DNA of 64,000 bases from assembly GCA_019359615.1 (NCBI GenBank), contig JAHHHA010000024.1, positions 1 through 64,000 on the forward strand, written 5' to 3'. Positions 1 to 64,000 of the stretch are shown in pieces. The position numbers were made by a program, and so were the translations under genes. The stretch's first letter is position 1. The number at the start of each line of letters is the position of its first letter. Under the pieces are notes generated by a model, which worked only from the letters and a program-made list of their open reading frames with translations, was not told where the DNA came from and did not search any database. The DNA is from Cyanosarcina radialis HA8281-LM2 (lineage in GTDB: Bacteria; Cyanobacteriota; Cyanobacteriia; Cyanobacteriales; CCAP-1448).

Positions 1-114
1 ACAACAGCTTGGTATACCGAACGCAATCGAGAGCAAAAATCAGTAGATTGGCAATTTACCACAACTGATGCCCGCATCCGCCTTAAGCGTCTGTACCCAC
101 ATCCTGAATTTTGA
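1..114 (+). pseudogene. C-terminal remnant of a DDE transposase (IS630-like), cut by the window edge
   Basis: Frame 1 is open from the first base to a TGA at 112-114. It encodes about 37 residues containing WYTERN, VDWQFTT and DARIRLKRLYP. This tail resembles the C-terminus of cyanobacterial IS630-type DDE transposases as I remember them. The upstream part lies outside the window, so it could be the end of an intact gene. It runs directly into an unrelated IS200 transposase fragment, which favours a nested or decayed insertion. The family assignment is from memory of the motif only. Confidence 0.45.
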
Positions 115-301
115 CAGACCACTAGTCAACAATCTTAAATCTGTTACTTCTCGAAAGGTGAGGCAAGAATTTAAAGATTACCTGGCTTCAATTTATTGGA
201 AAAATGTTTTTTGGAACGGTTCTTATTTTGTGGCTAGTTGTGGTGGGGTAACAATTTCAAAGCTTAAGGAGTATATATCAAATCAATCTCAGCCCGACTA
301 A
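113..301 (+). pseudogene. tnpA: IS200/IS605 TnpA (Y1 transposase) C-terminal fragment
   Basis: The frame ending at 301 encodes VNNLKSVTSRKVRQEF, then YWKNVFWNGSYFVASCGG and a final helix LKEYISNQ. This is the C-terminal third of an IS200/IS605 single-strand transposase: the SR..R.EF helix, the F(W)..SYFVAS.GG strand and the last helix. The HUH motif and probably the catalytic Tyr region lie in the missing N-terminal part. An ATG at 68 gives a 77-residue ORF, but its first residues only overlap the preceding transposase tail in another frame. Inactive remnant. An IS end follows immediately. Confidence 0.75.
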
Positions 302-304
302 TTT

Positions 305-385
305 ATTTGGGCAACTCCGTACCTCCGTTGCCCCGCAATTCATCCCACGCTCCCTTTCGGGTGAGACGTGGGGCTTCTTGCGAAT
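305..385 (+). repeat. IS200/IS605 terminal sequence with hairpin
   Basis: Directly after the TnpA fragment comes AACTCCGTACCTCCGTTG, then CATCCCACG, a short spacer and CGTGGGGCTTC. CCCACG/CGTGGG forms the imperfect subterminal hairpin expected at an IS200/IS605 end. A similar block, with AACTCCGTCCCTCCG and CATCCCACC...GGTGG, lies upstream of the TnpB gene near 9963-10075. The two are probably the same kind of end from related elements. Confidence 0.6.
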
Positions 386-389
386 TAAG

Positions 390-800
390 CTAAATGGTAG
401 TCGCGCCACTAATGCCCACTTCTGCTAGATTGCGATCGGGTCTGAGATCGCAGGCTTCCCGTAAATAGGGGTGATGAATTGGCGCTTGAGACACGGGCAG
501 ATTGACGTGCAGCAATAACCGGATGCAGCGTTTTTTATCTCCTTCGACGTGCATTTGCTGCATATCCAGTAAAGCCACGTCATCCCAGTGAGGGCGTTGG
601 CGGGCGATAGCTGCCGGAAAAATGGCATCTAAATCGCGGGTGGCGGTGAAGACCGCGCTAATAATTTCGCGCGGATCGAGGCGATTTCTGGTTTCTAATT
701 CGTCGAGTAGTTCGGTCACGACTTCCCGAATCGACTCAACTGTATTTTCTGAAGCGGTCGTCGCTCCCCTAATCGCTCTCAATCTCCACGCCACGCCCAA
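390..800 (-). CDS. aroH: Chorismate mutase, AroH type
   Basis: The 136-residue product matches the monofunctional AroH fold in length. It converts chorismate to prephenate at the branch point to phenylalanine and tyrosine, in the cytoplasm. Visible active-site residues by family analogy are Arg11 in AIRGATT, Glu86 in HVEG, Arg94 in RCIRLLLHVN, and Tyr112 with Arg120 in HPYLREA..LRPD. The ATG at 800 is used; a start close to AIRG would also fit the family. It lies co-directionally downstream of sppA with a 146-bp repeat-containing gap, so an operon is possible but not shown. Confidence 0.93.
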   Translation of the reverse strand: MGVAWRLRAIRGATTASENTVESIREVVTELLDELETRNRLDPREIISAVFTATRDLDAIFPAAIARQRPHWDDVALLDMQQMHVEGDKKRCIRLLLHVNLPVSQAPIHHPYLREACDLRPDRNLAEVGISGATTI

Positions 801-946
801 ATCCTCCGTTATTTGTTAGTTATCAGTTGCCAGTTGTTAGTTGTCATTGCCTATTATTTTTGACTTTTGACTTGGTAGCTGAGCCTTTCGACAAGCTCAA
901 GGTAAGACCCGCCGAAGCTTGACTTTTGATTTTTGACTTTTCCAAA
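801..946. repeat. Intergenic simple repeats between sppA and aroH
   Basis: The spacer holds overlapping degenerate units of the type GTTAGTTATCAGTT and GACTTTTGACTT, plus an unrelated AGCCTTTCGACAAGCTCAAGG segment. These are characteristic cyanobacterial intergenic repeats. No gene is visible. Confidence 0.5.
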
Positions 947-1768
947 TTATGGTCGATAAATCCATAAAGGCTGACCGTTGGTAGACAGTTCAAACTCTAA
1001 CCAATCTAACCCAGCAGATAGCCTAGACGATCGCTGCACTTGTCCTTGCAATAAGCGATTCCATAGAGGCTTGCGTTCTTCTATGGTCTGGACCTTAGTT
1101 TTATCGGGGTCGAGTCCTACCAGTTCTGCCGTCCAGCGGCGGGCATCTTCTTCCGTTCCCAAGCGATCGACAATGCCTAATTGTAGAGCCTGTTGCCCGG
1201 TAAAAATTCGACCGTCAGCGAAACTTCTTACCGTCTCTTCGTCCAGTTTCCGTCCTTCAGCTACAGTTTGGACGAACTGCTGATAGCTGCTATCGATCAA
1301 TTCTTGTAAAATCGCCTTTTCCGGCGGGGTGATTTCTCGATCGAATGCCAGAATATCTTTGTAAGGCCCGGATTTGATCGTTTTAAACGAAACCCCAACC
1401 TTATCCAGCAGCCGTTCGAGATTGTTGGCGCGGAGAATTACGCCGATGCTGCCAGTAATCGTTCCTGGGTTAGCCATAATATGTTCGGCTCCCATCCCGA
1501 TATAAACGCCTCCCGATGCCGAGATATTACCAAAGCTGGCAACAATTTTAATTTTTTCTCGCAAGCGTTTGAGGGCATAGTAAATTTCTTGGGAATCTCC
1601 CACCGTGCCGCCAGGACTGTCAATTCGCAGCAACAGGGCAGGAAATTCTTTTTCTTCGACCGCGTTCAAAGCTTCTAGAACGTGCTTGCGGGTGTTGCCT
1701 GCGATCGCTCCTGCAATTTCAATCCGAGCGATTTGTTTGCGGCATTTAGATTTAAAGGGCCAGACCAT
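947..1768 (-). CDS. sppA: Signal peptide peptidase SppA (S49 family)
   Basis: A 273-residue single-domain S49 serine protease that degrades cleaved signal peptides or membrane-associated substrates. The oligomer-type fold is recognisable from LLLRIDSPGG (46-54), the nucleophile Ser85 in NISASGGVY, GSIGV (106-110) and the general-base Lys137 in SGPYKDI, in the same order as in short SppA proteins. There is no long N-terminal membrane segment: the protein begins MVWPFKSK and enters the first beta strand directly, so it may be soluble or peripheral. The ATG at 1768 gives the family's usual short form. Function is well supported; localisation is inference. Confidence 0.93.
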   Translation of the reverse strand: MVWPFKSKCRKQIARIEIAGAIAGNTRKHVLEALNAVEEKEFPALLLRIDSPGGTVGDSQEIYYALKRLREKIKIVASFGNISASGGVYIGMGAEHIMANPGTITGSIGVILRANNLERLLDKVGVSFKTIKSGPYKDILAFDREITPPEKAILQELIDSSYQQFVQTVAEGRKLDEETVRSFADGRIFTGQQALQLGIVDRLGTEEDARRWTAELVGLDPDKTKVQTIEERKPLWNRLLQGQVQRSSRLSAGLDWLEFELSTNGQPLWIYRP

Positions 1769-2139
1769 AGGTAATTCAGGGTATTCGGCAGTAGGAAAAG
1801 TTATCTAAGTTACATAACTATAAGTAAAGTTTAAGCTTTAGCTCTCTGGCTTGACCGAGAAGAATACAGGAGTTCAGGAGTTCAGAAGTTCAGAAAGTGG
1901 GAGTTCAGAATTTTATGAGGTCGGAGGCGATCGCCCATACATAGGATATACGCATTTGGGCAGCCGGGCCGGAAACTCTGCCACCTAACGGTAGGGGTAT
2001 ATCATGCATCGATCTGCATCAGACTCGATCGAACGACAACCCGGCATGGCTGGGGAAATTGTTAATTATTTAACATAAATATAAAATTTAGTTACAATAC
2101 ACTTAAAAAAAGTATACATTCCGCCATTACCAGCCTGTC
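1769..2139. other. Divergent intergenic region with AGTTCAG repeats
   Basis: This 371-bp gap separates sppA (minus) from the EamA gene (plus). About 1868-1915 holds tandem units AGGAGTTC/AGAAGTTC. The part nearest the EamA gene is AT-rich (around 2058-2115) and contains TATAAA-like and TTACAAT tracts suitable for a promoter, but no clear -35/-10 pair could be fixed. I saw no RNA gene or recognisable riboswitch. Confidence 0.4.
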
Positions 2140-3207
2140 ATGCAGCTAAAACCACCCATCTCAGCACTCGCCCAGATCCCTTTGTTGCTAATTGCCCCGT
2201 TCTTCCTGTGGGGAACGGCAATGGTAGCGATGAAAGGGGTAATTCCCCACACTACGCCCCTGTTTATGGCAGGAGTGCGTTTAGTCCCAGCAGGGATTCT
2301 GGTCTTGGCAGCAGCCGCCTGGATGGGTCGTCCTCAACCTAAAAGTTGGCGGGCCTGGTTGTGGATTGGCTTTTTTGCCCTGGTTGACGGGGCGCTATTT
2401 CAAGGATTTTTGGCGGAAGGATTGGTGAGAACTACTGCTGGTTTGGGTTCGGTAACGATCGATTCTCAACCTTTGGCAGTGGCGTTACTTTCGGGATGGT
2501 TGTTTGGCGAAATCATTGGGTTTTGGGGCTGGCTGGGATTGGGTTTAGGAGTTTTGGGCATCAGTTTGGTAGGTTTGCCGGATGAGTGGATTCTCTCTTT
2601 GCTAGACGCAGGAACCCCAACAGTTTTCGATCTCCAACAATTATTTACTAGTGGAGAGTTGTTGATGCTACTAGCTGCCCTATCGATGGCAGTAGGGACG
2701 GTGACAATTCGATTTATTAGTAAATATGCCGATCCCCTCGTAGCAACAGGCTGGCACATGATTTTAGGCGGTTTGCCCTTATTTGCCCTCTCAGGAATTT
2801 GGGAATCGGGGCAGTGGGTGCAGATCGATTTAGGTGGTTGGATGGCGTTGGCCTACTCGGCAATTTTTGGCAGCGCGATCGCTTATGGTTTATTCTTTTA
2901 CTTTGCCTCTCAGGGCAACCTTACTAGTCTCAGTTCCTTAACTTTTCTAACTCCAGTTTTTGCGATTTTATTTGGCAATTTATTCCTCTCTGAAGAACTC
3001 AGTTCGCTGCAATGGGTCGGGGTCGGTTTGACTTTAGGAAGTATTTATTTAGTCAATCAACGTCAAGAAATTGCGACTAAATGGCAAGCGATCGTCAAAC
3101 AATACTTATCCAAGAAATCGGGAGAACCCGTGCGACTACTTCAGAAGAGTAATGACGAGCGATCTATGACAACAGTATCAGTACAAGTAAAAGAGTCTGA
3201 GATCTAG
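2140..3207 (+). CDS. EamA/DMT-family transporter
   Basis: A 355-residue integral membrane protein with about ten hydrophobic helices in two EamA repeats (roughly 15-155 and 180-305). Family-typical stretches include FFLWGTAMVAMKG near the first helix, GLGSVTIDSQPL in the first half, and FYFASQGNLTSLSSLTFLTPVF in the second. The C-terminal 45 residues are a hydrophilic cytoplasmic tail rich in Lys and Ser. Members export amino acids or other small metabolites; the substrate cannot be read from sequence. The start at 2140 places the first helix about 12 residues in. Confidence 0.88.
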   Translation: MQLKPPISALAQIPLLLIAPFFLWGTAMVAMKGVIPHTTPLFMAGVRLVPAGILVLAAAAWMGRPQPKSWRAWLWIGFFALVDGALFQGFLAEGLVRTTAGLGSVTIDSQPLAVALLSGWLFGEIIGFWGWLGLGLGVLGISLVGLPDEWILSLLDAGTPTVFDLQQLFTSGELLMLLAALSMAVGTVTIRFISKYADPLVATGWHMILGGLPLFALSGIWESGQWVQIDLGGWMALAYSAIFGSAIAYGLFFYFASQGNLTSLSSLTFLTPVFAILFGNLFLSEELSSLQWVGVGLTLGSIYLVNQRQEIATKWQAIVKQYLSKKSGEPVRLLQKSNDERSMTTVSVQVKESEI

Positions 3208-3263
3208 AAAATATTTTTTAGATAGATTTAGGTTTTGAAAATCATCAGAGATGTCATATTACT

Positions 3264-4154
3264 ATGAGTTGGAAAGAATATGAGGAGCGAGTTTATAAAT
3301 ATTTTCAATATAAATATCCTGATGCAATTTTGAAGAAAAATACTAAATTGCGTGGAAGACTTTCTGATGCCCTAAGAGAAATCGATCTCCTCATTGAGGT
3401 AGAAATATTAGGACACTCTCTTCAAATAGCTATCGAGTGCAAAGATTGGAACAGCAAACTAGATGTTGCAGACATAGATAGTTTTGTTGGTAAACTTAAA
3501 GACGTAGGGATTTCTAAAGGTGTAATAATCTCAAGGCTTGGATACACTGAAGCAGCATATAGAAGAGCAAGAAAAGAAATTGAATTACAATTACAGGTTC
3601 TTGATTTTGACAATTTACCGAGCCATTATGGATTTTGGGGAGTTCCCTATAGAGGGGATGTAGGAGCAGTCATTTTGGCTCCAAATGGTTGGGTAATTAA
3701 TAATGAAATGCCAGATAGTTTTTGGCTTCATCAGCTTTGCTGGCTGCATCCTTATGAATTTTTACCCGAAGAAGCTGGACGAAAAAAACATTTATGTTAT
3801 TTTAACGTTCTTCCTATAGTGGGCAACGAGAATTTACAATCCCTTTTCAATAGTCAAGATTTAAGAGTTAAAGAAAAAGATCCAAGGTCTAAAATCGATT
3901 ACCAGGAAGAACCATCGCCAAATGGTACAGTAATTTATCGAAGAATTGATTATATAAAAGATGGATATGTTGAATTTACTGGTGGTATTGAAGCAGATGA
4001 TTTCTTTGCTTATTGCGTTTGTGCTGTACCACAAGACTGGATTCCAGACGATCTAGCTAGATTAAGATATATTATGAATAATTTACGCTTGATTAAATTA
4101 ATGGGAGTTGACCCATCAGACTCTCATAAACATTGGAAAGCCCTATTAGAATAA
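3264..4154 (+). CDS. Mrr-like PD-(D/E)xK nuclease-domain protein
   Basis: A 296-residue protein whose first 115 residues look like a restriction-endonuclease-type fold. They show an N-terminal helix with EEYEERVYKYF-like character, REIDLLIE (Asp41), then IAIECKDW (Glu58, Lys60), giving the D...ExK catalytic pattern, followed by a helix and VIISR. The C-terminal 180 residues are unrecognised. The gene is noticeably more AT-rich than its neighbours, which suggests transfer. It has no adjacent methyltransferase, so it may be a Mrr-type solitary nuclease or part of a DNA-repair or defence system. Catalytic residues are seen; the target is unknown. Confidence 0.7.
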   Translation: MSWKEYEERVYKYFQYKYPDAILKKNTKLRGRLSDALREIDLLIEVEILGHSLQIAIECKDWNSKLDVADIDSFVGKLKDVGISKGVIISRLGYTEAAYRRARKEIELQLQVLDFDNLPSHYGFWGVPYRGDVGAVILAPNGWVINNEMPDSFWLHQLCWLHPYEFLPEEAGRKKHLCYFNVLPIVGNENLQSLFNSQDLRVKEKDPRSKIDYQEEPSPNGTVIYRRIDYIKDGYVEFTGGIEADDFFAYCVCAVPQDWIPDDLARLRYIMNNLRLIKLMGVDPSDSHKHWKALLE

Positions 4155-4197
4155 ATGCTTATAAAGCCCTCAAACAGCTTTGAATTCTCTTATCAAA

Positions 4198-5271
4198 ATG
4201 CCTCTGAAATTACTATTATTATCGACTTCTGTTGGCCCTTTAAGTTCGGGATTGGGTGGTGGTGTCGAACTAACTTTATACAATCTCGCTCAAGAATTGT
4301 GGCAACGGGGTCATGAATTCAAAGTTGTAGCCCCGGAGAACTCAAAATTAGGAACCTTTCCTGTTATAGAAATCCCTGGAGAACTGCAAACAACCGCTCA
4401 AACGCAAGCCGATACTGCGCCCATTATCATGCCAGAAAATTCGGTTTTGGCTAATATGTGGGACTACGCGCGTCAAGTTCAAAGAGAGTACGATCTAATT
4501 TTCAATATCGCCTACGATTGGCTGCCTTTTTACCTAACACCATTTTTCGATCGCCCTATAGCCCATTTCATCAGCATGGGTGCGATGACGCGGGCGATGG
4601 ATGAGATTATGGAACGAGTGGCAGTACAATTTCCTGGTACGATCGCCGTCTATACCCAAACTCAAGCTCACACTTTTCCATTTGGCGATCGCTGTCGTTG
4701 CGTCGGTAGCGGGATCGATCTTTCCCTATATCAATTTTGTGCCCAACCAGAACCTTGTCTGGCCTGGTTGGGGAGAATTGCCCCCGAAAAAGCGTTAGAA
4801 GATGCAGTAGCCGCTGCCCAAATTACGGGGATGAAGCTGAAAATCATGGGCAAAATCCAGGATGAAAGCTACTGGCAACAAATTTTGGCAGATTACCCCA
4901 AAGCACCGATAGAATACTTGGGATTTCTCACCACTGCCCAAATGCAACAAGAGTTGCGCCAGTGTCGGGCGTTGCTAATGACTCCCCGCTGGATCGAAGC
5001 GTTTGGCAACGTGGCAATTGAAGCTTTAGCTTGCGGCGTACCAGTAATTTCTTATCGTCGAGGCGGTCCGGCGGAGATTGTCGAAGATGGGAAAACGGGC
5101 TTTTTAGTCGAACCAGATAGCGTCACTGGGTTAGTAGAAGCGATAAAAGACCTAGATGAGATCGATCGCTCTATCTGTAGAACCCAAGCCGAAACCGAAT
5201 ACTCCCTCAAAGCTTGGGGCGATCGAATGGAACGGTGGTTTGAAGATATCTTGTCTGCGATCGCAATATAA
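4198..5271 (+). CDS. Glycosyltransferase family 4
   Basis: A GT-B glycosyltransferase of about 357 residues. The N-terminal glycine loop (LSSGLGGGVELTLYNLA) binds acceptor or donor. The C-terminal Rossmann domain carries AWLGRIAPEKA and the E(x7)E signature in the segment TPRWIEAFGNVAIEALACG, followed by PVISYRRGGPAEIVEDG. I chose the ATG at 4198 over an in-frame TTG at 4180 because the first beta strand starts right after it. It transfers an activated sugar to an unknown acceptor. A short related piece of its 3' end recurs near 6054-6091, beyond the VapBC-like pair. Confidence 0.88.
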   Translation: MPLKLLLLSTSVGPLSSGLGGGVELTLYNLAQELWQRGHEFKVVAPENSKLGTFPVIEIPGELQTTAQTQADTAPIIMPENSVLANMWDYARQVQREYDLIFNIAYDWLPFYLTPFFDRPIAHFISMGAMTRAMDEIMERVAVQFPGTIAVYTQTQAHTFPFGDRCRCVGSGIDLSLYQFCAQPEPCLAWLGRIAPEKALEDAVAAAQITGMKLKIMGKIQDESYWQQILADYPKAPIEYLGFLTTAQMQQELRQCRALLMTPRWIEAFGNVAIEALACGVPVISYRRGGPAEIVEDGKTGFLVEPDSVTGLVEAIKDLDEIDRSICRTQAETEYSLKAWGDRMERWFEDILSAIAI

Positions 5272-5280
5272 AAACGTTGG

Positions 5281-5700
5281 TTACTTTAATAAGCAAATAA
5301 AACCAGCTTGCTCAAAATGTCGATCGGTTGTTAAAGCTTCCTGAATACTCAACTGCTGCATCAAAATAAATGATGTGCAGTCAACTAACGACCAAGTTTT
5401 GTCCGGTCTACCTTTACAAAGTTCCCAGGCAGCAGTGTCGATCGCTTCGTCGATGTAAACAATTTGAACGTAAGGTACACTCTTAATACCATCAACAACT
5501 TCAAAAATACGTGGACGAGGAATTCGGAGTGGGCTACCCAGCAACGCTACCAGTTCGCTAACTACGTAATTTGTTGTAACGATACTTCTCTGCTGCCGAA
5601 CAGCCAAACGGAAATATCGATCGGCTTGTGAATGATAGGATTGATTTTTAACAAATAGACTTGCCCAGCCAGATGTATCTACAAACAGGCTACTCAACAC
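5281..5700 (-). CDS. PIN-domain toxin (VapC-like)
   Basis: 139 residues with the four acidic PIN positions: Asp8 (FVDTSGW), Glu49 (VVSEL), Asp107 (LVDCTS) and Asp126 (TTDRHF). PIN toxins are Mg2+-dependent ribonucleases. It overlaps the upstream antitoxin-like gene by 11 nt, the usual toxin-antitoxin arrangement. It lies convergent to the GT4 gene with a 9-bp gap. The ATG at 5700 puts Asp8 in the first beta strand, as expected. Toxin activity is inferred from family and context. Confidence 0.85.
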   Translation of the reverse strand: MLSSLFVDTSGWASLFVKNQSYHSQADRYFRLAVRQQRSIVTTNYVVSELVALLGSPLRIPRPRIFEVVDGIKSVPYVQIVYIDEAIDTAAWELCKGRPDKTWSLVDCTSFILMQQLSIQEALTTDRHFEQAGFICLLK

Positions 5701-5965
5701 TATTCAATTCCCGATATAGTGCTTGTCCGATATAGTAGTCGTGATTTTCTGCTAAGTCGGTCATATCTACGCTAAGAGAACCGATCGATTCCAACAATGG
5801 GTCTGTTCCAGTTGGTTTTAAGTCTCCTAGTTTAGATGGATTAGTTAATTGTTCTGAGAGAACTTGCAACATAATTTCCTCTGGCGACTTATTTAGGCGC
5901 TCCGCCTGAGTAGTCAACGCTCTGTCTAAATCATCTGGAAGAGTAATTACAAAGGTTTTAGTCAT
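5690..5965 (-). CDS. Antitoxin partner of the PIN toxin (ribbon-helix-helix-like N-terminus)
   Basis: 91 residues. It begins TKTFVITLPDDLDRALTTQAERLNKSPEEIMLQ, a beta strand followed by two helices as in ribbon-helix-helix repressors. The acidic C-terminal half (MTDLAENHDYY) could be the toxin-binding arm. It overlaps the downstream PIN gene by 11 nt, so the two are probably translationally coupled. Such antitoxins usually autorepress their promoter; I did not identify an operator palindrome. The family is not named with certainty. Confidence 0.75.
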   Translation of the reverse strand: MTKTFVITLPDDLDRALTTQAERLNKSPEEIMLQVLSEQLTNPSKLGDLKPTGTDPLLESIGSLSVDMTDLAENHDYYIGQALYRELNSVE

Positions 5966-6053
5966 AGTATTTTTCCTATTAAGCCGAAGACGCTTACAAT
6001 CCTAAGTTTATACCAAGTATCTAACTCTACAGGTGGCATACCCGTCAGAGCGC

Positions 6054-6091
6054 GATCGCACTAATTATAAAACCCAAGCCGAAACCGAATT
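6054..6091 (+). pseudogene. Short remnant resembling the 3' end of the GT4 gene
   Basis: Positions 6071-6090 match 5181-5200, inside the GT4 gene, exactly for 20 bp. The preceding 17 bases are also similar. In the matching frame the remnant reads DRTNYKTQAETEF beside DRSICRTQAETEY in the GT4 protein. The VapBC-like pair sits between the two copies. No longer coding sequence remains. Confidence 0.5.
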
Positions 6092-6168
6092 CGCAACAAG
6101 CAATTTGAAAGGAGAGACTTGTACCCTCAAATTGCGAATTGTCAATTGCGAATTGTCAATTGTTTTAG

Positions 6169-6660
6169 TCAACGATCCTCCGTTCGACAGCGCCCCTGAA
6201 TTTGACACTCTCTTCGCTGTTGGCGCTGGCGTTCGATCGCCTCTAAGTTCGGTCTGCCCGTCAAGGGGAGTCGCCAGGATGCCCAGATATCGTAGAGGAA
6301 ATCGACGATCTTACCGATTACAGGCCATCTGGTAGGCGCATAAATCCACCCTATCCCCAACAGATCGTAAACTTGGCGAAAGACTTCGACATTTTTGATG
6401 ATCGTGCCATCTGGAAGGATAGCATGGATGCGCCCCATGGCGGTTTGATAGTCGATGCCGCCGTGGTTTTCGGGCGTATAGTTCTCGTCAGCAATATCGA
6501 CCAAAGCTACCAGTCCTCGCCCTGCATCTCGTTTCCTCAAAAAGTTAACTTCTCTCTGACACAACGGGCATTCACCGTCGTAGAGCAGCTTGATTTTCCA
6601 AGATTCTGATGTCGTAGTCTGTTCTAGGGATTCTTGGGGATGGATGTCCGATAAAGGCAT
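6169..6660 (-). CDS. DCC-family thiol-disulfide oxidoreductase (DUF393)
   Basis: 163 residues. Residues 24-34 read KLLYDGECPLC, the family signature: Asp28 and the CxxC pair Cys31/Cys34 for which the DCC family is named. Downstream YQTAMGRIHAI and a hydrophobic/aromatic stretch ending KIVDFLYDIWA match the rest of the DUF393 domain. The C-terminal 25 residues are Arg/Gln-rich. Members have a thioredoxin-like fold and a presumed redox role, with no known substrate. The first 20 residues are a hydrophilic extension, so a later start is possible but no better candidate is seen. Confidence 0.88.
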   Translation of the reverse strand: MPLSDIHPQESLEQTTTSESWKIKLLYDGECPLCQREVNFLRKRDAGRGLVALVDIADENYTPENHGGIDYQTAMGRIHAILPDGTIIKNVEVFRQVYDLLGIGWIYAPTRWPVIGKIVDFLYDIWASWRLPLTGRPNLEAIERQRQQRRECQIQGRCRTEDR

Positions 6661-6764
6661 AACTTACAGCAGCGATCTGTTGGATATATGAAACCAATAA
6701 AAGACTGGACGATTTGAGGATTTGCCAACCCGTTTGAGTGGCAATATCTCAGAATTTAAGTTTA

Positions 6765-6837
6765 TGGAGCTATGCGGATTCGAACCGCAGACCCCCTCAA
6801 TGCCATTGAGGTGCTCTACCAACTGAGCTATAACCCC
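6765..6837 (-). tRNA. tRNA-Ala (GGC)
   Basis: The minus strand folds into a complete cloverleaf of 73 nt without encoded CCA. The acceptor is GGGGTTA/TAGCTCC with discriminator A, and it has the G3-U70 wobble that marks alanine tRNAs. The D arm contains AGCTCAGTTGGTAGAGC. The anticodon stem is CCTCA/TGAGG around loop ATGGCAT, anticodon GGC, which reads GCC. The T arm is GCGGTTCGAATCCGC. Confidence 0.97.
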
Positions 6838-6891
6838 TTATAGTGCTTTACCATTATGCAGAATCAATTAGCCGATCGTCAAGCCTGAATT

Positions 6892-7104
6892 TTATAAATA
6901 TGGTGGATAAGCATTTCCCGAACTATGCAAGTAACTCATGCAGTTGTGCATGAGAAAATATACTACCAACATGGCAGCCGCTGACAATGCCACCAACGTA
7001 CCAGCCAGCATTAGAGAAAATTCCCGATGGGCAAACGCCTCCTCCATTAAGTGGAGCGACCACGCCACCAGAGCGACATCAAAAATTAGAATAAAAATGA
7101 GCAT
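6892..7104 (-). CDS. Small two-helix membrane protein
   Basis: 70 residues with two hydrophobic segments (about 2-20 and 31-52) separated by a short EEAFAHREF loop. The tail after FLMHNCMSYLHSSG is polar. The composition and the helix-loop-helix layout look like a genuine small membrane protein rather than a chance frame. It sits between tRNA-Ala and hisF on the same strand as both. I do not recognise a function. Confidence 0.6.
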   Translation of the reverse strand: MLIFILIFDVALVAWSLHLMEEAFAHREFSLMLAGTLVALSAAAMLVVYFLMHNCMSYLHSSGNAYPPYL

Positions 7105-7180
7105 ATATTCATAGTTTTAAAATTTATTCATCAATCTTAACATAAATTCTGAGAAATGTCTGCTATGTCAGAACGGCTAA

Positions 7181-7951
7181 CTAGTACATCCGTACCGAAC
7201 AATGGCGATCGCTTAAATAATTTTTGATTTCGGCCACGCTGAGTTGTCCGTAATGTAGAAGTGAGGCGAGCAAAGCAGCTTCAGCTTTGCCTGTAGTTAA
7301 GGCTTCATGGATGTGTTGGCAATTGCCAGCACCACCGGAGGCAATTACAGGAATTTGGACGGATTTAGCGATCGCAGAAGTCAGTTCTAAGTCGTATCCA
7401 GCTTGCGTGCCATCGGCATCCATGCTAGTGACGAGTAACTCCCCAGCACCTCTCCGTTCGACTTCTTGCGCCCACAGCAAAGCATCTAGACCAGTATTTT
7501 CTCTTCCGCCTCGGACGTAAACGTCCCAGCCTGGATGGCTGAGATCTTGCCGCCGCCGTGCGTCTATAGCTACGACTATACACTGGTTGCCAAAGCGATC
7601 GCTGGCCCGATCGACTAGGTTAGGATCGCGTACTGCTGCCGAATTTATACTGACTTTATCGGCTCCGGCTCTTAACAAATTTTTAATATGCTCTAAGGTT
7701 TGAATTCCACCGCCAACAGTTAAGGGAATAAACACCCGTTCGGCGGTGCGATAAACGACATCGATGATGGTGTCTCGTCCTTCGTGGGTAGCGGTGATAT
7801 CGAGAAACACCAATTCATCGGCACCCGCATCATTGTATACCTGTGCCAACTCCACCGGATCGCCAGCATCTTGCAGGTTAACGAAATTAACGCCTTTAAC
7901 CACTCGTCCGGCGTTCACATCTAAGCAAGGTAAGATTCGTTTGGCAAGCAT
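7181..7951 (-). CDS. hisF: Imidazole glycerol phosphate synthase, cyclase subunit HisF
   Basis: A 256-residue TIM barrel, the family length. It uses ammonia from HisH to convert PRFAR to imidazole glycerol phosphate and AICAR in histidine biosynthesis. Catalytic Asp11 ([14 protein letters not shown]) and Asp130 (VVAIDARR) are present. So are the phosphate-binding loops TVGGGI (78-83), DKVSINSAA and ASGGAGN. The ATG at 7951 begins the canonical MLAKRI. No hisH is adjacent, as is common in cyanobacteria where his genes are dispersed. Confidence 0.98.
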
Positions 7952-7959
7952 TTTTTTAG

Positions 7960-8067
7960 AAGTTCAGGAGTTCAGAAGTTCAGGAAGTGTTGAGTGTGGA
8001 GTGTTGAGTGTGGAGTTAAAAATTCTCCCCATCCCCCCATCTCCCCATCCCCCCATCTCCCCATCTC
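7960..8067. repeat. Intergenic tandem repeats (AGTTCAG, GTTGAGTGTGGA, CCCCATCT)
   Basis: Between hisF and the next gene lie AGAAGTTCAGGAGTTCAG, two units of AGTGTTGAGTGTGGAGT-like sequence and several CCCCATCTCCCC units. The same simple-repeat types recur at 28621-28657 and 44727-44910. They are not CRISPRs: the units are short and contiguous, with no spacers. Confidence 0.6.
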
Positions 8068-8661
8068 TCACAGTCGATCGAGATCTTCTGGTCGATCGAT
8101 ATCAGTAAGAGTAGGAAGATAGGCGATCGCTAATTCGATCGATTTGGCCACCTCTACAGTTTGTCTCAAAACTGCGGCCGTACTCCAGCTAATGCCGTTA
8201 AAGATTTCTGGGATGAACCGACTCAACCCAATTAGATAGTACCCACCATCAGTAGCCGGGCCTAAAACTAAATCGTGTTGCTTTAAGGATTGAAACGACT
8301 GTAAAAGTAAATCCGTGTTGAGAGCGGGACAATCGCTACCAATAATTACTACACCAGATTTTTCCTGGCTGAAAGCCTGCTGAAAAGCAGATGCCATTTT
8401 CACCCCCAAATCTCCTTCTACTTGGGGATGGTAGGCCAAATCGTTCCCCAACCAATCTTGCATCAACGGCACGCTGCCACCATGGAAGTGGACTTGTAAC
8501 GAGATTTGACGATCGCTTTGGAGTTCTCTAGCTTGCGCGATCGCTTTTTCTGTCATCTGACGCTGCAAGTTGGCTGCACCTTCAGATCCTAAAGCTGGAA
8601 TCAGTCTGGTTTTGGTTTTTCCTGGTTCTGGATAACGAGTAAAAATTATCAGGCATTCCAT
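8068..8661 (-). CDS. TIGR04282-family nucleotidyl/glycosyltransferase-like protein
   Basis: 197 residues with a GT-A-like nucleotide-binding start, [16 protein letters not shown] (5-20), and the metal/nucleotide motif IIGSDCPAL (about 95-104), then [13 protein letters not shown]. This matches the family annotated as TIGR04282 (arsenosugar biosynthesis-type glycosyltransferase, COG3222). Actual substrates in cyanobacteria are uncertain. The IS605 derivative ends only a few bases upstream of its ATG, so the native promoter may have been displaced. Confidence 0.85.
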
Positions 8662-8679
8662 CGCGGTGAACTACCCACA

Positions 8680-9906
8680 CTAAATCGAAGCGATTATAGT
8701 GTAGGCTTCTAACATCACAGGGGAATGCCTCAGAACAGACTTGCGCCCCTTCATTGGTCTTACTTCCCCTCCGTTAGCAGAGATGGACGTTCCATCCACC
8801 TGTAGCATCCTAATACCCTCCGCTCTAATATTTGTTGCAGCATTGCCGTCTCTGTCGTGGTGAGTACCGCAACTGGGACAAACCCATTCTCTGATATCAA
8901 GCGGCAACTTCTCGACTTGATGATAACAATTAGAGCAAAGTTTAGAACTGGGAAACCATCTATCAATCTCTACCAACTTGCCGCCTTTCTTCTCTAATTT
9001 GTAGGCTAAAAAGTTGGTAAAAGTTCCCCATCCAGTATCAGATATTGCCTTAGCCAGATTATGATTGCGTACCATGCCCTTGACATGAAGATTCTCTACT
9101 ACGACAACTTGGTTTTCGTTGACGATCTTTCGGGAAAGCTTGTGCAGAAAATCTTGGCGCGAATTGCTTACACGCCCATACACTCTAGCTACCAGCTTTT
9201 TATATTTGTTTTTTGAATTACTCCCTTTTTGTTTCTTGGATAGCTTTTGCTGTTTGCGTTTCAGGTTTTTCTCATATTTGGCAAAATGTCGAGGATTGTC
9301 ATACTTAGATATTTTACCCGTACCATCACTGGTAATAGCAAAATGTGTCAAACCTAAATCAATTCCTATCACTTTATCTTCACCTGAAGCTGCTGGATCA
9401 TCGCCCTCAACTTCAGTCAAAATAGACGCAAAGTATTTACCTGATGGCTCAAGACTCACGGTAACGGTCTTAATTGTTCCTTCAATCGCTCTATGAATTT
9501 TGGCTTTTACTACTCCTACTTTACCTGGTAGCTTCAGAGTATTACCTATCACTTTGACGCTTTGAGGATACTGGATAGACTGTTTGCCGTGCTTTGACTT
9601 GAATCTAGGAAACCTTGCACGTCCAGCAAAGAAGTTTTTATAGGCTGTTGTCAAGTTAAGCGTAGTCGCCTGTAAAACTTGGCTGTAGCATTCTGACAAC
9701 CATTGAGTTTCTTCGGTCTTTTTGAGTTGTGGAAGAAAAACATTTAGTGCTGACTGTCCTAGACTTTTTCCTGTCTCTTTATAAGTTTCAATTGATTTAT
9801 TGAGAGCATAATTCCACCACCAACGAGCGCAACCAAAGTGTTGAGTCAGTAGTTGTTGCTGGTCTAATGTTGGATAAAGTCTTACTTTGACAGCTTTGTG
9901 TAGCAC
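8680..9906 (-). CDS. tnpB: TnpB RNA-guided nuclease (IS200/IS605 accessory protein)
   Basis: The 408-residue product is full length for TnpB. An N-terminal helix-turn-helix-like region (AVKVRLYPT..Q) is followed by the split RuvC nuclease: Asp183 in VIGIDLGLTHFA, Glu271 in VVVVENLHVKGM, and the third Asp in HHDRDGNAATNI (351-353). A zinc ribbon sits inside it (Cys324, Cys327, Cys343, Cys346). TnpB proteins cut DNA under guidance of an RNA made from the element end. The start is GTG with GGAGAGCGG upstream. The frame is intact, so it may still be active. Confidence 0.95.
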   Translation of the reverse strand: MLHKAVKVRLYPTLDQQQLLTQHFGCARWWWNYALNKSIETYKETGKSLGQSALNVFLPQLKKTEETQWLSECYSQVLQATTLNLTTAYKNFFAGRARFPRFKSKHGKQSIQYPQSVKVIGNTLKLPGKVGVVKAKIHRAIEGTIKTVTVSLEPSGKYFASILTEVEGDDPAASGEDKVIGIDLGLTHFAITSDGTGKISKYDNPRHFAKYEKNLKRKQQKLSKKQKGSNSKNKYKKLVARVYGRVSNSRQDFLHKLSRKIVNENQVVVVENLHVKGMVRNHNLAKAISDTGWGTFTNFLAYKLEKKGGKLVEIDRWFPSSKLCSNCYHQVEKLPLDIREWVCPSCGTHHDRDGNAATNIRAEGIRMLQVDGTSISANGGEVRPMKGRKSVLRHSPVMLEAYTIIASI

Positions 9907-9962
9907 TAATCCGCTCTCCTTACTGGATTATACACTTTTCAGTAACAATATCAGCAAGATTT

Positions 9963-10075
9963 GGAAAACTCCGTCCCTCCGTTTTTAAGAGCCTTTCATC
10001 CCACCGCCAAATCGTTGGCGTAGCCCGTGCTTTGCACGTAGCGATTATAGCGGGGGACTTCCCGGTGGCTTAGTT
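9963..10075 (-). repeat. tnpB-distal end of the IS605-type element
   Basis: It shares AACTCCGT.CCTCCGTT and CATCCCAC with the end at 305-385. It contains a nested CGTAGCCCGTGCTTTGCACGTAGCG segment, a common cyanobacterial palindromic repeat, between the hairpin arms CCACCG and CGGTGG. On the minus strand, TATAAT near 9927-9932 (just inside the element) could be the -10 box of the tnpB promoter. Confidence 0.5.
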
Positions 10076-10237
10076 AATACCAAATCCGGCGACGATCGTC
10101 TACTTGCGAATGGCGGTTGAAACCGCAGCTATACAACCCTTCTTCCGCCAACGTAAACTCAAGAATAAACGACATTTTAAAAGCAAATTTGGTATGAGTA
10201 GGTTTGCGATCGTTAATTACTTGAGGTGAGGCTTCTA

Positions 10238-12196
10238 ATGGTTCGCAAAACTAGTGCTAGTGAGATTGGCCAACAGACTGGAGACAGGCGGCGGTCTTCT
10301 GGGAACATTTCTTTGCCTTGGATGTTGACTGTTCCCTTTATTCTGCAAGTTGTGACTGTCGTTGGATTGGTTGGCTATCTATCTTATTTGAACGGACAAC
10401 GTTCCGTGGAGGATTTGACGAACCAACTGATGGATGCGGTCAGTAAACGGGTCGAGCAGAAATTAACTAGTTATTTGGCCACCCCTCGCTTGGTCGCTCG
10501 AATCAACAGTGATGCGCTTCGTCGAGGAGATTTGGATCTCAACTTGGGGCGATCGAATCCCAAAACCGAGCAATTTCTTTGGCAGCAAATGCAATTATTT
10601 AATAACCTCACCTGGATCTCTTTAGGGACAGAAGCTGGCGATAGTATGGGAGTCTGGCGACCTGGAGAGGGTCAAAACTTGCAGATTTCGATTTCCAACC
10701 GCTCGACTGATTATTACGGCACTTACTATGCCACAGATGGGCAAGGGAAGCGCACAGTTAAACTCAAGGTGGAAAAACCCGCTTTCGATCCGCGCACGCG
10801 GCCTTGGTATAAATCGGCCATCGCTGCTCGCCAAGTCATCTGGACTGATATTTATCCTGGCTTTACACCGGGGACAATCTTTATTGCTAGCAGTCAGCCT
10901 CTTTACGATCGTACTGGCAAGTTAATGGGTGTTTGTGGGGTTGATATTTCGTTGCTAGAAATTCAAAGATTTTTAGCCGATAACCCAGTCAGTCCTTCCG
11001 GTCAGGTCTTTATCATCGAGCGATCGGGATTACTCGTTGCCAGTTCTAGTCAAGAGCGGCCATTTCGGTTAGCTTCCGGTCAGTCGCCAAAGCGCGTTAA
11101 TGTCTTAGAGAGCCAAACACCTTTGATTCGATCGACGGCAGTATCTCTCGATCGACAACTTGGAGATTTTGTTAACCTTCAGCAGCCGCAAAAATTTTAT
11201 TTCAACTCAGACGGACAACCTCGATTCGTTCGAGTTTTGCCGTTTTCACAAAAACCTGGGTTAGATTGGGTAATTGCGATCGTCGTGCCCGAAGCAGATG
11301 TGATGGGCCAAATTCATCGCAATACGCAAACCACGATTTGGATTTGTTTGGCAGCATTGGCAGCAATAATTGCCCTGAATACAGCGATCGGTCGTTGGCT
11401 GGCTAAACCGATTAGAGAGCTTAGTTATGCCAGCCAGCAAATTGCGGGGGGCCAATTTGTCGATCGGGTTCGATTGCCGAGAATACGGGAACTATTTACC
11501 TTGGCTGACTCCTTTAACCAAATGAGCCAAGAGATCCAGCAATCGCGCCAACAATTGGAAGAGTATTCGCGATCGCTCGAACAAAAAGTCAGCGATCGCA
11601 CCCAAGCGCTCCAAGAAGAGATCCAACGTCGATCGGAAGTAGAAGCTGCGCTCCAAGCTGCTAATGCTAAATTTCAGCATTTGGCTTATGTAGATGGACT
11701 GACTCAAATTTCCAATCGGCGACTGTTTGACGAACGGTTGCTGCACGAGTGGTCGAGGATGAAACGAGAGCAATTGCCGCTATCGTTGATTCTCTGCGAT
11801 GTGGATTATTTCAAGCAATATAACGATACTTACGGCCACCAAGTTGGAGATGAATGCTTGCAAGATGTCGCCAAAGCTATTGCTCTTGCCACTCGCCGTC
11901 CGGCGGATCTAGCTGCTCGCTACGGTGGAGAAGAGTTTATCGCTCTTTTACCCAATACTGACCTCACTGGGGCGATCGAAGTTGCTAGAGCCATTCAAAC
12001 TCATATTAAGCATCTGCAACGACCCCACGAACGATCTCAAGTCAGCCAATATGTTACCGCCAGTATGGGAATTGCTAGCACGATCCCAACCAAAGCAACT
12101 ACTCCAGAACAATTGTTGTTAGAGGTAGATCGGGCACTCTATCAAGCCAAGAGAGAAGGACGCGATCGCATTGCTATTGGTTTATTTAGCGATTAA
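10238..12196 (+). CDS. Membrane diguanylate cyclase (dCache-HAMP-GGDEF)
   Basis: About 652 residues. A first transmembrane helix (about 27-49) is followed by an extracytoplasmic dCache sensor (about 55-350, with the dCache-like segment RPWYKSAIAARQVIWTDIY), a second helix (about 360-382), HAMP, a coiled coil and a C-terminal GGDEF domain. The active site is GGEEF, preceded by the inhibitory I-site RPAD five residues upstream, so c-di-GMP synthesis with feedback control is expected. I prefer the ATG at 10238, with GAGGTGAGG just upstream, over a GTG at 10226. It lies before the peptide-secretion locus but is separated from it by 800 bp. Confidence 0.95.
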   Translation: MVRKTSASEIGQQTGDRRRSSGNISLPWMLTVPFILQVVTVVGLVGYLSYLNGQRSVEDLTNQLMDAVSKRVEQKLTSYLATPRLVARINSDALRRGDLDLNLGRSNPKTEQFLWQQMQLFNNLTWISLGTEAGDSMGVWRPGEGQNLQISISNRSTDYYGTYYATDGQGKRTVKLKVEKPAFDPRTRPWYKSAIAARQVIWTDIYPGFTPGTIFIASSQPLYDRTGKLMGVCGVDISLLEIQRFLADNPVSPSGQVFIIERSGLLVASSSQERPFRLASGQSPKRVNVLESQTPLIRSTAVSLDRQLGDFVNLQQPQKFYFNSDGQPRFVRVLPFSQKPGLDWVIAIVVPEADVMGQIHRNTQTTIWICLAALAAIIALNTAIGRWLAKPIRELSYASQQIAGGQFVDRVRLPRIRELFTLADSFNQMSQEIQQSRQQLEEYSRSLEQKVSDRTQALQEEIQRRSEVEAALQAANAKFQHLAYVDGLTQISNRRLFDERLLHEWSRMKREQLPLSLILCDVDYFKQYNDTYGHQVGDECLQDVAKAIALATRRPADLAARYGGEEFIALLPNTDLTGAIEVARAIQTHIKHLQRPHERSQVSQYVTASMGIASTIPTKATTPEQLLLEVDRALYQAKREGRDRIAIGLFSD

Positions 12197-12679
12197 GTGC
12201 GATCGTGGCTATAGGATAATCTTTGGTTACCATTAGTTTAACTAGCGCAGCAGCGATTGCTAGCCCAAAATTCACTTGTTATTGATTTAAATTTATAAAT
12301 CTTAAATTTTAATTAACCATATAGTAGTATAAATTCAGAAAAATACCGACAGCTATTGCACTATCGAACCTCTTTATACCAATTCTCAAAAAGAGCTAGA
12401 GCGATAGAACATTAGAGATCTCCAATTATCTAAATTTAGTCCTAATACTACAAAGTTTTTAGGTTAATATTTGAAGTTTTTTAATGACAATGTGTTGTCA
12501 ACCCTTCAGAAATAAATAATATTTTTTTCAATACTTATTTCAGCTTAGAAGCTTTCCTTATCGATAACCGATCGCTTATGGATTTTCCAGCCTCGCTGTT
12601 GAGGGCACAGGCATTACGAACGAGTACAGTTCTCTTCAGATCGTGCCAGATGATACAGCTTTTATATTGATGCTTTTAA

Positions 12680-12700
12680 TAATAGTTATATAACTATTAA
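12680..12700. repeat. AT-rich palindrome upstream of the peptide locus
   Basis: AATAGTTATATAACTATT is a perfect inverted repeat centred about 300 bp upstream of the first peptide gene. It could be a regulator site or a cruciform; there is no direct evidence for either. Confidence 0.35.
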
Positions 12701-12974
12701 TGTTATTTGCGATCGTTGACTTTATGAAAGTTGACTTTTTTGCGATCGTACTGGTTAGGCTATATTTGCCAAATTAAATTGCTCTGTAATAACCTTAAAG
12801 TCCCTAATTTTTCCTCTCTCTTTTGGTATATATACAGTTAATTATTTATGAAATAAAATATTTATTTTGTATTTGTAAAGTTATTTTAAAAATATCTGGT
12901 ACGTCAGGAATTTGTGAGCTAGGCTGGCGACTGTAGGACACCAAATATGATTATTGTTTGGTTATCCAAAGAAA

Positions 12975-12991
12975 CAAAGCGTAAGTGAGGT
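12975..12991 (+). promoter_or_regulatory. 17-bp conserved leader element, copy 1 (contains the RBS)
   Basis: CAAAGCGTAAGTGAGGT occurs identically at 12975, 13853 and 14778. Here its GTGAGG forms the Shine-Dalgarno sequence of peptide A1, seven bases before the ATG. Conservation over the whole 17 bp, not just the RBS core, suggests duplication or a 5'-UTR control role. Confidence 0.65.
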
Positions 12992-12997
12992 ATAACA

Positions 12998-13240
12998 ATG
13001 GATTCTCAATTATTCGTCGAACTTTCTGAATCTCAACAAGAACTAGTTGCTGGTGGCGGTCAACTTACCGATCTCGACGATTATCTCGATACTTTCTTTA
13101 AAGCCGAGAACTCGGTGGTAGATTTTCAGGCGATGCTAGAGTCAGGTCCTGATGGCAGCACGGTCATGCAAGACTTCTCGCAAGACTTCACGGCGATCGA
13201 TACGGGAGCGAAGAAGGATTTCTCGGCCAGCTTCGACTAA
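12998..13240 (+). CDS. Double-glycine secreted peptide precursor A1
   Basis: 80 residues. The leader LFVELSESQQELVAGG (5-20) is the cyanobacterial form of the double-glycine leader cut by C39-peptidase ABC transporters; cleavage is predicted after Gly20. The core is about 60 residues and strongly acidic, with no Cys (LDDYLDTFF, MLESGPDGSTVMQDF, KKDFSASFD), so it is not a lanthipeptide-type substrate. It is nearly identical to A2 at 13876. Similar leader peptides (EbfG proteins) are secreted in Synechococcus elongatus and promote biofilm formation. A matching C39 transporter and HlyD protein lie downstream. Confidence 0.88.
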   Translation: MDSQLFVELSESQQELVAGGGQLTDLDDYLDTFFKAENSVVDFQAMLESGPDGSTVMQDFSQDFTAIDTGAKKDFSASFD

Positions 13241-13253
13241 TGGCTGAAAAGTC

Positions 13254-13287
13254 TCTAAGGCTGCCGCTAACTTAGGACATCCCTAGA
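13254..13287 (+). promoter_or_regulatory. Conserved stem-loop region after A1
   Basis: TCTAAGG...CCCTAGA just after the A1 stop is the counterpart of a better hairpin after A2. It has one mismatch in the outer stem and an alternative CTAAG/CTTAG pairing. There is no T-run, so it is more likely an mRNA-stability or attenuation element than a strong terminator. Confidence 0.4.
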
Positions 13288-13305
13288 GCAGAGCATATAA
13301 CACCA

Positions 13306-13436
13306 AAAAGATTCCAGCGCTCCCTCTAAGGCTTTTGGGCTGGCTAATTGCTAATCGAATTTCTGGTTCAATGTCCGACTGAGGACGTTGCCAAGGGACA
13401 AGTCCTTCCCAAGGAACGAGTCTGTTGGAATCTTTT
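13306..13436. repeat. 131-bp segment bounded by 11-bp inverted repeats
   Basis: AAAAGATTCCA (13306-13316) and TGGAATCTTTT (13426-13436) are perfect inverted repeats. The segment lies in the A1-B1 spacer (264 bp), while the A2-B2 spacer (84 bp) lacks it. The flanks of the two spacers otherwise align. It could be a small non-autonomous insertion or a large stem-loop. Confidence 0.45.
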
Positions 13437-13504
13437 CTGGCCTTCTAGGGATTAAACCTAAGTCAAGCTAGCCAACGTGAAGGACGTAAGAGAGGTTTAA
13501 ACCC

Positions 13505-13780
13505 ATGACCCAACCAACCAGAACGTCCGAGTTGTGGATAGAGTTGTCCCAGGAGCAACAAGAAATTGTTTCTGGCGGTCTAACTTTGACCTTTCCTGAA
13601 GTATCTCTATCTATAGATTTGCCTTCAATTTTTGGACGAGGAGGTTCGTTGCCATCAGGTGATGACTTGCCCTTCTTGCCTGATGACTCTGACAGGGGTT
13701 GCGTTCGCAAAGACATTCCCCTGGAAGACGGTCGCGACGTAGAAATTATTTGCGATCGCCAAACCGAGAAGCTCATCTAA
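13505..13780 (+). CDS. Double-glycine secreted peptide precursor B1
   Basis: 91 residues. Leader ELWIELSQEQQEIVSGG ends at Gly24-Gly25. The core is about 66 residues: a hydrophobic beta-like segment (LTLTFPEVSLSIDLPSIFG), an acidic linker, and a C-terminal part with two Cys in GCVRK and IICDR that could form a disulfide. The core is unlike the A peptides. The ATG at 13505 has AGAGAGG nine bases upstream. It is paralogous to B2 at 14203, where Cys positions and the LEDGR/MEDGR motif are kept. It probably shares the downstream C39 exporter with the A peptides. Confidence 0.85.
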   Translation: MTQPTRTSELWIELSQEQQEIVSGGLTLTFPEVSLSIDLPSIFGRGGSLPSGDDLPFLPDDSDRGCVRKDIPLEDGRDVEIICDRQTEKLI

Positions 13781-13852
13781 AAAGTGAAGTCTCAAAAGGT
13801 CATCGATCGAAAAATTCCGCTCTCTCCGTTCCTTTTACTAAAAAGAAACAAA

Positions 13853-13869
13853 CAAAGCGTAAGTGAGGT
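13853..13869 (+). promoter_or_regulatory. 17-bp conserved leader element, copy 2 (contains the RBS)
   Basis: Identical to the copies at 12975 and 14778. It provides the GTGAGG ribosome-binding site of peptide A2, with the ATG seven bases after the GG. Confidence 0.65.
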
Positions 13870-13875
13870 AAAACA

Positions 13876-14118
13876 ATGAATTCTCAATTGTTCGTCGAAC
13901 TCTCTGAAGAACAACAAGAACTAGTCGCTGGTGGCGGTCAACTTACCGACCTCGACGATTATCTCGATACGTACTTCAAGGCTGAAAACTCAGAGGTAGA
14001 TTTTCAGGCGATGCTTGAGTCGGGACCTGATGGTAGCACGGTCATGCAAGACTTCTCGCAAGACTTCACCAAGATTGCTAACGCCGCGAAGAAGGATTTC
14101 TCGGCCCAATTTGACTAA
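13876..14118 (+). CDS. Double-glycine secreted peptide precursor A2
   Basis: 80 residues and a close paralogue of A1, with differences mainly at residues 2, 12, 33, 40 and 66-71. Leader LFVELSEEQQELVAGG ends at Gly20; the core is acidic and Cys-free. Start and RBS context are the same as A1. A1-B1 and A2-B2 form a tandemly duplicated two-gene cassette with about 878 bp between A starts. Near-identity of the A cores while the B cores have diverged more suggests recent duplication or gene conversion, and stronger constraint on A. Confidence 0.88.
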   Translation: MNSQLFVELSEEQQELVAGGGQLTDLDDYLDTYFKAENSEVDFQAMLESGPDGSTVMQDFSQDFTKIANAAKKDFSAQFD

Positions 14119-14131
14119 GAGTTGCGAAATT

Positions 14132-14165
14132 TCTAGGGCTGCCGCCAACTTATGGCATCCCTAGA
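14132..14165 (+). promoter_or_regulatory. Stem-loop between A2 and B2
   Basis: TCTAGGG/CCCTAGA (7 bp) encloses a C-T mismatch and TGCC/GGCA (4 bp) around loop GCCAACTTAT, starting 13 bases after the A2 stop. There is no T-run. Likely roles are mRNA stabilisation of the upstream A message or partial termination that sets the A:B ratio. The equivalent after A1 is weaker. Confidence 0.5.
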
Positions 14166-14202
14166 GCAGAGCAAAAGCCAGTCATTGTGAAGGACGTAAG
14201 AG

Positions 14203-14475
14203 ATGTTTAAACCCACGATCCAACCAACCAGAACGTCCGAGTTGTGGATGGAGTTATCCGAGGAGCAACAAGAATTTATTTCTGGCGGCCTAGATCTGTC
14301 CTTTCCTCGAATGTCTCTAGACTTCCCCTCATTCTTTGGGCTAGGAGATCGATCGATCGATGATGATTTCCGTCCTGATGACTCTGAGGGGGGTTGCGTT
14401 CGCAAAGAGCGTCCCATGGAGGACGGCCGCAACGTGGAAATAATTTGCCATCGTAAGACCGAGAAGCACATCTAA
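14203..14475 (+). CDS. Double-glycine secreted peptide precursor B2
   Basis: 90 residues, paralogue of B1. Leader ELWMELSEEQQEFISGG ends at Gly28-Gly29. The two Cys (GCVRKE, IICHR) and MEDGR are retained, but the middle of the core is shorter and diverged. The start differs from B1: the ATG used by B1 is ACG here, and the base change AGG to ATG in the old ribosome-binding site creates an upstream start at 14203 served by AAGGA eight bases before. This adds four residues before the leader. Function as for B1. Confidence 0.83.
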   Translation: MFKPTIQPTRTSELWMELSEEQQEFISGGLDLSFPRMSLDFPSFFGLGDRSIDDDFRPDDSEGGCVRKERPMEDGRNVEIICHRKTEKHI

Positions 14476-14967
14476 AAAGTGAAGGATCGAGAGGTCGTTT
14501 ATCAAAATATTCCAACCTCTCCACCCCTTCGATCGAAGGGAGCTAAGACCATTCACTTTCTGCTTCAGGCTTGCCTGCAAGTCGTTCCATCTGAGCGGTT
14601 ATGCCTGCCTCAGAAGACAGAGCGATCGCTATTTTAAAATTCAATTTTCCCTGGCGATCGCCTGTTGCAAAATCTATCTAACGATAGTTAGGAGAGCTTT
14701 ATTTCTGTTTTCCTCGCGTTAGTTTAATTTGTGGGTGAAAAAGGGCGTAGAAACCCATAGGCTACGATCGAGATGCTCAAAGCGTAAGTGAGGTTTTCGA
14801 GGTAGTTCTGGAGTTTCTCAATATCTATTGGATATCTTTTTTCACCCTTTTTTATCTTTCCTCATTCTTCTTAAAAAAGTAGTGAGGACTTAACATAATT
14901 TAATTTAATTTAAAACAAATAACTTAACTGCTACCTATGCTACTTAACCGGATGAGGGACTGGTAAG
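14476..14967. other. Spacer between B2 and the HlyD gene
   Basis: These 492 bp hold no credible ORF. At 14778-14794 is a third, perfect copy of the 17-bp leader element, but no start codon follows at the right distance. The next bases (GGAGTTTCTCAATAT) weakly resemble the start of an A gene (GGATTCTCAATTAT), so this may be a decayed third cassette. Two HIP1-type GCGATCGC sites are present. The last 100 bp are AT-rich and could hold the hlyD promoter. Confidence 0.45.
14778..14794 (+). promoter_or_regulatory. 17-bp conserved leader element, copy 3 (no peptide gene)
   Basis: Exact third copy of CAAAGCGTAAGTGAGGT, lying 174 bp before the HlyD start and not followed by an ATG within RBS distance. 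It is either a remnant of a lost peptide gene or a site with a role other than translation initiation. Confidence 0.55.
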
Positions 14968-16758
14968 ATGCACGAATTAAATCCCAACCAATTGTTAGAT
15001 CTAGAACATCCCCTGCAAGAAGAGGAGTTTCTCCCCGGTAGAAGTAGATGGGCAAGGTTGGGGGGAATAGCTTTAGTCGGGATATTCAGTGCCGCGTTGC
15101 TGGCGGCAGCGACCCTGAAGTACAACGTGACGGTGAAAGTGCCAGCCACCATCAGACCGACAGGAGAACTGCGGTTAGCGCAACCAGGGGTGGAAGGAAC
15201 CGTCAAGCAGATTAGCGTCAAGGAAAACCAGGTAGTCAAACAGGGCGATCCGATCGCTTACTTGGATGATTCGCGAGGGCAAACTCGCCAGAGTCAATTG
15301 CAAATTAGCAACCAACAAACCGAACTGCAACTGACGCAGGTGATGTCTCAAATGGCAGCGATTCGATCGCAGATTGCTGCCGAGTCGCAGCTAATTCGAG
15401 GCAATTTGGGGTCTAGTAAGGCAACTTTGAGCGGAGAACGCAGCAAGTATCGAGAGCGGCAAGCCAACACCCAAGCCGAGTTGCAAGCAGCCCAGAACGA
15501 CTTAGCGATCGCGAGAGCGCAGTGGGCGCGAGTAATTAATAACAATGAATTAAAGGCTAACGAGCAGGAAGCGCAAGCCAACTTAGAGGCCGCCAGAGGG
15601 CAATGGCTGCGGTTGGTTAACGATAACGAATTAAGGGCTAACGAGCAGGAAGCACGCGCTAACTTGGAAGCCGCTAGAGCGCAGTGGGAACAACTAGGGC
15701 GGGAAAATCAGGCTAATTTGCAAGAAGCCCAAGCCAACTTGGATCTGGCCAAGATTCAGCTTACCCGCTGGCGGCGATTGCGATCGGCTGGAGCAATTTC
15801 TCAGAATCAGTACGACGAAAAAGTCCGGGCTGTCAAGGTAGCAGAAGCCCAACTGAAACAAACCCAAGCGGCAAATAAGAAAGAATACGAGATTCGCAAA
15901 CAAGCCTTAGAGACAGCTAAAGCCGACTTGTTGCAAACCCAAGCCGCGAACAAGAAAGAATACGATATCCGCAAGCAAGCCTTGGGGACAACTAAAGCCA
16001 AACTGCTGCAAACCCAAGCGGCGAATAAGAAAGAATACGATGCCAGAAAACAAGCTTTGGAGACAGCCAAAGCGAAGTTTTTACAAGCCCAAGCCGCCGT
16101 CAATTCCAATGATGCCGATGTGCGAGTAGCAGCCACCCAGCTAGAACAAGTGCAACCACAAGGACAAGCAACCATTGCAGGTTTGAATAACCAACTAGAA
16201 ACGCTCAACCAGCGCAGCGCGGAACTCCGCAGCCAACTGAATCGAGGGCAAAAAGAATTGCAACAGCTACAGGCAGAACTGAAAGGGAGCGTAGTCCGGG
16301 CCCCGGTAACTGGAACCGTACTCCAACTGAGCTTGCGCAACCAGGGGCAAGTAGTGCGTCCGGGAGAGCCGATAGCCTATATTGCCCCTCAAGGCGCTCG
16401 ACTAGAAATCAAAGCTCGCATCCCAGCCCAGGAAATCAACAAAGTCAAAGTCGGACAAGCAGTGCAGATGCAAGTTTCTGCCTGTCCTTATCCCGACTAC
16501 GGGACGCTTAAAGGTAAGGTTAAAACTGTGGCTCCCGACGCTCTCCCGGCAACAGATAACCAAAACCAAAGTTCCCCTACAACTCCACCGCCAAACTCGT
16601 TTGAGGTGACGATCGAACCAGAAACCTCATTTGTAGGAGATAGCGATCGCCAGTGTCAACTGCAAACCGGGATGGAAGGCAAAGCCGATATTATTACCAA
16701 GGAGGAAACCGTGCTGACGTTCGTTCTTAGAAAAGCTAGGTTGCTAACAGATACTTAA
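14968..16758 (+). CDS. HlyD-family periplasmic adaptor of the peptide exporter
   Basis: 596 residues: a short cytoplasmic N-terminus, one transmembrane helix (about 28-48), a biotinyl/lipoyl half (PGVEGTVKQISVKENQVVKQGDPIAYL), a very long coiled coil (about 105-430), the second half (RAPVTGTVLQLSLRNQGQVVRPGE) and a beta-barrel domain. It would bridge the ABC transporter to an outer-membrane channel. The coiled coil contains internal duplications: two 81-bp units (15520-15681) and three 75-bp units (15859-16083). It precedes the C39 transporter by 102 bp on the same strand. No TolC-type protein is in the window. Confidence 0.93.
   Translation: MHELNPNQLLDLEHPLQEEEFLPGRSRWARLGGIALVGIFSAALLAAATLKYNVTVKVPATIRPTGELRLAQPGVEGTVKQISVKENQVVKQGDPIAYLDDSRGQTRQSQLQISNQQTELQLTQVMSQMAAIRSQIAAESQLIRGNLGSSKATLSGERSKYRERQANTQAELQAAQNDLAIARAQWARVINNNELKANEQEAQANLEAARGQWLRLVNDNELRANEQEARANLEAARAQWEQLGRENQANLQEAQANLDLAKIQLTRWRRLRSAGAISQNQYDEKVRAVKVAEAQLKQTQAANKKEYEIRKQALETAKADLLQTQAANKKEYDIRKQALGTTKAKLLQTQAANKKEYDARKQALETAKAKFLQAQAAVNSNDADVRVAATQLEQVQPQGQATIAGLNNQLETLNQRSAELRSQLNRGQKELQQLQAELKGSVVRAPVTGTVLQLSLRNQGQVVRPGEPIAYIAPQGARLEIKARIPAQEINKVKVGQAVQMQVSACPYPDYGTLKGKVKTVAPDALPATDNQNQSSPTTPPPNSFEVTIEPETSFVGDSDRQCQLQTGMEGKADIITKEETVLTFVLRKARLLTDT
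15520..15681 (+). repeat. Two 81-bp in-frame repeats in the HlyD coiled coil
   Basis: Each 27-residue unit carries NELKANEQEAQANLEAAR or a near copy. They lie at 15520-15600 and 15601-15681. A multiple near seven residues per turn pair keeps the coiled coil continuous, so unit number would change its length. Confidence 0.75.
15859..16083 (+). repeat. Three 75-bp in-frame repeats in the HlyD coiled coil
   Basis: Units at 15859-15933, 15934-16008 and 16009-16083 each encode QTQAANKKEY plus RKQALETAKA with minor changes. Synonymous differences show they are not sequencing duplicates. Confidence 0.8.
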
Positions 16759-16860
16759 CGAAGTCAGAAGTCAGAAGTCAGAAGTCAGAAGTTGGTTTTT
16801 GCAGGAGGGGATTTATACCTCGCTCCAAAAACTTTAACCATGAACTATGAACCATAAACT
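16759..16860. repeat. AGAAGTC tandem repeats between HlyD and ABC genes
   Basis: Five consecutive AGAAGTC heptamers follow the HlyD stop, then a short ACTATGAACCATAAACTATG segment leads into the ABC start. No clear ribosome-binding site precedes the ATG at 16861. Confidence 0.6.
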
Positions 16861-19041
16861 ATGAAATTGCTTGCAGGTAAAACCAAATATCAATGCGTTT
16901 TGCAGTTGAGCGAAGAAGACTGCGGCGCAGCGTGTTTGGCCACCATTTCTCGGCATCACGATCGCATCTTGAGCCTGAATCGCAGTCGGGAAGCGGTAGG
17001 TACCGGACAACTGGGAACGACGATGCTGGGATTGAAGCGCGGGGCGGAAACCTTGGGGTTCAACGCCCGCTCGGTTAAAGCTTCCCGCGAGTTAATCGAC
17101 AAGCTCAAAGAAGTGCCCCTACCAGCCATCATTCATTGGCGGGGTTATCACTGGGTAGTGTTCTACGGGAAGGAGGGCAGGCGCTATGCGATCGCCGATC
17201 CGGCTGTGGGGGTGCGCTATCTCACCCGTCAAGAGCTAGAAGCGGGCTGGAACGGTATCATGCTGCTCTTAGAACCAGATCGGGAGCGGTTTTTAGACCA
17301 AGCGGAAGAAACCACTTCTAGCGGCTTCGGTCGCTTTCTGCGGCGGGTTTGGCCTTTTCGCGGCTTGCTGGCAGAAGCATTGGTTCTCAATATCGTTCTC
17401 GGACTGCTGGCCCTGGCAAGTCCTTTTTTAATCCAAATTCTGACCGACGACGTGCTGGTGCGAGGGGATATGGATTTGCTGACAGTGGTAATTGTCGGCG
17501 TAGTGTTGATGAGCTTATTCAGCGGTTGCTTGCAACTAGTGCAATCGAGTGCGATCGCTCGCTTCGGACAGCGGTTGCAATTAGGATTGGTACTCGAATT
17601 CGGTCGCAAAGTCCTCCGCCTGCCCTTACCCTATTACGAATCCCGGCGCAGCGGCGAAATTACCAGCCGTTTGCGAGATATTAATGAAATCAATCAGTTA
17701 GTTTCTCAGGTAGTGGCGAGTTTGCCGAGCCAATTTTTTGTGGCTTTAGTTTCTTTATGTTTTATGACCTTCTATAGCTGGAAGCTGACCTTAGTGGCTC
17801 TAGCCGTCGGGGGATTAATGACTTTATCGACCCTGCCTTTCTTACCCGTTTTGCGCCGCAAGCATCGCGACCTGTTAGTGCTGGCAGCCGAAAATCAAGG
17901 CGTGCTGGTGGAAACCTTCAAGGGCGCTTTGATTATGAAAGCCACCTCTGCCGCCATGCAATTCTGGGAAGAATTTCAAACCCGCTTCGGTCGTCTGGCC
18001 AATTTAACTTTAAGTACCATCCAAATCGCCATTCTGATTGGGGTTTTCTCTCAAGTTATTTCTAAAGTGGGCAGCGTCGCTTTACTTGGCATGGGCAGTT
18101 TGTTAGTCATCCAAAAGGAATTAACGATCGGGCAACTGCTGGCTTTCAACGGGATGCAAGGTAACGTGCTGGCTTTAATTGGTGCCCTCACAGGCTTGGT
18201 AGATGAATATTTTCGCTCTCAAACTGCGGTCGGCCGCCTGTTAGAGGTAATCGATGCCACTCCAGAAGCGATCGCCGATGGCAGTAAGCCTTATGTCCGC
18301 CTACCTGGAGATGCCGATCTTTACTTGAGTTACGTCAACTTTCACCACCCAGGTCGGGTGGATCTGCTAGAGAATTTTTCTCTGCGGTTGCCAGGAGGTG
18401 TGGCGATCGCCTTGATCGGTAAATCTGGTTGCGGCAAGAGTACCTTAGCCAAACTGATAGCTGGATTATATCAACCCCAATCAGGCAATATCCGCATCGG
18501 CATTTACAACTTAGGCGACCTCCCCCTCGATTGCCTGCGGCAACAGGTAGTCTACGTGGCTCAAGACCCCCACTTCTGGAGTCGATCGATTCTGGAAAAC
18601 TTCCGGTTAGGTGCGCCGCACGTCTCCTTCGAGCAGATCGTCACGGCCTGTCAGATTGCGGATGCTGATAGTTTTATCAGTCAGTTGCCGAATAAGTATC
18701 AAACCGTTTTAGGAGAATTTGGTGCCAATATTTCTGGGGGACAAAGACAAAGACTGGCGATCGCTCGCGGTCTGGTCAACGACCCCCCAATATTAATTAT
18801 GGATGAGTCTACCTCTGGACTCGATCCGGTCAGCGAATCGCAAATCTTAGAACAAATCTTGCGCCATCGTCAGGGTAAAACCACGATTATGATTACCCAT
18901 CGTCCCAGCGTTATCAATCGGGCCGATTGGGTCGTTTTATTGGACAACGGCCAGATGAGAATTGAAGGTTCTTTAGAAGATTTGCGACTTACCCCTGGAG
19001 AACATTTAAAGTTTTTGTCGTCTTATCATTTAAGGAGTTAA
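16861..19041 (+). CDS. C39-peptidase ABC transporter (peptide processing and export)
   Basis: 726 residues, typical for a bacteriocin-type transporter. The N-terminal C39 peptidase has Cys21 (EEDCGAACLA), His97 (GYHWVVF) and Asp113 (IADPAVG), so double-glycine leader cleavage should be functional. A six-helix transmembrane domain spans about 170-450. The ATPase has Walker A GKSGCGKST (about 520), signature SGGQRQR (about 625), Walker B ILIMDES and the H-loop ITHR. It should cut and export the A, B and C-type peptides here. PteB of S. elongatus is the closest functional parallel. The peptide gene at 19046 follows by four bases. Confidence 0.96.
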   Translation: MKLLAGKTKYQCVLQLSEEDCGAACLATISRHHDRILSLNRSREAVGTGQLGTTMLGLKRGAETLGFNARSVKASRELIDKLKEVPLPAIIHWRGYHWVVFYGKEGRRYAIADPAVGVRYLTRQELEAGWNGIMLLLEPDRERFLDQAEETTSSGFGRFLRRVWPFRGLLAEALVLNIVLGLLALASPFLIQILTDDVLVRGDMDLLTVVIVGVVLMSLFSGCLQLVQSSAIARFGQRLQLGLVLEFGRKVLRLPLPYYESRRSGEITSRLRDINEINQLVSQVVASLPSQFFVALVSLCFMTFYSWKLTLVALAVGGLMTLSTLPFLPVLRRKHRDLLVLAAENQGVLVETFKGALIMKATSAAMQFWEEFQTRFGRLANLTLSTIQIAILIGVFSQVISKVGSVALLGMGSLLVIQKELTIGQLLAFNGMQGNVLALIGALTGLVDEYFRSQTAVGRLLEVIDATPEAIADGSKPYVRLPGDADLYLSYVNFHHPGRVDLLENFSLRLPGGVAIALIGKSGCGKSTLAKLIAGLYQPQSGNIRIGIYNLGDLPLDCLRQQVVYVAQDPHFWSRSILENFRLGAPHVSFEQIVTACQIADADSFISQLPNKYQTVLGEFGANISGGQRQRLAIARGLVNDPPILIMDESTSGLDPVSESQILEQILRHRQGKTTIMITHRPSVINRADWVVLLDNGQMRIEGSLEDLRLTPGEHLKFLSSYHLRS

Positions 19042-19045
19042 CTCT

Positions 19046-19387
19046 ATGTCTTGCGATCCTCAACCCCAAAATGATGAATTGTTAGCCGAGCTATCCGATC
19101 GAGAACAGGAAAATATATCTGCTGGTTGGTTTTTTTCAGGAATGAATCAGCCAGGATTTTTCTTCTTTTCTTCCCAAGAAACAGAGATTGAAACTGGTAG
19201 CGAATCTCAAGTTGACATTGCTCCACAGGGTTTTTCTTCCAAATCAAAAACGTCTTACTCTTTGTCGCAAAGATCGGTTTCTTTTGGCGGATTTATCCCA
19301 TTTGGGGGCGGATCGTGGGGGGGAAGGATGCAATTTTTTAAACTAGCCTTGCTGGCAGCTTTCGGACGGTCTAGTTATTGGGATTAG
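19046..19387 (+). CDS. Atypical Ala-Gly-leader peptide precursor C
   Basis: 113 residues beginning four bases after the transporter stop, with AAGGAG ten bases before the ATG. Residues 11-27 read ELLAELSDREQENISAG, clearly related to the A/B leaders but ending Ala-Gly instead of Gly-Gly; the cut would fall after Gly27. The core is Phe-, Ser- and Gly-rich (PGFFFFSS, FGGFIPFGGGSWGG) with a hydrophobic end, unlike A or B, and has no Cys. Tight coupling to the transporter suggests it is a substrate or an immunity or regulatory partner. The role is unknown. Confidence 0.72.
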   Translation: MSCDPQPQNDELLAELSDREQENISAGWFFSGMNQPGFFFFSSQETEIETGSESQVDIAPQGFSSKSKTSYSLSQRSVSFGGFIPFGGGSWGGRMQFFKLALLAAFGRSSYWD

Positions 19388-19453
19388 TTACTCTGACCGA
19401 GAAGAATGCAAAATAGAGGAGTTCAGAAGTTTTGAACCCCTGGCAATACCTAT

Positions 19454-20644
19454 ATGGTTGAAACCTATATCATCTCAGCAGTCCGCACGCCGATCGGTCG
19501 GTTTGGTGGCGCGATCGCGGATGTCTCCCCTGTCGATCTGGGCGCTCGCGTCATGGAAGCAGCCTTAAAGCAGGCGGGGATTGCAGGATCGGCTTTAGAT
19601 CTCTATATTATGGGCAACGTTCTGAGGGCGGGACGCGGACAGCTATTGCCCCGCCAAGCGGCTTTAAAAGCCGGAATTCCCGCAGGGGTAAACGGGTATG
19701 CCGTCGATATGGTGTGTTCGTCGGGAGCGATCGCTTTAATTAATGCTATGCAGGCCATTCGATCGCAACAAGCAGACATCGTGCTAGCTGGAGGAATGGA
19801 ATCGATGTCTCAAACTGGCTTTTACCTCTCCCACAGAGCCAGGTGGGGCTATAAATTCCTCTTGGGTTCGCCAGAGCAATTAACCGACCTCATCCTCTGC
19901 GACGGGCTAACGGATACTACCACGGGCGAGGGCATGGGAGAGCAAACAGAGCGGATTGCCGAAATTCACGGATTTAACCGCCATGAGTTGGATGAAATTG
20001 CTCTATCTTCTCACCAGCGGGCAGCCGCAGCTACAACTAGGGGCAGCTTTAAAAACGAGATCGTTCCCATTGAAGTAACAACTAAAAAAGGAACGCAAAT
20101 TGTCGATACCGACGAAGGGATTCGCCCCGATACTACCTTAGAGACTCTAGCGAAACTTCGTCCTGCCTTTAAGCCAGATGGCGTTCTCACTGCTGGCAAT
20201 AGCTCTCAGATTTCAGACGGAGCCGCAGCCTTAATTTTAGCCAGTCGATCGGCTGTAGATAAATATGGATTAAAGCCGATCGCTAAGTTACTAGGAGGAA
20301 CTTGGGCGGGTGGCGAAACTTGGCGGTTTACAGAACTACCAATTTTAGCTGTTGAGAAATTGTTAGAGAAACTGAATTTGAAGCTTGCCGATATCGATCT
20401 ATTTGAGAACAACGAGGCTTTTGCCGTCAGTTCCCTACTGTTCCATCGCCTGCTAAAAGTGCCTCTCGACAAGTTGAACGTTAACGGTGGAGCGATCGCT
20501 TTAGGGCATCCCATCGGCGCTTCTGGGGCGCGGATCGTCGTTACCTTACTCAATGCCTTAAAAGAGAGCGATCGAACCCTGGGGATAGCCGCCCTCTGTC
20601 ACGGGATGGGAGGCGGAACCGCGATCGCGATCGAACGGGTTTAG
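19454..20644 (+). CDS. Thiolase (acetyl-CoA C-acetyltransferase family)
   Basis: A 396-residue thiolase with nucleophile Cys88 (VDMVCSSGA), NNEAFAV, His352 (GGAIALGHPIGASG) and Cys382 (ALCHGMGGG). It interconverts two acetyl-CoA with acetoacetyl-CoA or performs the analogous acyl reaction. It could serve polyhydroxybutyrate synthesis, but no reductase or PHA synthase is in the window, so the pathway is open. It starts 66 bp after the peptide C gene and overlaps the convergent neighbour by four bases. Confidence 0.95.
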   Translation: MVETYIISAVRTPIGRFGGAIADVSPVDLGARVMEAALKQAGIAGSALDLYIMGNVLRAGRGQLLPRQAALKAGIPAGVNGYAVDMVCSSGAIALINAMQAIRSQQADIVLAGGMESMSQTGFYLSHRARWGYKFLLGSPEQLTDLILCDGLTDTTTGEGMGEQTERIAEIHGFNRHELDEIALSSHQRAAAATTRGSFKNEIVPIEVTTKKGTQIVDTDEGIRPDTTLETLAKLRPAFKPDGVLTAGNSSQISDGAAALILASRSAVDKYGLKPIAKLLGGTWAGGETWRFTELPILAVEKLLEKLNLKLADIDLFENNEAFAVSSLLFHRLLKVPLDKLNVNGGAIALGHPIGASGARIVVTLLNALKESDRTLGIAALCHGMGGGTAIAIERV

Positions 20645-22572
20645 GGGCGATCGTATTTCCTAAGAATTTTGTCCAACTCTATAGAAAGATCGATATTGTC
20701 GCGCAACCATTGTAATGAAGGATCGATCCGTGCCCATTCTACCAAAGTAGAATCTCGTCCTAACGCATACTCTAAATGGCACCATAAATGCTGACAATTA
20801 TCATTGCTTGGCTTTATTTCGTTCTCTTTCTCAGCCAAAGCACTATAGTAACAAGCTAAATTATAATGTCCTAATCCAGGAAGTAACGGATTATTTGTTG
20901 GTATATAGTAATCATAAATGCTCTCCTTTTGTTCGTCACATAGTCGAGTTTGAAATTTTGACTTTGCTTCTGCAACTTGGCTGTTTACTGTAGTTTTTAG
21001 ATCTACTAAAATCTCTGAAATCAGCTTCTCCGCTCCTGGTTTATCATCCATCCTTACTAAAATTTCTGCACGCATTATCTTAGTTATTAGTTCGATTTTT
21101 TCTAGAAATTCTTGTAGTTCGTTATTTCTATTTATTTTGGGAAATTTGCTAATATCAGCCACTAATTCTTCATTTTTAATAACTAGAAAAAATTCAATAG
21201 CCAATCTATAGATGGACGAATATATAGTGACCCTACGATCAGAATTAGATCTTAAAAAGATTATCAGTTTATAAAGATAGACAGTACATTGCTGATATTT
21301 TGCTTTGTAAAATACTGGATCTGTATAAACTATACTAGGAATGGTGATTAGCTGATATTGATATTTCTTAGCTCTGCGTTCCGCTCTATCAAATAGGTTA
21401 TTTGCTTGACTTAATAGTGATAATATTTTTTTAGGATCGTCTCCTTGACTATATAAGGATAATGCTACTTTAGTAGCTATTATGCCCAAATTAAATAATG
21501 CAAATCTGTTATTTTTATCGTAAATTAGAGCTTTGTCTGTAGCATATTTTGCTCGCTGATGTTTGCCAACTAACATCCAGTATGCCGCTACTTGAGAGTA
21601 GGCATAACTTTTCCAATTTTGTACACCTAGCCATTCTTTTGCTTTTTTTTCATCAATTTTAAAAAGAGTCCATATAGCAGTTATATCTGCTAGTATATTC
21701 TCAAAATTTGAACAATTTGTTTTAGATAACTCTATTCGATAATCGTAGTCATTTTGCCAAATAGTTTCTGTGTCTATTACTCGATTAGATTGATTTAAAG
21801 TTAGGCTCAATCCTAAACCCTTGTCAGGGGATTTTTGCAAATCTCCTGAAAGAGTATACGATGGAGAGAAGTCAAAAATTCGTAGTAATTGAGATAAAAT
21901 TTTTATAGGTGTTGCTATTGGTTCTATATCTATTTCAATATCGGGCTTATCGATCGCTCCTTCGGCAACATATATGTTAAGCGTTTCTCCTAGCGATCCA
22001 TCTCCAGCGATCGAGGACTTTACCATTGCTGCTGTGCTTTTGCCAATTTTCAGTTCGCTCACTTCATCATTAAAATCTTTAATTTCAAGTTTTATTTTTT
22101 GATATGGAAGGTTTTTTGATATTAAATTATATAATTCTGGAAAAATTCTTAATATCAAAATAGATAATACTAAACATAATACAAGGATTATGCTAATCAA
22201 TTGATATCGTTCATAATTTTCCTGCCAATTATTATCCACACAATATGGCTGTTTATCAGAAAGATATCGAAGCTTTTCTGGTAGTTGTTCTGTGGTAGCT
22301 GATGTTGTTGTGGAACTTGGCGATGATGTTGGTACAATTATTTCTGACAGTTTTTTTCTGGCTTCTCCATCAAGACCTACATCAGCTAATTTCCAAACTG
22401 GTTGAAACTTCTCTGGGGGATCTGGCAGTGGTAAGAAAACATAAACTGTATCACAAACAGTTTTAGATATTCGATCGCCTGTAAAGAGATCGATAGCGGG
22501 TGTTAGTACAATAACTAAAAGGGTCTTTAATATCCACTCTATTGATAACCGAAACCATTGTGGCTTACTCAT
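20641..22572 (-). CDS. Large membrane protein with TPR-like C-terminal region, unrecognised
   Basis: 643 residues. Hydrophobic helices lie at about 13-30 and 124-148, with a loop between them containing a Ser/Thr-rich stretch (TSSPSSTTTSATT). The C-terminal 400 residues are helical and TPR-like: YSQVAAYWMLVGKHQRAKYATDKAL, FALFNLGIIATKVAL, and near the end HYNLACYYSALAEKE. The DNA is clearly more AT-rich than neighbouring genes, suggesting transfer. I do not recognise a family. The layout (membrane anchor plus helical repeats) suggests a scaffold or sensor, but that is inference. Confidence 0.7.
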   Translation of the reverse strand: MSKPQWFRLSIEWILKTLLVIVLTPAIDLFTGDRISKTVCDTVYVFLPLPDPPEKFQPVWKLADVGLDGEARKKLSEIIVPTSSPSSTTTSATTEQLPEKLRYLSDKQPYCVDNNWQENYERYQLISIILVLCLVLSILILRIFPELYNLISKNLPYQKIKLEIKDFNDEVSELKIGKSTAAMVKSSIAGDGSLGETLNIYVAEGAIDKPDIEIDIEPIATPIKILSQLLRIFDFSPSYTLSGDLQKSPDKGLGLSLTLNQSNRVIDTETIWQNDYDYRIELSKTNCSNFENILADITAIWTLFKIDEKKAKEWLGVQNWKSYAYSQVAAYWMLVGKHQRAKYATDKALIYDKNNRFALFNLGIIATKVALSLYSQGDDPKKILSLLSQANNLFDRAERRAKKYQYQLITIPSIVYTDPVFYKAKYQQCTVYLYKLIIFLRSNSDRRVTIYSSIYRLAIEFFLVIKNEELVADISKFPKINRNNELQEFLEKIELITKIMRAEILVRMDDKPGAEKLISEILVDLKTTVNSQVAEAKSKFQTRLCDEQKESIYDYYIPTNNPLLPGLGHYNLACYYSALAEKENEIKPSNDNCQHLWCHLEYALGRDSTLVEWARIDPSLQWLRDNIDLSIELDKILRKYDRP

Positions 22573-22795
22573 GGTAAATTACTTTCTGTAAATTACTGAT
22601 ATCAAATCCGATCGAACAACCGTAACAAACAGTAATGCGTTACAGCAGCGTGCGCATTAGCGCCAACATCTCGATCGCGATCGAGATATATAACAACGCA
22701 CAAGCTCTACATGGCATCAAGTTGCTCGCAGAACTTAGGCAATAAAGATTATGGACGATCGTGCGGCTCTGATACGAGACGATCGCTGTGATATC
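22573..22795. other. Spacer with palindromic repeat
   Basis: No gene is seen. It contains CAACATCTCGATCGCGATCGAGATATATAACAACG, an inverted repeat of the family seen better at 54895-54932, near 22665-22700. Only GCGATCG-type palindromes were noted besides. Confidence 0.4.
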
Positions 22796-23935
22796 TCATG
22801 ATTTGGCATTAGCCTTAGCATACAATATTTCGTATTGGGATACGATCGCATCTAAAGTAAAATCTTGAATAATTCTTTGCCGCGCCAATTTTCCTAAGCT
22901 TTCTCTACCTTCTACACCTATATCTATTAACTCCTGCCAAGCATTAGCTAATGCTGCTGGATGCCGTGGGGGTACTATCCGTCCTGTTTCGCCGACGATC
23001 GCACCAGAATCTCCTACATCTGTCACTACGCACGGAATGCCGCTAGACATTGCCTCGCCGACGATTAACGGGAAGGCTTCACCATAAGCTGAAGCTGAAG
23101 TTAGGATATCTAAAGCCGCAATTAATTCGGGCATATCGCGACGTTCTCCTAATAAATGAAGGCGATCGCCTATACCTAATTCGCCGATCGATCGCTGTAA
23201 AGTTACGTTTTCTAAGTTAACGTCAGTTCCAGCTAAAACAAAGCGAACTTCAGAATATTTGGAAGCTATAAGTGCTGCTGCTTGCAGAAAATTATTATGA
23301 TCTTTCATCGGATGATAGCGAGCCATCATCCCAATAAGAATATTGTTGGCAGATAAACCTAACTCGGCGCGAATTTTCGCTTTAGCCTTAGCTGATGGGG
23401 CGAATTTTTCTGGATCGAAACCATTAGGGATTACGCAACTGCGATCGCGGCAATACCCTAAAGCCTCGTGTTGCACTTTGCTAGTTTGAGAAACAAAAAT
23501 AATTTGCTGGGGATACCGAGAAATATATTTGCCAACCTGAATAATTAATTGCAGGCTTTTCTTTTCATTATTCAACGAACTAATTGAATGATGGATGCTC
23601 CAAAGTACGGGAACTCTAGGCGAATAAAACAGATTTGCTAACTGCGCTGCCAGATTGCCGTGATACATCCAACCTTGAATCAGATCGGGTTTAATTTGAC
23701 GTACTATTGCTACTAAGCGTCTAATTATTGCTGGTGTCGGTAGCGATCCTGGGAGCAGTCCGAGGGTATAGACGGGTATATCTAAAGCTGCAATGCGATC
23801 GCCTAACGTACCGCGGTCGATTAAAGAAACTACAATTGGACTAAAACGCTGGCGATCGATCTGAGCTAACAGATTGTACAGCATGATTTCTGCACCACCT
23901 GTAGATAGTCCGGTGACGAGGTAGAGGATCTTCAT
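22796..23935 (-). CDS. Glycosyltransferase family 4 (EPS cluster)
   Basis: 379 residues, GT-B fold. The N-terminus LYLVTGLSTGGAEIMLYNLL carries the glycine-rich acceptor loop typical of GT4. The C-terminal domain has GMMARYHPMKDHNNFLQAA and the donor-binding E(x7)E stretch SAYGEAFPLIVGEAMSSG, then PCVVTDVGDSGAIVG. It is similar in layout to the GT4 at 26242. It is the last gene of the leftward polysaccharide cluster, separated from asnB by a palindromic repeat. Sugar donor and acceptor are unknown. Confidence 0.92.
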   Translation of the reverse strand: MKILYLVTGLSTGGAEIMLYNLLAQIDRQRFSPIVVSLIDRGTLGDRIAALDIPVYTLGLLPGSLPTPAIIRRLVAIVRQIKPDLIQGWMYHGNLAAQLANLFYSPRVPVLWSIHHSISSLNNEKKSLQLIIQVGKYISRYPQQIIFVSQTSKVQHEALGYCRDRSCVIPNGFDPEKFAPSAKAKAKIRAELGLSANNILIGMMARYHPMKDHNNFLQAAALIASKYSEVRFVLAGTDVNLENVTLQRSIGELGIGDRLHLLGERRDMPELIAALDILTSASAYGEAFPLIVGEAMSSGIPCVVTDVGDSGAIVGETGRIVPPRHPAALANAWQELIDIGVEGRESLGKLARQRIIQDFTLDAIVSQYEILYAKANAKS

Positions 23936-23965
23936 ATCAAATCCGGTCGATCGATCCTCATTAAT

Positions 23966-24039
23966 GTAGGTTGGGTTGAGCGATAGCGAAACCCAACACT
24001 CCTGGGATGTTGGGTTTCACTCCGTTCAACCCAACCTAC
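23966..24039. repeat. GTAGGTTGGGTT palindromic repeat
   Basis: A 74-bp imperfect palindrome: GTAGGTTGGGTTGA at one end, TTCAACCCAACCTAC at the other, and AACCCAACA/TGTTGGGTT inside. Half-sites of the same family occur near 45395-45435 and 63407-63440. This is a dispersed cyanobacterial intergenic repeat. Confidence 0.75.
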
Positions 24040-24086
24040 AATCTCTACAATCTCCACACTTCTGCAACTCCTGAACTCCTCTCCTT

Positions 24087-26030
24087 CTAAGCTTCTAACC
24101 AGGATTGGAACATTAATACGGCCCAGAGATAATGATGCCATTGGCGATCGCCTGCTAGATGTTCTTGCCATTTCTGTTGGATGGGTTCGGGATGGAAGAA
24201 TCCCTCTTGCCGCAATCGAGTCGGATCTAACAACGCTGATGCCCAATCTTTGAGAGGACCGCGCAACCAGCTATCGATTGGTACGCCAAATCCGACTTTA
24301 GGACGCTCGACTAGTTGGGGCGGTACGTATTTATATAGCACCTGACGCAACAACCACTTACCTTGCAGTTGACGCATTTTCATCGACATGGGAATCTGCC
24401 AAGCGAATTCTACCAGCCGATGGTCTAACAGCGGGGCGCGAGATTCTAAACTGACCCCCATACTGGCCCTGTCTACCTTGACCATTACGTTGTCTGGTAG
24501 ATAGGTAATCAGGTCGAGGTACATCATCCGTTGGGTAAATTCTGGTAAGCTGGCCCAGTGTTGGCGATCGCTAAAAGCAATTCTGGGTTCGGAACTACCG
24601 ATGACTAATGCTTCTGGCTTTTTCCAGTGAGAAACAAAGCGGTGACAGATAGCTTCTGGCTCGGAGATAGCTAAAACTTCAGCTAGTTTGCATAGTTGTT
24701 CGGCGGCGCGGGAATATCTGAGTTTGGCTGGCAATAAATTCCCCAATTTAGTCGAACCGCCATTCTCATTTTGGGGTGCGATCGCGTATAAACCTCGGCT
24801 GGCAACTTGTCGCAGGTGCGGTGGCATCCAATTCATTTTTTCCCAGACGCTCAGGCCGTCAAAATAGCGTTCGTAACCAGCAAAGAGTTCGTCGCCGCCA
24901 TCGCCAGAAAGGCTGACGGTAACGCGATCTCTGGCCAGTTGAGATACTAAAAATGTCGGAATTGCTGAAGGATCGCCAAAGGGTTCGTCGTACAGAACTG
25001 GGAGTTGGGGAATGACTCCCATGGCTTGGTCAGGCGTGACGTAAAGTTCGGTGTGGTCTGTGCCTAGATGCTGGGCTACCGCTTTGGCGTACTGGGCTTC
25101 GTTGTATGCTTGCTCGTGAAAGCCAATGGTAAAAGTTTTCACTGGCTGGCTGCTTTGACTTTGCATCAGCGCCACTACTGTAGAAGAGTCGATTCCCCCT
25201 GAGAGGAACGCACCCAGCGGCACGTCTGAGATCGTGCGCATTCCCACCGCCTCTTTGAGTAATGCTTCCATTTCGGCGACGGCTTCAGCTTCGGAACCAG
25301 CAAACGGTTCGGCGGTGCCCGATTGGGCGGCTTCCTTGGCAGACCAATAAGGAATGGGACTTTGACGGCCATCTGTACCGTTCCAACTGAGGAGCGTTCC
25401 TGGGGGTAACTTATAAATGTCTCGATAAATGGAATGAGGCGCGGGAATGTACCTCAAACGCAAAAGCAAAGTTAAAGCATCGCGGTTAATTTCGGCTTGG
25501 AATTCTGGATGAGATTTGAGGGCTTTTAACTCGGAAGCAAACATCAAAGTTTGCCCCACCCAACCGTAATATAAGGGCTTTTCTCCCAGGCGATCGCGTC
25601 CTAAATGCAACACTCGCTCATGGGTATCCCATAAAGCAAAAGCAAACATCCCGTTGAAGCGCTTAACTGCTCCCTCTACTCCCCACTGGCAAAAACTGGC
25701 GAGCATCACTTCGGTGTCGGAATGACCCCGAAAGCGGTATCCTAGCGATTTCAATTCTTTCTGTAATTCTAAAAAGTTGTAGATCTCGCCATTAAAAACG
25801 ATGACATAGCGATCTCCTGCCGATACCATCGGTTGATGTCCTTCTGGTGAGAGGTCTACGATTGCCAATCTTCTATGCCCGAGAGCGATTCCGGCTGCTT
25901 CATCTACCCAAACGCCGCCATCATCCGGCCCTCGATGCAGCAGGGCATCTGACATGGCTCTAGCAATAGAACGTAGCCTGTCATTGCTAAACGATCGAGA
26001 TCTTTGCCAAAAACCAGTGATGCCACACAT
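24087..26030 (-). CDS. asnB: Asparagine synthase (glutamine-hydrolysing)
   Basis: 647 residues. It begins MCGITGFW, so Cys2 is the glutaminase nucleophile; family motifs GHRRLAIVDLS and NGEIYNF follow in the class II amidotransferase domain (2-215). The C-terminal synthetase domain has the ATP-binding PP-loop SGGIDSSTV and SGDGGDELFAGYERY. AsnB paralogues in polysaccharide clusters often amidate a sugar acid or another metabolite rather than make free asparagine, so the true acceptor is uncertain. It lies between two GT4 genes on the same strand. Confidence 0.95.
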   Translation of the reverse strand: MCGITGFWQRSRSFSNDRLRSIARAMSDALLHRGPDDGGVWVDEAAGIALGHRRLAIVDLSPEGHQPMVSAGDRYVIVFNGEIYNFLELQKELKSLGYRFRGHSDTEVMLASFCQWGVEGAVKRFNGMFAFALWDTHERVLHLGRDRLGEKPLYYGWVGQTLMFASELKALKSHPEFQAEINRDALTLLLRLRYIPAPHSIYRDIYKLPPGTLLSWNGTDGRQSPIPYWSAKEAAQSGTAEPFAGSEAEAVAEMEALLKEAVGMRTISDVPLGAFLSGGIDSSTVVALMQSQSSQPVKTFTIGFHEQAYNEAQYAKAVAQHLGTDHTELYVTPDQAMGVIPQLPVLYDEPFGDPSAIPTFLVSQLARDRVTVSLSGDGGDELFAGYERYFDGLSVWEKMNWMPPHLRQVASRGLYAIAPQNENGGSTKLGNLLPAKLRYSRAAEQLCKLAEVLAISEPEAICHRFVSHWKKPEALVIGSSEPRIAFSDRQHWASLPEFTQRMMYLDLITYLPDNVMVKVDRASMGVSLESRAPLLDHRLVEFAWQIPMSMKMRQLQGKWLLRQVLYKYVPPQLVERPKVGFGVPIDSWLRGPLKDWASALLDPTRLRQEGFFHPEPIQQKWQEHLAGDRQWHHYLWAVLMFQSWLEA

Positions 26031-26241
26031 TGGGGTGCAAAAAGAGGTGCGAATGGTAAACCGGAAAGGCAGAATACAGAATTCAGGAAACGCGACATGG
26101 CACGTCTCTACTACATTTCGGATAAAAATCTATCTTCCTCGATCGTCAATTCCGATTTTCGTAACAAAAGGCAAGAATCTTAAAATTACCTACAGCGAGT
26201 AGCTTTTTAAATCCTGCAACTTTTGGATTTTTGACTTCTTT

Positions 26242-27375
26242 TTAGGAACAAATTCCCAAAAGAGCCTTTTCGGTTTTGGTAACTAACTGACTGACTGAAA
26301 AGTTATCGACTATCCGCTGTCTGATCTGCTCTGACTTATACTGATTATTCCCAAGGCGATCGACTAAAGTATCAATGGCACTGGATAAAGCTTCAGGATC
26401 TTTTGGCGGCACCACTATCCCTAATTCACCGACGATCGAAGCTGAATCCCCCACATCCGTAACTATACAAGGGGTGCCGCAAGCCATGGCCTCGCCAATG
26501 ACGTTAGAAAATCCTTCGCCATTAGCCGATGCGGAAACAGCAATATCGATCGCATTTTGCACCGCTGGCATATCCGATCTAGCTCCTGCCCAAATAACTT
26601 TTTGAACTATTCCTAGTTCCTCAGTTAACTGCTGCAATTCCTGGGTGTAGTCTTCCGGACCGATGCCCACGCAGACAAATCTAATATTCTGTCTTTTTTG
26701 ACATCCTAATGCTGCTGCCTTCAAAAAGTTAGGATGATCTTTCATCAAATATAGTCTGCTCACTAACCCAATTAAAATTTCATCGTCTTTAATTCTCCAC
26801 TCCGATCGAACTCTTGCTCTTGCTTCTGAGTCGATTTTAAACTTTTCTGTATCGATGCCATTATGAATTACTATTGTCTTGGCAGCCGGATAACCTGCCC
26901 GCACGTGATAATCTTTGCCAGCATATGAATTGACGATAATCAGGTCAGCAAGCCGAGCAGTAAAACGCTCGATTTGAAATAGTAAAACCGACAACCAACC
27001 ATAGGTTTTAAATATATCTTCATAAGAACCGCGCAACCCTAGAACCATTTTAGTTGCCGGATAAAAAGGCTTTAATAAAGCAACAAGTAAGTTTGCTTCC
27101 CCTAAATATCCATGTAAAATATGTGGCTGTATTCGGTTCAGATGTTGTCGTAAAGACTGCATGAATTTAAATAAATCCCAACGCCCGCCTTTATCCAAAC
27201 AGATAGTTTTAATATTGCTATCTCTTAGATCTTTTTCTAAAGGGCCGTCAGGGTAAAAATATAAAACGGTGACATCGAATTTTTGTCTATCTAGACCTGT
27301 TACTAGTGTCACTAATTGTCTTTGAGCGCCAGCATAGTTAAGATCGCGAATCAGAAAAACAACTTTTTTGTTCAT
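26242..27375 (-). CDS. Glycosyltransferase family 4 (EPS cluster)
   Basis: 377 residues. RDLNYAGAQRQLVTLVTGL is the N-terminal acceptor loop; LIGLVSRLYLMKDHPNFLKAA and SANGEGFSNVIGEAMACG with PCIVTDVGDSASIVG form the donor-binding domain. It is related to the GT4 at 22796, as shown by the shared VTDVGDS.SIVGE signature, and they may act on consecutive linkages. The ATG at 27375 begins the first beta strand (KKVVFLIRDL). Confidence 0.92.
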   Translation of the reverse strand: MNKKVVFLIRDLNYAGAQRQLVTLVTGLDRQKFDVTVLYFYPDGPLEKDLRDSNIKTICLDKGGRWDLFKFMQSLRQHLNRIQPHILHGYLGEANLLVALLKPFYPATKMVLGLRGSYEDIFKTYGWLSVLLFQIERFTARLADLIIVNSYAGKDYHVRAGYPAAKTIVIHNGIDTEKFKIDSEARARVRSEWRIKDDEILIGLVSRLYLMKDHPNFLKAAALGCQKRQNIRFVCVGIGPEDYTQELQQLTEELGIVQKVIWAGARSDMPAVQNAIDIAVSASANGEGFSNVIGEAMACGTPCIVTDVGDSASIVGELGIVVPPKDPEALSSAIDTLVDRLGNNQYKSEQIRQRIVDNFSVSQLVTKTEKALLGICS

Positions 27376-27598
27376 TATTCGTTAAGCCTCTTGCCCAGGT
27401 CAATAACTTATTAATTCCATCTGCTTCTTCATTTTACTCAGGACAAGGTTTATCTCTTATTTATCTATTTTTATCTGCGTCATATAGCATTCCTAAATGA
27501 CTTGTGAGATAGCTGTCCCGGCTGTCACAGTGGCCAGGCTGGAAGCCTACCCTACAAGATTATTCGATCGCTCCATTTATGATGTCAGATTGCTCACC
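27376..27598. other. Spacer upstream of the GT4 gene
   Basis: No gene is seen in this 223-bp gap of the cluster. No terminator-like stem with a T-run was found, so read-through from the methyltransferases is possible. Confidence 0.3.
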
Positions 27599-28582
27599 TC
27601 ACCGCTTTGTCGCGATCAGAAAAATTCCAGAAACTGCCAAATCGCGACTATCTACATCTCGGAACTCGTCAGCAAATTTCGATCGATGAGAATCGACAAA
27701 AGCAATCGCCTGACGTTGTTTTTCTCGATCGATGTCGGCAAATTCTCGATGGGGCGAGATCTCTCCTACACTTACTAATTGCGTGACTAATAAAGAGTAG
27801 TCGATCGAGCTAGCCTGCTGCATTTCTGATAGTAATTCTCGGTATCGATGGATTAACATTCGATTGGGACGACCGACATTACGCGACATCAGACGATAAA
27901 TTGGTGTAGGAATTTCTAAAAAAGTTAGTTCGTGATGTTCTGGTGTATACAAACCATGATCGCGAAAATCTATTTTATGTAACAGTCGTCCTCCAGGCTT
28001 GAGGCACTCTATCATATATGGCAAAGCATCTAAGGGATTGTAAAGATGTTCGAGAACGTCGCGAGAAACAATAAAGTCATAAATTTGACCGCGAGTTCGA
28101 GCGCATTTTTGAAAATAAATTTCTGCTGGTTCTCCAACTACCCAATTAATTCCTGCTAGGGCCTGTTCGTTCCATACATTCTCAGTTTTGAACTCATCGA
28201 GATCGTATTTCTGGCTCAAAGCCGAGTAAATTTTAGCTTGCTGGTTGAAGTCTTTACGAGTCAAAAAGCGATCGATTAAATCTACTCGATCGCAGCCATC
28301 GCGCCGCATTAATAGCGATACTCCGGCATTATCCCCAGGCCCGATCTCAGCCACTACGCCGTAAAACTTTTGAAACGCACCATATTGCTTATAATCGTTA
28401 AATGCTTTTTCTATATATCTTACAGATTGGTCTTCAGAAAAATGTAAATGAGCGACTCCAGCCGTGGAACTAATCATTCCCATTGCTAGCTTTGTACCCC
28501 AAAATACATCGTCGGCTACAAAAGCCGCAGATTTGAGCATCGGCCAGCGGTTAATTATTTTTTTAGCTGTTTGCTTCAGCAT
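27599..28582 (-). CDS. SAM-dependent methyltransferase, EPS paralogue 1
   Basis: 327 residues with a class I fold: VAEIGPGDNAGVSLLMRR is the SAM-binding motif I, VDLIDRF ends with the acidic residue of motif II, and YDFIVSRDVLEHLYNPLDALPYMIECLKPGGRLLHKID spans motifs IV-VI. It has about three quarters identity to the next gene over its whole length by eye. It probably methylates a sugar or glycan intermediate. Tandem duplication is clear. Confidence 0.88.
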   Translation of the reverse strand: MLKQTAKKIINRWPMLKSAAFVADDVFWGTKLAMGMISSTAGVAHLHFSEDQSVRYIEKAFNDYKQYGAFQKFYGVVAEIGPGDNAGVSLLMRRDGCDRVDLIDRFLTRKDFNQQAKIYSALSQKYDLDEFKTENVWNEQALAGINWVVGEPAEIYFQKCARTRGQIYDFIVSRDVLEHLYNPLDALPYMIECLKPGGRLLHKIDFRDHGLYTPEHHELTFLEIPTPIYRLMSRNVGRPNRMLIHRYRELLSEMQQASSIDYSLLVTQLVSVGEISPHREFADIDREKQRQAIAFVDSHRSKFADEFRDVDSRDLAVSGIFLIATKR

Positions 28583-28620
28583 TTATCAACTAATATTCAA
28601 TGCCAATTACTAGTTTTTCT

Positions 28621-28657
28621 CTCCCCATCTCCCCATCTCCCCATCTCCCCATCTCCC
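28621..28657. repeat. CCCCATCT tandem repeat between the methyltransferases
   Basis: Four to five CCCCATCTC units fill the short spacer, as in the 7960-8067 spacer. This is a simple repeat, not a coding or CRISPR feature. Confidence 0.6.
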
Positions 28658-29644
28658 TCACCGCTTAGTCGCGATCAGAAAAACCCCAGAAACAGCCAAA
28701 TCGCGACTATCTACATCTCGAAACTCGTCAGCAAATTTCGATCGATGAGAATCGACAAATGCGATCGCCTGACGTTGCTGCTCTGGATCGATATTATCAA
28801 ATTCCTGATGGGGTAAGATATCTCCTACAGCTACTAAGTGAGTTACTAACAAAGAGTAATCGATCGCTCCAGACTGTTTCATTTCTGATAGTAAATTGCG
28901 ATAGCGATCGATCGTTATTCGGTTGGGGCGACCAGCGTTGCGCGACATCAAACGATAAATGGGAGTGGGAATTTCTAGAAAAGTTAGTTCGTGATGTTCT
29001 GGCGTATACAAACCATGATCGCGGCAATCGATTTTATGCAATAACTTGCCACCTGGTTTGAGGCAGGCGACCATATATCGTAAAGTATCTAAGGGATTGT
29101 AAAGATGCTCTAGCACGGCGCGGGAAATAATAAAGTCATAAATTCCGCCGCGATTTTGGGCGCATTTTTGAAAGTAAATTTCTGCTGGTTCTCCTACTCG
29201 CCAATCGATTCCAGCTAAGGCTTTTTCGTCCCACTCATCTTTAGTTTTAAATTCGTCGAGCTGGTATTGCTGGCTCAAAGCTGAATAAATTTTAGCTTGC
29301 TGTTGTGAGTCTCGATGGCTCAAAAATCTGTCGATCAAATCTACTCGATCGCAGCCATCTTTTCGCATTAATAGTGCCACCCCAGCATTATCGCCAGGTC
29401 CGAGTTCGGCAACCGAACCATAGAACTTATCGACAGTTCCATATTTTTTGTAATCGGCAAATACCTCTTCTATATAGCTCAAAGATTCCGATTCAGATAA
29501 ATTTAAATGAGTTGCTCCGGTATCGGAACCGATGGTTCCAGTTGCTAGCTTTAGCCCCCAAATTAGATCGTCCGCTACAAAAGCTGCTGATTTTACCATC
29601 GGCCAGCGACTAACTAGGTTTTTAACTGTTTGTTTGATCGTCAT
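28658..29644 (-). CDS. SAM-dependent methyltransferase, EPS paralogue 2
   Basis: About 328 residues; motif I VAELGPGDNAGVALLMRK, VDLIDRF, and YDFIISRAVLEHLYNPLDTLRYM as in paralogue 1. I chose the ATG at 29644 because GAGGAG lies four bases upstream and it aligns with paralogue 1; an in-frame ATG at 29656 adds four residues. The upstream polymerase gene stops at 29656, so the genes nearly touch. The last 35 residues are almost identical in both copies. Confidence 0.88.
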   Translation of the reverse strand: MTIKQTVKNLVSRWPMVKSAAFVADDLIWGLKLATGTIGSDTGATHLNLSESESLSYIEEVFADYKKYGTVDKFYGSVAELGPGDNAGVALLMRKDGCDRVDLIDRFLSHRDSQQQAKIYSALSQQYQLDEFKTKDEWDEKALAGIDWRVGEPAEIYFQKCAQNRGGIYDFIISRAVLEHLYNPLDTLRYMVACLKPGGKLLHKIDCRDHGLYTPEHHELTFLEIPTPIYRLMSRNAGRPNRITIDRYRNLLSEMKQSGAIDYSLLVTHLVAVGDILPHQEFDNIDPEQQRQAIAFVDSHRSKFADEFRDVDSRDLAVSGVFLIATKR

Positions 29645-29655
29645 TTGACTCCTCA

Positions 29656-31044
29656 CTAAGGCGATTTACTAGAAATTTTTTCAGCGCGATCGCTAGTTAT
29701 AGAAATCTTCGTTCCTACTGCTAGTAAGAATATAATTGATGCTAAAAAGATAAAATTAGATTGCAAGAATGTTTCTGGATCGGAAGATTGCAAACCGAAC
29801 CATATTTGAGACATGAGAGCATAAAAACATGGCATCCAAAATATATGTTTGAGGTTCTGCTCTAGAATTGTTTGCAAGTAACCACCGCTCCAACCATACA
29901 CCCAACAAGATATAATCAATCCCGGCCACCACAAACTATATATACCAAAAGCTAACAATCCCGTGGGAATTCCAAAATCAAAGCCGCCAGTAATGAGCAT
30001 AGTATTATAATACAGAATTGTTTGCGGCGGTTCCGAACCCATTAATCGATCGGGAAGCAAAGATAAAGCGCCATACAGTAAATCTAAGAACCATCGCAGA
30101 TCGTAATCATAACTTAAAGCGACATTGAGCGAGAAGAAAGGATAATAAAAATTCCCCATCAATCCATAAATATTGAAACCTTCGTCTTGACCGCTACCTT
30201 CAACTGATTCATTAAATTTTTCTATGACCGCATCAAAACCATCTGGAATTGCTGTCATGCCAGCAAAAACATTTTTACCATAAAATAAGAAGAGAGCCGT
30301 GAAGCAAACAAAAACAATACTAAATGCCCAAGGAACTTTTCGATATTTCTGAATGATTATTTGGTAAAATCCTAAAAAATAGAAGATTACGTCTAAACGT
30401 CCAGCCCTCATCAAGAAAGATATAATTGCCATTAATACTGAAATTATAAATAGAACGATGTAGATCGTTCTGTTTTTTTTCAGTTCTTCGTTTAATACAA
30501 AACCTATTAATAAGTAAGAGGCAAAAGCTGCACCGCCAATAAATCTAATGAAAAATCCCAGTTCGCCAGTTTTTACCTGCCCGCCTCTGACTTCTAATCC
30601 TTTCGTAATAGCAGTAGCAACTCCTCCCAAAGGAATGCTATAGATGTGAATTGATATTGCTACCAACAATAGTAATAAAACTGTGTATATCAATATCGGT
30701 AAAAAGCGGCGACTTCTAATAATTACTCGTTTGCCTAGTCTTCGAGCCGACTTGGCATAAAATCCAGTAATTATAAAAAAATATCCAGCGAAGATAGCAA
30801 CAGCAGTCTCCAAATTATTGGCATCGGCCCTGATATCTAACCAAACATCTGATACAGCATTTTCTGGATCGAAAGCAGTTAAAAATGCTGGGACAATATA
30901 CCAAAGAATAAAACCGATGTGAAAAAAAGTTAAAAAATCTGGCAGATCGTTCTTTTTCCTAACTAGCTCGACAAATATGATAATCAGGATTAAAGCGAAG
31001 TATGCAGAATCTAGAATCTCAGTCAACATAAAATCGACATTCAA
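29656..31044 (-). CDS. Wzy-like oligosaccharide repeat-unit polymerase
   Basis: 462 residues with about eleven to twelve hydrophobic segments and a large loop near residues 265-330 (SVEGSGQDEGFNIYGLMGNFYYPF), as in O-antigen/EPS polymerases. Sequence identity in this family is low and the call rests on topology, length and cluster position between a GT2 and methyltransferases. It would join lipid-linked repeat units at the periplasmic face. Confidence 0.75.
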   Translation of the reverse strand: MNVDFMLTEILDSAYFALILIIIFVELVRKKNDLPDFLTFFHIGFILWYIVPAFLTAFDPENAVSDVWLDIRADANNLETAVAIFAGYFFIITGFYAKSARRLGKRVIIRSRRFLPILIYTVLLLLLVAISIHIYSIPLGGVATAITKGLEVRGGQVKTGELGFFIRFIGGAAFASYLLIGFVLNEELKKNRTIYIVLFIISVLMAIISFLMRAGRLDVIFYFLGFYQIIIQKYRKVPWAFSIVFVCFTALFLFYGKNVFAGMTAIPDGFDAVIEKFNESVEGSGQDEGFNIYGLMGNFYYPFFSLNVALSYDYDLRWFLDLLYGALSLLPDRLMGSEPPQTILYYNTMLITGGFDFGIPTGLLAFGIYSLWWPGLIISCWVYGWSGGYLQTILEQNLKHIFWMPCFYALMSQIWFGLQSSDPETFLQSNFIFLASIIFLLAVGTKISITSDRAEKISSKSP

Positions 31045-31226
31045 TGAAGAGGCGGCAAGCAGGCTTCCCAGAGCATCGTTAGACTAAGCCTTGGACGGCT
31101 CTAGCTGATGGCAGATAGGAGGCATATTGAAAGAGACATCCCTAATTCACTGCTTAAGTATACCCCGCTTCAGCGGTGGGAGTATCAAATCAAGTCAAAA
31201 GTCAAAAGTCAACAATTGGTTTTCGG
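31045..31226. other. Spacer with possible solo IS200/IS605 end
   Basis: At 31151-31184 the sequence TTCAC...TACCCCGCT TC AGCGGTGGGAGTA forms a hairpin like subterminal IS200/IS605 ends (compare 8663-8700). No transposase lies nearby. The rest holds AGTCAAAAGTCAAAAGTCAA repeats. No gene is seen. Confidence 0.4.
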
Positions 31227-32192
31227 TCAACCTTTCAAGATCCCCGCCATACCTAGTCGATAGGCCAGATATCCGGCTGGTAAAGCTATAGTCCAAAGGA
31301 TTCTACCAAGATTAGTTTCGATCGCTTGCCATTGTTTTAAGATGGAAATCTTTAAGTGAAAGCAGTTTCTACTATAGTTAATCGCCGAGCGGAAAAACAA
31401 CCAAGGGCTAACTATAAACCAATCGTTCTCTTCATTTAATACTGCTAAATGAGCCAGCCTGCGTCCTAAAGCGTTACGCTCTGGATTGCCACCATGTCCT
31501 TGAGATATTTCTTCAATCCAAAAAGTTCTTAAAGCTTCGTTGACATACCGAGTTTTATACTTTTTAGCAATTTTATTCCAAACTAAGCTTTCTGGAATGT
31601 ATGTCTTTTTGATGTTCTCTGGAAAAGGAAATTTTTTTAAAACCTCGGTTCGATGAAATCCCCACTTTTCTCCAGTAACTTTATATTTATAGTAAATCTC
31701 TAGAGCATTGGAATCAGTGACATCAAATGGAAAGCCCTGACCGACCAAGTTTCCATGCTGATCTTGACACAGACAAGTAACAGCCGAAAATTGCTCTTTT
31801 TGCTCTGCTGGAATTGCATCCCAATGATCTTTAAATCTCTCTAGAGCTTGTGGAATGCAGCCATCATCAGAGTCAAGATTGAGAAATAGTTGTCCTTTAG
31901 CTTCCATTACCCCTCGGTTAAAAGCTGTATGCTTGCCTCCATTTTCTTTATAAAAATACCGAATGGGGAACAGATTTTCTTTTTGCCATTTCTCTACTAG
32001 TTCCCGGATGTTTTCGGTCGAACCATCGTCAACTACTAGCCATTCAAAACTGCGATAAGTTTGGGACTTCAAGCTATCATAAACTCGATGCAACTTATAT
32101 CCACGATTATAGATAGCAGTAAAAACTGTAAATAAATACTGGTAATTGCTATCTGTTAATAATGGTTCGACTTGTTTTTCTTGCACGGCCAA
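31227..32192 (-). CDS. Glycosyltransferase family 2
   Basis: 321 residues, GT-A fold. It has the GT2 start FTVFTAIYNRGYKLHRVYDSL, EWLVVDDGSTENI (first Asp pair), and the metal-binding LNLDSDDGC (about 108-116), followed by VTCLCQD. Its C-terminus has a hydrophobic stretch (WTIALPAGYLAYRLGMAG), perhaps a membrane association. It transfers a sugar from a nucleotide donor to a growing repeat unit. Confidence 0.92.
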   Translation of the reverse strand: MAVQEKQVEPLLTDSNYQYLFTVFTAIYNRGYKLHRVYDSLKSQTYRSFEWLVVDDGSTENIRELVEKWQKENLFPIRYFYKENGGKHTAFNRGVMEAKGQLFLNLDSDDGCIPQALERFKDHWDAIPAEQKEQFSAVTCLCQDQHGNLVGQGFPFDVTDSNALEIYYKYKVTGEKWGFHRTEVLKKFPFPENIKKTYIPESLVWNKIAKKYKTRYVNEALRTFWIEEISQGHGGNPERNALGRRLAHLAVLNEENDWFIVSPWLFFRSAINYSRNCFHLKISILKQWQAIETNLGRILWTIALPAGYLAYRLGMAGILKG

Positions 32193-32240
32193 AATCTCTC
32201 TCTTTCAATAAAATTATCGATGATTCTGAACTCCTGTATT

Positions 32241-33380
32241 CTATTTACGTGTTTGAGCGATCGTCTCACTAATTAATGATTCCCATTTAGCTACAATTTC
32301 TTTCAAGCTAAACCGTTCTCTTATTTCTGGCGCGCGGGCAGCGAAACGCTGCCGTTCTGCTTCATCAGACATCAAACGGCTCATTGCAGCAGCTAGGGCT
32401 GAGACATCATCAGTCGGGACTAAAATGCCATCAATGCCATCGCGAATAATTTCTCGCGGGCCGCTGGGGCAATCGGTGGAAATGACTGGTAGCCCGCAAG
32501 AGAGGGCTTCAAATAAAACTGTTGGCAACCCTTCCCAGTGAGAAGACATCACAAATAGCTGGGAATGTTTGAAAATCGCAAAAGGGTTATTAGTAACTCC
32601 AGGAAAAACTACTCGATTATTTAAATCAAAATCGTCTTTGAGTTTTTCCAGTTCTGCTTGGAGATGTCCTTCACCAAATATTAGTAGCTGCCAATCTGGA
32701 TACTTGTCAGCTATAGTTTTAAATGCCTTTAATAGTAAAGGAAAATTCTTTTGCTTGACTAATCTGCCCATCGCTACCAGCCATTTTTTATCTGGATCTA
32801 CACCGCTCGGTAATCGATCGAGAATTAGTTCGTCATAATTAATCGGCGTGAGGGGATTGTAGATAACTGCTCTTTTCCGCGCGGGCAACCAAGCAAAATC
32901 GTTATCTACTCCATCGCTCACGCTCACGACTTTATGGGCTAATGGAAAGGTTATACGGATCGAATAATACCACAAGGCACTCTGCAAAGCTTGAATGCTG
33001 GCTTGCTCGTTAGCAATAACTATAAACCTAGTAGCAATTAAAGCAACTAAGGTGAGTACGCTCGTAGCAGATAGAAAGCTAATGACGACATCGGGCTGTA
33101 GAGCATGAATGGCTCGCCTCAAAATCAAACCGCGATGGAAATTATTCCACAAGGCTTGAGCTAAGTTGGAAGATGGAGAGCTAATGTCTAGAGCTAATCT
33201 CCGAACTCCATCAGGAAGCTGGTAAAAATCGTGTTCTACCCCAGTTAGAGTAATGACATCAACCTGATAACCTTTTTCGAGAAATCCTCGCGCCAGTAAA
33301 ACCAGCGCCCGCTCTGCACCTCCAGACGATAGAGATGGAGTTACTAATGTTATTCGTTTAGTAGTTTGACCCGGACTCAC
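32241..33380 (-). CDS. Glycosyltransferase family 4 (GT4, EPS cluster)
   Basis: 379 residues. It has the acceptor loop TPSLSSGGAERALVLLARG, AMGRLVKQKNFPLLLKAF, and the E(x7)E donor site SSHWEGLPTVLFEALSCG followed by PVISTDCPSGPREIIRDG. It overlaps the upstream flippase gene by 23 nt, so the pair is probably co-translated. Confidence 0.93.
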   Translation of the reverse strand: MSPGQTTKRITLVTPSLSSGGAERALVLLARGFLEKGYQVDVITLTGVEHDFYQLPDGVRRLALDISSPSSNLAQALWNNFHRGLILRRAIHALQPDVVISFLSATSVLTLVALIATRFIVIANEQASIQALQSALWYYSIRITFPLAHKVVSVSDGVDNDFAWLPARKRAVIYNPLTPINYDELILDRLPSGVDPDKKWLVAMGRLVKQKNFPLLLKAFKTIADKYPDWQLLIFGEGHLQAELEKLKDDFDLNNRVVFPGVTNNPFAIFKHSQLFVMSSHWEGLPTVLFEALSCGLPVISTDCPSGPREIIRDGIDGILVPTDDVSALAAAMSRLMSDEAERQRFAARAPEIRERFSLKEIVAKWESLISETIAQTRK

Positions 33381-34743
33381 TTTGAATTTTTCTCCTCAAT
33401 AAATGCCAGCACGAAAAAGAGTTAACACAAAAGCAACTTAAATACATAAAAACGCTGGCTAGAGCAATACCTGCGATACCCAGCCAATGACTGAATGTAA
33501 TATCTAAGATAATATCTATTATCAAGTTAAGGGCGGCATTGAACATTAAAAACAAATTACCCTGCAATGCTGAAATCATTCTATTTATGAGAATATTGCC
33601 AATATAAAAAGGTATTTGCAAGGATAAAAAAGCTTGAACCTGGGCGACTAAAATAGTATCTTCATGACTAAATTTTCCTCTTTGATAAACTAACTGAACG
33701 AGCGGTTCAGAAAAGATATACAAACAGGTTGTTAGAGGGATAGCGATCGCAAATATTAGTAGTAAATAGCGTCTGAGGGTGTGAGATATACCCGCCCAAT
33801 CTTTAGAGGCCACCATGCGAGAAAAATAAGGAATTACTGCCGTACTCAAAGCCGTCGTTAACAAAACGATCGGTAAAGCAGTGATGCGATTGCCATAATT
33901 TAGGGAGGAGATACTCCCTGTCGGCAATGTAGCTGCGACTAATTGATCGACTATAACTGTGCTATTCATCAAAAAAGAACTAGCAATTATCGGCAGATAT
34001 TGCTTAGTTACCTGAGCCATGCGTGCATCAAAACCATGCCATTGCGGGAGCAATGAAATCTCCTGGAGGCGCAGCGATTTTCCCAAAACAGTCAGTTCTA
34101 GTATCGCCCCAAAAACTAATGCTGCTGGCAAGGCAAATATTCCCCAGCCTGGAAAAAATAATAACAGCAAAATAGTAATAAGAGGAGTTAAAATTGGAGA
34201 AATAGCTGATAGAGCGAATCGTTCTCCAGCGTTTAAAACATTAGTCCAGATGGTGACTAGACCGCTGAGTAAAATTGCTGGAGCGATCGCGCACAATAAC
34301 TTAAAGGTTAAATCTATCTTATCGGCATTAAATCCAGAAGCGATCGAGGGCAAATATAAGGGGGCTGCAACCAGGGTAACAATAGTAGCAATTGCTAAGA
34401 TTATCAAGTTCCAAGTTATAGTTCCAGATAATAGTTTTTGAGCTACTTGTTTACCTTCCTGTTCTCGAACTTGAATATAAGTAGGAATAACTGCCGCATT
34501 CACCGAACCAGTGACGGTATTAATAATAAAAGCCGAAACCGTCAGAGTCATAAAAAAGGCATCGACCGCATCGCCAGTGCCAAATCTCCAAGCGACTACT
34601 GATTCTTTAGCAAAAGTTACTACTTTTACTAATAAGGTTCCTAAAGCAACAATTGCTGCTGCTCCAAAGATTTGGCGATTTACAGAACCGCTTGTTAGTT
34701 GCTGCCACCAACCATAAATTTTTTTTACTTGCTTAGATGCCAT
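33358..34743 (-). CDS. MurJ/Wzx-like lipid-linked glycan flippase (MOP superfamily)
   Basis: About 461 residues with 12-14 hydrophobic helices. The N-terminal part (GAAAIVALGTLLVKVVTFAKESVVAWRFG, then DAVDAFFMTLTVSAFI) and VIDQLVAATLPTGSISSLNYGNRI are MurJ/MviN-like. In this cluster it most likely flips the EPS repeat unit as a Wzx substitute. The frame is open to an ATG at 34809; I chose 34743 because the extra 22 residues are not typical. The start is uncertain. Confidence 0.8.
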   Translation of the reverse strand: MASKQVKKIYGWWQQLTSGSVNRQIFGAAAIVALGTLLVKVVTFAKESVVAWRFGTGDAVDAFFMTLTVSAFIINTVTGSVNAAVIPTYIQVREQEGKQVAQKLLSGTITWNLIILAIATIVTLVAAPLYLPSIASGFNADKIDLTFKLLCAIAPAILLSGLVTIWTNVLNAGERFALSAISPILTPLITILLLLFFPGWGIFALPAALVFGAILELTVLGKSLRLQEISLLPQWHGFDARMAQVTKQYLPIIASSFLMNSTVIVDQLVAATLPTGSISSLNYGNRITALPIVLLTTALSTAVIPYFSRMVASKDWAGISHTLRRYLLLIFAIAIPLTTCLYIFSEPLVQLVYQRGKFSHEDTILVAQVQAFLSLQIPFYIGNILINRMISALQGNLFLMFNAALNLIIDIILDITFSHWLGIAGIALASVFMYLSCFCVNSFSCWHLLRRKIQSESGSNY

Positions 34744-34922
34744 TAGAGATAAATTTAAGGAGAGCATAGATTGGGTAGGGACGCAATCCTTCGGCAAGTT
34801 TAGGAACATAGATTGCGCCCCTACACGGAATTTATATGTAGCAGGTATCGAACAAAATAGTAGGAACTCCTATATATAATTCCCAACTGCCAACATAAAA
34901 TATCTAACCTCGTCAATATTTA

Positions 34923-36425
34923 TTACTTTAGGCGCTGACGTAACTTAAAAAAACGATCGCCTGCATAATTGTCCCCAGTGGCTTTTGGATCGATCGTCAC
35001 GCCTCGAAGTAAATAATTATACCCCGTGGCTGCTTCCCAGGTATTGCGATTAGCCAAGCGGATAGAATATTCTGGGCGGTTATATAAATTGGGCGCGGGA
35101 TCTGGCAAATTTAGCAGTACATCGTAGGTTCCAGGTAAAATTTTAGCTGGAATTCCGCCCGCAATCTCGATCCTGCTAATCGTATCTGGCATCCAGCGGC
35201 GGGGATCTGCCTGCACGGGTAAATAGTATTCGGCACCAGTTTGGTTGTGACGTAAAATTATTTCTAATAACCGAGGATTATACGGACTAGCCCAACCTTC
35301 ATTCTCAATTTTTAAGTCGAGAGAAAAGCTGCCTCCTGGTTTGACTCGATTCGAGATTGCCGAACTTAATAAGCGAAAGCGGTAGCCCAAGCGACGTTGA
35401 ATTTCGCCGAGACATCCTTGAGTCTTCCATAACTCTATAACCTCGCGTTCGTACTCAAAATTTAAACTGCTCCAACGCATTCTCGCTAATTCTTTCAGAG
35501 CATTACTGCATTGAATATAAGGTTGGGCATCGCTGTTAGCACTGCAAGTTTCTCCTCCTTGAACCACATATAGATTATCCTGGTTTAAAAAATTCTTTTC
35601 GCTCTCGATCGTCTCTATATCTGAATCTTTATAGGTACTCCAATCGTCGCTATCAGCCAGGAAACATTCGTTACTCTGACCAGTTCTGGCACGATAAGTG
35701 CGGTTGAAACCTTCTTTACTAGTTAGAGGATTGGGATTGTCGTAAATCTCTAATTTATGTTTGGGATAGCGTAAAGCTACCATTCTTTCTGGGGGCAAAA
35801 CCGATAAAATTTTAAACGTAATCGCTCTCATATCCTTAAGGTTGAGCAAATTGTTAGTAGAACGATTCCACTCTCCCCAGTAGCCGATAAAACCAGCGTG
35901 TAAATAGGCAATAACATCATAATTACTTTTTAATACAGGCTTTAACTGGTCGAGATGAGATAAAATTCTATTTTTAGCAGCATCAGGGCCGCCGTGAATC
36001 CAATTGTAGCTAAAGACGATAATTAACTTAACTCCTGCTTGTCTGGCCAGATTCATTTCATTCGATACCAGTTGCAGAAAAGCAGGCGATAAAGGTTTAT
36101 TTCTAAAATCGGAGATGATATATATTCGCCGAACTAAAGAGAAATTATCCTTTCTAACTTTTTGCAAATCTGCCAGTTTCAAAGGTTGATTAATGTCCTT
36201 GACTGTGGGATTAAATGGAATAAAAAAACCTCGTTCGGGGTTGGGAAAATTTTCATCGCTCTCTTCGTAAGTAGTCGTCACAGTAGGAGAAACTATATCC
36301 GCTCGACTTGAAGCAGTTTCTAAGTGCAAAACTGCTAGTAAAGCTAATAGCAGCTTGATATACTTAACAGTTGTGACGCTAGCGGTTAATTTTGATGACG
36401 CAACTCGCTCTTTCGCATTCAACAT
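34923..36425 (-). CDS. DUF4874/DUF4832 secreted protein, copy 1
   Basis: About 500 residues. An N-terminal hydrophobic segment (IKLLLALLAVLHLETASSRA) is a probable signal peptide. DUF4874 follows, with the hallmark NFPNPERGFFIPFNP (about 60-75), VIAYLHAGFIGYWGEWNRSTNN and RMVALRYPKHK. The C-terminal DUF4832 has a beta-sandwich look (VLLNLPDPAPNL, IRLANRNTWEAATGYNYL). The DUF4874 part resembles a glycoside-hydrolase-like barrel. I chose 36425 over 36455 so the divergent gene does not overlap. Paralogue at 37271. Confidence 0.88.
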   Translation of the reverse strand: MLNAKERVASSKLTASVTTVKYIKLLLALLAVLHLETASSRADIVSPTVTTTYEESDENFPNPERGFFIPFNPTVKDINQPLKLADLQKVRKDNFSLVRRIYIISDFRNKPLSPAFLQLVSNEMNLARQAGVKLIIVFSYNWIHGGPDAAKNRILSHLDQLKPVLKSNYDVIAYLHAGFIGYWGEWNRSTNNLLNLKDMRAITFKILSVLPPERMVALRYPKHKLEIYDNPNPLTSKEGFNRTYRARTGQSNECFLADSDDWSTYKDSDIETIESEKNFLNQDNLYVVQGGETCSANSDAQPYIQCSNALKELARMRWSSLNFEYEREVIELWKTQGCLGEIQRRLGYRFRLLSSAISNRVKPGGSFSLDLKIENEGWASPYNPRLLEIILRHNQTGAEYYLPVQADPRRWMPDTISRIEIAGGIPAKILPGTYDVLLNLPDPAPNLYNRPEYSIRLANRNTWEAATGYNYLLRGVTIDPKATGDNYAGDRFFKLRQRLK

Positions 36426-36440
36426 AAAACAAGGATAGGT

Positions 36441-37274
36441 ATGAGTTTGCAACACGCAGCAGAGATTAAATCTGGAAATCGTTTTGCTTTTGGCGAGAAT
36501 TGGGCGCGATTTTTGACGGCGCTAGACGAAGATCGAATTCGTCAGGCAGAACAGTCGCTATGCGACACCCTCAAAATGCCAAACCTCAAGGAAAAGCGGT
36601 TTCTCGATGTTGGTTCTGGTAGCGGTTTATTCAGTCTGGCGGCTCGGAGACTGGGAGCAAAGGTTCGTTCTTTCGATTATGACCCCGAATCGGTTGCCTG
36701 TACCGAGGAATTGAAGCGAAGGTATTTTCCTGACGATCCCGATTGGCAGGTGGAACAAGGTTCGGCGCTCGACGCAGAATATCTAAAATCTCTCGATCGA
36801 TGGGATATTGTTTACTCTTGGGGAGTGCTGCATCACACCGGGAATATGTCGCAAGCCCTCGCTAACGTCTCAGACCTCGTAGCTGATGGCGGAAGTCTCT
36901 TCATTTCGATTTACAACGATCAAGGTCGAGCGAGCCGATTCTGGTTGAAAGTCAAGCAAACTTACAATCAACTACCGCCGAGTTGGCGATGGCTAATTCT
37001 TTGGCCGGCAGCATTTAGAATTTGGGGGCCGACCACCATCCGAGATTTAGCAGCGGGGAAACCCTTCCACACTTGGCGGAATTACTCTAAAGGGAGTTCG
37101 CGCGGGATGTCGCCGTGGCGGGATGTCATCGATTGGGTAGGCGGTCTTCCCTTTGAGGTGGCAAGGCCCGAAGAGATTATTTTTTTGTTTCAGGATCGGG
37201 GGTTCCGTCTCGACGAACTCATGACTTGTGCGGGCGGCCATGGCTGCAACGAATATGTCTTTAAAAAAGTCTAA
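36441..37274 (+). CDS. Class I SAM-dependent methyltransferase, inverted between the DUF4832 paralogues
   Basis: 277 residues. It has motif I FLDVGSGSGLFSLAARRLG (about 53-71), VRSFDYDPESV, then WDIVYSWGVLHHTGNMSQAL and a C-terminal region with GMSPWRDVIDWVGGLPFE. It is the only plus-strand gene inside the minus-strand cluster. It begins 15 bp from copy 1 and overlaps the 3' end of copy 2 by four bases. Substrate unknown. Confidence 0.92.
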   Translation: MSLQHAAEIKSGNRFAFGENWARFLTALDEDRIRQAEQSLCDTLKMPNLKEKRFLDVGSGSGLFSLAARRLGAKVRSFDYDPESVACTEELKRRYFPDDPDWQVEQGSALDAEYLKSLDRWDIVYSWGVLHHTGNMSQALANVSDLVADGGSLFISIYNDQGRASRFWLKVKQTYNQLPPSWRWLILWPAAFRIWGPTTIRDLAAGKPFHTWRNYSKGSSRGMSPWRDVIDWVGGLPFEVARPEEIIFLFQDRGFRLDELMTCAGGHGCNEYVFKKV

Positions 37275-38713
37275 CGCAACTTAAAAAACAGATTGCCTGC
37301 ATAGTTGTTCCCTGCGACATTGCGATCGACTTTTACGCCGCGTAACAAGTAATTATAGCCCGTGCTTGGTTCCCAAGTATTTTGATTGGCCAAGCGGATG
37401 GCATACTCTGGGCGACGGTATAATGCTGGGGCGGGATCTGGCAAATTTAGTAAGACATCATACGTTCCAGGTGGCATAGTATTGGGAATTCCAGCGACAA
37501 TGTTGAGATTTGTCATCGTACTAGGTTTCCACCGACGCGGATCTGATGCCACTGGTAAATAATATTTCGCACGAGTTTGACTGTGACGCAAAATTACTTC
37601 TACTGAGCGAGGATTATACGGATTAGCCCAGCCTGCATTTTCGATTTTTAAATTCAGAGAAAAGCTGCCCCCAGGTTTGACTTGGGAGGAAATAACCGAA
37701 CTTAATAAGTGGAAACGGTAGCCTAAGCGACGTTCAATTTCGCTCAGACATCCCTGCTGGCTCCATAGTTCTATGACCTCTCGTTCGTACTCCCAGTTTA
37801 GATCGCTCCAGCGCATTCTGGTTAATTCTTTCAGAGCATTACTGCATTGAATAAATGGTTGCGCTTCACTATCGGCACTACAGGTTTCTCCCCCCTGAAC
37901 TACATACAAATTGTCTTGGCTTAAATAGTTCTTTTCACTTTCTATTATTTGCGGATCTGTATCTTTATATGTTCCCCAATCGTCTAGGCTAGCAACAAAA
38001 CATTCGTTAATATGGCCAGTTCTAGCACGATAAGTTCCATTAAAACCTTCTTGGCTAGTTAGAGGATTAGGGTTATTATAAATTTCTATTTTATGTTTGG
38101 GATAGCGTAAAGTTACCATTCTTTGTGGAGGTAAGGCTGATAAAATTCTAAATGTAATTGCTCTCATGTCATTAGTATTGAGCAGATTATTCGTCGATCT
38201 ATTCCATTCTCCCCAGTAGCCAATAAAACCAGCGTGCAGATAGGCAATGACATCAGAATTACTCGTTAATATTGGCTTTAACTGGTCGAGATGAGATAAA
38301 ATCCTATTTCTAGGAGCATCGGGTCCGCCGTTAATCCAATTGTAGGTAAACTTGATAATTAATTTAACTCCTGCTTGTCTAGCTAATGCCATTTCATTTG
38401 ATACCAGTTGCAGAAAAGCAGGTGATAGTGGTTTGCCTCTAAACTCGGATATTAAATATATCCGTCGAACTAAAGACATATTATTTTTTCTAACTTGTTG
38501 TAAGGCTTCCAGTTTTAGAGGTTGGTTAATTGTCGTGGGATTAAAGGGGATAAAAAAACCTCTTTCGGGGTTGGGGAAATTTTCATAATTTTTTTGATAA
38601 TTACTTGTAATCGTCGGCGGATTTACTTGTGCTAATCCGGTGGGAATTTGTAAATGCAGGCTTGCTAGTAAAGCTAATGGTAGCGTCGTATACTTAACAG
38701 TTGCCACAGCCAT
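37271..38713 (-). CDS. DUF4874/DUF4832 secreted protein, copy 2
   Basis: 480 residues. Signal-peptide-like start (TLPLALLASLHLQIPTGLAQ), DUF4874 with NFPNPERGFFIPFNP, LKPILTSNSDVIAYLHAGF and NECFVASLDDW, and a C-terminal DUF4832 with VLLNLPDPAP. It is highly similar to copy 1 from the PERGF motif to the end. The two copies flank the inverted methyltransferase, as though duplicated and then split by an insertion or inversion. Likely secreted glycan-related function by context. Confidence 0.88.
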   Translation of the reverse strand: MAVATVKYTTLPLALLASLHLQIPTGLAQVNPPTITSNYQKNYENFPNPERGFFIPFNPTTINQPLKLEALQQVRKNNMSLVRRIYLISEFRGKPLSPAFLQLVSNEMALARQAGVKLIIKFTYNWINGGPDAPRNRILSHLDQLKPILTSNSDVIAYLHAGFIGYWGEWNRSTNNLLNTNDMRAITFRILSALPPQRMVTLRYPKHKIEIYNNPNPLTSQEGFNGTYRARTGHINECFVASLDDWGTYKDTDPQIIESEKNYLSQDNLYVVQGGETCSADSEAQPFIQCSNALKELTRMRWSDLNWEYEREVIELWSQQGCLSEIERRLGYRFHLLSSVISSQVKPGGSFSLNLKIENAGWANPYNPRSVEVILRHSQTRAKYYLPVASDPRRWKPSTMTNLNIVAGIPNTMPPGTYDVLLNLPDPAPALYRRPEYAIRLANQNTWEPSTGYNYLLRGVKVDRNVAGNNYAGNLFFKLR

Positions 38714-39167
38714 AATTGTTTTTTTTGAGGTAGATTTTAGGTTCAGAAGCTAACTGTCCCCTGCATATTCAACCACAAAAATTCAATTAAACTTCGATCG
38801 ATTATTTTTTCTGATTCGCTGATGTTTGCGTAAATTTACTGAATTGAGTTCCTCAAATTTTCTAGATAAGCTTTAAATTAGATAGTAATCGGAGTGAATA
38901 ATGATAAATCTATGTTTTTTCGATCGCCCTCGTTCAAAGGCGTTAGAGGCGATCGAAACCTCGATATCTGTAATTAATAACTGCCATTATTAGAACTGCC
39001 TATTTTTATTACTCTAGATAGTCAATAAAAATAAAAGATAATTAGTGCGACGATCGAAACAGAAAAACCGATCGCCGCCCGATCTGCTCGTAGCAGAACT
39101 AAAAAATAGCCTCTTCCATAATTTTTGGCATAAAAAAATCTTATGTTTCAGGGAAGAGATAAATTAA
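38714..39167. other. Intergenic region between DUF4832 copy 2 and the dehydratase-EAL gene
   Basis: A 454-bp AT-rich region without a credible gene. It contains several CGATCG sites; no T-run terminator was identified. A promoter for the leftward DUF4832 gene is expected but was not pinned down. Confidence 0.35.
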
Positions 39168-41990
39168 CTACAGCTTCATATCGATCAGAGTTTTGGCAAC
39201 TTCAGATTTAACTGGTTTTGAGAACAGATATCCTTGCCCGTACTGACATTTAATCGATTTGAGTTGGGCCAGTTGGGCGATGGTTTCAATGCCAGCAGCA
39301 GTCGTCTGCATTCCTAGCTCGTCAGCGATCGCAATAATTCTACGCACGATTTCCAAACTTTCTTCATCAACGTCAATTTGACCGATCAACGAGCGATCGA
39401 TTTTCAACATATCGAATTGACGATACGAACTCAGTTTCGGCAGCCGTTCTAAGCGGCTTAAGAACGAATAACCGATTCCCAATCGATCGACTTGTAACTG
39501 CACGCCTAACTTTTTCAGTTGCGACAGCTTGTGAGAAGCCGCTTCTGGATTTTCCATCACCACGCTTTCGGGAATCTCTAGGCGCAAATGGCGGGCACCT
39601 AGTTTAGTTTCTGCCAGAATTTGGGCAATTCGATCGACTAAATCGGCTTGGAAAAACTGCCTAGCCGAGAGATTGACGCTGACTATAGGCAAACGATCTC
39701 CAGGTAAATGGTGCTGCCAAGCCAGCAGGCGCGTGCAAGCTTCTCGCAATACCCACCAGCCTATAGGTACGATCAGGGCAGTTTCTTCGATCGCAGGCAT
39801 AAATTCTGCCAAAGAGATCAACCCTCGTCGAGGATGCTGCCAACGCAACAGGGCTTCAAAGCCGATAATTTTATTATTTTGCAAGTCAACGATCGGCTGA
39901 TAGTAAATTCGCAACCCTTCTAATGCTGGCGGTAAATTTTCCCCAATTTCTAACGGGGCTAGCGGCATTTCATTTTTGGCAGAAATGGCGGCGCTGAGGG
40001 CTTCGCTAAAGTCGATCTTCAGATCGACATCTTTATTCTTAGCTGCCTGCTTCGCTGGTACGGTTTGTGTATGGTAATCATTGGGTGCGTATTCCGAAAC
40101 CAACTGTTTCAGCAGACTGACGATTTCTGGCGCGTCGTTTTGCCGGGCCGCGTCGCAGACATCTTCGACCAGAGACTCCAGATTTGGCGGAATAATCCGA
40201 CTGGCGTTATGCACCATCAAAATCTTTTCGTGCTTGGTGGGGGTGTATTTTTCGCCAGGAATGAACAGTTCTTCATACAATTTTTCTCCCGGTCGCAAGC
40301 CCGTAAACAAGATGTCAATATCTTTCCCCACTTCATATCCAGACAGGCGAATCAAATCTTTAGCTAGATCGACGATCTTCACTGGTTGCCCCATATCCAG
40401 CATGAAGACTTCGCCCCCCTTACCGATTACCGCCGCCTGCAACACCAGTTGGACGGCTTCGGGAATAGTCATGAAATAGCGGCAAATTTCTGGATGAGTA
40501 ATCGTAATCGGGCCGCCAGCGGCGATTTGTTGCTTGAAAGTGGGAACGACGCTGCCCCTACTTCCCAGAACGTTACCAAAGCGGACGACGACGAACGCTT
40601 TGCCGCTCTTGCGGGCAGCATTGAGAACTAGCATTTCTGCCGTGCGCTTGCTAGCACCCATGACACTAGTAGGATTGACCGCTTTGTCAGTGGAGATCAT
40701 GACAAAGTTTTTGACGTGGTATCGCCGCGCCAAATCCAGTAAATTTTTTGTTCCTAAAACGTTATTAGTAATAGCTTCTGGGGAATTTAGTTCCATCAGG
40801 GGGACGTGCTTGTGGGCCGCTGCGTGAAAAATCACATCCGGGCGAAATTCAGCAAAAGCATAATCTAGCCGGGAAGGAAAGCGAATATCGGCAATTAAAG
40901 TCCTCAATTTAGGGATGTGGCCTTGAGCTTCGCCATCTTCTTTGAGAATTGCCAGTACCCTTTTGAGTTCTTGTTCGATCCCGAAGACAGAATTTTCTCC
41001 ATGTCCGAGCAGCAACATTTCTGTGGGCTGGCATTTGAGAACTTGGCGGCAAATTTCGCTGCCGATAGAGCCTCCCGCACCCGTGATCAAAACTTTTTTC
41101 CCTTCCAGGAATTGGGAAACTCGATCGATATCGGTTTTTACTGCTTCCCGTCTGAGCAAATCTTCAATTTCAATATCTCGCAGGCTTTGCACCCGAACTC
41201 GCCCGTGCAAATCGCTCAAAATCTCAGATAATCCCGGCAGCGTGCTGGTTCTTAGCCCGATAGAGTGACAAATATCGACGATTTCCCGGACGATCTCGCC
41301 CGAAACGCTGGGCATGGCGACGATCGCTCGATCGATACTCAAAGATTCTACCAATTGCGGTATGCGATCGCGATCGCCAGCTACCGTCAGTCCGCGAATG
41401 TGTAAGTTAAACTTGCCGGGATCGTCATCGATAAAAGCTACTGGATTGAGATTAAAGCTGGGGTTGCGTTGCATTTCTTGGACGAGGGAAACCCCAGCAT
41501 TGCCAGCACCGATAATTAATACCCTCTCCCCTGGAGTCATTCCTTGGCGTTTTTGACACATCCTTTCCATCGCTCGAATGCTAAAACGGATGCCCCCAAT
41601 TATCATCAAGCCCAACATACCATCGATCAAAGGTAGCGATCGCGGCAGGTTGGGCGGCAGCACCCCAGCAAAATGGAGGGCGTAGAACAAAAACGTTTGC
41701 AGCACTACCGCCGACAGCATCAGCATTGCCATCTGGGTGAGTTCGTCTATGCTGGCGTAGCGCCAGTAACGGCGGTAAAAGCCAAATCGGTATAGCACGC
41801 TCAATTTAACTGCCAGGAAAACGAGCGTCACAAATATCAAACTCGATTTATATGTTTCGATCTCAAAAGAAACATCGAGCCGCAAAATTAAAGCTAGTAG
41901 TGGTGTCAGTAAAAAAATTATCGTATCGATCGCCAAAAAATGGCTATTATTAAGTCTTATGAGTTTTTTTAAGATTTTTTCGATCGTCAT
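39168..41990 (-). CDS. Sugar-nucleotide 4,6-dehydratase (WbpM/CapD type) fused to a degenerate EAL domain
   Basis: 940 residues. Four N-terminal membrane helices (about 18-132), a first nucleotide-binding domain (VLIIGAGNAG, 157-166), and a long SDR dehydratase domain (TGAGGSIGSE 303-312; Ser433, Met444 and Lys448 give the S-M-K triad of WbpM-like enzymes). The C-terminal EAL domain runs from about 690 to 938. Glu712 (FEALLRW), Asn773, Glu805, Lys863 and Gln919 are kept, but DDFGTG is DRLGIG (835-840) and the EGVE Glu is Ala899. It probably binds c-di-GMP without hydrolysing it. WbpM enzymes make UDP-sugar precursors for glycans. Confidence 0.93.
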   Translation of the reverse strand: MTIEKILKKLIRLNNSHFLAIDTIIFLLTPLLALILRLDVSFEIETYKSSLIFVTLVFLAVKLSVLYRFGFYRRYWRYASIDELTQMAMLMLSAVVLQTFLFYALHFAGVLPPNLPRSLPLIDGMLGLMIIGGIRFSIRAMERMCQKRQGMTPGERVLIIGAGNAGVSLVQEMQRNPSFNLNPVAFIDDDPGKFNLHIRGLTVAGDRDRIPQLVESLSIDRAIVAMPSVSGEIVREIVDICHSIGLRTSTLPGLSEILSDLHGRVRVQSLRDIEIEDLLRREAVKTDIDRVSQFLEGKKVLITGAGGSIGSEICRQVLKCQPTEMLLLGHGENSVFGIEQELKRVLAILKEDGEAQGHIPKLRTLIADIRFPSRLDYAFAEFRPDVIFHAAAHKHVPLMELNSPEAITNNVLGTKNLLDLARRYHVKNFVMISTDKAVNPTSVMGASKRTAEMLVLNAARKSGKAFVVVRFGNVLGSRGSVVPTFKQQIAAGGPITITHPEICRYFMTIPEAVQLVLQAAVIGKGGEVFMLDMGQPVKIVDLAKDLIRLSGYEVGKDIDILFTGLRPGEKLYEELFIPGEKYTPTKHEKILMVHNASRIIPPNLESLVEDVCDAARQNDAPEIVSLLKQLVSEYAPNDYHTQTVPAKQAAKNKDVDLKIDFSEALSAAISAKNEMPLAPLEIGENLPPALEGLRIYYQPIVDLQNNKIIGFEALLRWQHPRRGLISLAEFMPAIEETALIVPIGWWVLREACTRLLAWQHHLPGDRLPIVSVNLSARQFFQADLVDRIAQILAETKLGARHLRLEIPESVVMENPEAASHKLSQLKKLGVQLQVDRLGIGYSFLSRLERLPKLSSYRQFDMLKIDRSLIGQIDVDEESLEIVRRIIAIADELGMQTTAAGIETIAQLAQLKSIKCQYGQGYLFSKPVKSEVAKTLIDMKL

Positions 41991-42490
41991 ATCTCACCCT
42001 GGTTCGGCTGCTGCCGATGTTTGCGATTTAGCTGTCCCTATAGCCCTGGAAGGCATGGGGGCGCTAATACTTAGCCTGTTTCGATCGCCGATTGCTGCTT
42101 GCCGCCAGTTATACCAAGTTGGCGATCCCGGCAATTCAGCTAGCACTAACGGCCACATTCATATATTTCCCCTCATTTGCTCAAAAACTGGCATTGTAAG
42201 GAGTTTTTTAAGATCGTCGGTTATGATGTATGCAATTATGGTACGTCTGGTGCTAGTAGAGGGAATAATCTATAAGTTAAGTAGTGCTAACCGCAAAATG
42301 GATGTTATTCTCAAGAGCGACCAGAGCTTCTCAAACAGCGAATATTTTCTGGGCAATACGTGCTATGCACAGGCTCCGCCAACGCAAATAGTTAATCGTA
42401 ATTTACAATATAGTCGGGATTGAATAAACAGCAATTTGGCCGATCTTTCCAGCGATTACAGCCCCCACATATATAGTCATTTATTCATCT
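41991..42490. other. Divergent intergenic region of the EPS cluster
   Basis: 500 bp between the dehydratase-EAL gene and the Wzc-like kinase. A 154-codon frame (41959-42423) runs through it but does not look like protein: it overlaps the start of the dehydratase gene and has no recognisable structure. Probable divergent promoters; no operator was identified. Confidence 0.45.
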
Positions 42491-44722
42491 ATGGAGTCTC
42501 CAGAACCTACGATCCGGATTCAAGAATATTTGTTGATTCTGAAGCGACGTTGGTTAGCGGCTGCAACCAGCTTGAGCGTGGTGGTGTTGGCGGTAATGCT
42601 GGCTACATCTTTTAAAAAGCCAACTTATGAAGCCGAAGGCACGCTGAAATTCACCAGGCTAAACACTACCTCTTCGCTGACAGGGGTTGGCAAAGAAATT
42701 GCTGAGTTAGGATCTTTGGATGAGAAAACCACCGCCATCGATACCGAAACTGAGGTAATTGTTTCTACTCCTATAATTGAAAAAGCGATCGAACAACTCC
42801 AACTTAAAGATAAAAGCGATCGGCCTTTAAAACCGGAAGTATTAGCTAAAAAAATTAAAGTTACGCAACCCAAGGGAGCGGATATCTTAAAAATATCTTA
42901 TCAGGATGCAGATCCCAAAAAGTCTGCCAGCGTAGTTAATACCCTGATGGATGTTTATATAGATAACAACATCCTCTTCAACCGTTCCGAAGCAGTAGCC
43001 GCTCGCGAGTTTATCGAAAAACAGTTACCAGACGCTCAAAGTAACGTCCGTCAAGCTGAAGTAAATTTGCGCCAGTTTAGAGAACAAAATAAAGTTTTCG
43101 ATCTAGAGCAAGAAAAGAAATCGATAGTAGCTTCAATTGAAGACCTGCAAAAACAAATTACTCAAACTCGCTCCCAATTAGTAGACGCTCAAATTCGCGC
43201 TGGCACGATCCGGCAACAGTTGGGCATGGATTCGCGACAGGCAGTGATAACATCTACGATCGTCCAAGATCCTCGCGTCCAGGAATTGCAAAGAGAACTA
43301 CAGCAAATAGAATCAGAATTAGCAATCCAAAGAATTCGCTTTACTGAAGAAAACCCCATTATTACTAATTTAAAAAACAAGCAATCATCGCTAAATAAGC
43401 TGTTGCAAGCACGAATTAAAAAAGTAAATTCGGGGAAAACACCGCCAGCCAATAGTAACTTACAATTTGGAGATATCAAACAAGGACTAGCCAGAGATCT
43501 GGTGGTATTAGAATCGACAATTCAAACTTTAAGCACTGAAATATATTCTCTATCTCAACTACAAATTGCCGCTCGACAAAGGGCAAGTATGCTGCCGCAG
43601 TTAGAGCAAAAACAACGAGACTTAGAACGCCAACTGCAAGCTTCTCAAGCCACATACAGTCTGCTCCTGCAAAAGCTTCAAGAAGTACGATTAGCCGAAA
43701 ATCAAACGATCGGCAATGCCCAAATTATTGCCCCGGCAACAGTCCCTCAAAGCCCTCTACCCGCTCGCCGAGGGCTATACCTGGTAACGGGACTTTTATT
43801 GGGCAGCATGGCGGCACTAGGAATTTCTTTGTTACTAGAGGCCAAAGATAAATCTATCAGAACGGTCGAAGAGGCGAAAAAGCTTTTTGGATTTACTTTA
43901 TTAGGCGTGATTCCTTCTTGTCAGAAGGGAGAAAAAACTGCTGGGAAAAATGATTCATCAGAGGCATCAGTGCCCGAAATTATTTTGAAGGCCAATCCCG
44001 ACTCCATTATTAATGAATATTATTGGATGTTGCAGGCCAATCTGAAGTTTCTCAGTTCCGACAAACAACCCAAAGTAATTTTAGTAACTAGTTCGATCGC
44101 CAAAGAAGGCAAGTCCACGGTATCGGCTAATCTAGCCGTAGCTATGGCTCATGCTGGGCGCAAAGTATTGTTAGTAGATGCCGATCTGCGGTTGCCCATT
44201 CAGCATCGGATTTGGGAACTATACAATCGTCAAGGCTTAAGCCATGTAATCGTAGACCAAGCCGAACTGAAATCGGCAATTCAAGAAGTAATGCCGAATT
44301 TAGATGTCTTACCCGCTGGAGCGATTCCACCCAATCCTATTGCTATTCTAGATTCTCAGCGGATGGAGTCCTTAATTAAAGAGTTTGCCAGTAGCTACGA
44401 TTACGTCATCCTCGATTCTCCGCCATTAAATGTAGCGCCCGATGCCCGCACCTTGGGACGGATGGTTGATGGAGTATTATTAGTCGTCAGGCCGCGAGTC
44501 CTGGATACAGCTAACGCCAACGTCTCCAAACAGGTGTTAGCAGAATCGGGTCAAAATGTCTTGGGCATAGTGGTGAATGGCATCATTCCGGAAAACGAGC
44601 CGAACGGTTACTACTATTTTGGTAAAGAATACAGCGCTCAGAAAAATCCAGTCGGAGCGATCGCGGGCACTTTGGGCATCTTAGAACCGCAAAAGGCAGA
44701 CTCGATTTCGGCCGATAAATAG
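42491..44722 (+). CDS. Wzc-like polysaccharide co-polymerase / tyrosine autokinase
   Basis: 743 residues. Membrane helix at about 20-40, a Wzz-type periplasmic region with long coiled coils, a second helix at about 425-450 (LVTGLLLGSMAALGISLLL), and a cytoplasmic BY-kinase: Walker A SSIAKEGKST (about 532-541), Walker A' VLLVDADLR, and Walker B VILDSPP. The C-terminal Tyr-rich motif is GYYYFGKEY (706-714), the likely autophosphorylation cluster. It controls chain length and export of the polysaccharide. Confidence 0.94.
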   Translation: MESPEPTIRIQEYLLILKRRWLAAATSLSVVVLAVMLATSFKKPTYEAEGTLKFTRLNTTSSLTGVGKEIAELGSLDEKTTAIDTETEVIVSTPIIEKAIEQLQLKDKSDRPLKPEVLAKKIKVTQPKGADILKISYQDADPKKSASVVNTLMDVYIDNNILFNRSEAVAAREFIEKQLPDAQSNVRQAEVNLRQFREQNKVFDLEQEKKSIVASIEDLQKQITQTRSQLVDAQIRAGTIRQQLGMDSRQAVITSTIVQDPRVQELQRELQQIESELAIQRIRFTEENPIITNLKNKQSSLNKLLQARIKKVNSGKTPPANSNLQFGDIKQGLARDLVVLESTIQTLSTEIYSLSQLQIAARQRASMLPQLEQKQRDLERQLQASQATYSLLLQKLQEVRLAENQTIGNAQIIAPATVPQSPLPARRGLYLVTGLLLGSMAALGISLLLEAKDKSIRTVEEAKKLFGFTLLGVIPSCQKGEKTAGKNDSSEASVPEIILKANPDSIINEYYWMLQANLKFLSSDKQPKVILVTSSIAKEGKSTVSANLAVAMAHAGRKVLLVDADLRLPIQHRIWELYNRQGLSHVIVDQAELKSAIQEVMPNLDVLPAGAIPPNPIAILDSQRMESLIKEFASSYDYVILDSPPLNVAPDARTLGRMVDGVLLVVRPRVLDTANANVSKQVLAESGQNVLGIVVNGIIPENEPNGYYYFGKEYSAQKNPVGAIAGTLGILEPQKADSISADK

Positions 44723-44726
44723 AGTT

Positions 44727-44910
44727 TAAGAAGAAGTTCAGAAGTTCAGGAGTTCAGGAGTTCAGGAGTTGAAGAAGTGAGAAGTGTTGAGTGCTTTCAG
44801 AAGTGTTGAGTGTTGAGTTAAGAATGCTCCCCTGCTCCCCCTGCCTCCCCTGCCTCCCCTGCCTCCCCTGCTCCCTCTTCGCCCTCTCGCCCTCTTCGCC
44901 CTCTTCCCCC
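44727..44910. repeat. Block of AGTTCAG, TTGAGTG and CCTGCCTCCC simple repeats
   Basis: Successive tandem runs: four AG(A/G)AGTTC units, two AGAAGTGTTGAGTG units, and about six CTGCCTCCC and CGCCCTCT(T/C) units. It separates the kinase and symporter genes. Simple repeat, no coding sequence. Confidence 0.7.
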
Positions 44911-45010
44911 TCTCCCTTTTCGTGCAACAATGTTAGCCAAAGTTTCAGGATAGGTTTTAAGTAATGAGATAAATATCCTGAAGCGATCGTTAGCTTATCT
45001 GCCGAAAATT

Positions 45011-45301
45011 ATGAAGATCGACCAAAAAACAGCTTATTGGCGAGCGAATACGGCTTTAATTCGCAATCTGCTGATTATCTGGGTAATTGTCTCCATCGGA
45101 CTGAGTATTTTATTTGTCGAACCGCTTAATGCGGTCAAATTGCCTGGGGGTAACGTTCCTCTCGGTTTTTGGATCGCGCAGCAAGGCTCGATCTACGTAT
45201 TTGTGGCTTTGATTTTTATCTACGCCTACCGCATGGACAAACTCGATCGCAAATACCTCGAAAAAGAAAGCGATCGAATAGAGTCAAAATCGAAAACTTG
45301 A
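45011..45301 (+). CDS. DUF4212 small subunit of an Na+/substrate symporter
   Basis: 96 residues with two hydrophobic helices (about 20-37 and 57-75). The motif YWRANTALI, the PLGFWIAQQGSIYVFV stretch and the Tyr-Ala-Tyr-Arg-Met end (YAYRMDKLDRKY) match DUF4212. These small membrane proteins precede acetate-type symporters, as here. They are thought to assist the large subunit; this is known from gene context rather than direct assay. Confidence 0.88.
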   Translation: MKIDQKTAYWRANTALIRNLLIIWVIVSIGLSILFVEPLNAVKLPGGNVPLGFWIAQQGSIYVFVALIFIYAYRMDKLDRKYLEKESDRIESKSKT

Positions 45302-45525
45302 GAATCGGTTTGACTCAGCGGTTTCGATCGAGAAAACTTGGCAAAATACTTGCCCTCGCAGGAGCTAGGAGAACGCACCCTACTGGATCGATCCGGTTGG
45401 GTTCGTTGGGTTTCCTACCGTCAACCCAACCTACAGATCTTGCACTGTAAAGACGTTGCATGCAACGTCTCTACCCGTGAACTCCTGCATCCTGTATTCT
45501 CTTACTCAAAGTTTGGTAGTTAATT
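45302..45525. repeat. Spacer with GTTGGGTT palindromic repeat between symporter genes
   Basis: Within this 224-bp gap lies GTTGGGTTCGTTGGGTTTCC...GTCAACCCAACCTACAG (about 45397-45435), a member of the family at 23966. It is followed by GACGTTGCATGCAACGTC (45452-45469), a 9-bp perfect palindrome. Usually the DUF4212 and symporter genes lie closer together, so this repeat probably entered later. Confidence 0.6.
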
Positions 45526-47250
45526 ATGTCAGTTGAAGCCTGGACTACTGTAGTAGTCATTATTTCGTTTATTGTCTATATCTATATCGGTTGGCAATCT
45601 CGCGTTCGAGATACCGAAGGTTTTTTTGTCGCCGATCGCGGCGTGCCCTCTCTAGCCAATGGTGCGGCGACGGCTGCCGATTGGATGTCTGCTGCCTCTT
45701 TCATTTCCATGGCAGGCTTGATTTCATTTTTAGGATATGACGGCTCTATTTACTTGATCGGTTGGACGGGGGGTTACGTCTTGCTGGCGCTGTTGCTAGC
45801 CCCCTACTTGCGCAAGTTCGGCAAGTACACGGTACCGGATTTTGTGGGCGATCGCTATTATTCTAACGTCGCCCGCACGGTAGCAGTCATAGCGGCGATT
45901 TTTGTGTCTTTAACCTACGTTGCCGGACAAATGCGGGGAGTCGGCCTGGTCTTCAGCCGCTTTCTCCAAGTTACTATCGACCAGGGAGTGATTATCGGTA
46001 TGGTAATCGTGGCCTTTTTTGCCATCTTGGGAGGCATGAAAGGCATTACCTGGACGCAAGTAGCTCAATACGGAGTGTTGATTGTAGCTTATCTGATTCC
46101 CGCGATCGCCATCTCGACGATCCTAACTGGCAACCCGATTCCCCAACTAAGTTTTAGCTTCAGCAATATCGTCGAACGGCTCAATGGCATTCACCAAGAT
46201 CTGGGCTTCGTTCCCTACACTCAACCATTTGCCAATAAATCTATGCTAGACGTGCTGTTTTTCACCATTGCGCTGATGGTGGGAACGGCTGGTTTACCTC
46301 ACATCATCGTCCGATTTTACACTGTTCCCGATGTCAAGGCGGCTCGATGGTCGGCAGGTTGGGCGCTGCTGTTTATAGCTATTCTCTACACCACGGCTCC
46401 GGCTTTAGCTACTTTTGCCCGCTATAACTTGATTACTAACCTCAACAACCAAACAGTCGAACAGGTACAGCAACTAGACTGGACAAAAAAATGGCAAGAG
46501 ACCAAGTTGCTAGCAGTTGAGGACAAAAATAACAACAGAACTTTGGAACTCACTGCCAAAAGTTTCCAACTCAATCCCAAGAAAACCCCAGAACAAGTTG
46601 CCAAGAACGAAATTACTATCGACCCAGATATAGTCGTGCTGGCAACCCCAGAAGTCGCTAAGTTACCTGCTTGGTTAATTGCCTTAGTCGCCGCTGGCGG
46701 ATTAGCGGCCGCCTTATCTACCGCATCGGGGCTGTTACTGGTAATTTCAAGTTCGATCGCTCACGACGTATATTACCGAATGATCGACCCTCATGCGTCC
46801 GAGGCCAAACGGCTGTTCGTCGGTCGGATTATGGTGGGAATTGCGATCGCCATTGCCGGATATTTTGGCATCAATCCCCCAGGTTTTGTCGCTGAAGTGG
46901 TAGCCCTAGCCTTTGGTTTAGCCGCTTCTAGTTTCTTCCCAGTTATTATCTTGGGCATTTTTGACAAACGCGCCAACCGCGAAGGTGCGATCGCGGGAAT
47001 GATCGTCGGCTTGTTAATTACTAGCGCCTACATCATCGCCGTCAAATTTGCTGGTATGACTCCTTGGTTCGGGATCTCGGCCGAAGGGTTTGGCACGGTG
47101 GGGATGATTTTCAACTTCATCGTTACCTTAGTTGTCTCCCGTCTCACTCCTCCCCCTCCTGCCGAAATTCAAATGCTGGTTGACGATCTCCGCAACCCCG
47201 AACACGCACCTTTGGCTTTAGCAGATATTGGAGAGGAGCAACTCGATTAA
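45526..47250 (+). CDS. Na+:solute symporter, acetate permease (SSS family, VC_2705 type)
   Basis: 574 residues with about 13 hydrophobic helices. Early motifs DWMSAASFISMAGLISFLGYDG and the family signature GTAGLPHIIVRFYTVPDVKAARWSAGWAL are present. A hydrophilic insert (about 310-380, with QLDWTKKWQETK and KNEITIDPDIVVL) separates helices, as in the VC_2705 subfamily that works with a DUF4212 partner. It takes up acetate or another short monocarboxylate with Na+. Substrate is inferred. Confidence 0.93.
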   Translation: MSVEAWTTVVVIISFIVYIYIGWQSRVRDTEGFFVADRGVPSLANGAATAADWMSAASFISMAGLISFLGYDGSIYLIGWTGGYVLLALLLAPYLRKFGKYTVPDFVGDRYYSNVARTVAVIAAIFVSLTYVAGQMRGVGLVFSRFLQVTIDQGVIIGMVIVAFFAILGGMKGITWTQVAQYGVLIVAYLIPAIAISTILTGNPIPQLSFSFSNIVERLNGIHQDLGFVPYTQPFANKSMLDVLFFTIALMVGTAGLPHIIVRFYTVPDVKAARWSAGWALLFIAILYTTAPALATFARYNLITNLNNQTVEQVQQLDWTKKWQETKLLAVEDKNNNRTLELTAKSFQLNPKKTPEQVAKNEITIDPDIVVLATPEVAKLPAWLIALVAAGGLAAALSTASGLLLVISSSIAHDVYYRMIDPHASEAKRLFVGRIMVGIAIAIAGYFGINPPGFVAEVVALAFGLAASSFFPVIILGIFDKRANREGAIAGMIVGLLITSAYIIAVKFAGMTPWFGISAEGFGTVGMIFNFIVTLVVSRLTPPPPAEIQMLVDDLRNPEHAPLALADIGEEQLD

Positions 47251-47313
47251 GGCTATTAACAATTCCAGCTTCAGCAGGACTTCGGCGCGATCGCTGGTGG
47301 ACTAGCTATTTGA

Positions 47314-47340
47314 GTGGGATAGCCCTCTGGGCTATCCCAC
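47314..47340. terminator. 12-bp perfect hairpin after the symporter gene
   Basis: GTGGGATAGCCC / GGGCTATCCCAC around TCT, 64 bases after the symporter stop. There is no T-run directly after it (AAGAATTGCCC intervenes before TTTTTTT). A related hairpin is at 62849-62870. Could act as a terminator or 3'-end protection, or be a dispersed repeat. Confidence 0.5.
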
Positions 47341-47518
47341 AAGAATTGCCCAATTATTTTTTTAACTTCAAAACTCCCTGCCAATCCGATCGATTGGTCG
47401 AACCATTGTAGCCATTATGAACTGGGTACACTAGAACGCATGAAAATCTATTTTTAATTCAGTTAGATTTCGCTTTGTTTTGGGTATCCTACATAAGAAC
47501 TCAGTAATTTTATTTGGT

Positions 47519-48736
47519 ATGGGAGTTAGTAATCGAGATCGGATTGGCAAAGCTTTAGACTCTCTACGACAAGGCTTATATCCTTACGTCGAGCAAAAAA
47601 TGCAAGAAGTGCATGGTAGCGCCTGGATAAAAAAAGCTACCTCACACCTTCGCAATCATCAAAAAACAAAAAAGCAACCAAATGACATTATTCGCGAGGA
47701 TATATCTGCCCTACTAATAGTAGTAAATGGGCAATGGGATGAGGTATTTAAAAGCAGCTTAAGTCAGCCCGATCGCGCTCTGGTTAATGAGTTAATAGAG
47801 GCCCGAAACCAATGGGCGCATCAATCTACCTTTTCAACTGACGACACTTACCGAGCATTAGACAGTGTATTTCGGTTGCTTAAGTCTATATCATCTCCTC
47901 ACCTAGCAGATTTAGAAACGCAGCGACAGGATGTTCTTCGTCTTTTATCTCAAGAGCAAGCAAGGCATGAATTACGAACTATACCAGTTTCTCCTGCTGA
48001 GGAAGCTCGTATGAGGGAAAGACTTGATGAGTTATTGAAACGTCTGCCATTTCAAAATGCTTATTTACTTAACCAAGCCCTAACTCACACTTCCTACAAG
48101 TACGAAAATCCCAATACTGGTGAGGATAACGAGCAACTAGAGTTTATTGGCGATGCTCTACTCACATTTCTTAGTGGCGATTTCCTCTATAAACGCAATC
48201 CAGATTTGAGAGAAGGTAAAATGACGATTTTGCGCTCAAATCTAGTGGATAAACCTCAATTAGCAAAATTTGCTATTGAATTAGGACTGGGAACGTGGAT
48301 GCGGCTCGGAAAGGGTGAGGATAATAATAAAGGTCGTAGCAAGCATTCATTGCTTAGCGATGTTTTTGAAGCTATTGTCGGTGCATATTACCTAGATTCT
48401 GGGATTGAGGCAGTACGTGAGTTGGTCAATCCGTTGTTCGAGAATGTAGTTAATCTTCTACCTACTACTGAAAACTCCATCCCTAGAATCCAAGATGATG
48501 TCAAGGGTTGGTTACAAAAAGTCGTTCTAGAGCCAACTTTTACTCGTAATCCTAGCCGTAAACCTCCTGAGTATAAGACTCCTCCTTCTGGTGGAACTGA
48601 TAACGTACCAGAGTTTGAATCTGTAGTTTATGTGTCTGGTGTTGAGTTTGGTAGAGGTAAAGATCGCAGCAAAAAGGAAGCCGAAAAGCGTGCCGCCGAA
48701 GATGCGTTGAGAAAACTGGGTTTATATCCGAACTAA
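47519..48736 (+). CDS. HEPN domain-RNase III fusion (HEPN, RNase III, dsRBD)
   Basis: 405 residues from ATG 47519 (an in-frame TTG at 47480 is less likely). The N-terminal 130 residues are helical and resemble the Swt1-type HEPN domain; EARNQWAH supplies Arg96-Asn97 and His101, the RNxxxH motif of HEPN ribonucleases. RNase III follows (about 165-310) with NEQLEFIGD (Glu205, Glu208, Asp212) and DVFEAIVGA (Asp281, Glu284), then a dsRNA-binding domain (325-400, KKEAEKRAAEDAL). Usual bacterial RNase III is about 230 residues. Two RNase active sites are predicted. No rnc-type operon partners adjoin. Confidence 0.9.
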   Translation: MGVSNRDRIGKALDSLRQGLYPYVEQKMQEVHGSAWIKKATSHLRNHQKTKKQPNDIIREDISALLIVVNGQWDEVFKSSLSQPDRALVNELIEARNQWAHQSTFSTDDTYRALDSVFRLLKSISSPHLADLETQRQDVLRLLSQEQARHELRTIPVSPAEEARMRERLDELLKRLPFQNAYLLNQALTHTSYKYENPNTGEDNEQLEFIGDALLTFLSGDFLYKRNPDLREGKMTILRSNLVDKPQLAKFAIELGLGTWMRLGKGEDNNKGRSKHSLLSDVFEAIVGAYYLDSGIEAVRELVNPLFENVVNLLPTTENSIPRIQDDVKGWLQKVVLEPTFTRNPSRKPPEYKTPPSGGTDNVPEFESVVYVSGVEFGRGKDRSKKEAEKRAAEDALRKLGLYPN

Positions 48737-48789
48737 TCTCGACTTTAAGAAGAGTAATATCTCTACTCAAGCTTGTTCGATCGTATTTA

Positions 48790-48815
48790 GGGATTGGCGC
48801 ATTACGACCAATCCC
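48790..48815. terminator. Hairpin between convergent genes
   Basis: GGGATTGG / CCAATCCC with a 10-base loop lies between the RNase III stop (48736) and the convergent DUF4333 stop (48833). It could end transcription in both directions. TCCCACAA follows it, as it follows the hairpins at 47314 and 62849. Confidence 0.5.
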
Positions 48816-48832
48816 ACAAATGCTATGAATAG

Positions 48833-49636
48833 CTATAATTCAAACCTGACATTTCCATAGTCGTCATTGACGGTAATTTTGGCTGGTTGAGTCTTCCCTC
48901 CTGGTAATGTTGCCTGACATTCAAAAGTATCACCAGCGCGAGCAACTTTAATTTGTCCCCCACAATTGACGGTGATATCAATGCCTTTTTGTTGCTTGAC
49001 GTTGGCAGCGATCGAGCGCTCGATTTTGGGCAGTAATACTATCCCTTTGCTATTTACCTTAAACGCCCCGCTAGCGTCTTGGATATTTAGTTCTACGGTA
49101 AAAGGAGTATTATCTACCACGGCTTGACACTCATATTGACTGCCAGCTTTGATTTCAACATTACTGGGGCAGTTAACAGAAGTTATTGGCACTCCCAGTT
49201 GAGGGCTGAGTAAGTTAGAAATCTGAGTTTCCAACTGTCTGACCGTCTGGCTTTTTCCTCCAGGCGGATTTGCAGTAGTTGGTGGCAATGTTGGCGAAGT
49301 TCCCAAGGGTGGCGAGATCGCAGGAGTTCCCAGCGGCGGTGAAATCGGAGGCGTTCCCAAGGGTGGGGAAATAACAGGAGTTTCCAGCGGTGGCGAGATC
49401 GCAGGAGTTTCCAGCGGTGGCGAGATAATAGGAGTCTCCAGCGGCGACGGACTAAGAGCAGTTTCAGCAGTCGCTTGGGGCGAAGGGGTGGAGTTATCAC
49501 TCGTCTGGTTGGGACATCCAGTAACGATCGCTGCCGTGCCCACAGCTATCAGTAGCGATAAAGACGCTTTAACACCATTCTTGGAACTCATAAAGTTTAG
49601 CTGCAAAACATTCGATCGATAACGATTTAGCTTCAT
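48833..49636 (-). CDS. DUF4333 lipoprotein with Pro-rich repeat linker
   Basis: 267 residues. The lipobox VTGC places Cys41 as the lipidated residue if the start is 49636, which has GAGGAGGG five bases upstream. A linker of about nine ISPPLETPA-like units follows, then two DUF4333-type domains, each ending in a C..ATLPG or C.AVVD strand and closing NDDYGNVRFEL. Likely anchored at the outer face of the cytoplasmic membrane or the periplasmic face of the outer membrane. Paralogue at 49751. Confidence 0.85.
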   Translation of the reverse strand: MKLNRYRSNVLQLNFMSSKNGVKASLSLLIAVGTAAIVTGCPNQTSDNSTPSPQATAETALSPSPLETPIISPPLETPAISPPLETPVISPPLGTPPISPPLGTPAISPPLGTSPTLPPTTANPPGGKSQTVRQLETQISNLLSPQLGVPITSVNCPSNVEIKAGSQYECQAVVDNTPFTVELNIQDASGAFKVNSKGIVLLPKIERSIAANVKQQKGIDITVNCGGQIKVARAGDTFECQATLPGGKTQPAKITVNDDYGNVRFEL

Positions 49637-49750
49637 TCGTTCCCTCCTCTATCGAGCGCGATCGGCAATAATTACCACTGTTGATGTTAGTGCGTGTCTC
49701 AGACAAGATCGACAGAAATCATGAATTATCGATCGTCAATTGTGAATTTA

Positions 49751-50632
49751 CTACAGTTTGAAATTAATATTACCATATTCATCTTTAACTGAAACTTTGG
49801 CGGTCTTAGTTCTACCATCAACGGTAACGATCTGACAAGCAAAAACATCTCCTCGCTTGACCGCTCGAATCCTTTTACCGCCGCAGTCTGTAGTAGCAAC
49901 AACTCCATCTTTTTGTTTGATGGCAGAATCGATCGATTGCTCGACTTTTGACAGTACGACTAACCCTTTAGTATTTAATTTGAAATTTCCTCGATCGTTA
50001 TTGAGTTTAATTTCTGCCGTAAAATTGCCGCTATCGGTCACTACCTGACAATTATAAACTTTTCCAGCTTTGAGTTCGATCGTATTGGGACAAGCGATCG
50101 CCTTGACGGGAACCCCGATCGAACTCGTCAGTAATTCTTTACTTTTTTTTTCTAAAAGCTGGCTAGTTTTGCTTTTTGTCGGTTTGGGTGGTGGTGTGCC
50201 GATTACCTCCGGCAAATCTTCTGGTAGCACCACTTCAGGCAAATCTTCTGTCGGATCGACTGGTGGTTGGTTCTCAGTCGTTCCAGTTGGGGAAACTTTA
50301 GGTGCGATCGTGGGTGACGGCGGGCTAGCTGTAGCTGTCGGTGCGGGAGTTCCAGGTGTGGCAGTAGGATCGATCGGACTGGCTGTAATTGCGGGTTCTG
50401 GGGGGCTAGCGGTAGCCGCTGGTTCGGGAGGAATAGGAGTGGCGACGGGTTCGGGAGTGCTGGGGGTCGATTCTATTTGAGGGCTGGGACTCTGGGCCGT
50501 TTGAGTATTGGTAGAGTCGTTACATCCGGCTAGGACGATCGCAGCTAACACCACTACGGCAAATCTTGGCATGAGGCGGCGATCGCGGTAATTTCGCTGC
50601 CAGAGTTTGTTTGTGTAAGGATCTTGGTTCAT
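49751..50632 (-). CDS. DUF4333 lipoprotein, paralogue
   Basis: 293 residues. Lipobox LAGC (Cys37), a Pro/Thr/Ala-rich linker (PEPAATASPP-like repeats), then two DUF4333-type domains (ACPNTIELKAGKVYNCQVV and KRGDVFACQIV, ending KDEYGNINFKL). The linker differs from the first copy while the domains align, so linkers evolve by repeat expansion. Start may be the Met at residue 21, which would still precede the lipobox. Same strand as the first copy, 114 bp apart. Confidence 0.85.
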   Translation of the reverse strand: MNQDPYTNKLWQRNYRDRRLMPRFAVVVLAAIVLAGCNDSTNTQTAQSPSPQIESTPSTPEPVATPIPPEPAATASPPEPAITASPIDPTATPGTPAPTATASPPSPTIAPKVSPTGTTENQPPVDPTEDLPEVVLPEDLPEVIGTPPPKPTKSKTSQLLEKKSKELLTSSIGVPVKAIACPNTIELKAGKVYNCQVVTDSGNFTAEIKLNNDRGNFKLNTKGLVVLSKVEQSIDSAIKQKDGVVATTDCGGKRIRAVKRGDVFACQIVTVDGRTKTAKVSVKDEYGNINFKL

Positions 50633-50848
50633 ACGAATCTACTGAGTTTTAGTTAGCTAGCTTAAAGCATAAGAGGAGACAGATATTTTTCTGGCACTAT
50701 AGAACTGATATCGATCGCTACTTCGATCGCAAAATTGAAATTGACTAGCAAGCCTTCGGACCGATCGACCGCAGATAGAATTGATAAATTATCGATCTTG
50801 ACACCAGGTTTAATCCCTCAATTACTAAATAATTAAAGAGTTTGACGT

Positions 50849-52894
50849 ATGTTAGCAGAACGCCCCATTTCTAAAGCCGATATCAAATTACCAGCAGCAG
50901 CCGCTGCTAACTTAAATAATCTGGCAAACTACTCGGCCGTAGAATCTGTGTCAGACATCTGGACGCTGGCGGCCAAGCGATTTGGCAGTAAGATCGCCCT
51001 CAAAGATCCCCACGCCAAACCAGAAGTGAATATAACTTATCAGCAGTTAGGGCAGCAAATCGATCGATTTGCTGCGGCTTTGCAATCGTTGGATATTCCC
51101 CTGGCTACTGGCGAATCCGGAGACTTGCCACCGAGGATCGCCCTATTTTCTGACAATAGCCCCCGCTGGCTGATTGCCGACCAAGGAATTATGAGGGCTG
51201 GTGGCGCAGATGCCGTTCGCAGTTCTCAAGCGGAACGAGAAGAATTGCTTTACATTTTGGAACATAGCGGCAGCATTGTTTTGGTGGTGGAAGACTACCG
51301 GACGCTGCAAAAACTATCGGCAGGCGATCGCTTAGCCTCTTTACCCCTACAGTGCGCCATCTTGCTGTCGGACGAACAGCCAGAACCGCAGGGAAATCTT
51401 CCAGTTTTCAACTTTTCGGAGTTTATGGCCAAAGGTGTAGATCGACCCCTAAAATCGGTCGCCTCTAACCGCAATACTCTAGCCACCCTGATGTATACCT
51501 CCGGCACTACGGGCAAGCCTAAAGGAGTGATGCTAACTCACGGGAATCTGCTACATCAAATCGTCAACTTTAAAGTCGTGGTACAACCAGTAGTAGGCGA
51601 TCGCGTTCTCAGCATTCTCCCTACTTGGCACGTCTACGAACGCGCGGTGGAATACTACTTGCTTTCCCAAGGCTGCACTCAGATCTACACCAATATTCGC
51701 TACTTTAAAGGCGACTTGAAAGCATTCCAGCCTCAGTACATGGCGGTAGTACCTCGGCTGTTAGAAGCAGTGTATGAAGGCGTGCAAAAGCAATTTCGCG
51801 AACAACCAGCTAAAAAGCAACGCCTGGTTAATTTCTTTTTAAAGGTTAGCGATCGCTATATTCAAGCCCGTCGGCTTTCCCAAGGATTGAGTTTAGAAGA
51901 ACTGCATCCCTCAGTTGTCAAACGTTCGATCGCTACCCTGCAAGCTGTTATTCTCTTGCCCCTACACGCCTTGGGCGATCGCTTAGTCTACCAAAAGGTG
52001 CGAGCCGCTACAGGGGGAAAAATCAAACAAATGATTAGCGGTGGCGGTTCCTTAGCCGTCCACGTCGATACTTTCTTTGAAACCATTGGCGTGGATATTT
52101 TAGTCGGCTACGGCCTGACCGAAACCTCACCCGTCACCAACGTTCGTCGCATTTGGCGAAACTTGCGCGGTTCTGCCGGACAACCGATTCCCTATACCGA
52201 AGTCAAAATCGTCGATCCAGAAACCCGCAAACCTCTGCCTACAGGCCAGCGGGGTCTAGTTTTGCTCAAAGGGCCGCAGATCATGGCAGGTTACTATAAA
52301 AATTCCGAAGCTACAGCTAAAGCGATCGATGCTCAAGGATGGTTCGACAGCGGCGACTTGGGTTGGTTGACCCCAGAAAAGGACTTGATCCTGACCGGAC
52401 GCGCAAAAGATACAATTGTTTTGACCAACGGCGAAAATATCGAGCCGCAACCGATCGAAGATGCCTGTCTGCGGAGTGCCTTGATCGGTCAAATTATGTT
52501 AGTCGGTCAAGATCGGCGATCGATCGGAGCCTTAATCGTGCCCAATTTAGAAGCTCTAGAAACCTGGGCCACCTCCCAAAATCTCCAATTGAATTTGCCC
52601 GAACTCGCAGATAAAGAGAAGTCTACAGGAGCAGAGGAAAAAGCGATCGCCCTCTCCCAGCCAACAGAAGTGAAGCTCGATAGTAAGATAGTGCAAGAGT
52701 TATTCCGACAGGAATTAAATCGGGAAGTGCAAAATCGTCCTGGCTACCGCCTGGACGATCGCATCGGGCCGTTTCAGTTGATTTTAGAGCCATTTTCTAT
52801 GGAAAATGGTTTGCTGACTCAAACTCTAAAAATCAAACGGGCTGTGGTGATGGATCGTTACAGCGATACGATCGATGCGATGTTTGAAAAGTAG
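50849..52894 (+). CDS. aas: Long-chain acyl-ACP/acyl-CoA synthetase
   Basis: 681 residues, the length of cyanobacterial Aas. The adenylation core has LMYTSGTTGKPKGVMLTHGN (about 215-234), WHVYERAVEYY, GYGLTETSPV and the A8-like TGRAKDTIVLTNGENIEP. It activates free fatty acids with ATP for transfer to ACP (or CoA), recycling fatty acids released from membranes. ATG at 50849; upstream AT-rich region may hold the promoter. Confidence 0.93.
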   Translation: MLAERPISKADIKLPAAAAANLNNLANYSAVESVSDIWTLAAKRFGSKIALKDPHAKPEVNITYQQLGQQIDRFAAALQSLDIPLATGESGDLPPRIALFSDNSPRWLIADQGIMRAGGADAVRSSQAEREELLYILEHSGSIVLVVEDYRTLQKLSAGDRLASLPLQCAILLSDEQPEPQGNLPVFNFSEFMAKGVDRPLKSVASNRNTLATLMYTSGTTGKPKGVMLTHGNLLHQIVNFKVVVQPVVGDRVLSILPTWHVYERAVEYYLLSQGCTQIYTNIRYFKGDLKAFQPQYMAVVPRLLEAVYEGVQKQFREQPAKKQRLVNFFLKVSDRYIQARRLSQGLSLEELHPSVVKRSIATLQAVILLPLHALGDRLVYQKVRAATGGKIKQMISGGGSLAVHVDTFFETIGVDILVGYGLTETSPVTNVRRIWRNLRGSAGQPIPYTEVKIVDPETRKPLPTGQRGLVLLKGPQIMAGYYKNSEATAKAIDAQGWFDSGDLGWLTPEKDLILTGRAKDTIVLTNGENIEPQPIEDACLRSALIGQIMLVGQDRRSIGALIVPNLEALETWATSQNLQLNLPELADKEKSTGAEEKAIALSQPTEVKLDSKIVQELFRQELNREVQNRPGYRLDDRIGPFQLILEPFSMENGLLTQTLKIKRAVVMDRYSDTIDAMFEK

Positions 52895-52958
52895 TCTCTT
52901 TTTGAAGACAAACTACAGCCCCACGACCAAACACAAATGACTGAGGAATCAAGGTTTT

Positions 52959-53408
52959 ATGGATATATCTTCATCACATCTGTTACTGAAGCGACCGATT
53001 ACCATCAAAGCTGTGGTCACTTCTCGATGGAAAGAAGAAGCCCAACAACAACTGCAGGCACAGATTAACGAAATTGACACTCAAATCCAACAGTTAGACG
53101 TGCAAGGGCAAAGGGCGATCGCTGAAATCAAAAAACAAAGCCTGCAACCTCCCGGCCCGCAAGTCAGCCAGCAAATTGAAAACATTCAAGGGCAAGTCAC
53201 TCAAAGAAAAAGCGAACTCTTGGAGCAGAAAAACCAAATCCTCCAACAATTGCAGCAAGTTCAAACCCTAGAACTCAACCAGGAAGTCAACCAGGGTCAA
53301 ATCGAAGGCTTATTCAGCATTCAAAAGGGAGAGAACCTGATCCAAAAAATGCAAGTAGAAATTCTCCTCCGCGATGGCGTGGTGGAAGAAATTCGCGGCG
53401 ACATTTGA
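52959..53408 (+). CDS. YlqD-family coiled-coil protein
   Basis: 149 residues. The beta-strand start LLLKRPITIKAVVT is followed by a long Gln-rich coiled coil (about 28-115) and a C-terminal strand segment (IQKMQVEILLRDGVVEEIRGDI), as in YlqD proteins. Function unknown. It begins 64 bp after the aas stop, so it may be co-transcribed. The ATG at 52959 has a weak upstream AGG. Confidence 0.8.
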   Translation: MDISSSHLLLKRPITIKAVVTSRWKEEAQQQLQAQINEIDTQIQQLDVQGQRAIAEIKKQSLQPPGPQVSQQIENIQGQVTQRKSELLEQKNQILQQLQQVQTLELNQEVNQGQIEGLFSIQKGENLIQKMQVEILLRDGVVEEIRGDI

Positions 53409-53547
53409 GATAGCGAGAGAGGGAGAGGGCGAGGAGGGCGAAGAGGCGAATAACCCATACCCTCTGTCCTATACCCTATGCGCCATGCCCCATGCGCCAT
53501 GCCCTATATCCCCATTCATCATTCATAATTCACCATTCATAATTCCT
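53409..53547. repeat. GA-rich and CCATGCCC simple repeats before the E2 gene
   Basis: GAGAGGGAGAGGGCGAGG and then ATGCGCCATGCCCCATGCGCC-type units, followed by CATTCATCATTCATAATTC. They precede the E2 start. A longer upstream frame from 53374 through them is therefore an artefact, not an N-terminal extension. Confidence 0.65.
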
Positions 53548-54843
53548 ATGATCCACGAAGTTTTCATGCCTGCTCTGAGTTCCACGATGACCGAAGGAAA
53601 AATTGTCTCTTGGATGAAATCTCCTGGCGACAAAGTGGAAAAAGGTGAAACTCTGCTCGTAGTCGAGTCAGACAAAGCTGATATGGATGTTGAGGCCTTT
53701 TGGGCTGGCTACTTGGGGGCAATGATCGTACCTGCTGGCGAAACGGCTCCTGTAGGGGCAACGATCGGCTTAATTGCAGAAACCCAACCGGAAATAGAAT
53801 CAGCCCAGCAACAAGCAGCCAATTCCGGTCAAAAAACTACTGCTGATGCCCCAGCTACTCCGGCCCCAGCTACCGCAGTCGTCCCCGAACTCGCTACGGT
53901 AGGAGCTACAGAAACTCCCAGCCGCAGAAACGGGCGCGTAGTTGCCTCTCCCCGCGCCAAGAAGCTGGCAAAAGAATTGGGCGTGACTCTAGATACACTG
54001 CAAGGTAGCGGCCCTCACGGGCGGATCGTGGCTGAAGATATAGAAGCTTTTGCCAATCGGGGTAAAGCACCTGCAATTGCACCTCCTGCGCCTGCCGCTC
54101 CTACCCCGGTTCCCGCTGCTGCTAAGCCCGCATCAATGCCCGCACCTGCTGCTCCAGCGAACGTTCCCTTGGGTCAGGTGATACCCTTGAACACGCTGCA
54201 AAACGCCGTGGTGCGGAATATGCTCACTAGCCTGGAAGTTCCGACTTACCGCGTGGGCTACACCATTACCACCGATAATCTAGACAAACTTTACAAGCAG
54301 GTTAAGTCTAAAGGCGTAACCATGACCGCGCTGCTGGCTAAGGCTGTAGCGGTGACGCTGCAAAAACATCCCCTCATCTACGCTAGCTACTCAGAGCAAG
54401 GTATTCAGTACCGTAGCTCGATTAACGTGGCGGTGGCGGTAGCGATGGATGACGGCGGACTGATTACTCCGGTACTGCAAAATGCCGACAAAGTAGATCT
54501 TTACTCTTTGTCTCGCACTTGGAAAGACTTGGTAGATCGATCGAGAACCAAGCAGTTGCAGCCAGAAGAATACAGCAGCGGCACTTTTACCCTGTCAAAC
54601 TTGGGAATGTTTGGGGTCGATCGCTTCGATGCCATTCTGCCTTCAGGACAAGGAGCGATTCTAGCTATCGGGGCATCTCGCCCGCAAGTAGTGGCAACTG
54701 GCGACGGCATGATGGGCGTGCGGCAGCAGATGCAGGTCAATCTCACCTGCGATCACCGCATCATCTATGGCGCTCATGCAGCAGCTTTCTTGCAAGATCT
54801 GGCGAAGTTAATCGAGACTAATCCTCAGTCTTTAACTCTTTAG
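53548..54843 (+). CDS. Pyruvate dehydrogenase E2 (dihydrolipoamide acetyltransferase, plastid type)
   Basis: 431 residues. Lipoyl domain with the attachment Lys in VESDKADMDVEAF (about 41-53), a Pro/Ala-rich linker, the E3-binding domain VASPRAKKLAKELG...GPHGRIVAEDIE, another Pro/Ala linker and the acetyltransferase domain. The catalytic segment reads CDHRIIYGAHA: His is kept, while HRxxDG is HRIIYG, as in cyanobacterial and plastid E2. I chose 53548 because the lipoyl domain starts there. E1 and E3 genes are not in the window. Confidence 0.95.
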   Translation: MIHEVFMPALSSTMTEGKIVSWMKSPGDKVEKGETLLVVESDKADMDVEAFWAGYLGAMIVPAGETAPVGATIGLIAETQPEIESAQQQAANSGQKTTADAPATPAPATAVVPELATVGATETPSRRNGRVVASPRAKKLAKELGVTLDTLQGSGPHGRIVAEDIEAFANRGKAPAIAPPAPAAPTPVPAAAKPASMPAPAAPANVPLGQVIPLNTLQNAVVRNMLTSLEVPTYRVGYTITTDNLDKLYKQVKSKGVTMTALLAKAVAVTLQKHPLIYASYSEQGIQYRSSINVAVAVAMDDGGLITPVLQNADKVDLYSLSRTWKDLVDRSRTKQLQPEEYSSGTFTLSNLGMFGVDRFDAILPSGQGAILAIGASRPQVVATGDGMMGVRQQMQVNLTCDHRIIYGAHAAAFLQDLAKLIETNPQSLTL

Positions 54844-55431
54844 GGGTTTGCGGAAAAATAGTTGCATCCTGACGGTACGCGTAGCGCGGGCGTTAGTGCG
54901 AGCATCTCGACCTCGATCGAGATGCTCGCACTACTACGCCAGACAAAAAAGTGGCTATTGGAATTAAATCGATAAGGAGATTTTATTCGATTGGTTGAAG
55001 CCACGCGTGGCCCGCGATCGAATGCCTGCCCTATACGGCGCTCGGCAAACTCGATCGAAAATCCTTGCGGGTCTGATATCAAATCCGCTGAGCAAAAACA
55101 GGTTTCTACTGACCGGCCTCCGGCTCCCCTCTCCTTGCAGGAGAGGGGCTGGGGGTGAGGTCTGGATGCGGTGCATGAGAACCGGATTTGGTATGAGATC
55201 GATTTGTTGGCGTAATCGAGCGATCGAGAGCTTCAGTTAGTAAGGCGAGTGTTAGAGTGAATTTAAACACCTCCCGATCGCATTCATATCAAATCCAGTT
55301 ATTAAAAGCCCCAAATCCAGCCCTCAAAGGAGCCTGCGGCTCCCCTCTCCCTTGGGAGAGGGGTTGGGGGTGAGGGCAAACCAACTTTTGCTAAGCGGAT
55401 TTAATATCATTTCTGAATTCGAGATCGAGCC
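54844..55431. other. Repeat-rich intergenic region
   Basis: A 588-bp gap without a credible gene. It contains a 16-bp perfect hairpin (54895-54932) and two copies of the GCTCCCCTCTCC...GGAGAGGGG.TGGGGGTGAGG type (near 55124-55159 and 55337-55374). CAAATCC.G...GGATTTGGTATGA-type ends lie nearby. These look like dispersed cyanobacterial repeats. Confidence 0.55.
54895..54932. repeat. 16-bp perfect inverted repeat
   Basis: AGTGCGAGCATCTCGA / TCGAGATGCTCGCACT around CCTCGA, 52 bases after the E2 stop. There is no T-run. A weaker relative is at 22665-22700. Either a 3'-end hairpin or a mobile palindrome. Confidence 0.65.
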
Positions 55432-55734
55432 ATGCTGAAATCTTTGCTGTCAAAACTAACCCGACTAGCGATCGTCACCTTCTCGATCGTTAACCTTCTG
55501 GGGATGACTCCACTTCTGGCTCAAGAAAGTCAGTCTTCTGGGGCAACAGGCTCGCCCGCGCCCGCCGTAACTGAGACTGATAAAGATACCATCAAGCCCC
55601 AACCACCGCCGGAATCGATCGAACCGCCAACTAACAGTCAGCCCAGCAGTGTTGCCAACCCTGGGGCTTCTAGTCCTTACAATTTAGAAGCAATGAAGCA
55701 ATTTTATCGAGATCTGTTTGGCTCTAAATCCTGA
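55432..55734 (+). CDS. Small secreted Pro-rich protein
   Basis: 100 residues. A signal peptide (RLAIVTFSIVNLLGMTPLLAQ; cleavage about residue 30-31) is followed by a low-complexity Pro/Ser/Thr region (TIKPQPPPESIEPPTN) and a short C-terminal helix (YNLEAMKQFYRDLFG). I do not recognise it. Composition and the signal peptide argue for a real gene. It ends seven bases from the convergent multicopper oxidase stop. Confidence 0.6.
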   Translation: MLKSLLSKLTRLAIVTFSIVNLLGMTPLLAQESQSSGATGSPAPAVTETDKDTIKPQPPPESIEPPTNSQPSSVANPGASSPYNLEAMKQFYRDLFGSKS

Positions 55735-55741
55735 GCGATCG

Positions 55742-57370
55742 CTAAGTTCGATCGCATTTTGATTTAGTAGAACAAGACCAGGGAATCGGTTGAGAGGACG
55801 CTGGCAGGGCTCTGGCTGGTGCAGATAGAGGATCGCACCCTCCTTGCCCGACTTCAAACTGGGTCATCATGTCGTGGTCTTCATGCACGAGGTTGTGGCA
55901 GTGCATCATGTATTTACCCTGGTGGGGGCCAAACTCAGCCAGAACTCGGATGGTTTCAAAAGCACTGACGTAGAAGGTATCCTTCCAACCTTCTTGGTAT
56001 GGGGGGATCGAGCCGCTACTGCGACCGAGCGTTCTGAGCTTGACCAGATGGATGTGAACCGGATGCACCCAACCGCCCCCTGGATTGATTAGATTCCAAA
56101 CTTCAAAGCCTCCTAACCGGGGATTCCCCGCGACATAGCAGGGATTCCAGGCTTGGTTGTTGATTACCCACTGGGAAAAATTGCGCCCAAACCGGAATGT
56201 CCGTTGGGGCAACTGTCTGAGATCGAGTCCCTTTGAGGCAATGAAATCGGAGAGCGGGCCGACATCCTTGCCCAGCAGATCGGGAATGGTATATTCCTCC
56301 GATGCTTGGCGCACGACCTCAAAACACATGATGCTCTGCGATCGCGTATCGGCATCGATGTTTCCTGGAGCCAAGTTTTGCAAAAATACTTTGGTGCCGA
56401 CTGGATATAGGGAGAAATCGATCGCAAATTCATAGCGCTCGGCGACTCCCATTTGTAGATCTTTGGTTCTCACTGGTCGATCGAGCAAGCCAGAGTCGCT
56501 GGCCAGAACGATTAAATCGTCTTTGGTGCTGAGGCTCAGTTGCAAGGTGCGAGAGGTGCCAGCGTTCAAGGCCCGAAATCGATACTTGCGATTGGCCACC
56601 TCCATCCGAGGCCAGGGAACGCCGTTGACTAACATTACATCCCCAAACAGATTGGTTTGCTGGCGATCGAAAAAGACTAAATTCCCCTCGCGATCGAATC
56701 GCTTGTCTTGAATAATCAGGGGAACGTCGTAATCTCCTTGAGGCAAACGCTCGCGATCGGCTGGATTGACAAAATCGTCTTCATCGTAATCGACGAGGTA
56801 CATCCCTGCTAGTCCCTTGTAGACGTTCCGCGACGTTTTCTCGACGGTGTGGTCGTGATACCACTGGACGGCACCTAAAATGTTGGGATAGTAGTAATCT
56901 TTGTAATGTTGAGGTGGAATTAAATCTTCGGCATAGCCATCGTACTGGGGTAAAGAGGGCATCCCATGTAAATGAATGGAGGTGTCGATATCCTCTCCGC
57001 TTTCATCTTGACCTAGCTGGTTGATAAACCGGACGATCGATTCCTTATCTTGACGTTGCCGGATCAGGGGGCCGACAATCCCAGGCGGGGTCTTGGAACT
57101 AGGTCCAGTGCCGATGTAACTCCAAACCTCAGTTTTTATCCCTGGCAAAATCTCGACCCTATCCTTCTGCATGACGATTTCGTAGCGATCGAATTTGGCA
57201 TCGCTGCCGATCGGCTCTAGGATAGGAGGACGTTGAAAGGGAAGTTGAAAACGAGGAATTTGAGGGCTGAGTTCGGCAGCATTTGTCGGCTCTGTCTTTT
57301 CCCAGCCGAGAAACAGCGAACTTACCCCGATCGAACCGAGTTGCAAAGCTTTACGTCTGCTTAGTTTCAT
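55742..57370 (-). CDS. Multicopper oxidase (CotA/bilirubin-oxidase-like)
   Basis: 542 residues with three cupredoxin domains. A twin-arginine-type start (KLSRRKALQLGSIGVSSLFLG) suggests export of the folded enzyme. The four copper motifs are present: HLHGMPS, WYHDHTVEK, HPVHIHLVK and HCHNLVHEDHDMM (the type 1 site with Met axial ligand). It oxidises phenols, bilirubin-like or metal substrates with O2. The upstream gap to 57581 shows no gene. Confidence 0.94.
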   Translation of the reverse strand: MKLSRRKALQLGSIGVSSLFLGWEKTEPTNAAELSPQIPRFQLPFQRPPILEPIGSDAKFDRYEIVMQKDRVEILPGIKTEVWSYIGTGPSSKTPPGIVGPLIRQRQDKESIVRFINQLGQDESGEDIDTSIHLHGMPSLPQYDGYAEDLIPPQHYKDYYYPNILGAVQWYHDHTVEKTSRNVYKGLAGMYLVDYDEDDFVNPADRERLPQGDYDVPLIIQDKRFDREGNLVFFDRQQTNLFGDVMLVNGVPWPRMEVANRKYRFRALNAGTSRTLQLSLSTKDDLIVLASDSGLLDRPVRTKDLQMGVAERYEFAIDFSLYPVGTKVFLQNLAPGNIDADTRSQSIMCFEVVRQASEEYTIPDLLGKDVGPLSDFIASKGLDLRQLPQRTFRFGRNFSQWVINNQAWNPCYVAGNPRLGGFEVWNLINPGGGWVHPVHIHLVKLRTLGRSSGSIPPYQEGWKDTFYVSAFETIRVLAEFGPHQGKYMMHCHNLVHEDHDMMTQFEVGQGGCDPLSAPARALPASSQPIPWSCSTKSKCDRT

Positions 57371-57580
57371 GGTACTAGCTCCGATCGCTCTAAATCTGGG
57401 TCTAGAGAAAATTATAAGTTTCTGCCAACAAACTAAAGCAATCTCTTAATCTATCCAAACATTAGATATCTCCAGAAATTACATTCAAAGGCAGGCTCCG
57501 ATACCTACCTCACAATACAAACTGAATTTAAGTGGCGTTTAACTGAGGCGATCGGCTCTGGAATCGAGTGATGACGCTGG

Positions 57581-57775
57581 CTATAGATTTCGCTTGGCTA
57601 GAACTTGAGCCGTCGAGCGATCGACGTACTCTTTTTCTGCTTCTCGATCGTCAGGAACGGTGATGACATATTCCTTTAATTCGCGATCGCTCATTTCTTG
57701 AAGTGGCTTGCGGTTTTTCCGCATATACTCTCTAATTTCCCCGATTGACATGGCAGCGAAATTGGGTTTAGTCAT
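57581..57775 (-). CDS. Small protein resembling DUF6887
   Basis: 64 residues beginning TKPNFAAMSIGEIREYMRKNRK, then VPDDREAEKEYVDRS. The TKPNF...M...E.R.Y...NR and Asp-Arg-Glu-Ala..Tyr-Val-Asp pattern resembles the DUF6887 proteins common in cyanobacteria, with an insert (PLQEMSDRELKEYVIT). It overlaps the upstream small gene by four bases (57772-57775), so they form a pair that may be toxin-antitoxin-like. The family match is from memory. Confidence 0.6.
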   Translation of the reverse strand: MTKPNFAAMSIGEIREYMRKNRKPLQEMSDRELKEYVITVPDDREAEKEYVDRSTAQVLAKRNL

Positions 57776-57987
57776 ACAATTTCTCCTTCAGCATTAACGT
57801 CATACTGACAATCGTAGCCTTCTCGATCGATAAACCACAATCCTTCGACACAAGCTAAAGCTGGGCCGAAGGTTACTCTTAGAGTTCCTTCAGCCAACAT
57901 TTGCGCTCTTACCAGTGGCTCTCCTCTAAGTTGATGCTCTTGAATCAATTGGTACAAAACCCGTAACTGTTTAGTAGATGGGGGCAT
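57772..57987 (-). CDS. Small protein, upstream partner of the DUF6887-like gene
   Basis: 71 residues: LRVLYQLIQEHQLRGEPLVRAQMLAEGTLRVTFG, then ACVEGLWFIDREGYDCQYDVNAEG. No family recognised. It shares a four-base overlap with the next gene, which supports co-translation and that both are real. Location between the oxidase and a membrane-protein gene gives no function. Confidence 0.55.
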   Translation of the reverse strand: MPPSTKQLRVLYQLIQEHQLRGEPLVRAQMLAEGTLRVTFGPALACVEGLWFIDREGYDCQYDVNAEGEIV

Positions 57988-58032
57988 AAAACTCGTATAT
58001 TGCAGACTATTTCATCCACTTGCCCCGCTATT

Positions 58033-58887
58033 TTAAGTAGCATTTAACTGGCGCGATCGCCAAACGGTGATTCCTCCAGCTACCGCCATCAACCCGAACA
58101 ATGCCAGCCACAGCCAGGTCGAGGGCACAGACCAGCTAATTTTGCGCAAAGTGGTATCGGCGATCGCTGTTCCCAAAATTGCCAAACCGCCTAAAGTAAT
58201 TTGGGTAATGCCCAGCACTAACGATTCGGTTTTCGTCGGGGTGCGGGACAAAATTCCTCCGGCTACAGCTAGAGTGAGGAAGATGCTGCTGTAGAGTTGG
58301 CCGTGAAAGCTATCTAGCTTCCACGGCCAAAAAGCACTGAAAACGTTAGGTAATAACAGCAAGCCCAATCCATACAAACCAGAAACTACTGCTGGAATTA
58401 CCAGGAAAAGGCGCGAGGAATTACGCGATCGCCAGGATACTGAAGTTGTATTCCAACGCGATAGGTGGCGGTAAACCCAAAGGTGATAAGCAGCGTTGAG
58501 GGGAATGGTGGTGTAAAGGAAAAACCAACCCCAAACGATTTTGCGGCTCAAGTTAAAGCGATCGAGATACAACAGGGAAACTACCAGCAAAACCGCAGTA
58601 AAGACCAGTTGCATCGATAATACCAGCCGTGCCATCCGCCACCGCCTCGCCCATAACAACCCAGCAATCGGGACTAAAGAGGCAATGTAGACCGCTCCTA
58701 AAAAGCGAGTATTATATGGAGTAATTTTCCACACCCACCAAGGGTTGCGTAAATCGGTAATAAAGAATAACAGGGCACCAGCCGCTAGCAGCACTACAAT
58801 TTCGATCGCGCTTACCCAGCGCAACCAAGGAGAGATGGTGGGGTTGGTACTTTGGGTGAGCGTAGAGTGGTTATTCTGCATTTGCAT
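58033..58887 (-). CDS. Multi-pass membrane protein, unrecognised
   Basis: 284 residues with about eight hydrophobic helices (first at about 29-46) and short loops. A Trp-rich second segment (NPWWVWKITPYNTRFLGAVYIASLVP) is distinctive. No family recognised. Its start overlaps the end of the NB-ARC/WD40 gene by 17 nt, so the two are probably translationally coupled and functionally linked. It may be a membrane partner of that protein. Confidence 0.7.
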   Translation of the reverse strand: MQMQNNHSTLTQSTNPTISPWLRWVSAIEIVVLLAAGALLFFITDLRNPWWVWKITPYNTRFLGAVYIASLVPIAGLLWARRWRMARLVLSMQLVFTAVLLVVSLLYLDRFNLSRKIVWGWFFLYTTIPLNAAYHLWVYRHLSRWNTTSVSWRSRNSSRLFLVIPAVVSGLYGLGLLLLPNVFSAFWPWKLDSFHGQLYSSIFLTLAVAGGILSRTPTKTESLVLGITQITLGGLAILGTAIADTTLRKISWSVPSTWLWLALFGLMAVAGGITVWRSRQLNAT

Positions 58888-61800
58888 CGGTAATGGCTCC
58901 TAGTGCTTGCAGGGTGAAAATCGTGGCTTCGGTTAAGCCAAACGCCCCAGTAATGTTCATGCCTTCATAAGGTTTAGGCGCTCTTAAGGTTTTGAGACAT
59001 CTGCCAGTTTCGACCTCCCAAATTTTGATGGTTTCGTCTTGGCTGCCGCTAGCTATAGTCTTACCGTCGGTACTAAAAGTCACCGACCACACCCACCCCA
59101 TATGACCTTCGAGAGTCTTGAAACACTCCCCGCTTTCGACATCCCATAGTCTAATTTTATGGTCGTCGCTACCGCAGGCGATCGCCTGACCGTCGGGACT
59201 GAAGGTGACAGATAGCATTAATTTACTTTGCTCTTGCAGGGTTTTGAGGCATTCTCCAGTCTGCACGTTCCATAATTTTACGGTGCGATCGCCTGCCCCG
59301 CTGGCCAGGATTCGGCCGTCAGGACTGAAGGCGGTAGAAAACACCCAATTTAAATGCCCTTCCAGGGTTTTGAGACATTCCCCGGTACTGACATCCCATA
59401 ACTTTACGGTATTGTCGCCGCTACCGCTAGCTAGAGTTTTGCCGTCAGGACTAAATACCACCGACCACACCCGGCTGTCGTGTCCCGATAAGGTTTTGAG
59501 GCACTGTCCGGTGCTAACATCCCATAATTTGACCGTGCGATCGCCGCTGCCAGTCGCTAAGATTTCTTCAGTAGGACTAAAGGCCGCATACCACACGCGA
59601 CTGCTGTGTCCCGATAAGGTTTTGAGGCATTGTCCGGTACTGACATCCCACAATTTGGCGGTTTGGTCGTCGCTGCCGCTGGCTAGCATCTTGCCGTCGG
59701 TACTGTAGTTGACTACCCAAACTTGACGGGCATGACCTGATAGGGTTTTCAGGCATTCTCCCGTTTCTACATTCCAGAGTTTGATGGTGCGATCGTCGCT
59801 GCCGCTAGCAACGATCCCCCCTATGCCTGACGGCAGGCTTGCGCCAACGCCCCCCTTATTAAGAGGGGTTGGGGGGAATTCCCTGCGGGAACGCTGCGCG
59901 AACGGACTAAATGCTACCGACCAAATCTGATTGGTATAGCCTTGCAAGGTTCTCAAGCTGCTACCGCTGCTGACATTCCAGAGGTGTACTGTTTGGTCTT
60001 TACCGCCGCTAGCTAGGGTTTGACCGTCAGGACTAAATGCCACCGACCAAATCCATTGGGAATGTCCTTGCAAGGTTCTTAAGCATTCTCCCGTTTGCAC
60101 GTTCCACAGTTTGACGGTGCGATCGTCGCTACCGCTAGCTACTATTCCTCCCATGCCTAACGGCAGGCTTGCGCCAACGCCCCCCTTATCAAGGGGGGTT
60201 GGGGGGATTGGACTCAACGCCACCGACCAAATCCTACTCGTATGTCCGCTGAGGGTTTGCAGCAATTTTCCACTTCTCACGTTCCACAGGCGGATGGTGC
60301 GATCGTCTCCTCCGCTAGCTAGGATTTGGCCGTCAGCACTCAAGGCCACCGACCACACCCATTTCGCATGACCTGAAAAGGTGGCGAGACGTTCTCCAGT
60401 ATCGAGATCCCAAATCCCGACCATGCCGTCTTCGCCGCCTGCCGCTACGATGGGCTGGGGGTTATTAGCTAAAGCCACCGAACAGATACCGCCAGCGTTT
60501 CCTGGGATGGTTCGCCAGCATTCTCCAGTGTTAATATCCCATATGCGGATGGTGCGATCGCCGCTGCCGCTAACTAAATGTTTGCCATCAGCACTAAAAG
60601 CAATCGACCAAATCCGTTCTGTATGTCCCGACAAAGTTTTTAGGCACTCGCCAGTTCTGGTATCCCATATGCGGATGGTGCGATCGGCACTGCCGCTGGC
60701 TAAGATTCCTCCGTGACTGGGATTAAAGGCGACAGTATGCACCCAGTTGGTATGTCCTTGACAAACTAAAAGTTCTTTACCGTCGGTTACTCGCCACAAG
60801 CGGACTTCGTTGCTGACATCAGCAGTAGCTAAGATTTGACCGTCGGGATTAAAAGCCACCGATAATACAGCGCTCAAGGTGTTGGCGAACACCGACTGGG
60901 CGAGATTGGCGCGAGCAAAATTGACTCGATGTAAATTTGTTTCCCGCAGATATGCCTGCCAAACATTCAAGTCAGAAAAATCGTATTTACTCAGATCCGC
61001 TTTCAGCAAACAGAGCATATTGATAATATTTCCGGCCGCATAGCCTTGGTCGATCGAGGATTGCGATCGGAGATTCTCCACAATATTTTGCAGTCGATTT
61101 TCTAGATTGGCTTGACTGTGAAAATCGATTAGTAATTTATCGCTAATTGGCTGAAGAATGAGACGGAATTGAATATCTCTGATGTAATCTTTTGCTTGGG
61201 CTTTAATGAGACTGTGAGTGTGAAATAAATTGTTTTTGCTTAATAGTTCTCTTTGACCCTGCTTCTCGCCCTCTCGCCCTCTCGCCCTCTCGTCTTCTCT
61301 TCCTTGCTCTCTACCGATTTCTTCAGCAACCTGCTCGATTAGTCTAAACGTGACATACTCCATTACTACTGGCTGCAGGGTAAAGACAGCGGCAGTTTGC
61401 TCTAGTCTTTTTTCAATTAGCGATCGCCGACTGAGAGAACCAATATTTTCGACCAATTGCGATGGCGATACTGGTTGAATCACGTCGGTTCGCAACTGAG
61501 CTAGCGATACTGTTTCTCGTTCGATCGCCAGCCAGTACATCACATCTTTTTCTAAAGTCGATAACCGTTCAAAATGTCGATCTAATAGTTCGCGAATATC
61601 GTCGAAGACTACAGTTCCTTGAGCTAAAAATTCCGAAATATTGCCATCAAATAATTCTTGAATGGTAGTAGCAACAATTTTCAAAGCTAAAGGATTGCCC
61701 ACATAGCGATCGACTAATGTTTGCCATTCCGATTCAACTCCGGAAAATAAGCCCTTGATCTTAAAGATCTCCTGGCCTTCTGTCGTTTTTAACCCGCTTA

Positions 61801-62683
61801 GCTGTAGCGATCGAACGGGAAGAGTATCTCCTTCTAAAGAGATAAACTCTTTGGGTTTTTCGCGACTGGTTAAGAACAAACAACTTTGATGGCGAACCTC
61901 TCCAATGCGTTTAAACAATTCGCCATAACCTTCATATCCGGCTTGATAGTATCCAGCCCGGTCGCCGCTACCCATAATACTTTCGGCGTTATCTAAAATT
62001 AGCAAGCAGCGGCGATCGCGTAAAAGCTCGATTAGTTGCGAAATCCGGCCTTCTGTGGTTTCTGCTAGCTCGATTTTTTGCCGATCTGAGACAAATTCAA
62101 TCAGGTTTCCTAAAATATCTTCTACAGGTGGAGCGTTACGAAGACTGCGCCAAATTAAATAATCGAATTCATGCTGAATTTCTTCTGCTAGCTTGACGGC
62201 TATACTAGTTTTGCCAATTCCTCCCATCCCTAACAATGCTATTAAGCGACAGCGATCTTTAGCAATCCATTGGTTGAGCTTGGCAATTTCTTCGTTGCGT
62301 CCATAAAAGATGGAAACATCAGCCGCATCTCCCCAATCTTGATGATTGTTAGCAGCTTGCACTGTTAAAGTATCGGCTTTAATCTCTGGCAAATTAACAG
62401 GGATAGCGACAGTATTAGCCGCTACTTGAGTTGCTGGTAATTGCCGTCTTAATACTGATTGAATATTGCTTTTGGTAACTTTTTCTCCCAAGCCATTAGA
62501 GACTAATTTCCACAATCTAGAACCGACATCTTTAATGTAATTAGGATCGTAGCCAGCACCATCAGCAATATCTGGATATGACAAGCCTTCCCAAACTTTA
62601 CGAAATACTAACTCTTGAATGTCAGTCAGGCTTTCTGGTTTGAGAGCTATATCTAAAATTGCTAAGGCTTCTTCAACAGTCAT
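58871..62683 (-). CDS. HTH-NB-ARC-WD40 STAND protein
   Basis: 1270 residues. N-terminal HTH domain (about 1-80: AILDIALKPESLTDIQELVFRKVWEG, YPDIADGAGYDPNYI), then NB-ARC with Walker A GMGGIGKTSIA, Walker B LLILDNAES, LTSREKP and GNPLALKI, a helical linker, and 14 WD40 repeats ending LW/IW, enough for two seven-bladed propellers. STAND ATPases of this form are signalling or defence switches. Blades 6 and 8 contain inserted repeat DNA, and the linker contains an Arg/Glu-rich simple repeat (GREQGREDERARGREGE). Overlaps the next gene. Confidence 0.93.
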   Translation of the reverse strand: MTVEEALAILDIALKPESLTDIQELVFRKVWEGLSYPDIADGAGYDPNYIKDVGSRLWKLVSNGLGEKVTKSNIQSVLRRQLPATQVAANTVAIPVNLPEIKADTLTVQAANNHQDWGDAADVSIFYGRNEEIAKLNQWIAKDRCRLIALLGMGGIGKTSIAVKLAEEIQHEFDYLIWRSLRNAPPVEDILGNLIEFVSDRQKIELAETTEGRISQLIELLRDRRCLLILDNAESIMGSGDRAGYYQAGYEGYGELFKRIGEVRHQSCLFLTSREKPKEFISLEGDTLPVRSLQLSGLKTTEGQEIFKIKGLFSGVESEWQTLVDRYVGNPLALKIVATTIQELFDGNISEFLAQGTVVFDDIRELLDRHFERLSTLEKDVMYWLAIERETVSLAQLRTDVIQPVSPSQLVENIGSLSRRSLIEKRLEQTAAVFTLQPVVMEYVTFRLIEQVAEEIGREQGREDERARGREGEKQGQRELLSKNNLFHTHSLIKAQAKDYIRDIQFRLILQPISDKLLIDFHSQANLENRLQNIVENLRSQSSIDQGYAAGNIINMLCLLKADLSKYDFSDLNVWQAYLRETNLHRVNFARANLAQSVFANTLSAVLSVAFNPDGQILATADVSNEVRLWRVTDGKELLVCQGHTNWVHTVAFNPSHGGILASGSADRTIRIWDTRTGECLKTLSGHTERIWSIAFSADGKHLVSGSGDRTIRIWDINTGECWRTIPGNAGGICSVALANNPQPIVAAGGEDGMVGIWDLDTGERLATFSGHAKWVWSVALSADGQILASGGDDRTIRLWNVRSGKLLQTLSGHTSRIWSVALSPIPPTPLDKGGVGASLPLGMGGIVASGSDDRTVKLWNVQTGECLRTLQGHSQWIWSVAFSPDGQTLASGGKDQTVHLWNVSSGSSLRTLQGYTNQIWSVAFSPFAQRSRREFPPTPLNKGGVGASLPSGIGGIVASGSDDRTIKLWNVETGECLKTLSGHARQVWVVNYSTDGKMLASGSDDQTAKLWDVSTGQCLKTLSGHSSRVWYAAFSPTEEILATGSGDRTVKLWDVSTGQCLKTLSGHDSRVWSVVFSPDGKTLASGSGDNTVKLWDVSTGECLKTLEGHLNWVFSTAFSPDGRILASGAGDRTVKLWNVQTGECLKTLQEQSKLMLSVTFSPDGQAIACGSDDHKIRLWDVESGECFKTLEGHMGWVWSVTFSTDGKTIASGSQDETIKIWEVETGRCLKTLRAPKPYEGMNITGAFGLTEATIFTLQALGAITDANAE
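59812..59905. repeat. Dispersed repeat inserted in frame in WD40 blade 8
   Basis: The minus-strand gene reads FAQRSRREFPPTPLNKGGVGASLPSGIGG here instead of the short beta turn found in other blades. The DNA has GCCTGACGGCAGGC and CCCCCCTTATTAAGAGGGGTTGGGGGG plus GCGGGAACGCTGCGC, all typical of intergenic repeats. The frame is kept. Confidence 0.75.
60146..60211. repeat. Dispersed repeat inserted in frame in WD40 blade 6
   Basis: Encodes PPTPLDKGGVGASLPLGMGG in place of a normal blade turn. The DNA carries GCCTAACGGCAGGC and CCCCCTTATCAAGGGGGG and is related to the insertion in blade 8. Reading frame is kept. Confidence 0.75.
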
Positions 62684-63149
62684 AAATTGCCAAAAGCTGC
62701 TAATTTAACTGGTTTTAACTTCAACTGATTTTTGAGGTCTACCAACCAGTTTACTGAAGTTGACGTATGTTCCTCAATACCTATCCACCATACCTCAGTC
62801 GGGAAGCAGAATTTTCGGTTGGGCTGAACGGGGAAGTGAGGGGATGAGGGGACAGCCCAGAGGGCTATCCCACAAGTCTAAGCAATGGAAACGGCTACTA
62901 AACTGTCTCTGGCAGGAGAATTAGCTGGAAAGTGAAGTTCGGCAAAGGCAAGCGGGGTAAGGATTTGCTGAGGTCGATCGCTTTATCTTACTTTATCTGA
63001 CTTTTTGTAACTGAGTGGTGGCAATTTTCTGACTTTTTCCCCGGTCAACTCCTGACTTTTTCTAACTTTTTCATGCTGTGAAGATCTCTGGGCTACGGGA
63101 ATATAAAAGCATCAACCGCACTTTCCCTCGCCCAACAGAGGCAATCGTC
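62684..63149. other. Upstream region with hairpin and ACTTTTT repeats
   Basis: At 62849-62870 GGGACAGCCC / GGGCTATCCC forms a hairpin similar to that at 47314 but with one mismatch. The part 62996-63073 has several GACTTTTT/TAACTTTTT units, then TATAAAAG at 63103. A similar arrangement precedes the second small gene at 63739. No gene in the remainder. Confidence 0.5.
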
Positions 63150-63347
63150 ATGAGAAGGACATCAAATAACTTAGGAGTGAAAATTGCCACTTGGTTAGTA
63201 GCTGAGTTGATTTTAAACTTAAGCGGACTCGATAACCTGGCTGACTGTGGCGAATTTGTCTTCGGACAAGAGATAAGCATCGCCAGCAACCAACCAGCGA
63301 TAGTAGTTCTCCATCGTCCCCCTGATGCAGCGCTGCAACCGATGTAA
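63150..63347 (+). CDS. Small conserved protein, paralogue 1
   Basis: 65 residues: IATWLVAELILNLSGLDNLADCGEFVFGQ, then SNQPAIVVLHRPP. A hydrophobic helix is followed by an acidic helix and a short strand. It aligns with the gene at 63739 throughout. I chose ATG 63150, with AGAGG eight bases upstream, not the ORF start at 63078. Not recognised. The conserved pair and shared upstream region indicate a real gene. Confidence 0.72.
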   Translation: MRRTSNNLGVKIATWLVAELILNLSGLDNLADCGEFVFGQEISIASNQPAIVVLHRPPDAALQPM

Positions 63348-63738
63348 TACCAATTATAAAAAATGGCGCTACGCATTACAGAGACATTGAAGCATTATGA
63401 TTGTGTTCGTTGGGTTTCGCAAGCTCAACCCAACCTACAGTTATTGCTAAAACCCAGATAGGGATAGGCTTTCAAGAAAATGAAAGCCCCTTCTAGTCAC
63501 CAGATATTACTTAATCTAACTTTTTGTCACCCTGACCTGAAAACGATCGCAGCAAACTCCTAACTTTTTATAACTTTTTCTCACTGTAAAAATTGGGGAG
63601 ATGTCCCAAGATAAAAGTACGAACAACAGATTTAGATAAAAAACTGAATTTGGCGATCGAACAGTTCCAACTCAAACTGTTAAAGGTCGTTTCGCTAGGT
63701 AAGATTTCCATCTTCACTATCGATGGAGGCTAGAAACC
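63348..63738. other. Spacer and upstream region of paralogue 2
   Basis: It contains a GTTGGGTT...CAACCCAACCTACAG half-repeat (63407-63440), then TAACTTTTTATAACTTTTTC (63560-63580) and AGATAAAAG at 63610. The latter region aligns with the one before paralogue 1. No other gene. Confidence 0.5.
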
Positions 63739-63927
63739 ATGAAGTTCAAATTCAAACGCGCAGGAATTAAATTTGCCACTTGGTTAGTCTTTGAATTGCT
63801 ATTGAACTTCAGTGGATTAGACAATCTAGCTGACTATAGCGAATTTGTCTTCGATCGACAAATGCACGCCGCTAACAACCAACCAGCAGTTGCAATCGTG
63901 CTTCGTCCCCCGCTGCTAAGCATTTAG
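63739..63927 (+). CDS. Small conserved protein, paralogue 2
   Basis: 62 residues: KFATWLVFELLLNFSGLDNLADYSEFVFD, then NNQPAVAIVLRPP. The ATG at 63739 has GGAGG nine bases upstream. Same hydrophobic/acidic layout as paralogue 1. A strong terminator follows at 63970. Unknown function. Confidence 0.75.
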   Translation: MKFKFKRAGIKFATWLVFELLLNFSGLDNLADYSEFVFDRQMHAANNQPAVAIVLRPPLLSI

Positions 63928-63969
63928 GGTAAACCGCTCTCACTACCATCTATACTCCTAACGGCCCCA

Positions 63970-64000
63970 GACTCAAAGAGCATAGCTTTGAGTCTTTTTT
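63970..64000 (+). terminator. Rho-independent terminator after paralogue 2
   Basis: GACTCAAAG / CTTTGAGTC (9-bp perfect stem) around AGCATAG, followed by TTTTTT up to the window end. This is the clearest intrinsic terminator in the window. Confidence 0.88.

Follow-up and report, generated by a model that had tools for sequence, protein, structure and literature searches.

A probable leader-peptide export operon in Cyanosarcina radialis HA8281-LM2 with a gene pair duplicated in tandem and a conserved exporter-linked precursor

A described system comparable to the locus presented here is that of S. elongatus PCC 7942, in which a single transcript encodes four GG-leader peptides (EbfG), adjacent to the gene for a C39 exporter, and in which EbfG4, with the variant cleavage motif GA, differs in behaviour from EbfG1-3 (PMC4997328, PMC9981879). 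EbfG1-3 are amyloid and EbfG4 is surface-located, and Frenkel et al. have likened the EbfG proteins to curli (PMC9981879). Both EbfG and the C39 cysteine of the exporter, PteB, are required for biofilm formation, and the mature EbfG1-4 have no homology to other cyanobacterial proteins (PMC4997328). CTB peptides, in turn, are spread over several families of cyanobacteria and carry the name "bacteriocin" on thin evidence.

The window, a 64,000-nucleotide stretch analysed as a whole, contains the cassette listed in Table 1. All seven genes proposed in the initial annotation were confirmed as open reading frames at their positions, and domain matches bore out that the leader peptides adjoin a HlyD gene and a C39 exporter gene; the arrangement, leader peptides beside a C39 exporter, is indeed comparable with EbfG/PteB as had been suggested. 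The cassette is probably a leader-peptide export operon. The leader LS.EQQE.(V/I).GG, said to be common to the precursors, is shared only loosely since A1 reads LSESQQE and C reads LSDREQENISAG, the latter with Ala-Gly in place of Gly-Gly. Cys21, His97 and Asp113 of the exporter, which we take to be its catalytic residues, had been noted as intact, and are invariant in all eight exporters aligned. The HlyD protein carries 3.1 copies of a 75-nt (25-aa) repeat. A dCache-HAMP-GGDEF gene ends approximately 0.8 kb upstream of the cassette and polysaccharide genes lie downstream of it; the gene next after the cassette resembles, by eye, a thiolase. Promoter and terminator scans gave results near chance (11 against 7.5, and 8 against 8.2, respectively), and at gathering scores Rfam revealed only one tRNA in the window.

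Table 1. Features of the cassette, with positions in the window
Feature	Position	Strand	Basis or remark
A1 precursor, CTB family (NF038167), acidic, mature core ~60 aa	12998..13240	+	ORF and profile match
168-nt block in A1-B1 spacer, absent from second unit	13296..13463	+	alignment
B1 precursor; A-like leader, private core, Cys pair near C-terminus	13505..13780	+	
A2 precursor, 89% identical to A1	13876..14118	+	
B2 precursor, 67% identical to B1	14203..14475	+	
Tandemly duplicated A+B unit, whole	12968..14529	+	copies 12968-13834 and 13846-14529
17-nt sequence, third exact copy (others precede A1 and A2)	14778..14794	+	
HlyD-type membrane-fusion adaptor, 596 aa	14968..16758	+	clear HlyD domain
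Short-type C39 peptidase-ABC exporter, 726 aa	16861..19041	+	C39, ABC_membrane and ABC_tran domains
C precursor, conserved exporter-linked family	19046..19387	+	predicted core: beta-hairpin, C-terminal helix

Three direct repeats, of 300 nt (86% identity), 156 nt (80%) and 145 nt (86%), exceed what is expected by chance. Since the spacers align as well as the genes, the A-B-A-B order arose, judged by alignment, when an A+B unit was duplicated once in tandem. The 168-nt block which distinguishes the two copies occurs once in the genome, ruling out a repeated mobile element, and none of 200 shuffles of the complete A1-B1 spacer folds as well as the spacer itself (z -2.9). With up to two mismatches allowed, the 17-nt sequence was located at three places in the genome, all within the cassette, and it is thus not a genome-wide regulatory motif; its third copy is possibly what is left of an additional unit, or it may serve hlyD as a shared leader. 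A second alternating array of leader peptides is present in the same genome. By the patterns used, no exporter relative was found in viral contigs, and neither this search nor that for B in plasmids (see below) pointed to an origin from a phage or plasmid.

By profile match, A1 and A2 belong with the CTB family bacteriocin precursors, scoring 52.6 and 52.3 bits, respectively, over nearly the whole of NF038167 (cut-off 32). The two share 71 of 80 residues. Their copies are old (dS 0.55), and their likeness is therefore not due to recent gene conversion, an explanation ruled out by the difference at 39% of synonymous sites; with an omega of 0.14, A is under constraint despite the age of the copies. 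Its structure model (mean pLDDT 55.6, pTM 0.24) is weaker than that of C, and too weak to use. One alternative is that A (and C) are bacteriocins which kill or inhibit competitors, yet we consider this unlikely. A is strongly acidic (computed charge -9 to -10), as most membrane-active bacteriocins are not, and inspection of the ORF list of the window by eye turned up no evident immunity gene. NF038167 does bear the name "CTB family bacteriocin", Wang, Fewer and Sivonen (2011) class such clusters as bacteriocin clusters (PMC3140520), and a Nodularia CTB operon induced by phosphate starvation is discussed as allelopathic (PMC9846622), but in the portions of this literature available to us the name is annotation-based and killing is not demonstrated.

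B1 and B2 share 58 of 86 aligned residues and, at 24.8 and 22.4 bits, fall below the same NF038167 cut-off. Their omega of 0.56, as against 0.14 for A, indicates that B evolves faster than A, and this comparison of substitution rates sustains the earlier observation that A is kept constant while B diverges. Where B1 has its ATG, B2 has ACG, and the open reading frame of B2 begins at an ATG sited where B1 carries a Shine-Dalgarno-like GAGG stretch. Among the 388 class genomes also searched for A, a full-length match to B was found in its own genome only, and there was no convincing relative elsewhere in 388 order genomes nor among 72,556 plasmid records. The profile searches for A, B and C each covered 388 class genomes, apparently one draw, with which the order genomes and the set used in an alignment-based search for B may overlap. 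Outside its own genome the sole candidate, from Hydrococcus rivularis, is weak: its resemblance is equalled by 181 of 5000 shuffles for B2 and by 4037 of 5000 for B1, and comparison of core profiles gave a probability of 1.9%. One B profile search had this sequence in its query alignment, and hence recovers it by construction. As far as these searches reach, B is nearly private to its own genome.

The initial annotation had regarded A and B as a two-component secreted pair, and had proposed a search for their co-occurrence in other cyanobacteria. As a general arrangement this is not supported, for 19 of the 388 class genomes (its own counted) carry A-type relatives, whereas B has the one weak Hydrococcus candidate. 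That A and B nevertheless form a dedicated pair seems improbable to us, even though they were duplicated together with all four copies still open, B2 keeps an in-frame upstream ATG in spite of the ACG at the site of the B1 start, and in Hydrococcus a Cys-pair peptide comes after A-type genes and right before HlyD. A single tandem duplication suffices to produce the alternating order.

The conserved companion of the exporter in many other cyanobacteria is, according to the profile searches, C. A C profile matches 30 of the 388 class genomes, its own included. From the 41 places of this search we left out one (G279, E-value 1e-3), an A-type gene; of the 40 C genes counted, 37 have an exporter-matching gene on the same strand within 400 bp. 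In three loci (L106, L109 and L111), C neighbours only an exporter fragment, at or near a contig end. The precursor that the initial annotation set down as atypical is the conserved one. In the best 80 exporter relatives, C adjoins the exporter in 42 loci (in L139 as a 39-aa fragment without a leader), 34 of which also carry further leader peptides upstream, from one to seven in number. HlyD is directly upstream of the exporter in 59 clusters among these 80 nearest relatives; 41 possess C, and in the other 18 it was not detected. Never do two C genes lie within 7 kb of one exporter among the 80. The C-core profile was built from the C genes of the class draw, that of the window included, and some of its source genomes recur among the 80 loci (e.g. 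L126, L137 and L158), so that these counts are not independent; L155 and L156, both lacking C, are identical records. The closest exporter by identity is that of Chlorogloeopsis, one of the clusters with no detectable C. The exporter tree placed that of the window, weakly (support 83), beside genome G211, which has A-type precursors.

Against NF038167 (NCBIfam), C scores 17.5 bits, which is below the cut-off, while 35 of 38 C relatives match at E<=0.01; in ten relatives whose scores were inspected, nine match and none reach 32 bits (best 31.0). The A and C core profiles have one short stretch of 16 columns in common, at a probability of 12%. Together with the sub-cut-off matches this leaves room for a common origin, and C may have branched off from CTB and diverged. 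Neither a profile nor a published description which separates the C family from CTB was found. Conservation in the C core follows a two-residue periodicity, with 1/6435 and 5/6435 arrangements as extreme for stretches that were picked after the alignment had been seen, and the structure model is a hairpin, albeit a weak one (mean pLDDT 60.0, pTM 0.34). On both grounds, the core resembles an amphipathic beta-hairpin. None of the 38 family members scanned matched Curlin (Pfam).

Based upon these results, we tentatively propose that the cassette specifies an exported set of surface or matrix peptides with A as the major and C as the minor partner and B as a species-specific extra, a functional reading to which we assign a probability of about 45%. 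Family knowledge suggests that the C39 domain would cleave each precursor behind GG (behind AG in C), and that the mature peptides would be exported by the ABC part together with HlyD and a TolC-type outer-membrane channel coded elsewhere. These peptides most likely act on the cell surface or within the matrix. There, A would be the main subunit, variable in dosage, and C a beta-hairpin partner in single copy, which initiates, anchors or caps the structure formed by A; B would be a lineage-specific accessory, possibly disulphide-bearing. The single tandem duplication would have raised the dosage of A and B twofold, after which A stayed constrained while B drifted or adapted. The EbfG precedent, the upstream dCache-HAMP-GGDEF gene and the downstream polysaccharide genes point to a surface or matrix role; the 18 of 59 clusters without C, the lack of Curlin matches and of an EbfG hot-spot, and the weak structure models argue against it. 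It is very unlikely that C or B is instead a cell-cell signal with A as its carrier or decoy since, for all that a sensor-type diguanylate cyclase gene lies upstream, no sensor kinase was found among the ten neighbouring proteins scanned and the mature peptides, at 60-86 aa, are long by the standard of known peptide pheromones. In Gram-positive bacteria, C39 exporters do export pheromones as well (PMC10986499).

If the surface or matrix reading extended to other genomes, C would be an unnamed, widespread family, present once per cluster, that nucleates or anchors CTB peptides of variable copy number; many "bacteriocin" clusters would then be two-role surface/matrix fibre systems, with species-specific, B-like third peptides copied along with A. 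We regard this generalization as doubtful. A conserved, single-copy, exporter-linked peptide does offer a concrete handle on the question of weapon, signal or matrix, and the contrast in rates between A and B within one duplication gives a built-in control for telling which of the peptides is constrained.

With curli, the likeness is one of roles only, CsgA and CsgB being a many-copy subunit and a minor beta-rich partner; the export route differs from that of the cassette, as does the C family in having no Curlin match. Compared by description, the cassette and EbfG/PteB have in common multiple leader peptides, a C39 exporter and one variant cleavage motif (AG in C), while the amyloid hot-spot motif of EbfG1-3, A-(hydrophobic)-N-I-(G/S), is absent from A1, A2, B1, B2 and C. 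The tandem two-gene unit and the conserved exporter-linked C are not described for the group III clusters of Wang in the accessible part of that paper (PMC3140520). Among the window proteins scanned, HlyD, the exporter and ten neighbours included, there were no LanM, S8 or M16 enzymes. In HlyD, a short C39-ABC exporter without an extra domain and without CAP_ED, and several leader peptides, the cassette is like group III as the same part defines it (PMC3140520); to that extent it fits these clusters, and it is of a broad kind comparable with EbfG/PteB.

On the plus strand of the window, ORF reading gives the order A1-B1-A2-B2, hlyD, C39 peptidase-ABC exporter and C. The adaptor has HlyD domains and the exporter Peptidase_C39, ABC_membrane and ABC_tran domains (Pfam), and Cys21, His97 and Asp113 of the latter, the catalytic residues in this family, do not vary among the eight exporters aligned. 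The gene set of the initial annotation was right. A 75-nt (25-aa) repeat is present 3.1 times in the HlyD gene, whose product has 596 aa, versus about 430-530 in most relatives seen; a longer hairpin may bridge a thicker envelope. A perfect 7-nt repeat (GAAGTCA, 4.7 copies) lies in the hlyD-exporter gap.

Locations of the cluster genes and of other features mentioned in the text
Feature	Location	Positions	Strand
A1 precursor	window	12998-13240	+
A1-B1 spacer fold	window	13238-13504	
B1 precursor	window	13505-13780	+
A2 precursor	window	13876-14118	+
B2 precursor	window	14203-14475	+
hlyD	window	14968-16758	+
Repeat in hlyD	window	15859-16094	
Repeat in hlyD-exporter gap	window	16760-16792	
C39 peptidase-ABC exporter	window	16861-19041	+
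C precursor	window	19046-19387	+
CapD/FlaA1-EAL fusion	window	39168-41990	-
Second alternating array	own genome, contig 37 (L047)	5825-6634	
GTPase-like gene and partner	own genome, contig 43 (L235)	6607-9957	
Leader peptides, radical SAM-like gene	own genome, contig 2 (L045)	4299-6625	

Against the NCBIfam model NF038167 (cut-off 32), A1 and A2 score 52.6 and 52.3 bits and are therefore members of the 'CTB family bacteriocin' group. B1 (24.8 bits), B2 (22.4) and C (17.5) fall under the cut-off, the leader being the sole matching part of B. Pfam gave no above-cut-off match for any of the five peptides.

C had been taken for an atypical fifth precursor; it is instead the conserved part of the cluster and, in our view, the worthwhile result of this analysis. 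A six-member C profile matched 30 of the 388 class genomes searched (E<=0.001), the own genome among them. Of the 40 C genes read in context, 37 have within 400 bp and on the same strand a gene that matches the exporter of the window, three of these 37 adjoining only an exporter fragment at or near a contig end. C follows the exporter in 29 cases and precedes it in eight; of the three exceptions, one sits 256 bp short of where its contig stretch ends, in another the exporter match is 767 bp off, and the third lacks such a match. Viewed from the exporter, C adjoins 42 of the 80 nearest relatives in named genomes, 34 of these 42 loci having one to seven leader peptides upstream, and at no locus among the 80 do two C genes lie within 7 kb of one exporter. 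When HlyD is directly upstream on the same strand (n=59), 41 exporters have C beside them and 18 do not, the latter including the exporter closest by identity, from Chlorogloeopsis fritschii. At 12/40 C loci a GTPase-like gene is also present, as is a second gene whose N-terminal part is shared; two examples of the second gene, when scanned, gave WD40 repeats or a below-cut-off Roadblock match. In the own genome this pair is located on contig 43, apart from any exporter or C39 gene found.

In the C alignment (n=38) conserved positions alternate in two 15-column stretches, picked after the alignment was seen, with no exception in the first and one in the second (1/6435 and 5/6435 arrangements as extreme). 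This pattern resembles beta-strands with one conserved face. The AlphaFold2 model (overall pLDDT 60, pTM 0.34) predicts a hairpin of strands 38-58 and 63-82 (block pLDDT 72-82 for residues 41-80) and, at low confidence, a helix at 91-110. Pfam gave a chance-like match for two family members and none at E<=0.01 for the others. NF038167 matches 35/38 C sequences at E<=0.01; nine of ten relatives with inspected scores match, mostly via the leader and core start, and none reaches the cut-off, the best being that of Hydrococcus (31.0 bits). C is a separate family under the curated cut-off rule; since these matches exist yet are sub-threshold, C and A may nevertheless descend from the same stock.

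The two halves of the A-B-A-B array are linked by repeats of 300, 156 and 145 nt (86, 80 and 86% identity). Since global alignment finds genes and spacers alike homologous, we infer a single tandem duplication of one A+B unit; a 168-nt block is present in the A1-B1 spacer only and absent from the second unit. At the position of the B1 start ATG, B2 has ACG; the B2 ORF begins at an ATG located where B1 has GAGG. A1 and A2 are each preceded by the same 17-nt sequence, which has a third copy before hlyD, possibly the stub of a third unit, and no further site in the whole genome with <=2 mismatches allowed. The A1-B1 spacer RNA folds better than 200/200 shuffles (z -2.9), a large share of its stem lying within the 168-nt block; the fold might control the A:B transcript ratio.

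A and B had been read as a two-component secreted pair. The same genome has a second alternating array on contig 37, of four Arg-rich leader peptides of two kinds quite different from A and B, in tandem copy (365 consecutive identical bases, offset 425); contig 37 yielded no C39 gene. Alternation alone is therefore no mark of a special pair. On contig 2, two similar leader peptides adjoin a gene in which a CxxxCxxC radical SAM-like motif was recognized by eye.

The proposal that A is kept constant while B diverges held in the rate comparison: dN, dS and omega are 0.076, 0.546 and 0.14 for A1/A2, and 0.206, 0.370 and 0.56 for B1/B2. Bootstrap ranges of omega are 0.05-0.30 (A) and 0.30-1.05 (B), with B above A in 99.8% of 2000 resamplings (Fisher p 0.025 on rounded change counts). 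The high dS of A rules out recent homogenisation, so the likeness of A1 and A2 reflects constraint; the B1/B2 dN/dS comparison gave no clear sign of positive selection.

Convincing relatives in other genomes were found for A only. The A2 query matched 19/388 class genomes at E<=0.01, own included, many weaker matches spanning only part of the query. B2 matched five of 388, near full length solely in the own genome; in the other four the match is confined to the leader end, one with stops. The B core alone matched seven of 388 order genomes at E<=0.1, the best outside the own genome (E 0.009) having an internal stop. In Hydrococcus rivularis NIES-593 the A-type likeness is firm (E 3e-15), and a series of A-like precursors closes with one candidate B, followed immediately by hlyD, exporter and C; the candidate contains a Cys pair and ends in KTER (cf. 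KTEK of B2). Its likeness to B is weak: its score was reached by 181/5000 (B2) and 4037/5000 (B1) shuffles, its core profile probability is 1.9%, and the leader supplies part of its full-length match. With three B sequences as query, 19 of 291 genomes of Hydrococcus relatives matched at E<=0.001, at full length only in Hydrococcus, whose sequence is in the query.

Within a glycosyltransferase cluster of the window, a 940-aa protein combines a CapD/FlaA1-like polysaccharide synthesis domain with a C-terminal EAL domain (c-di-GMP phosphodiesterase), a fusion not known to have been described.

Passages of PMC4997328 state that biofilm of a biofilm-forming Synechococcus elongatus mutant requires EbfG1-4 and the C39 cysteine of PteB, and that mature EbfG peptides are detected in the medium. 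According to parts of PMC9981879, amyloid formation in a test system was seen for EbfG1-3 but not for EbfG4, which is located on the cell surface, and the authors liken the two to CsgA and CsgB. By analogy, A could be a fibre-like or bulk component and C its minor partner. At this locus, a dCache-HAMP-GGDEF gene, whose end is about 0.8 kb upstream, and the downstream glycosyltransferases and CapD-like protein support such roles; the lack of the EbfG hot-spot motif in all five peptides, in which they differ from EbfG, and of a Pfam Curlin match for C counts against them. The peptides may alternatively be bacteriocins, in our view a less probable reading; sections of PMC9846622 describe a Nodularia CTB operon responding to phosphate starvation and discuss it as allelopathic.

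In titles and abstract openings of the literature on EbfG/PteB/EbfE/HetC, NF038167, C39/HlyD precursors and cyanobacterial two-peptide bacteriocins, neither a conserved exporter-linked C family nor a duplicated A+B unit is described; C-type peptides may be among the supplementary tables of Wang 2011 (PMC3140520). Portions of that paper give one to sixteen precursors per cluster, with cores little conserved, and assign the PteB cluster to no group. The cluster studied here belongs to a known type, with a tandem duplication added.
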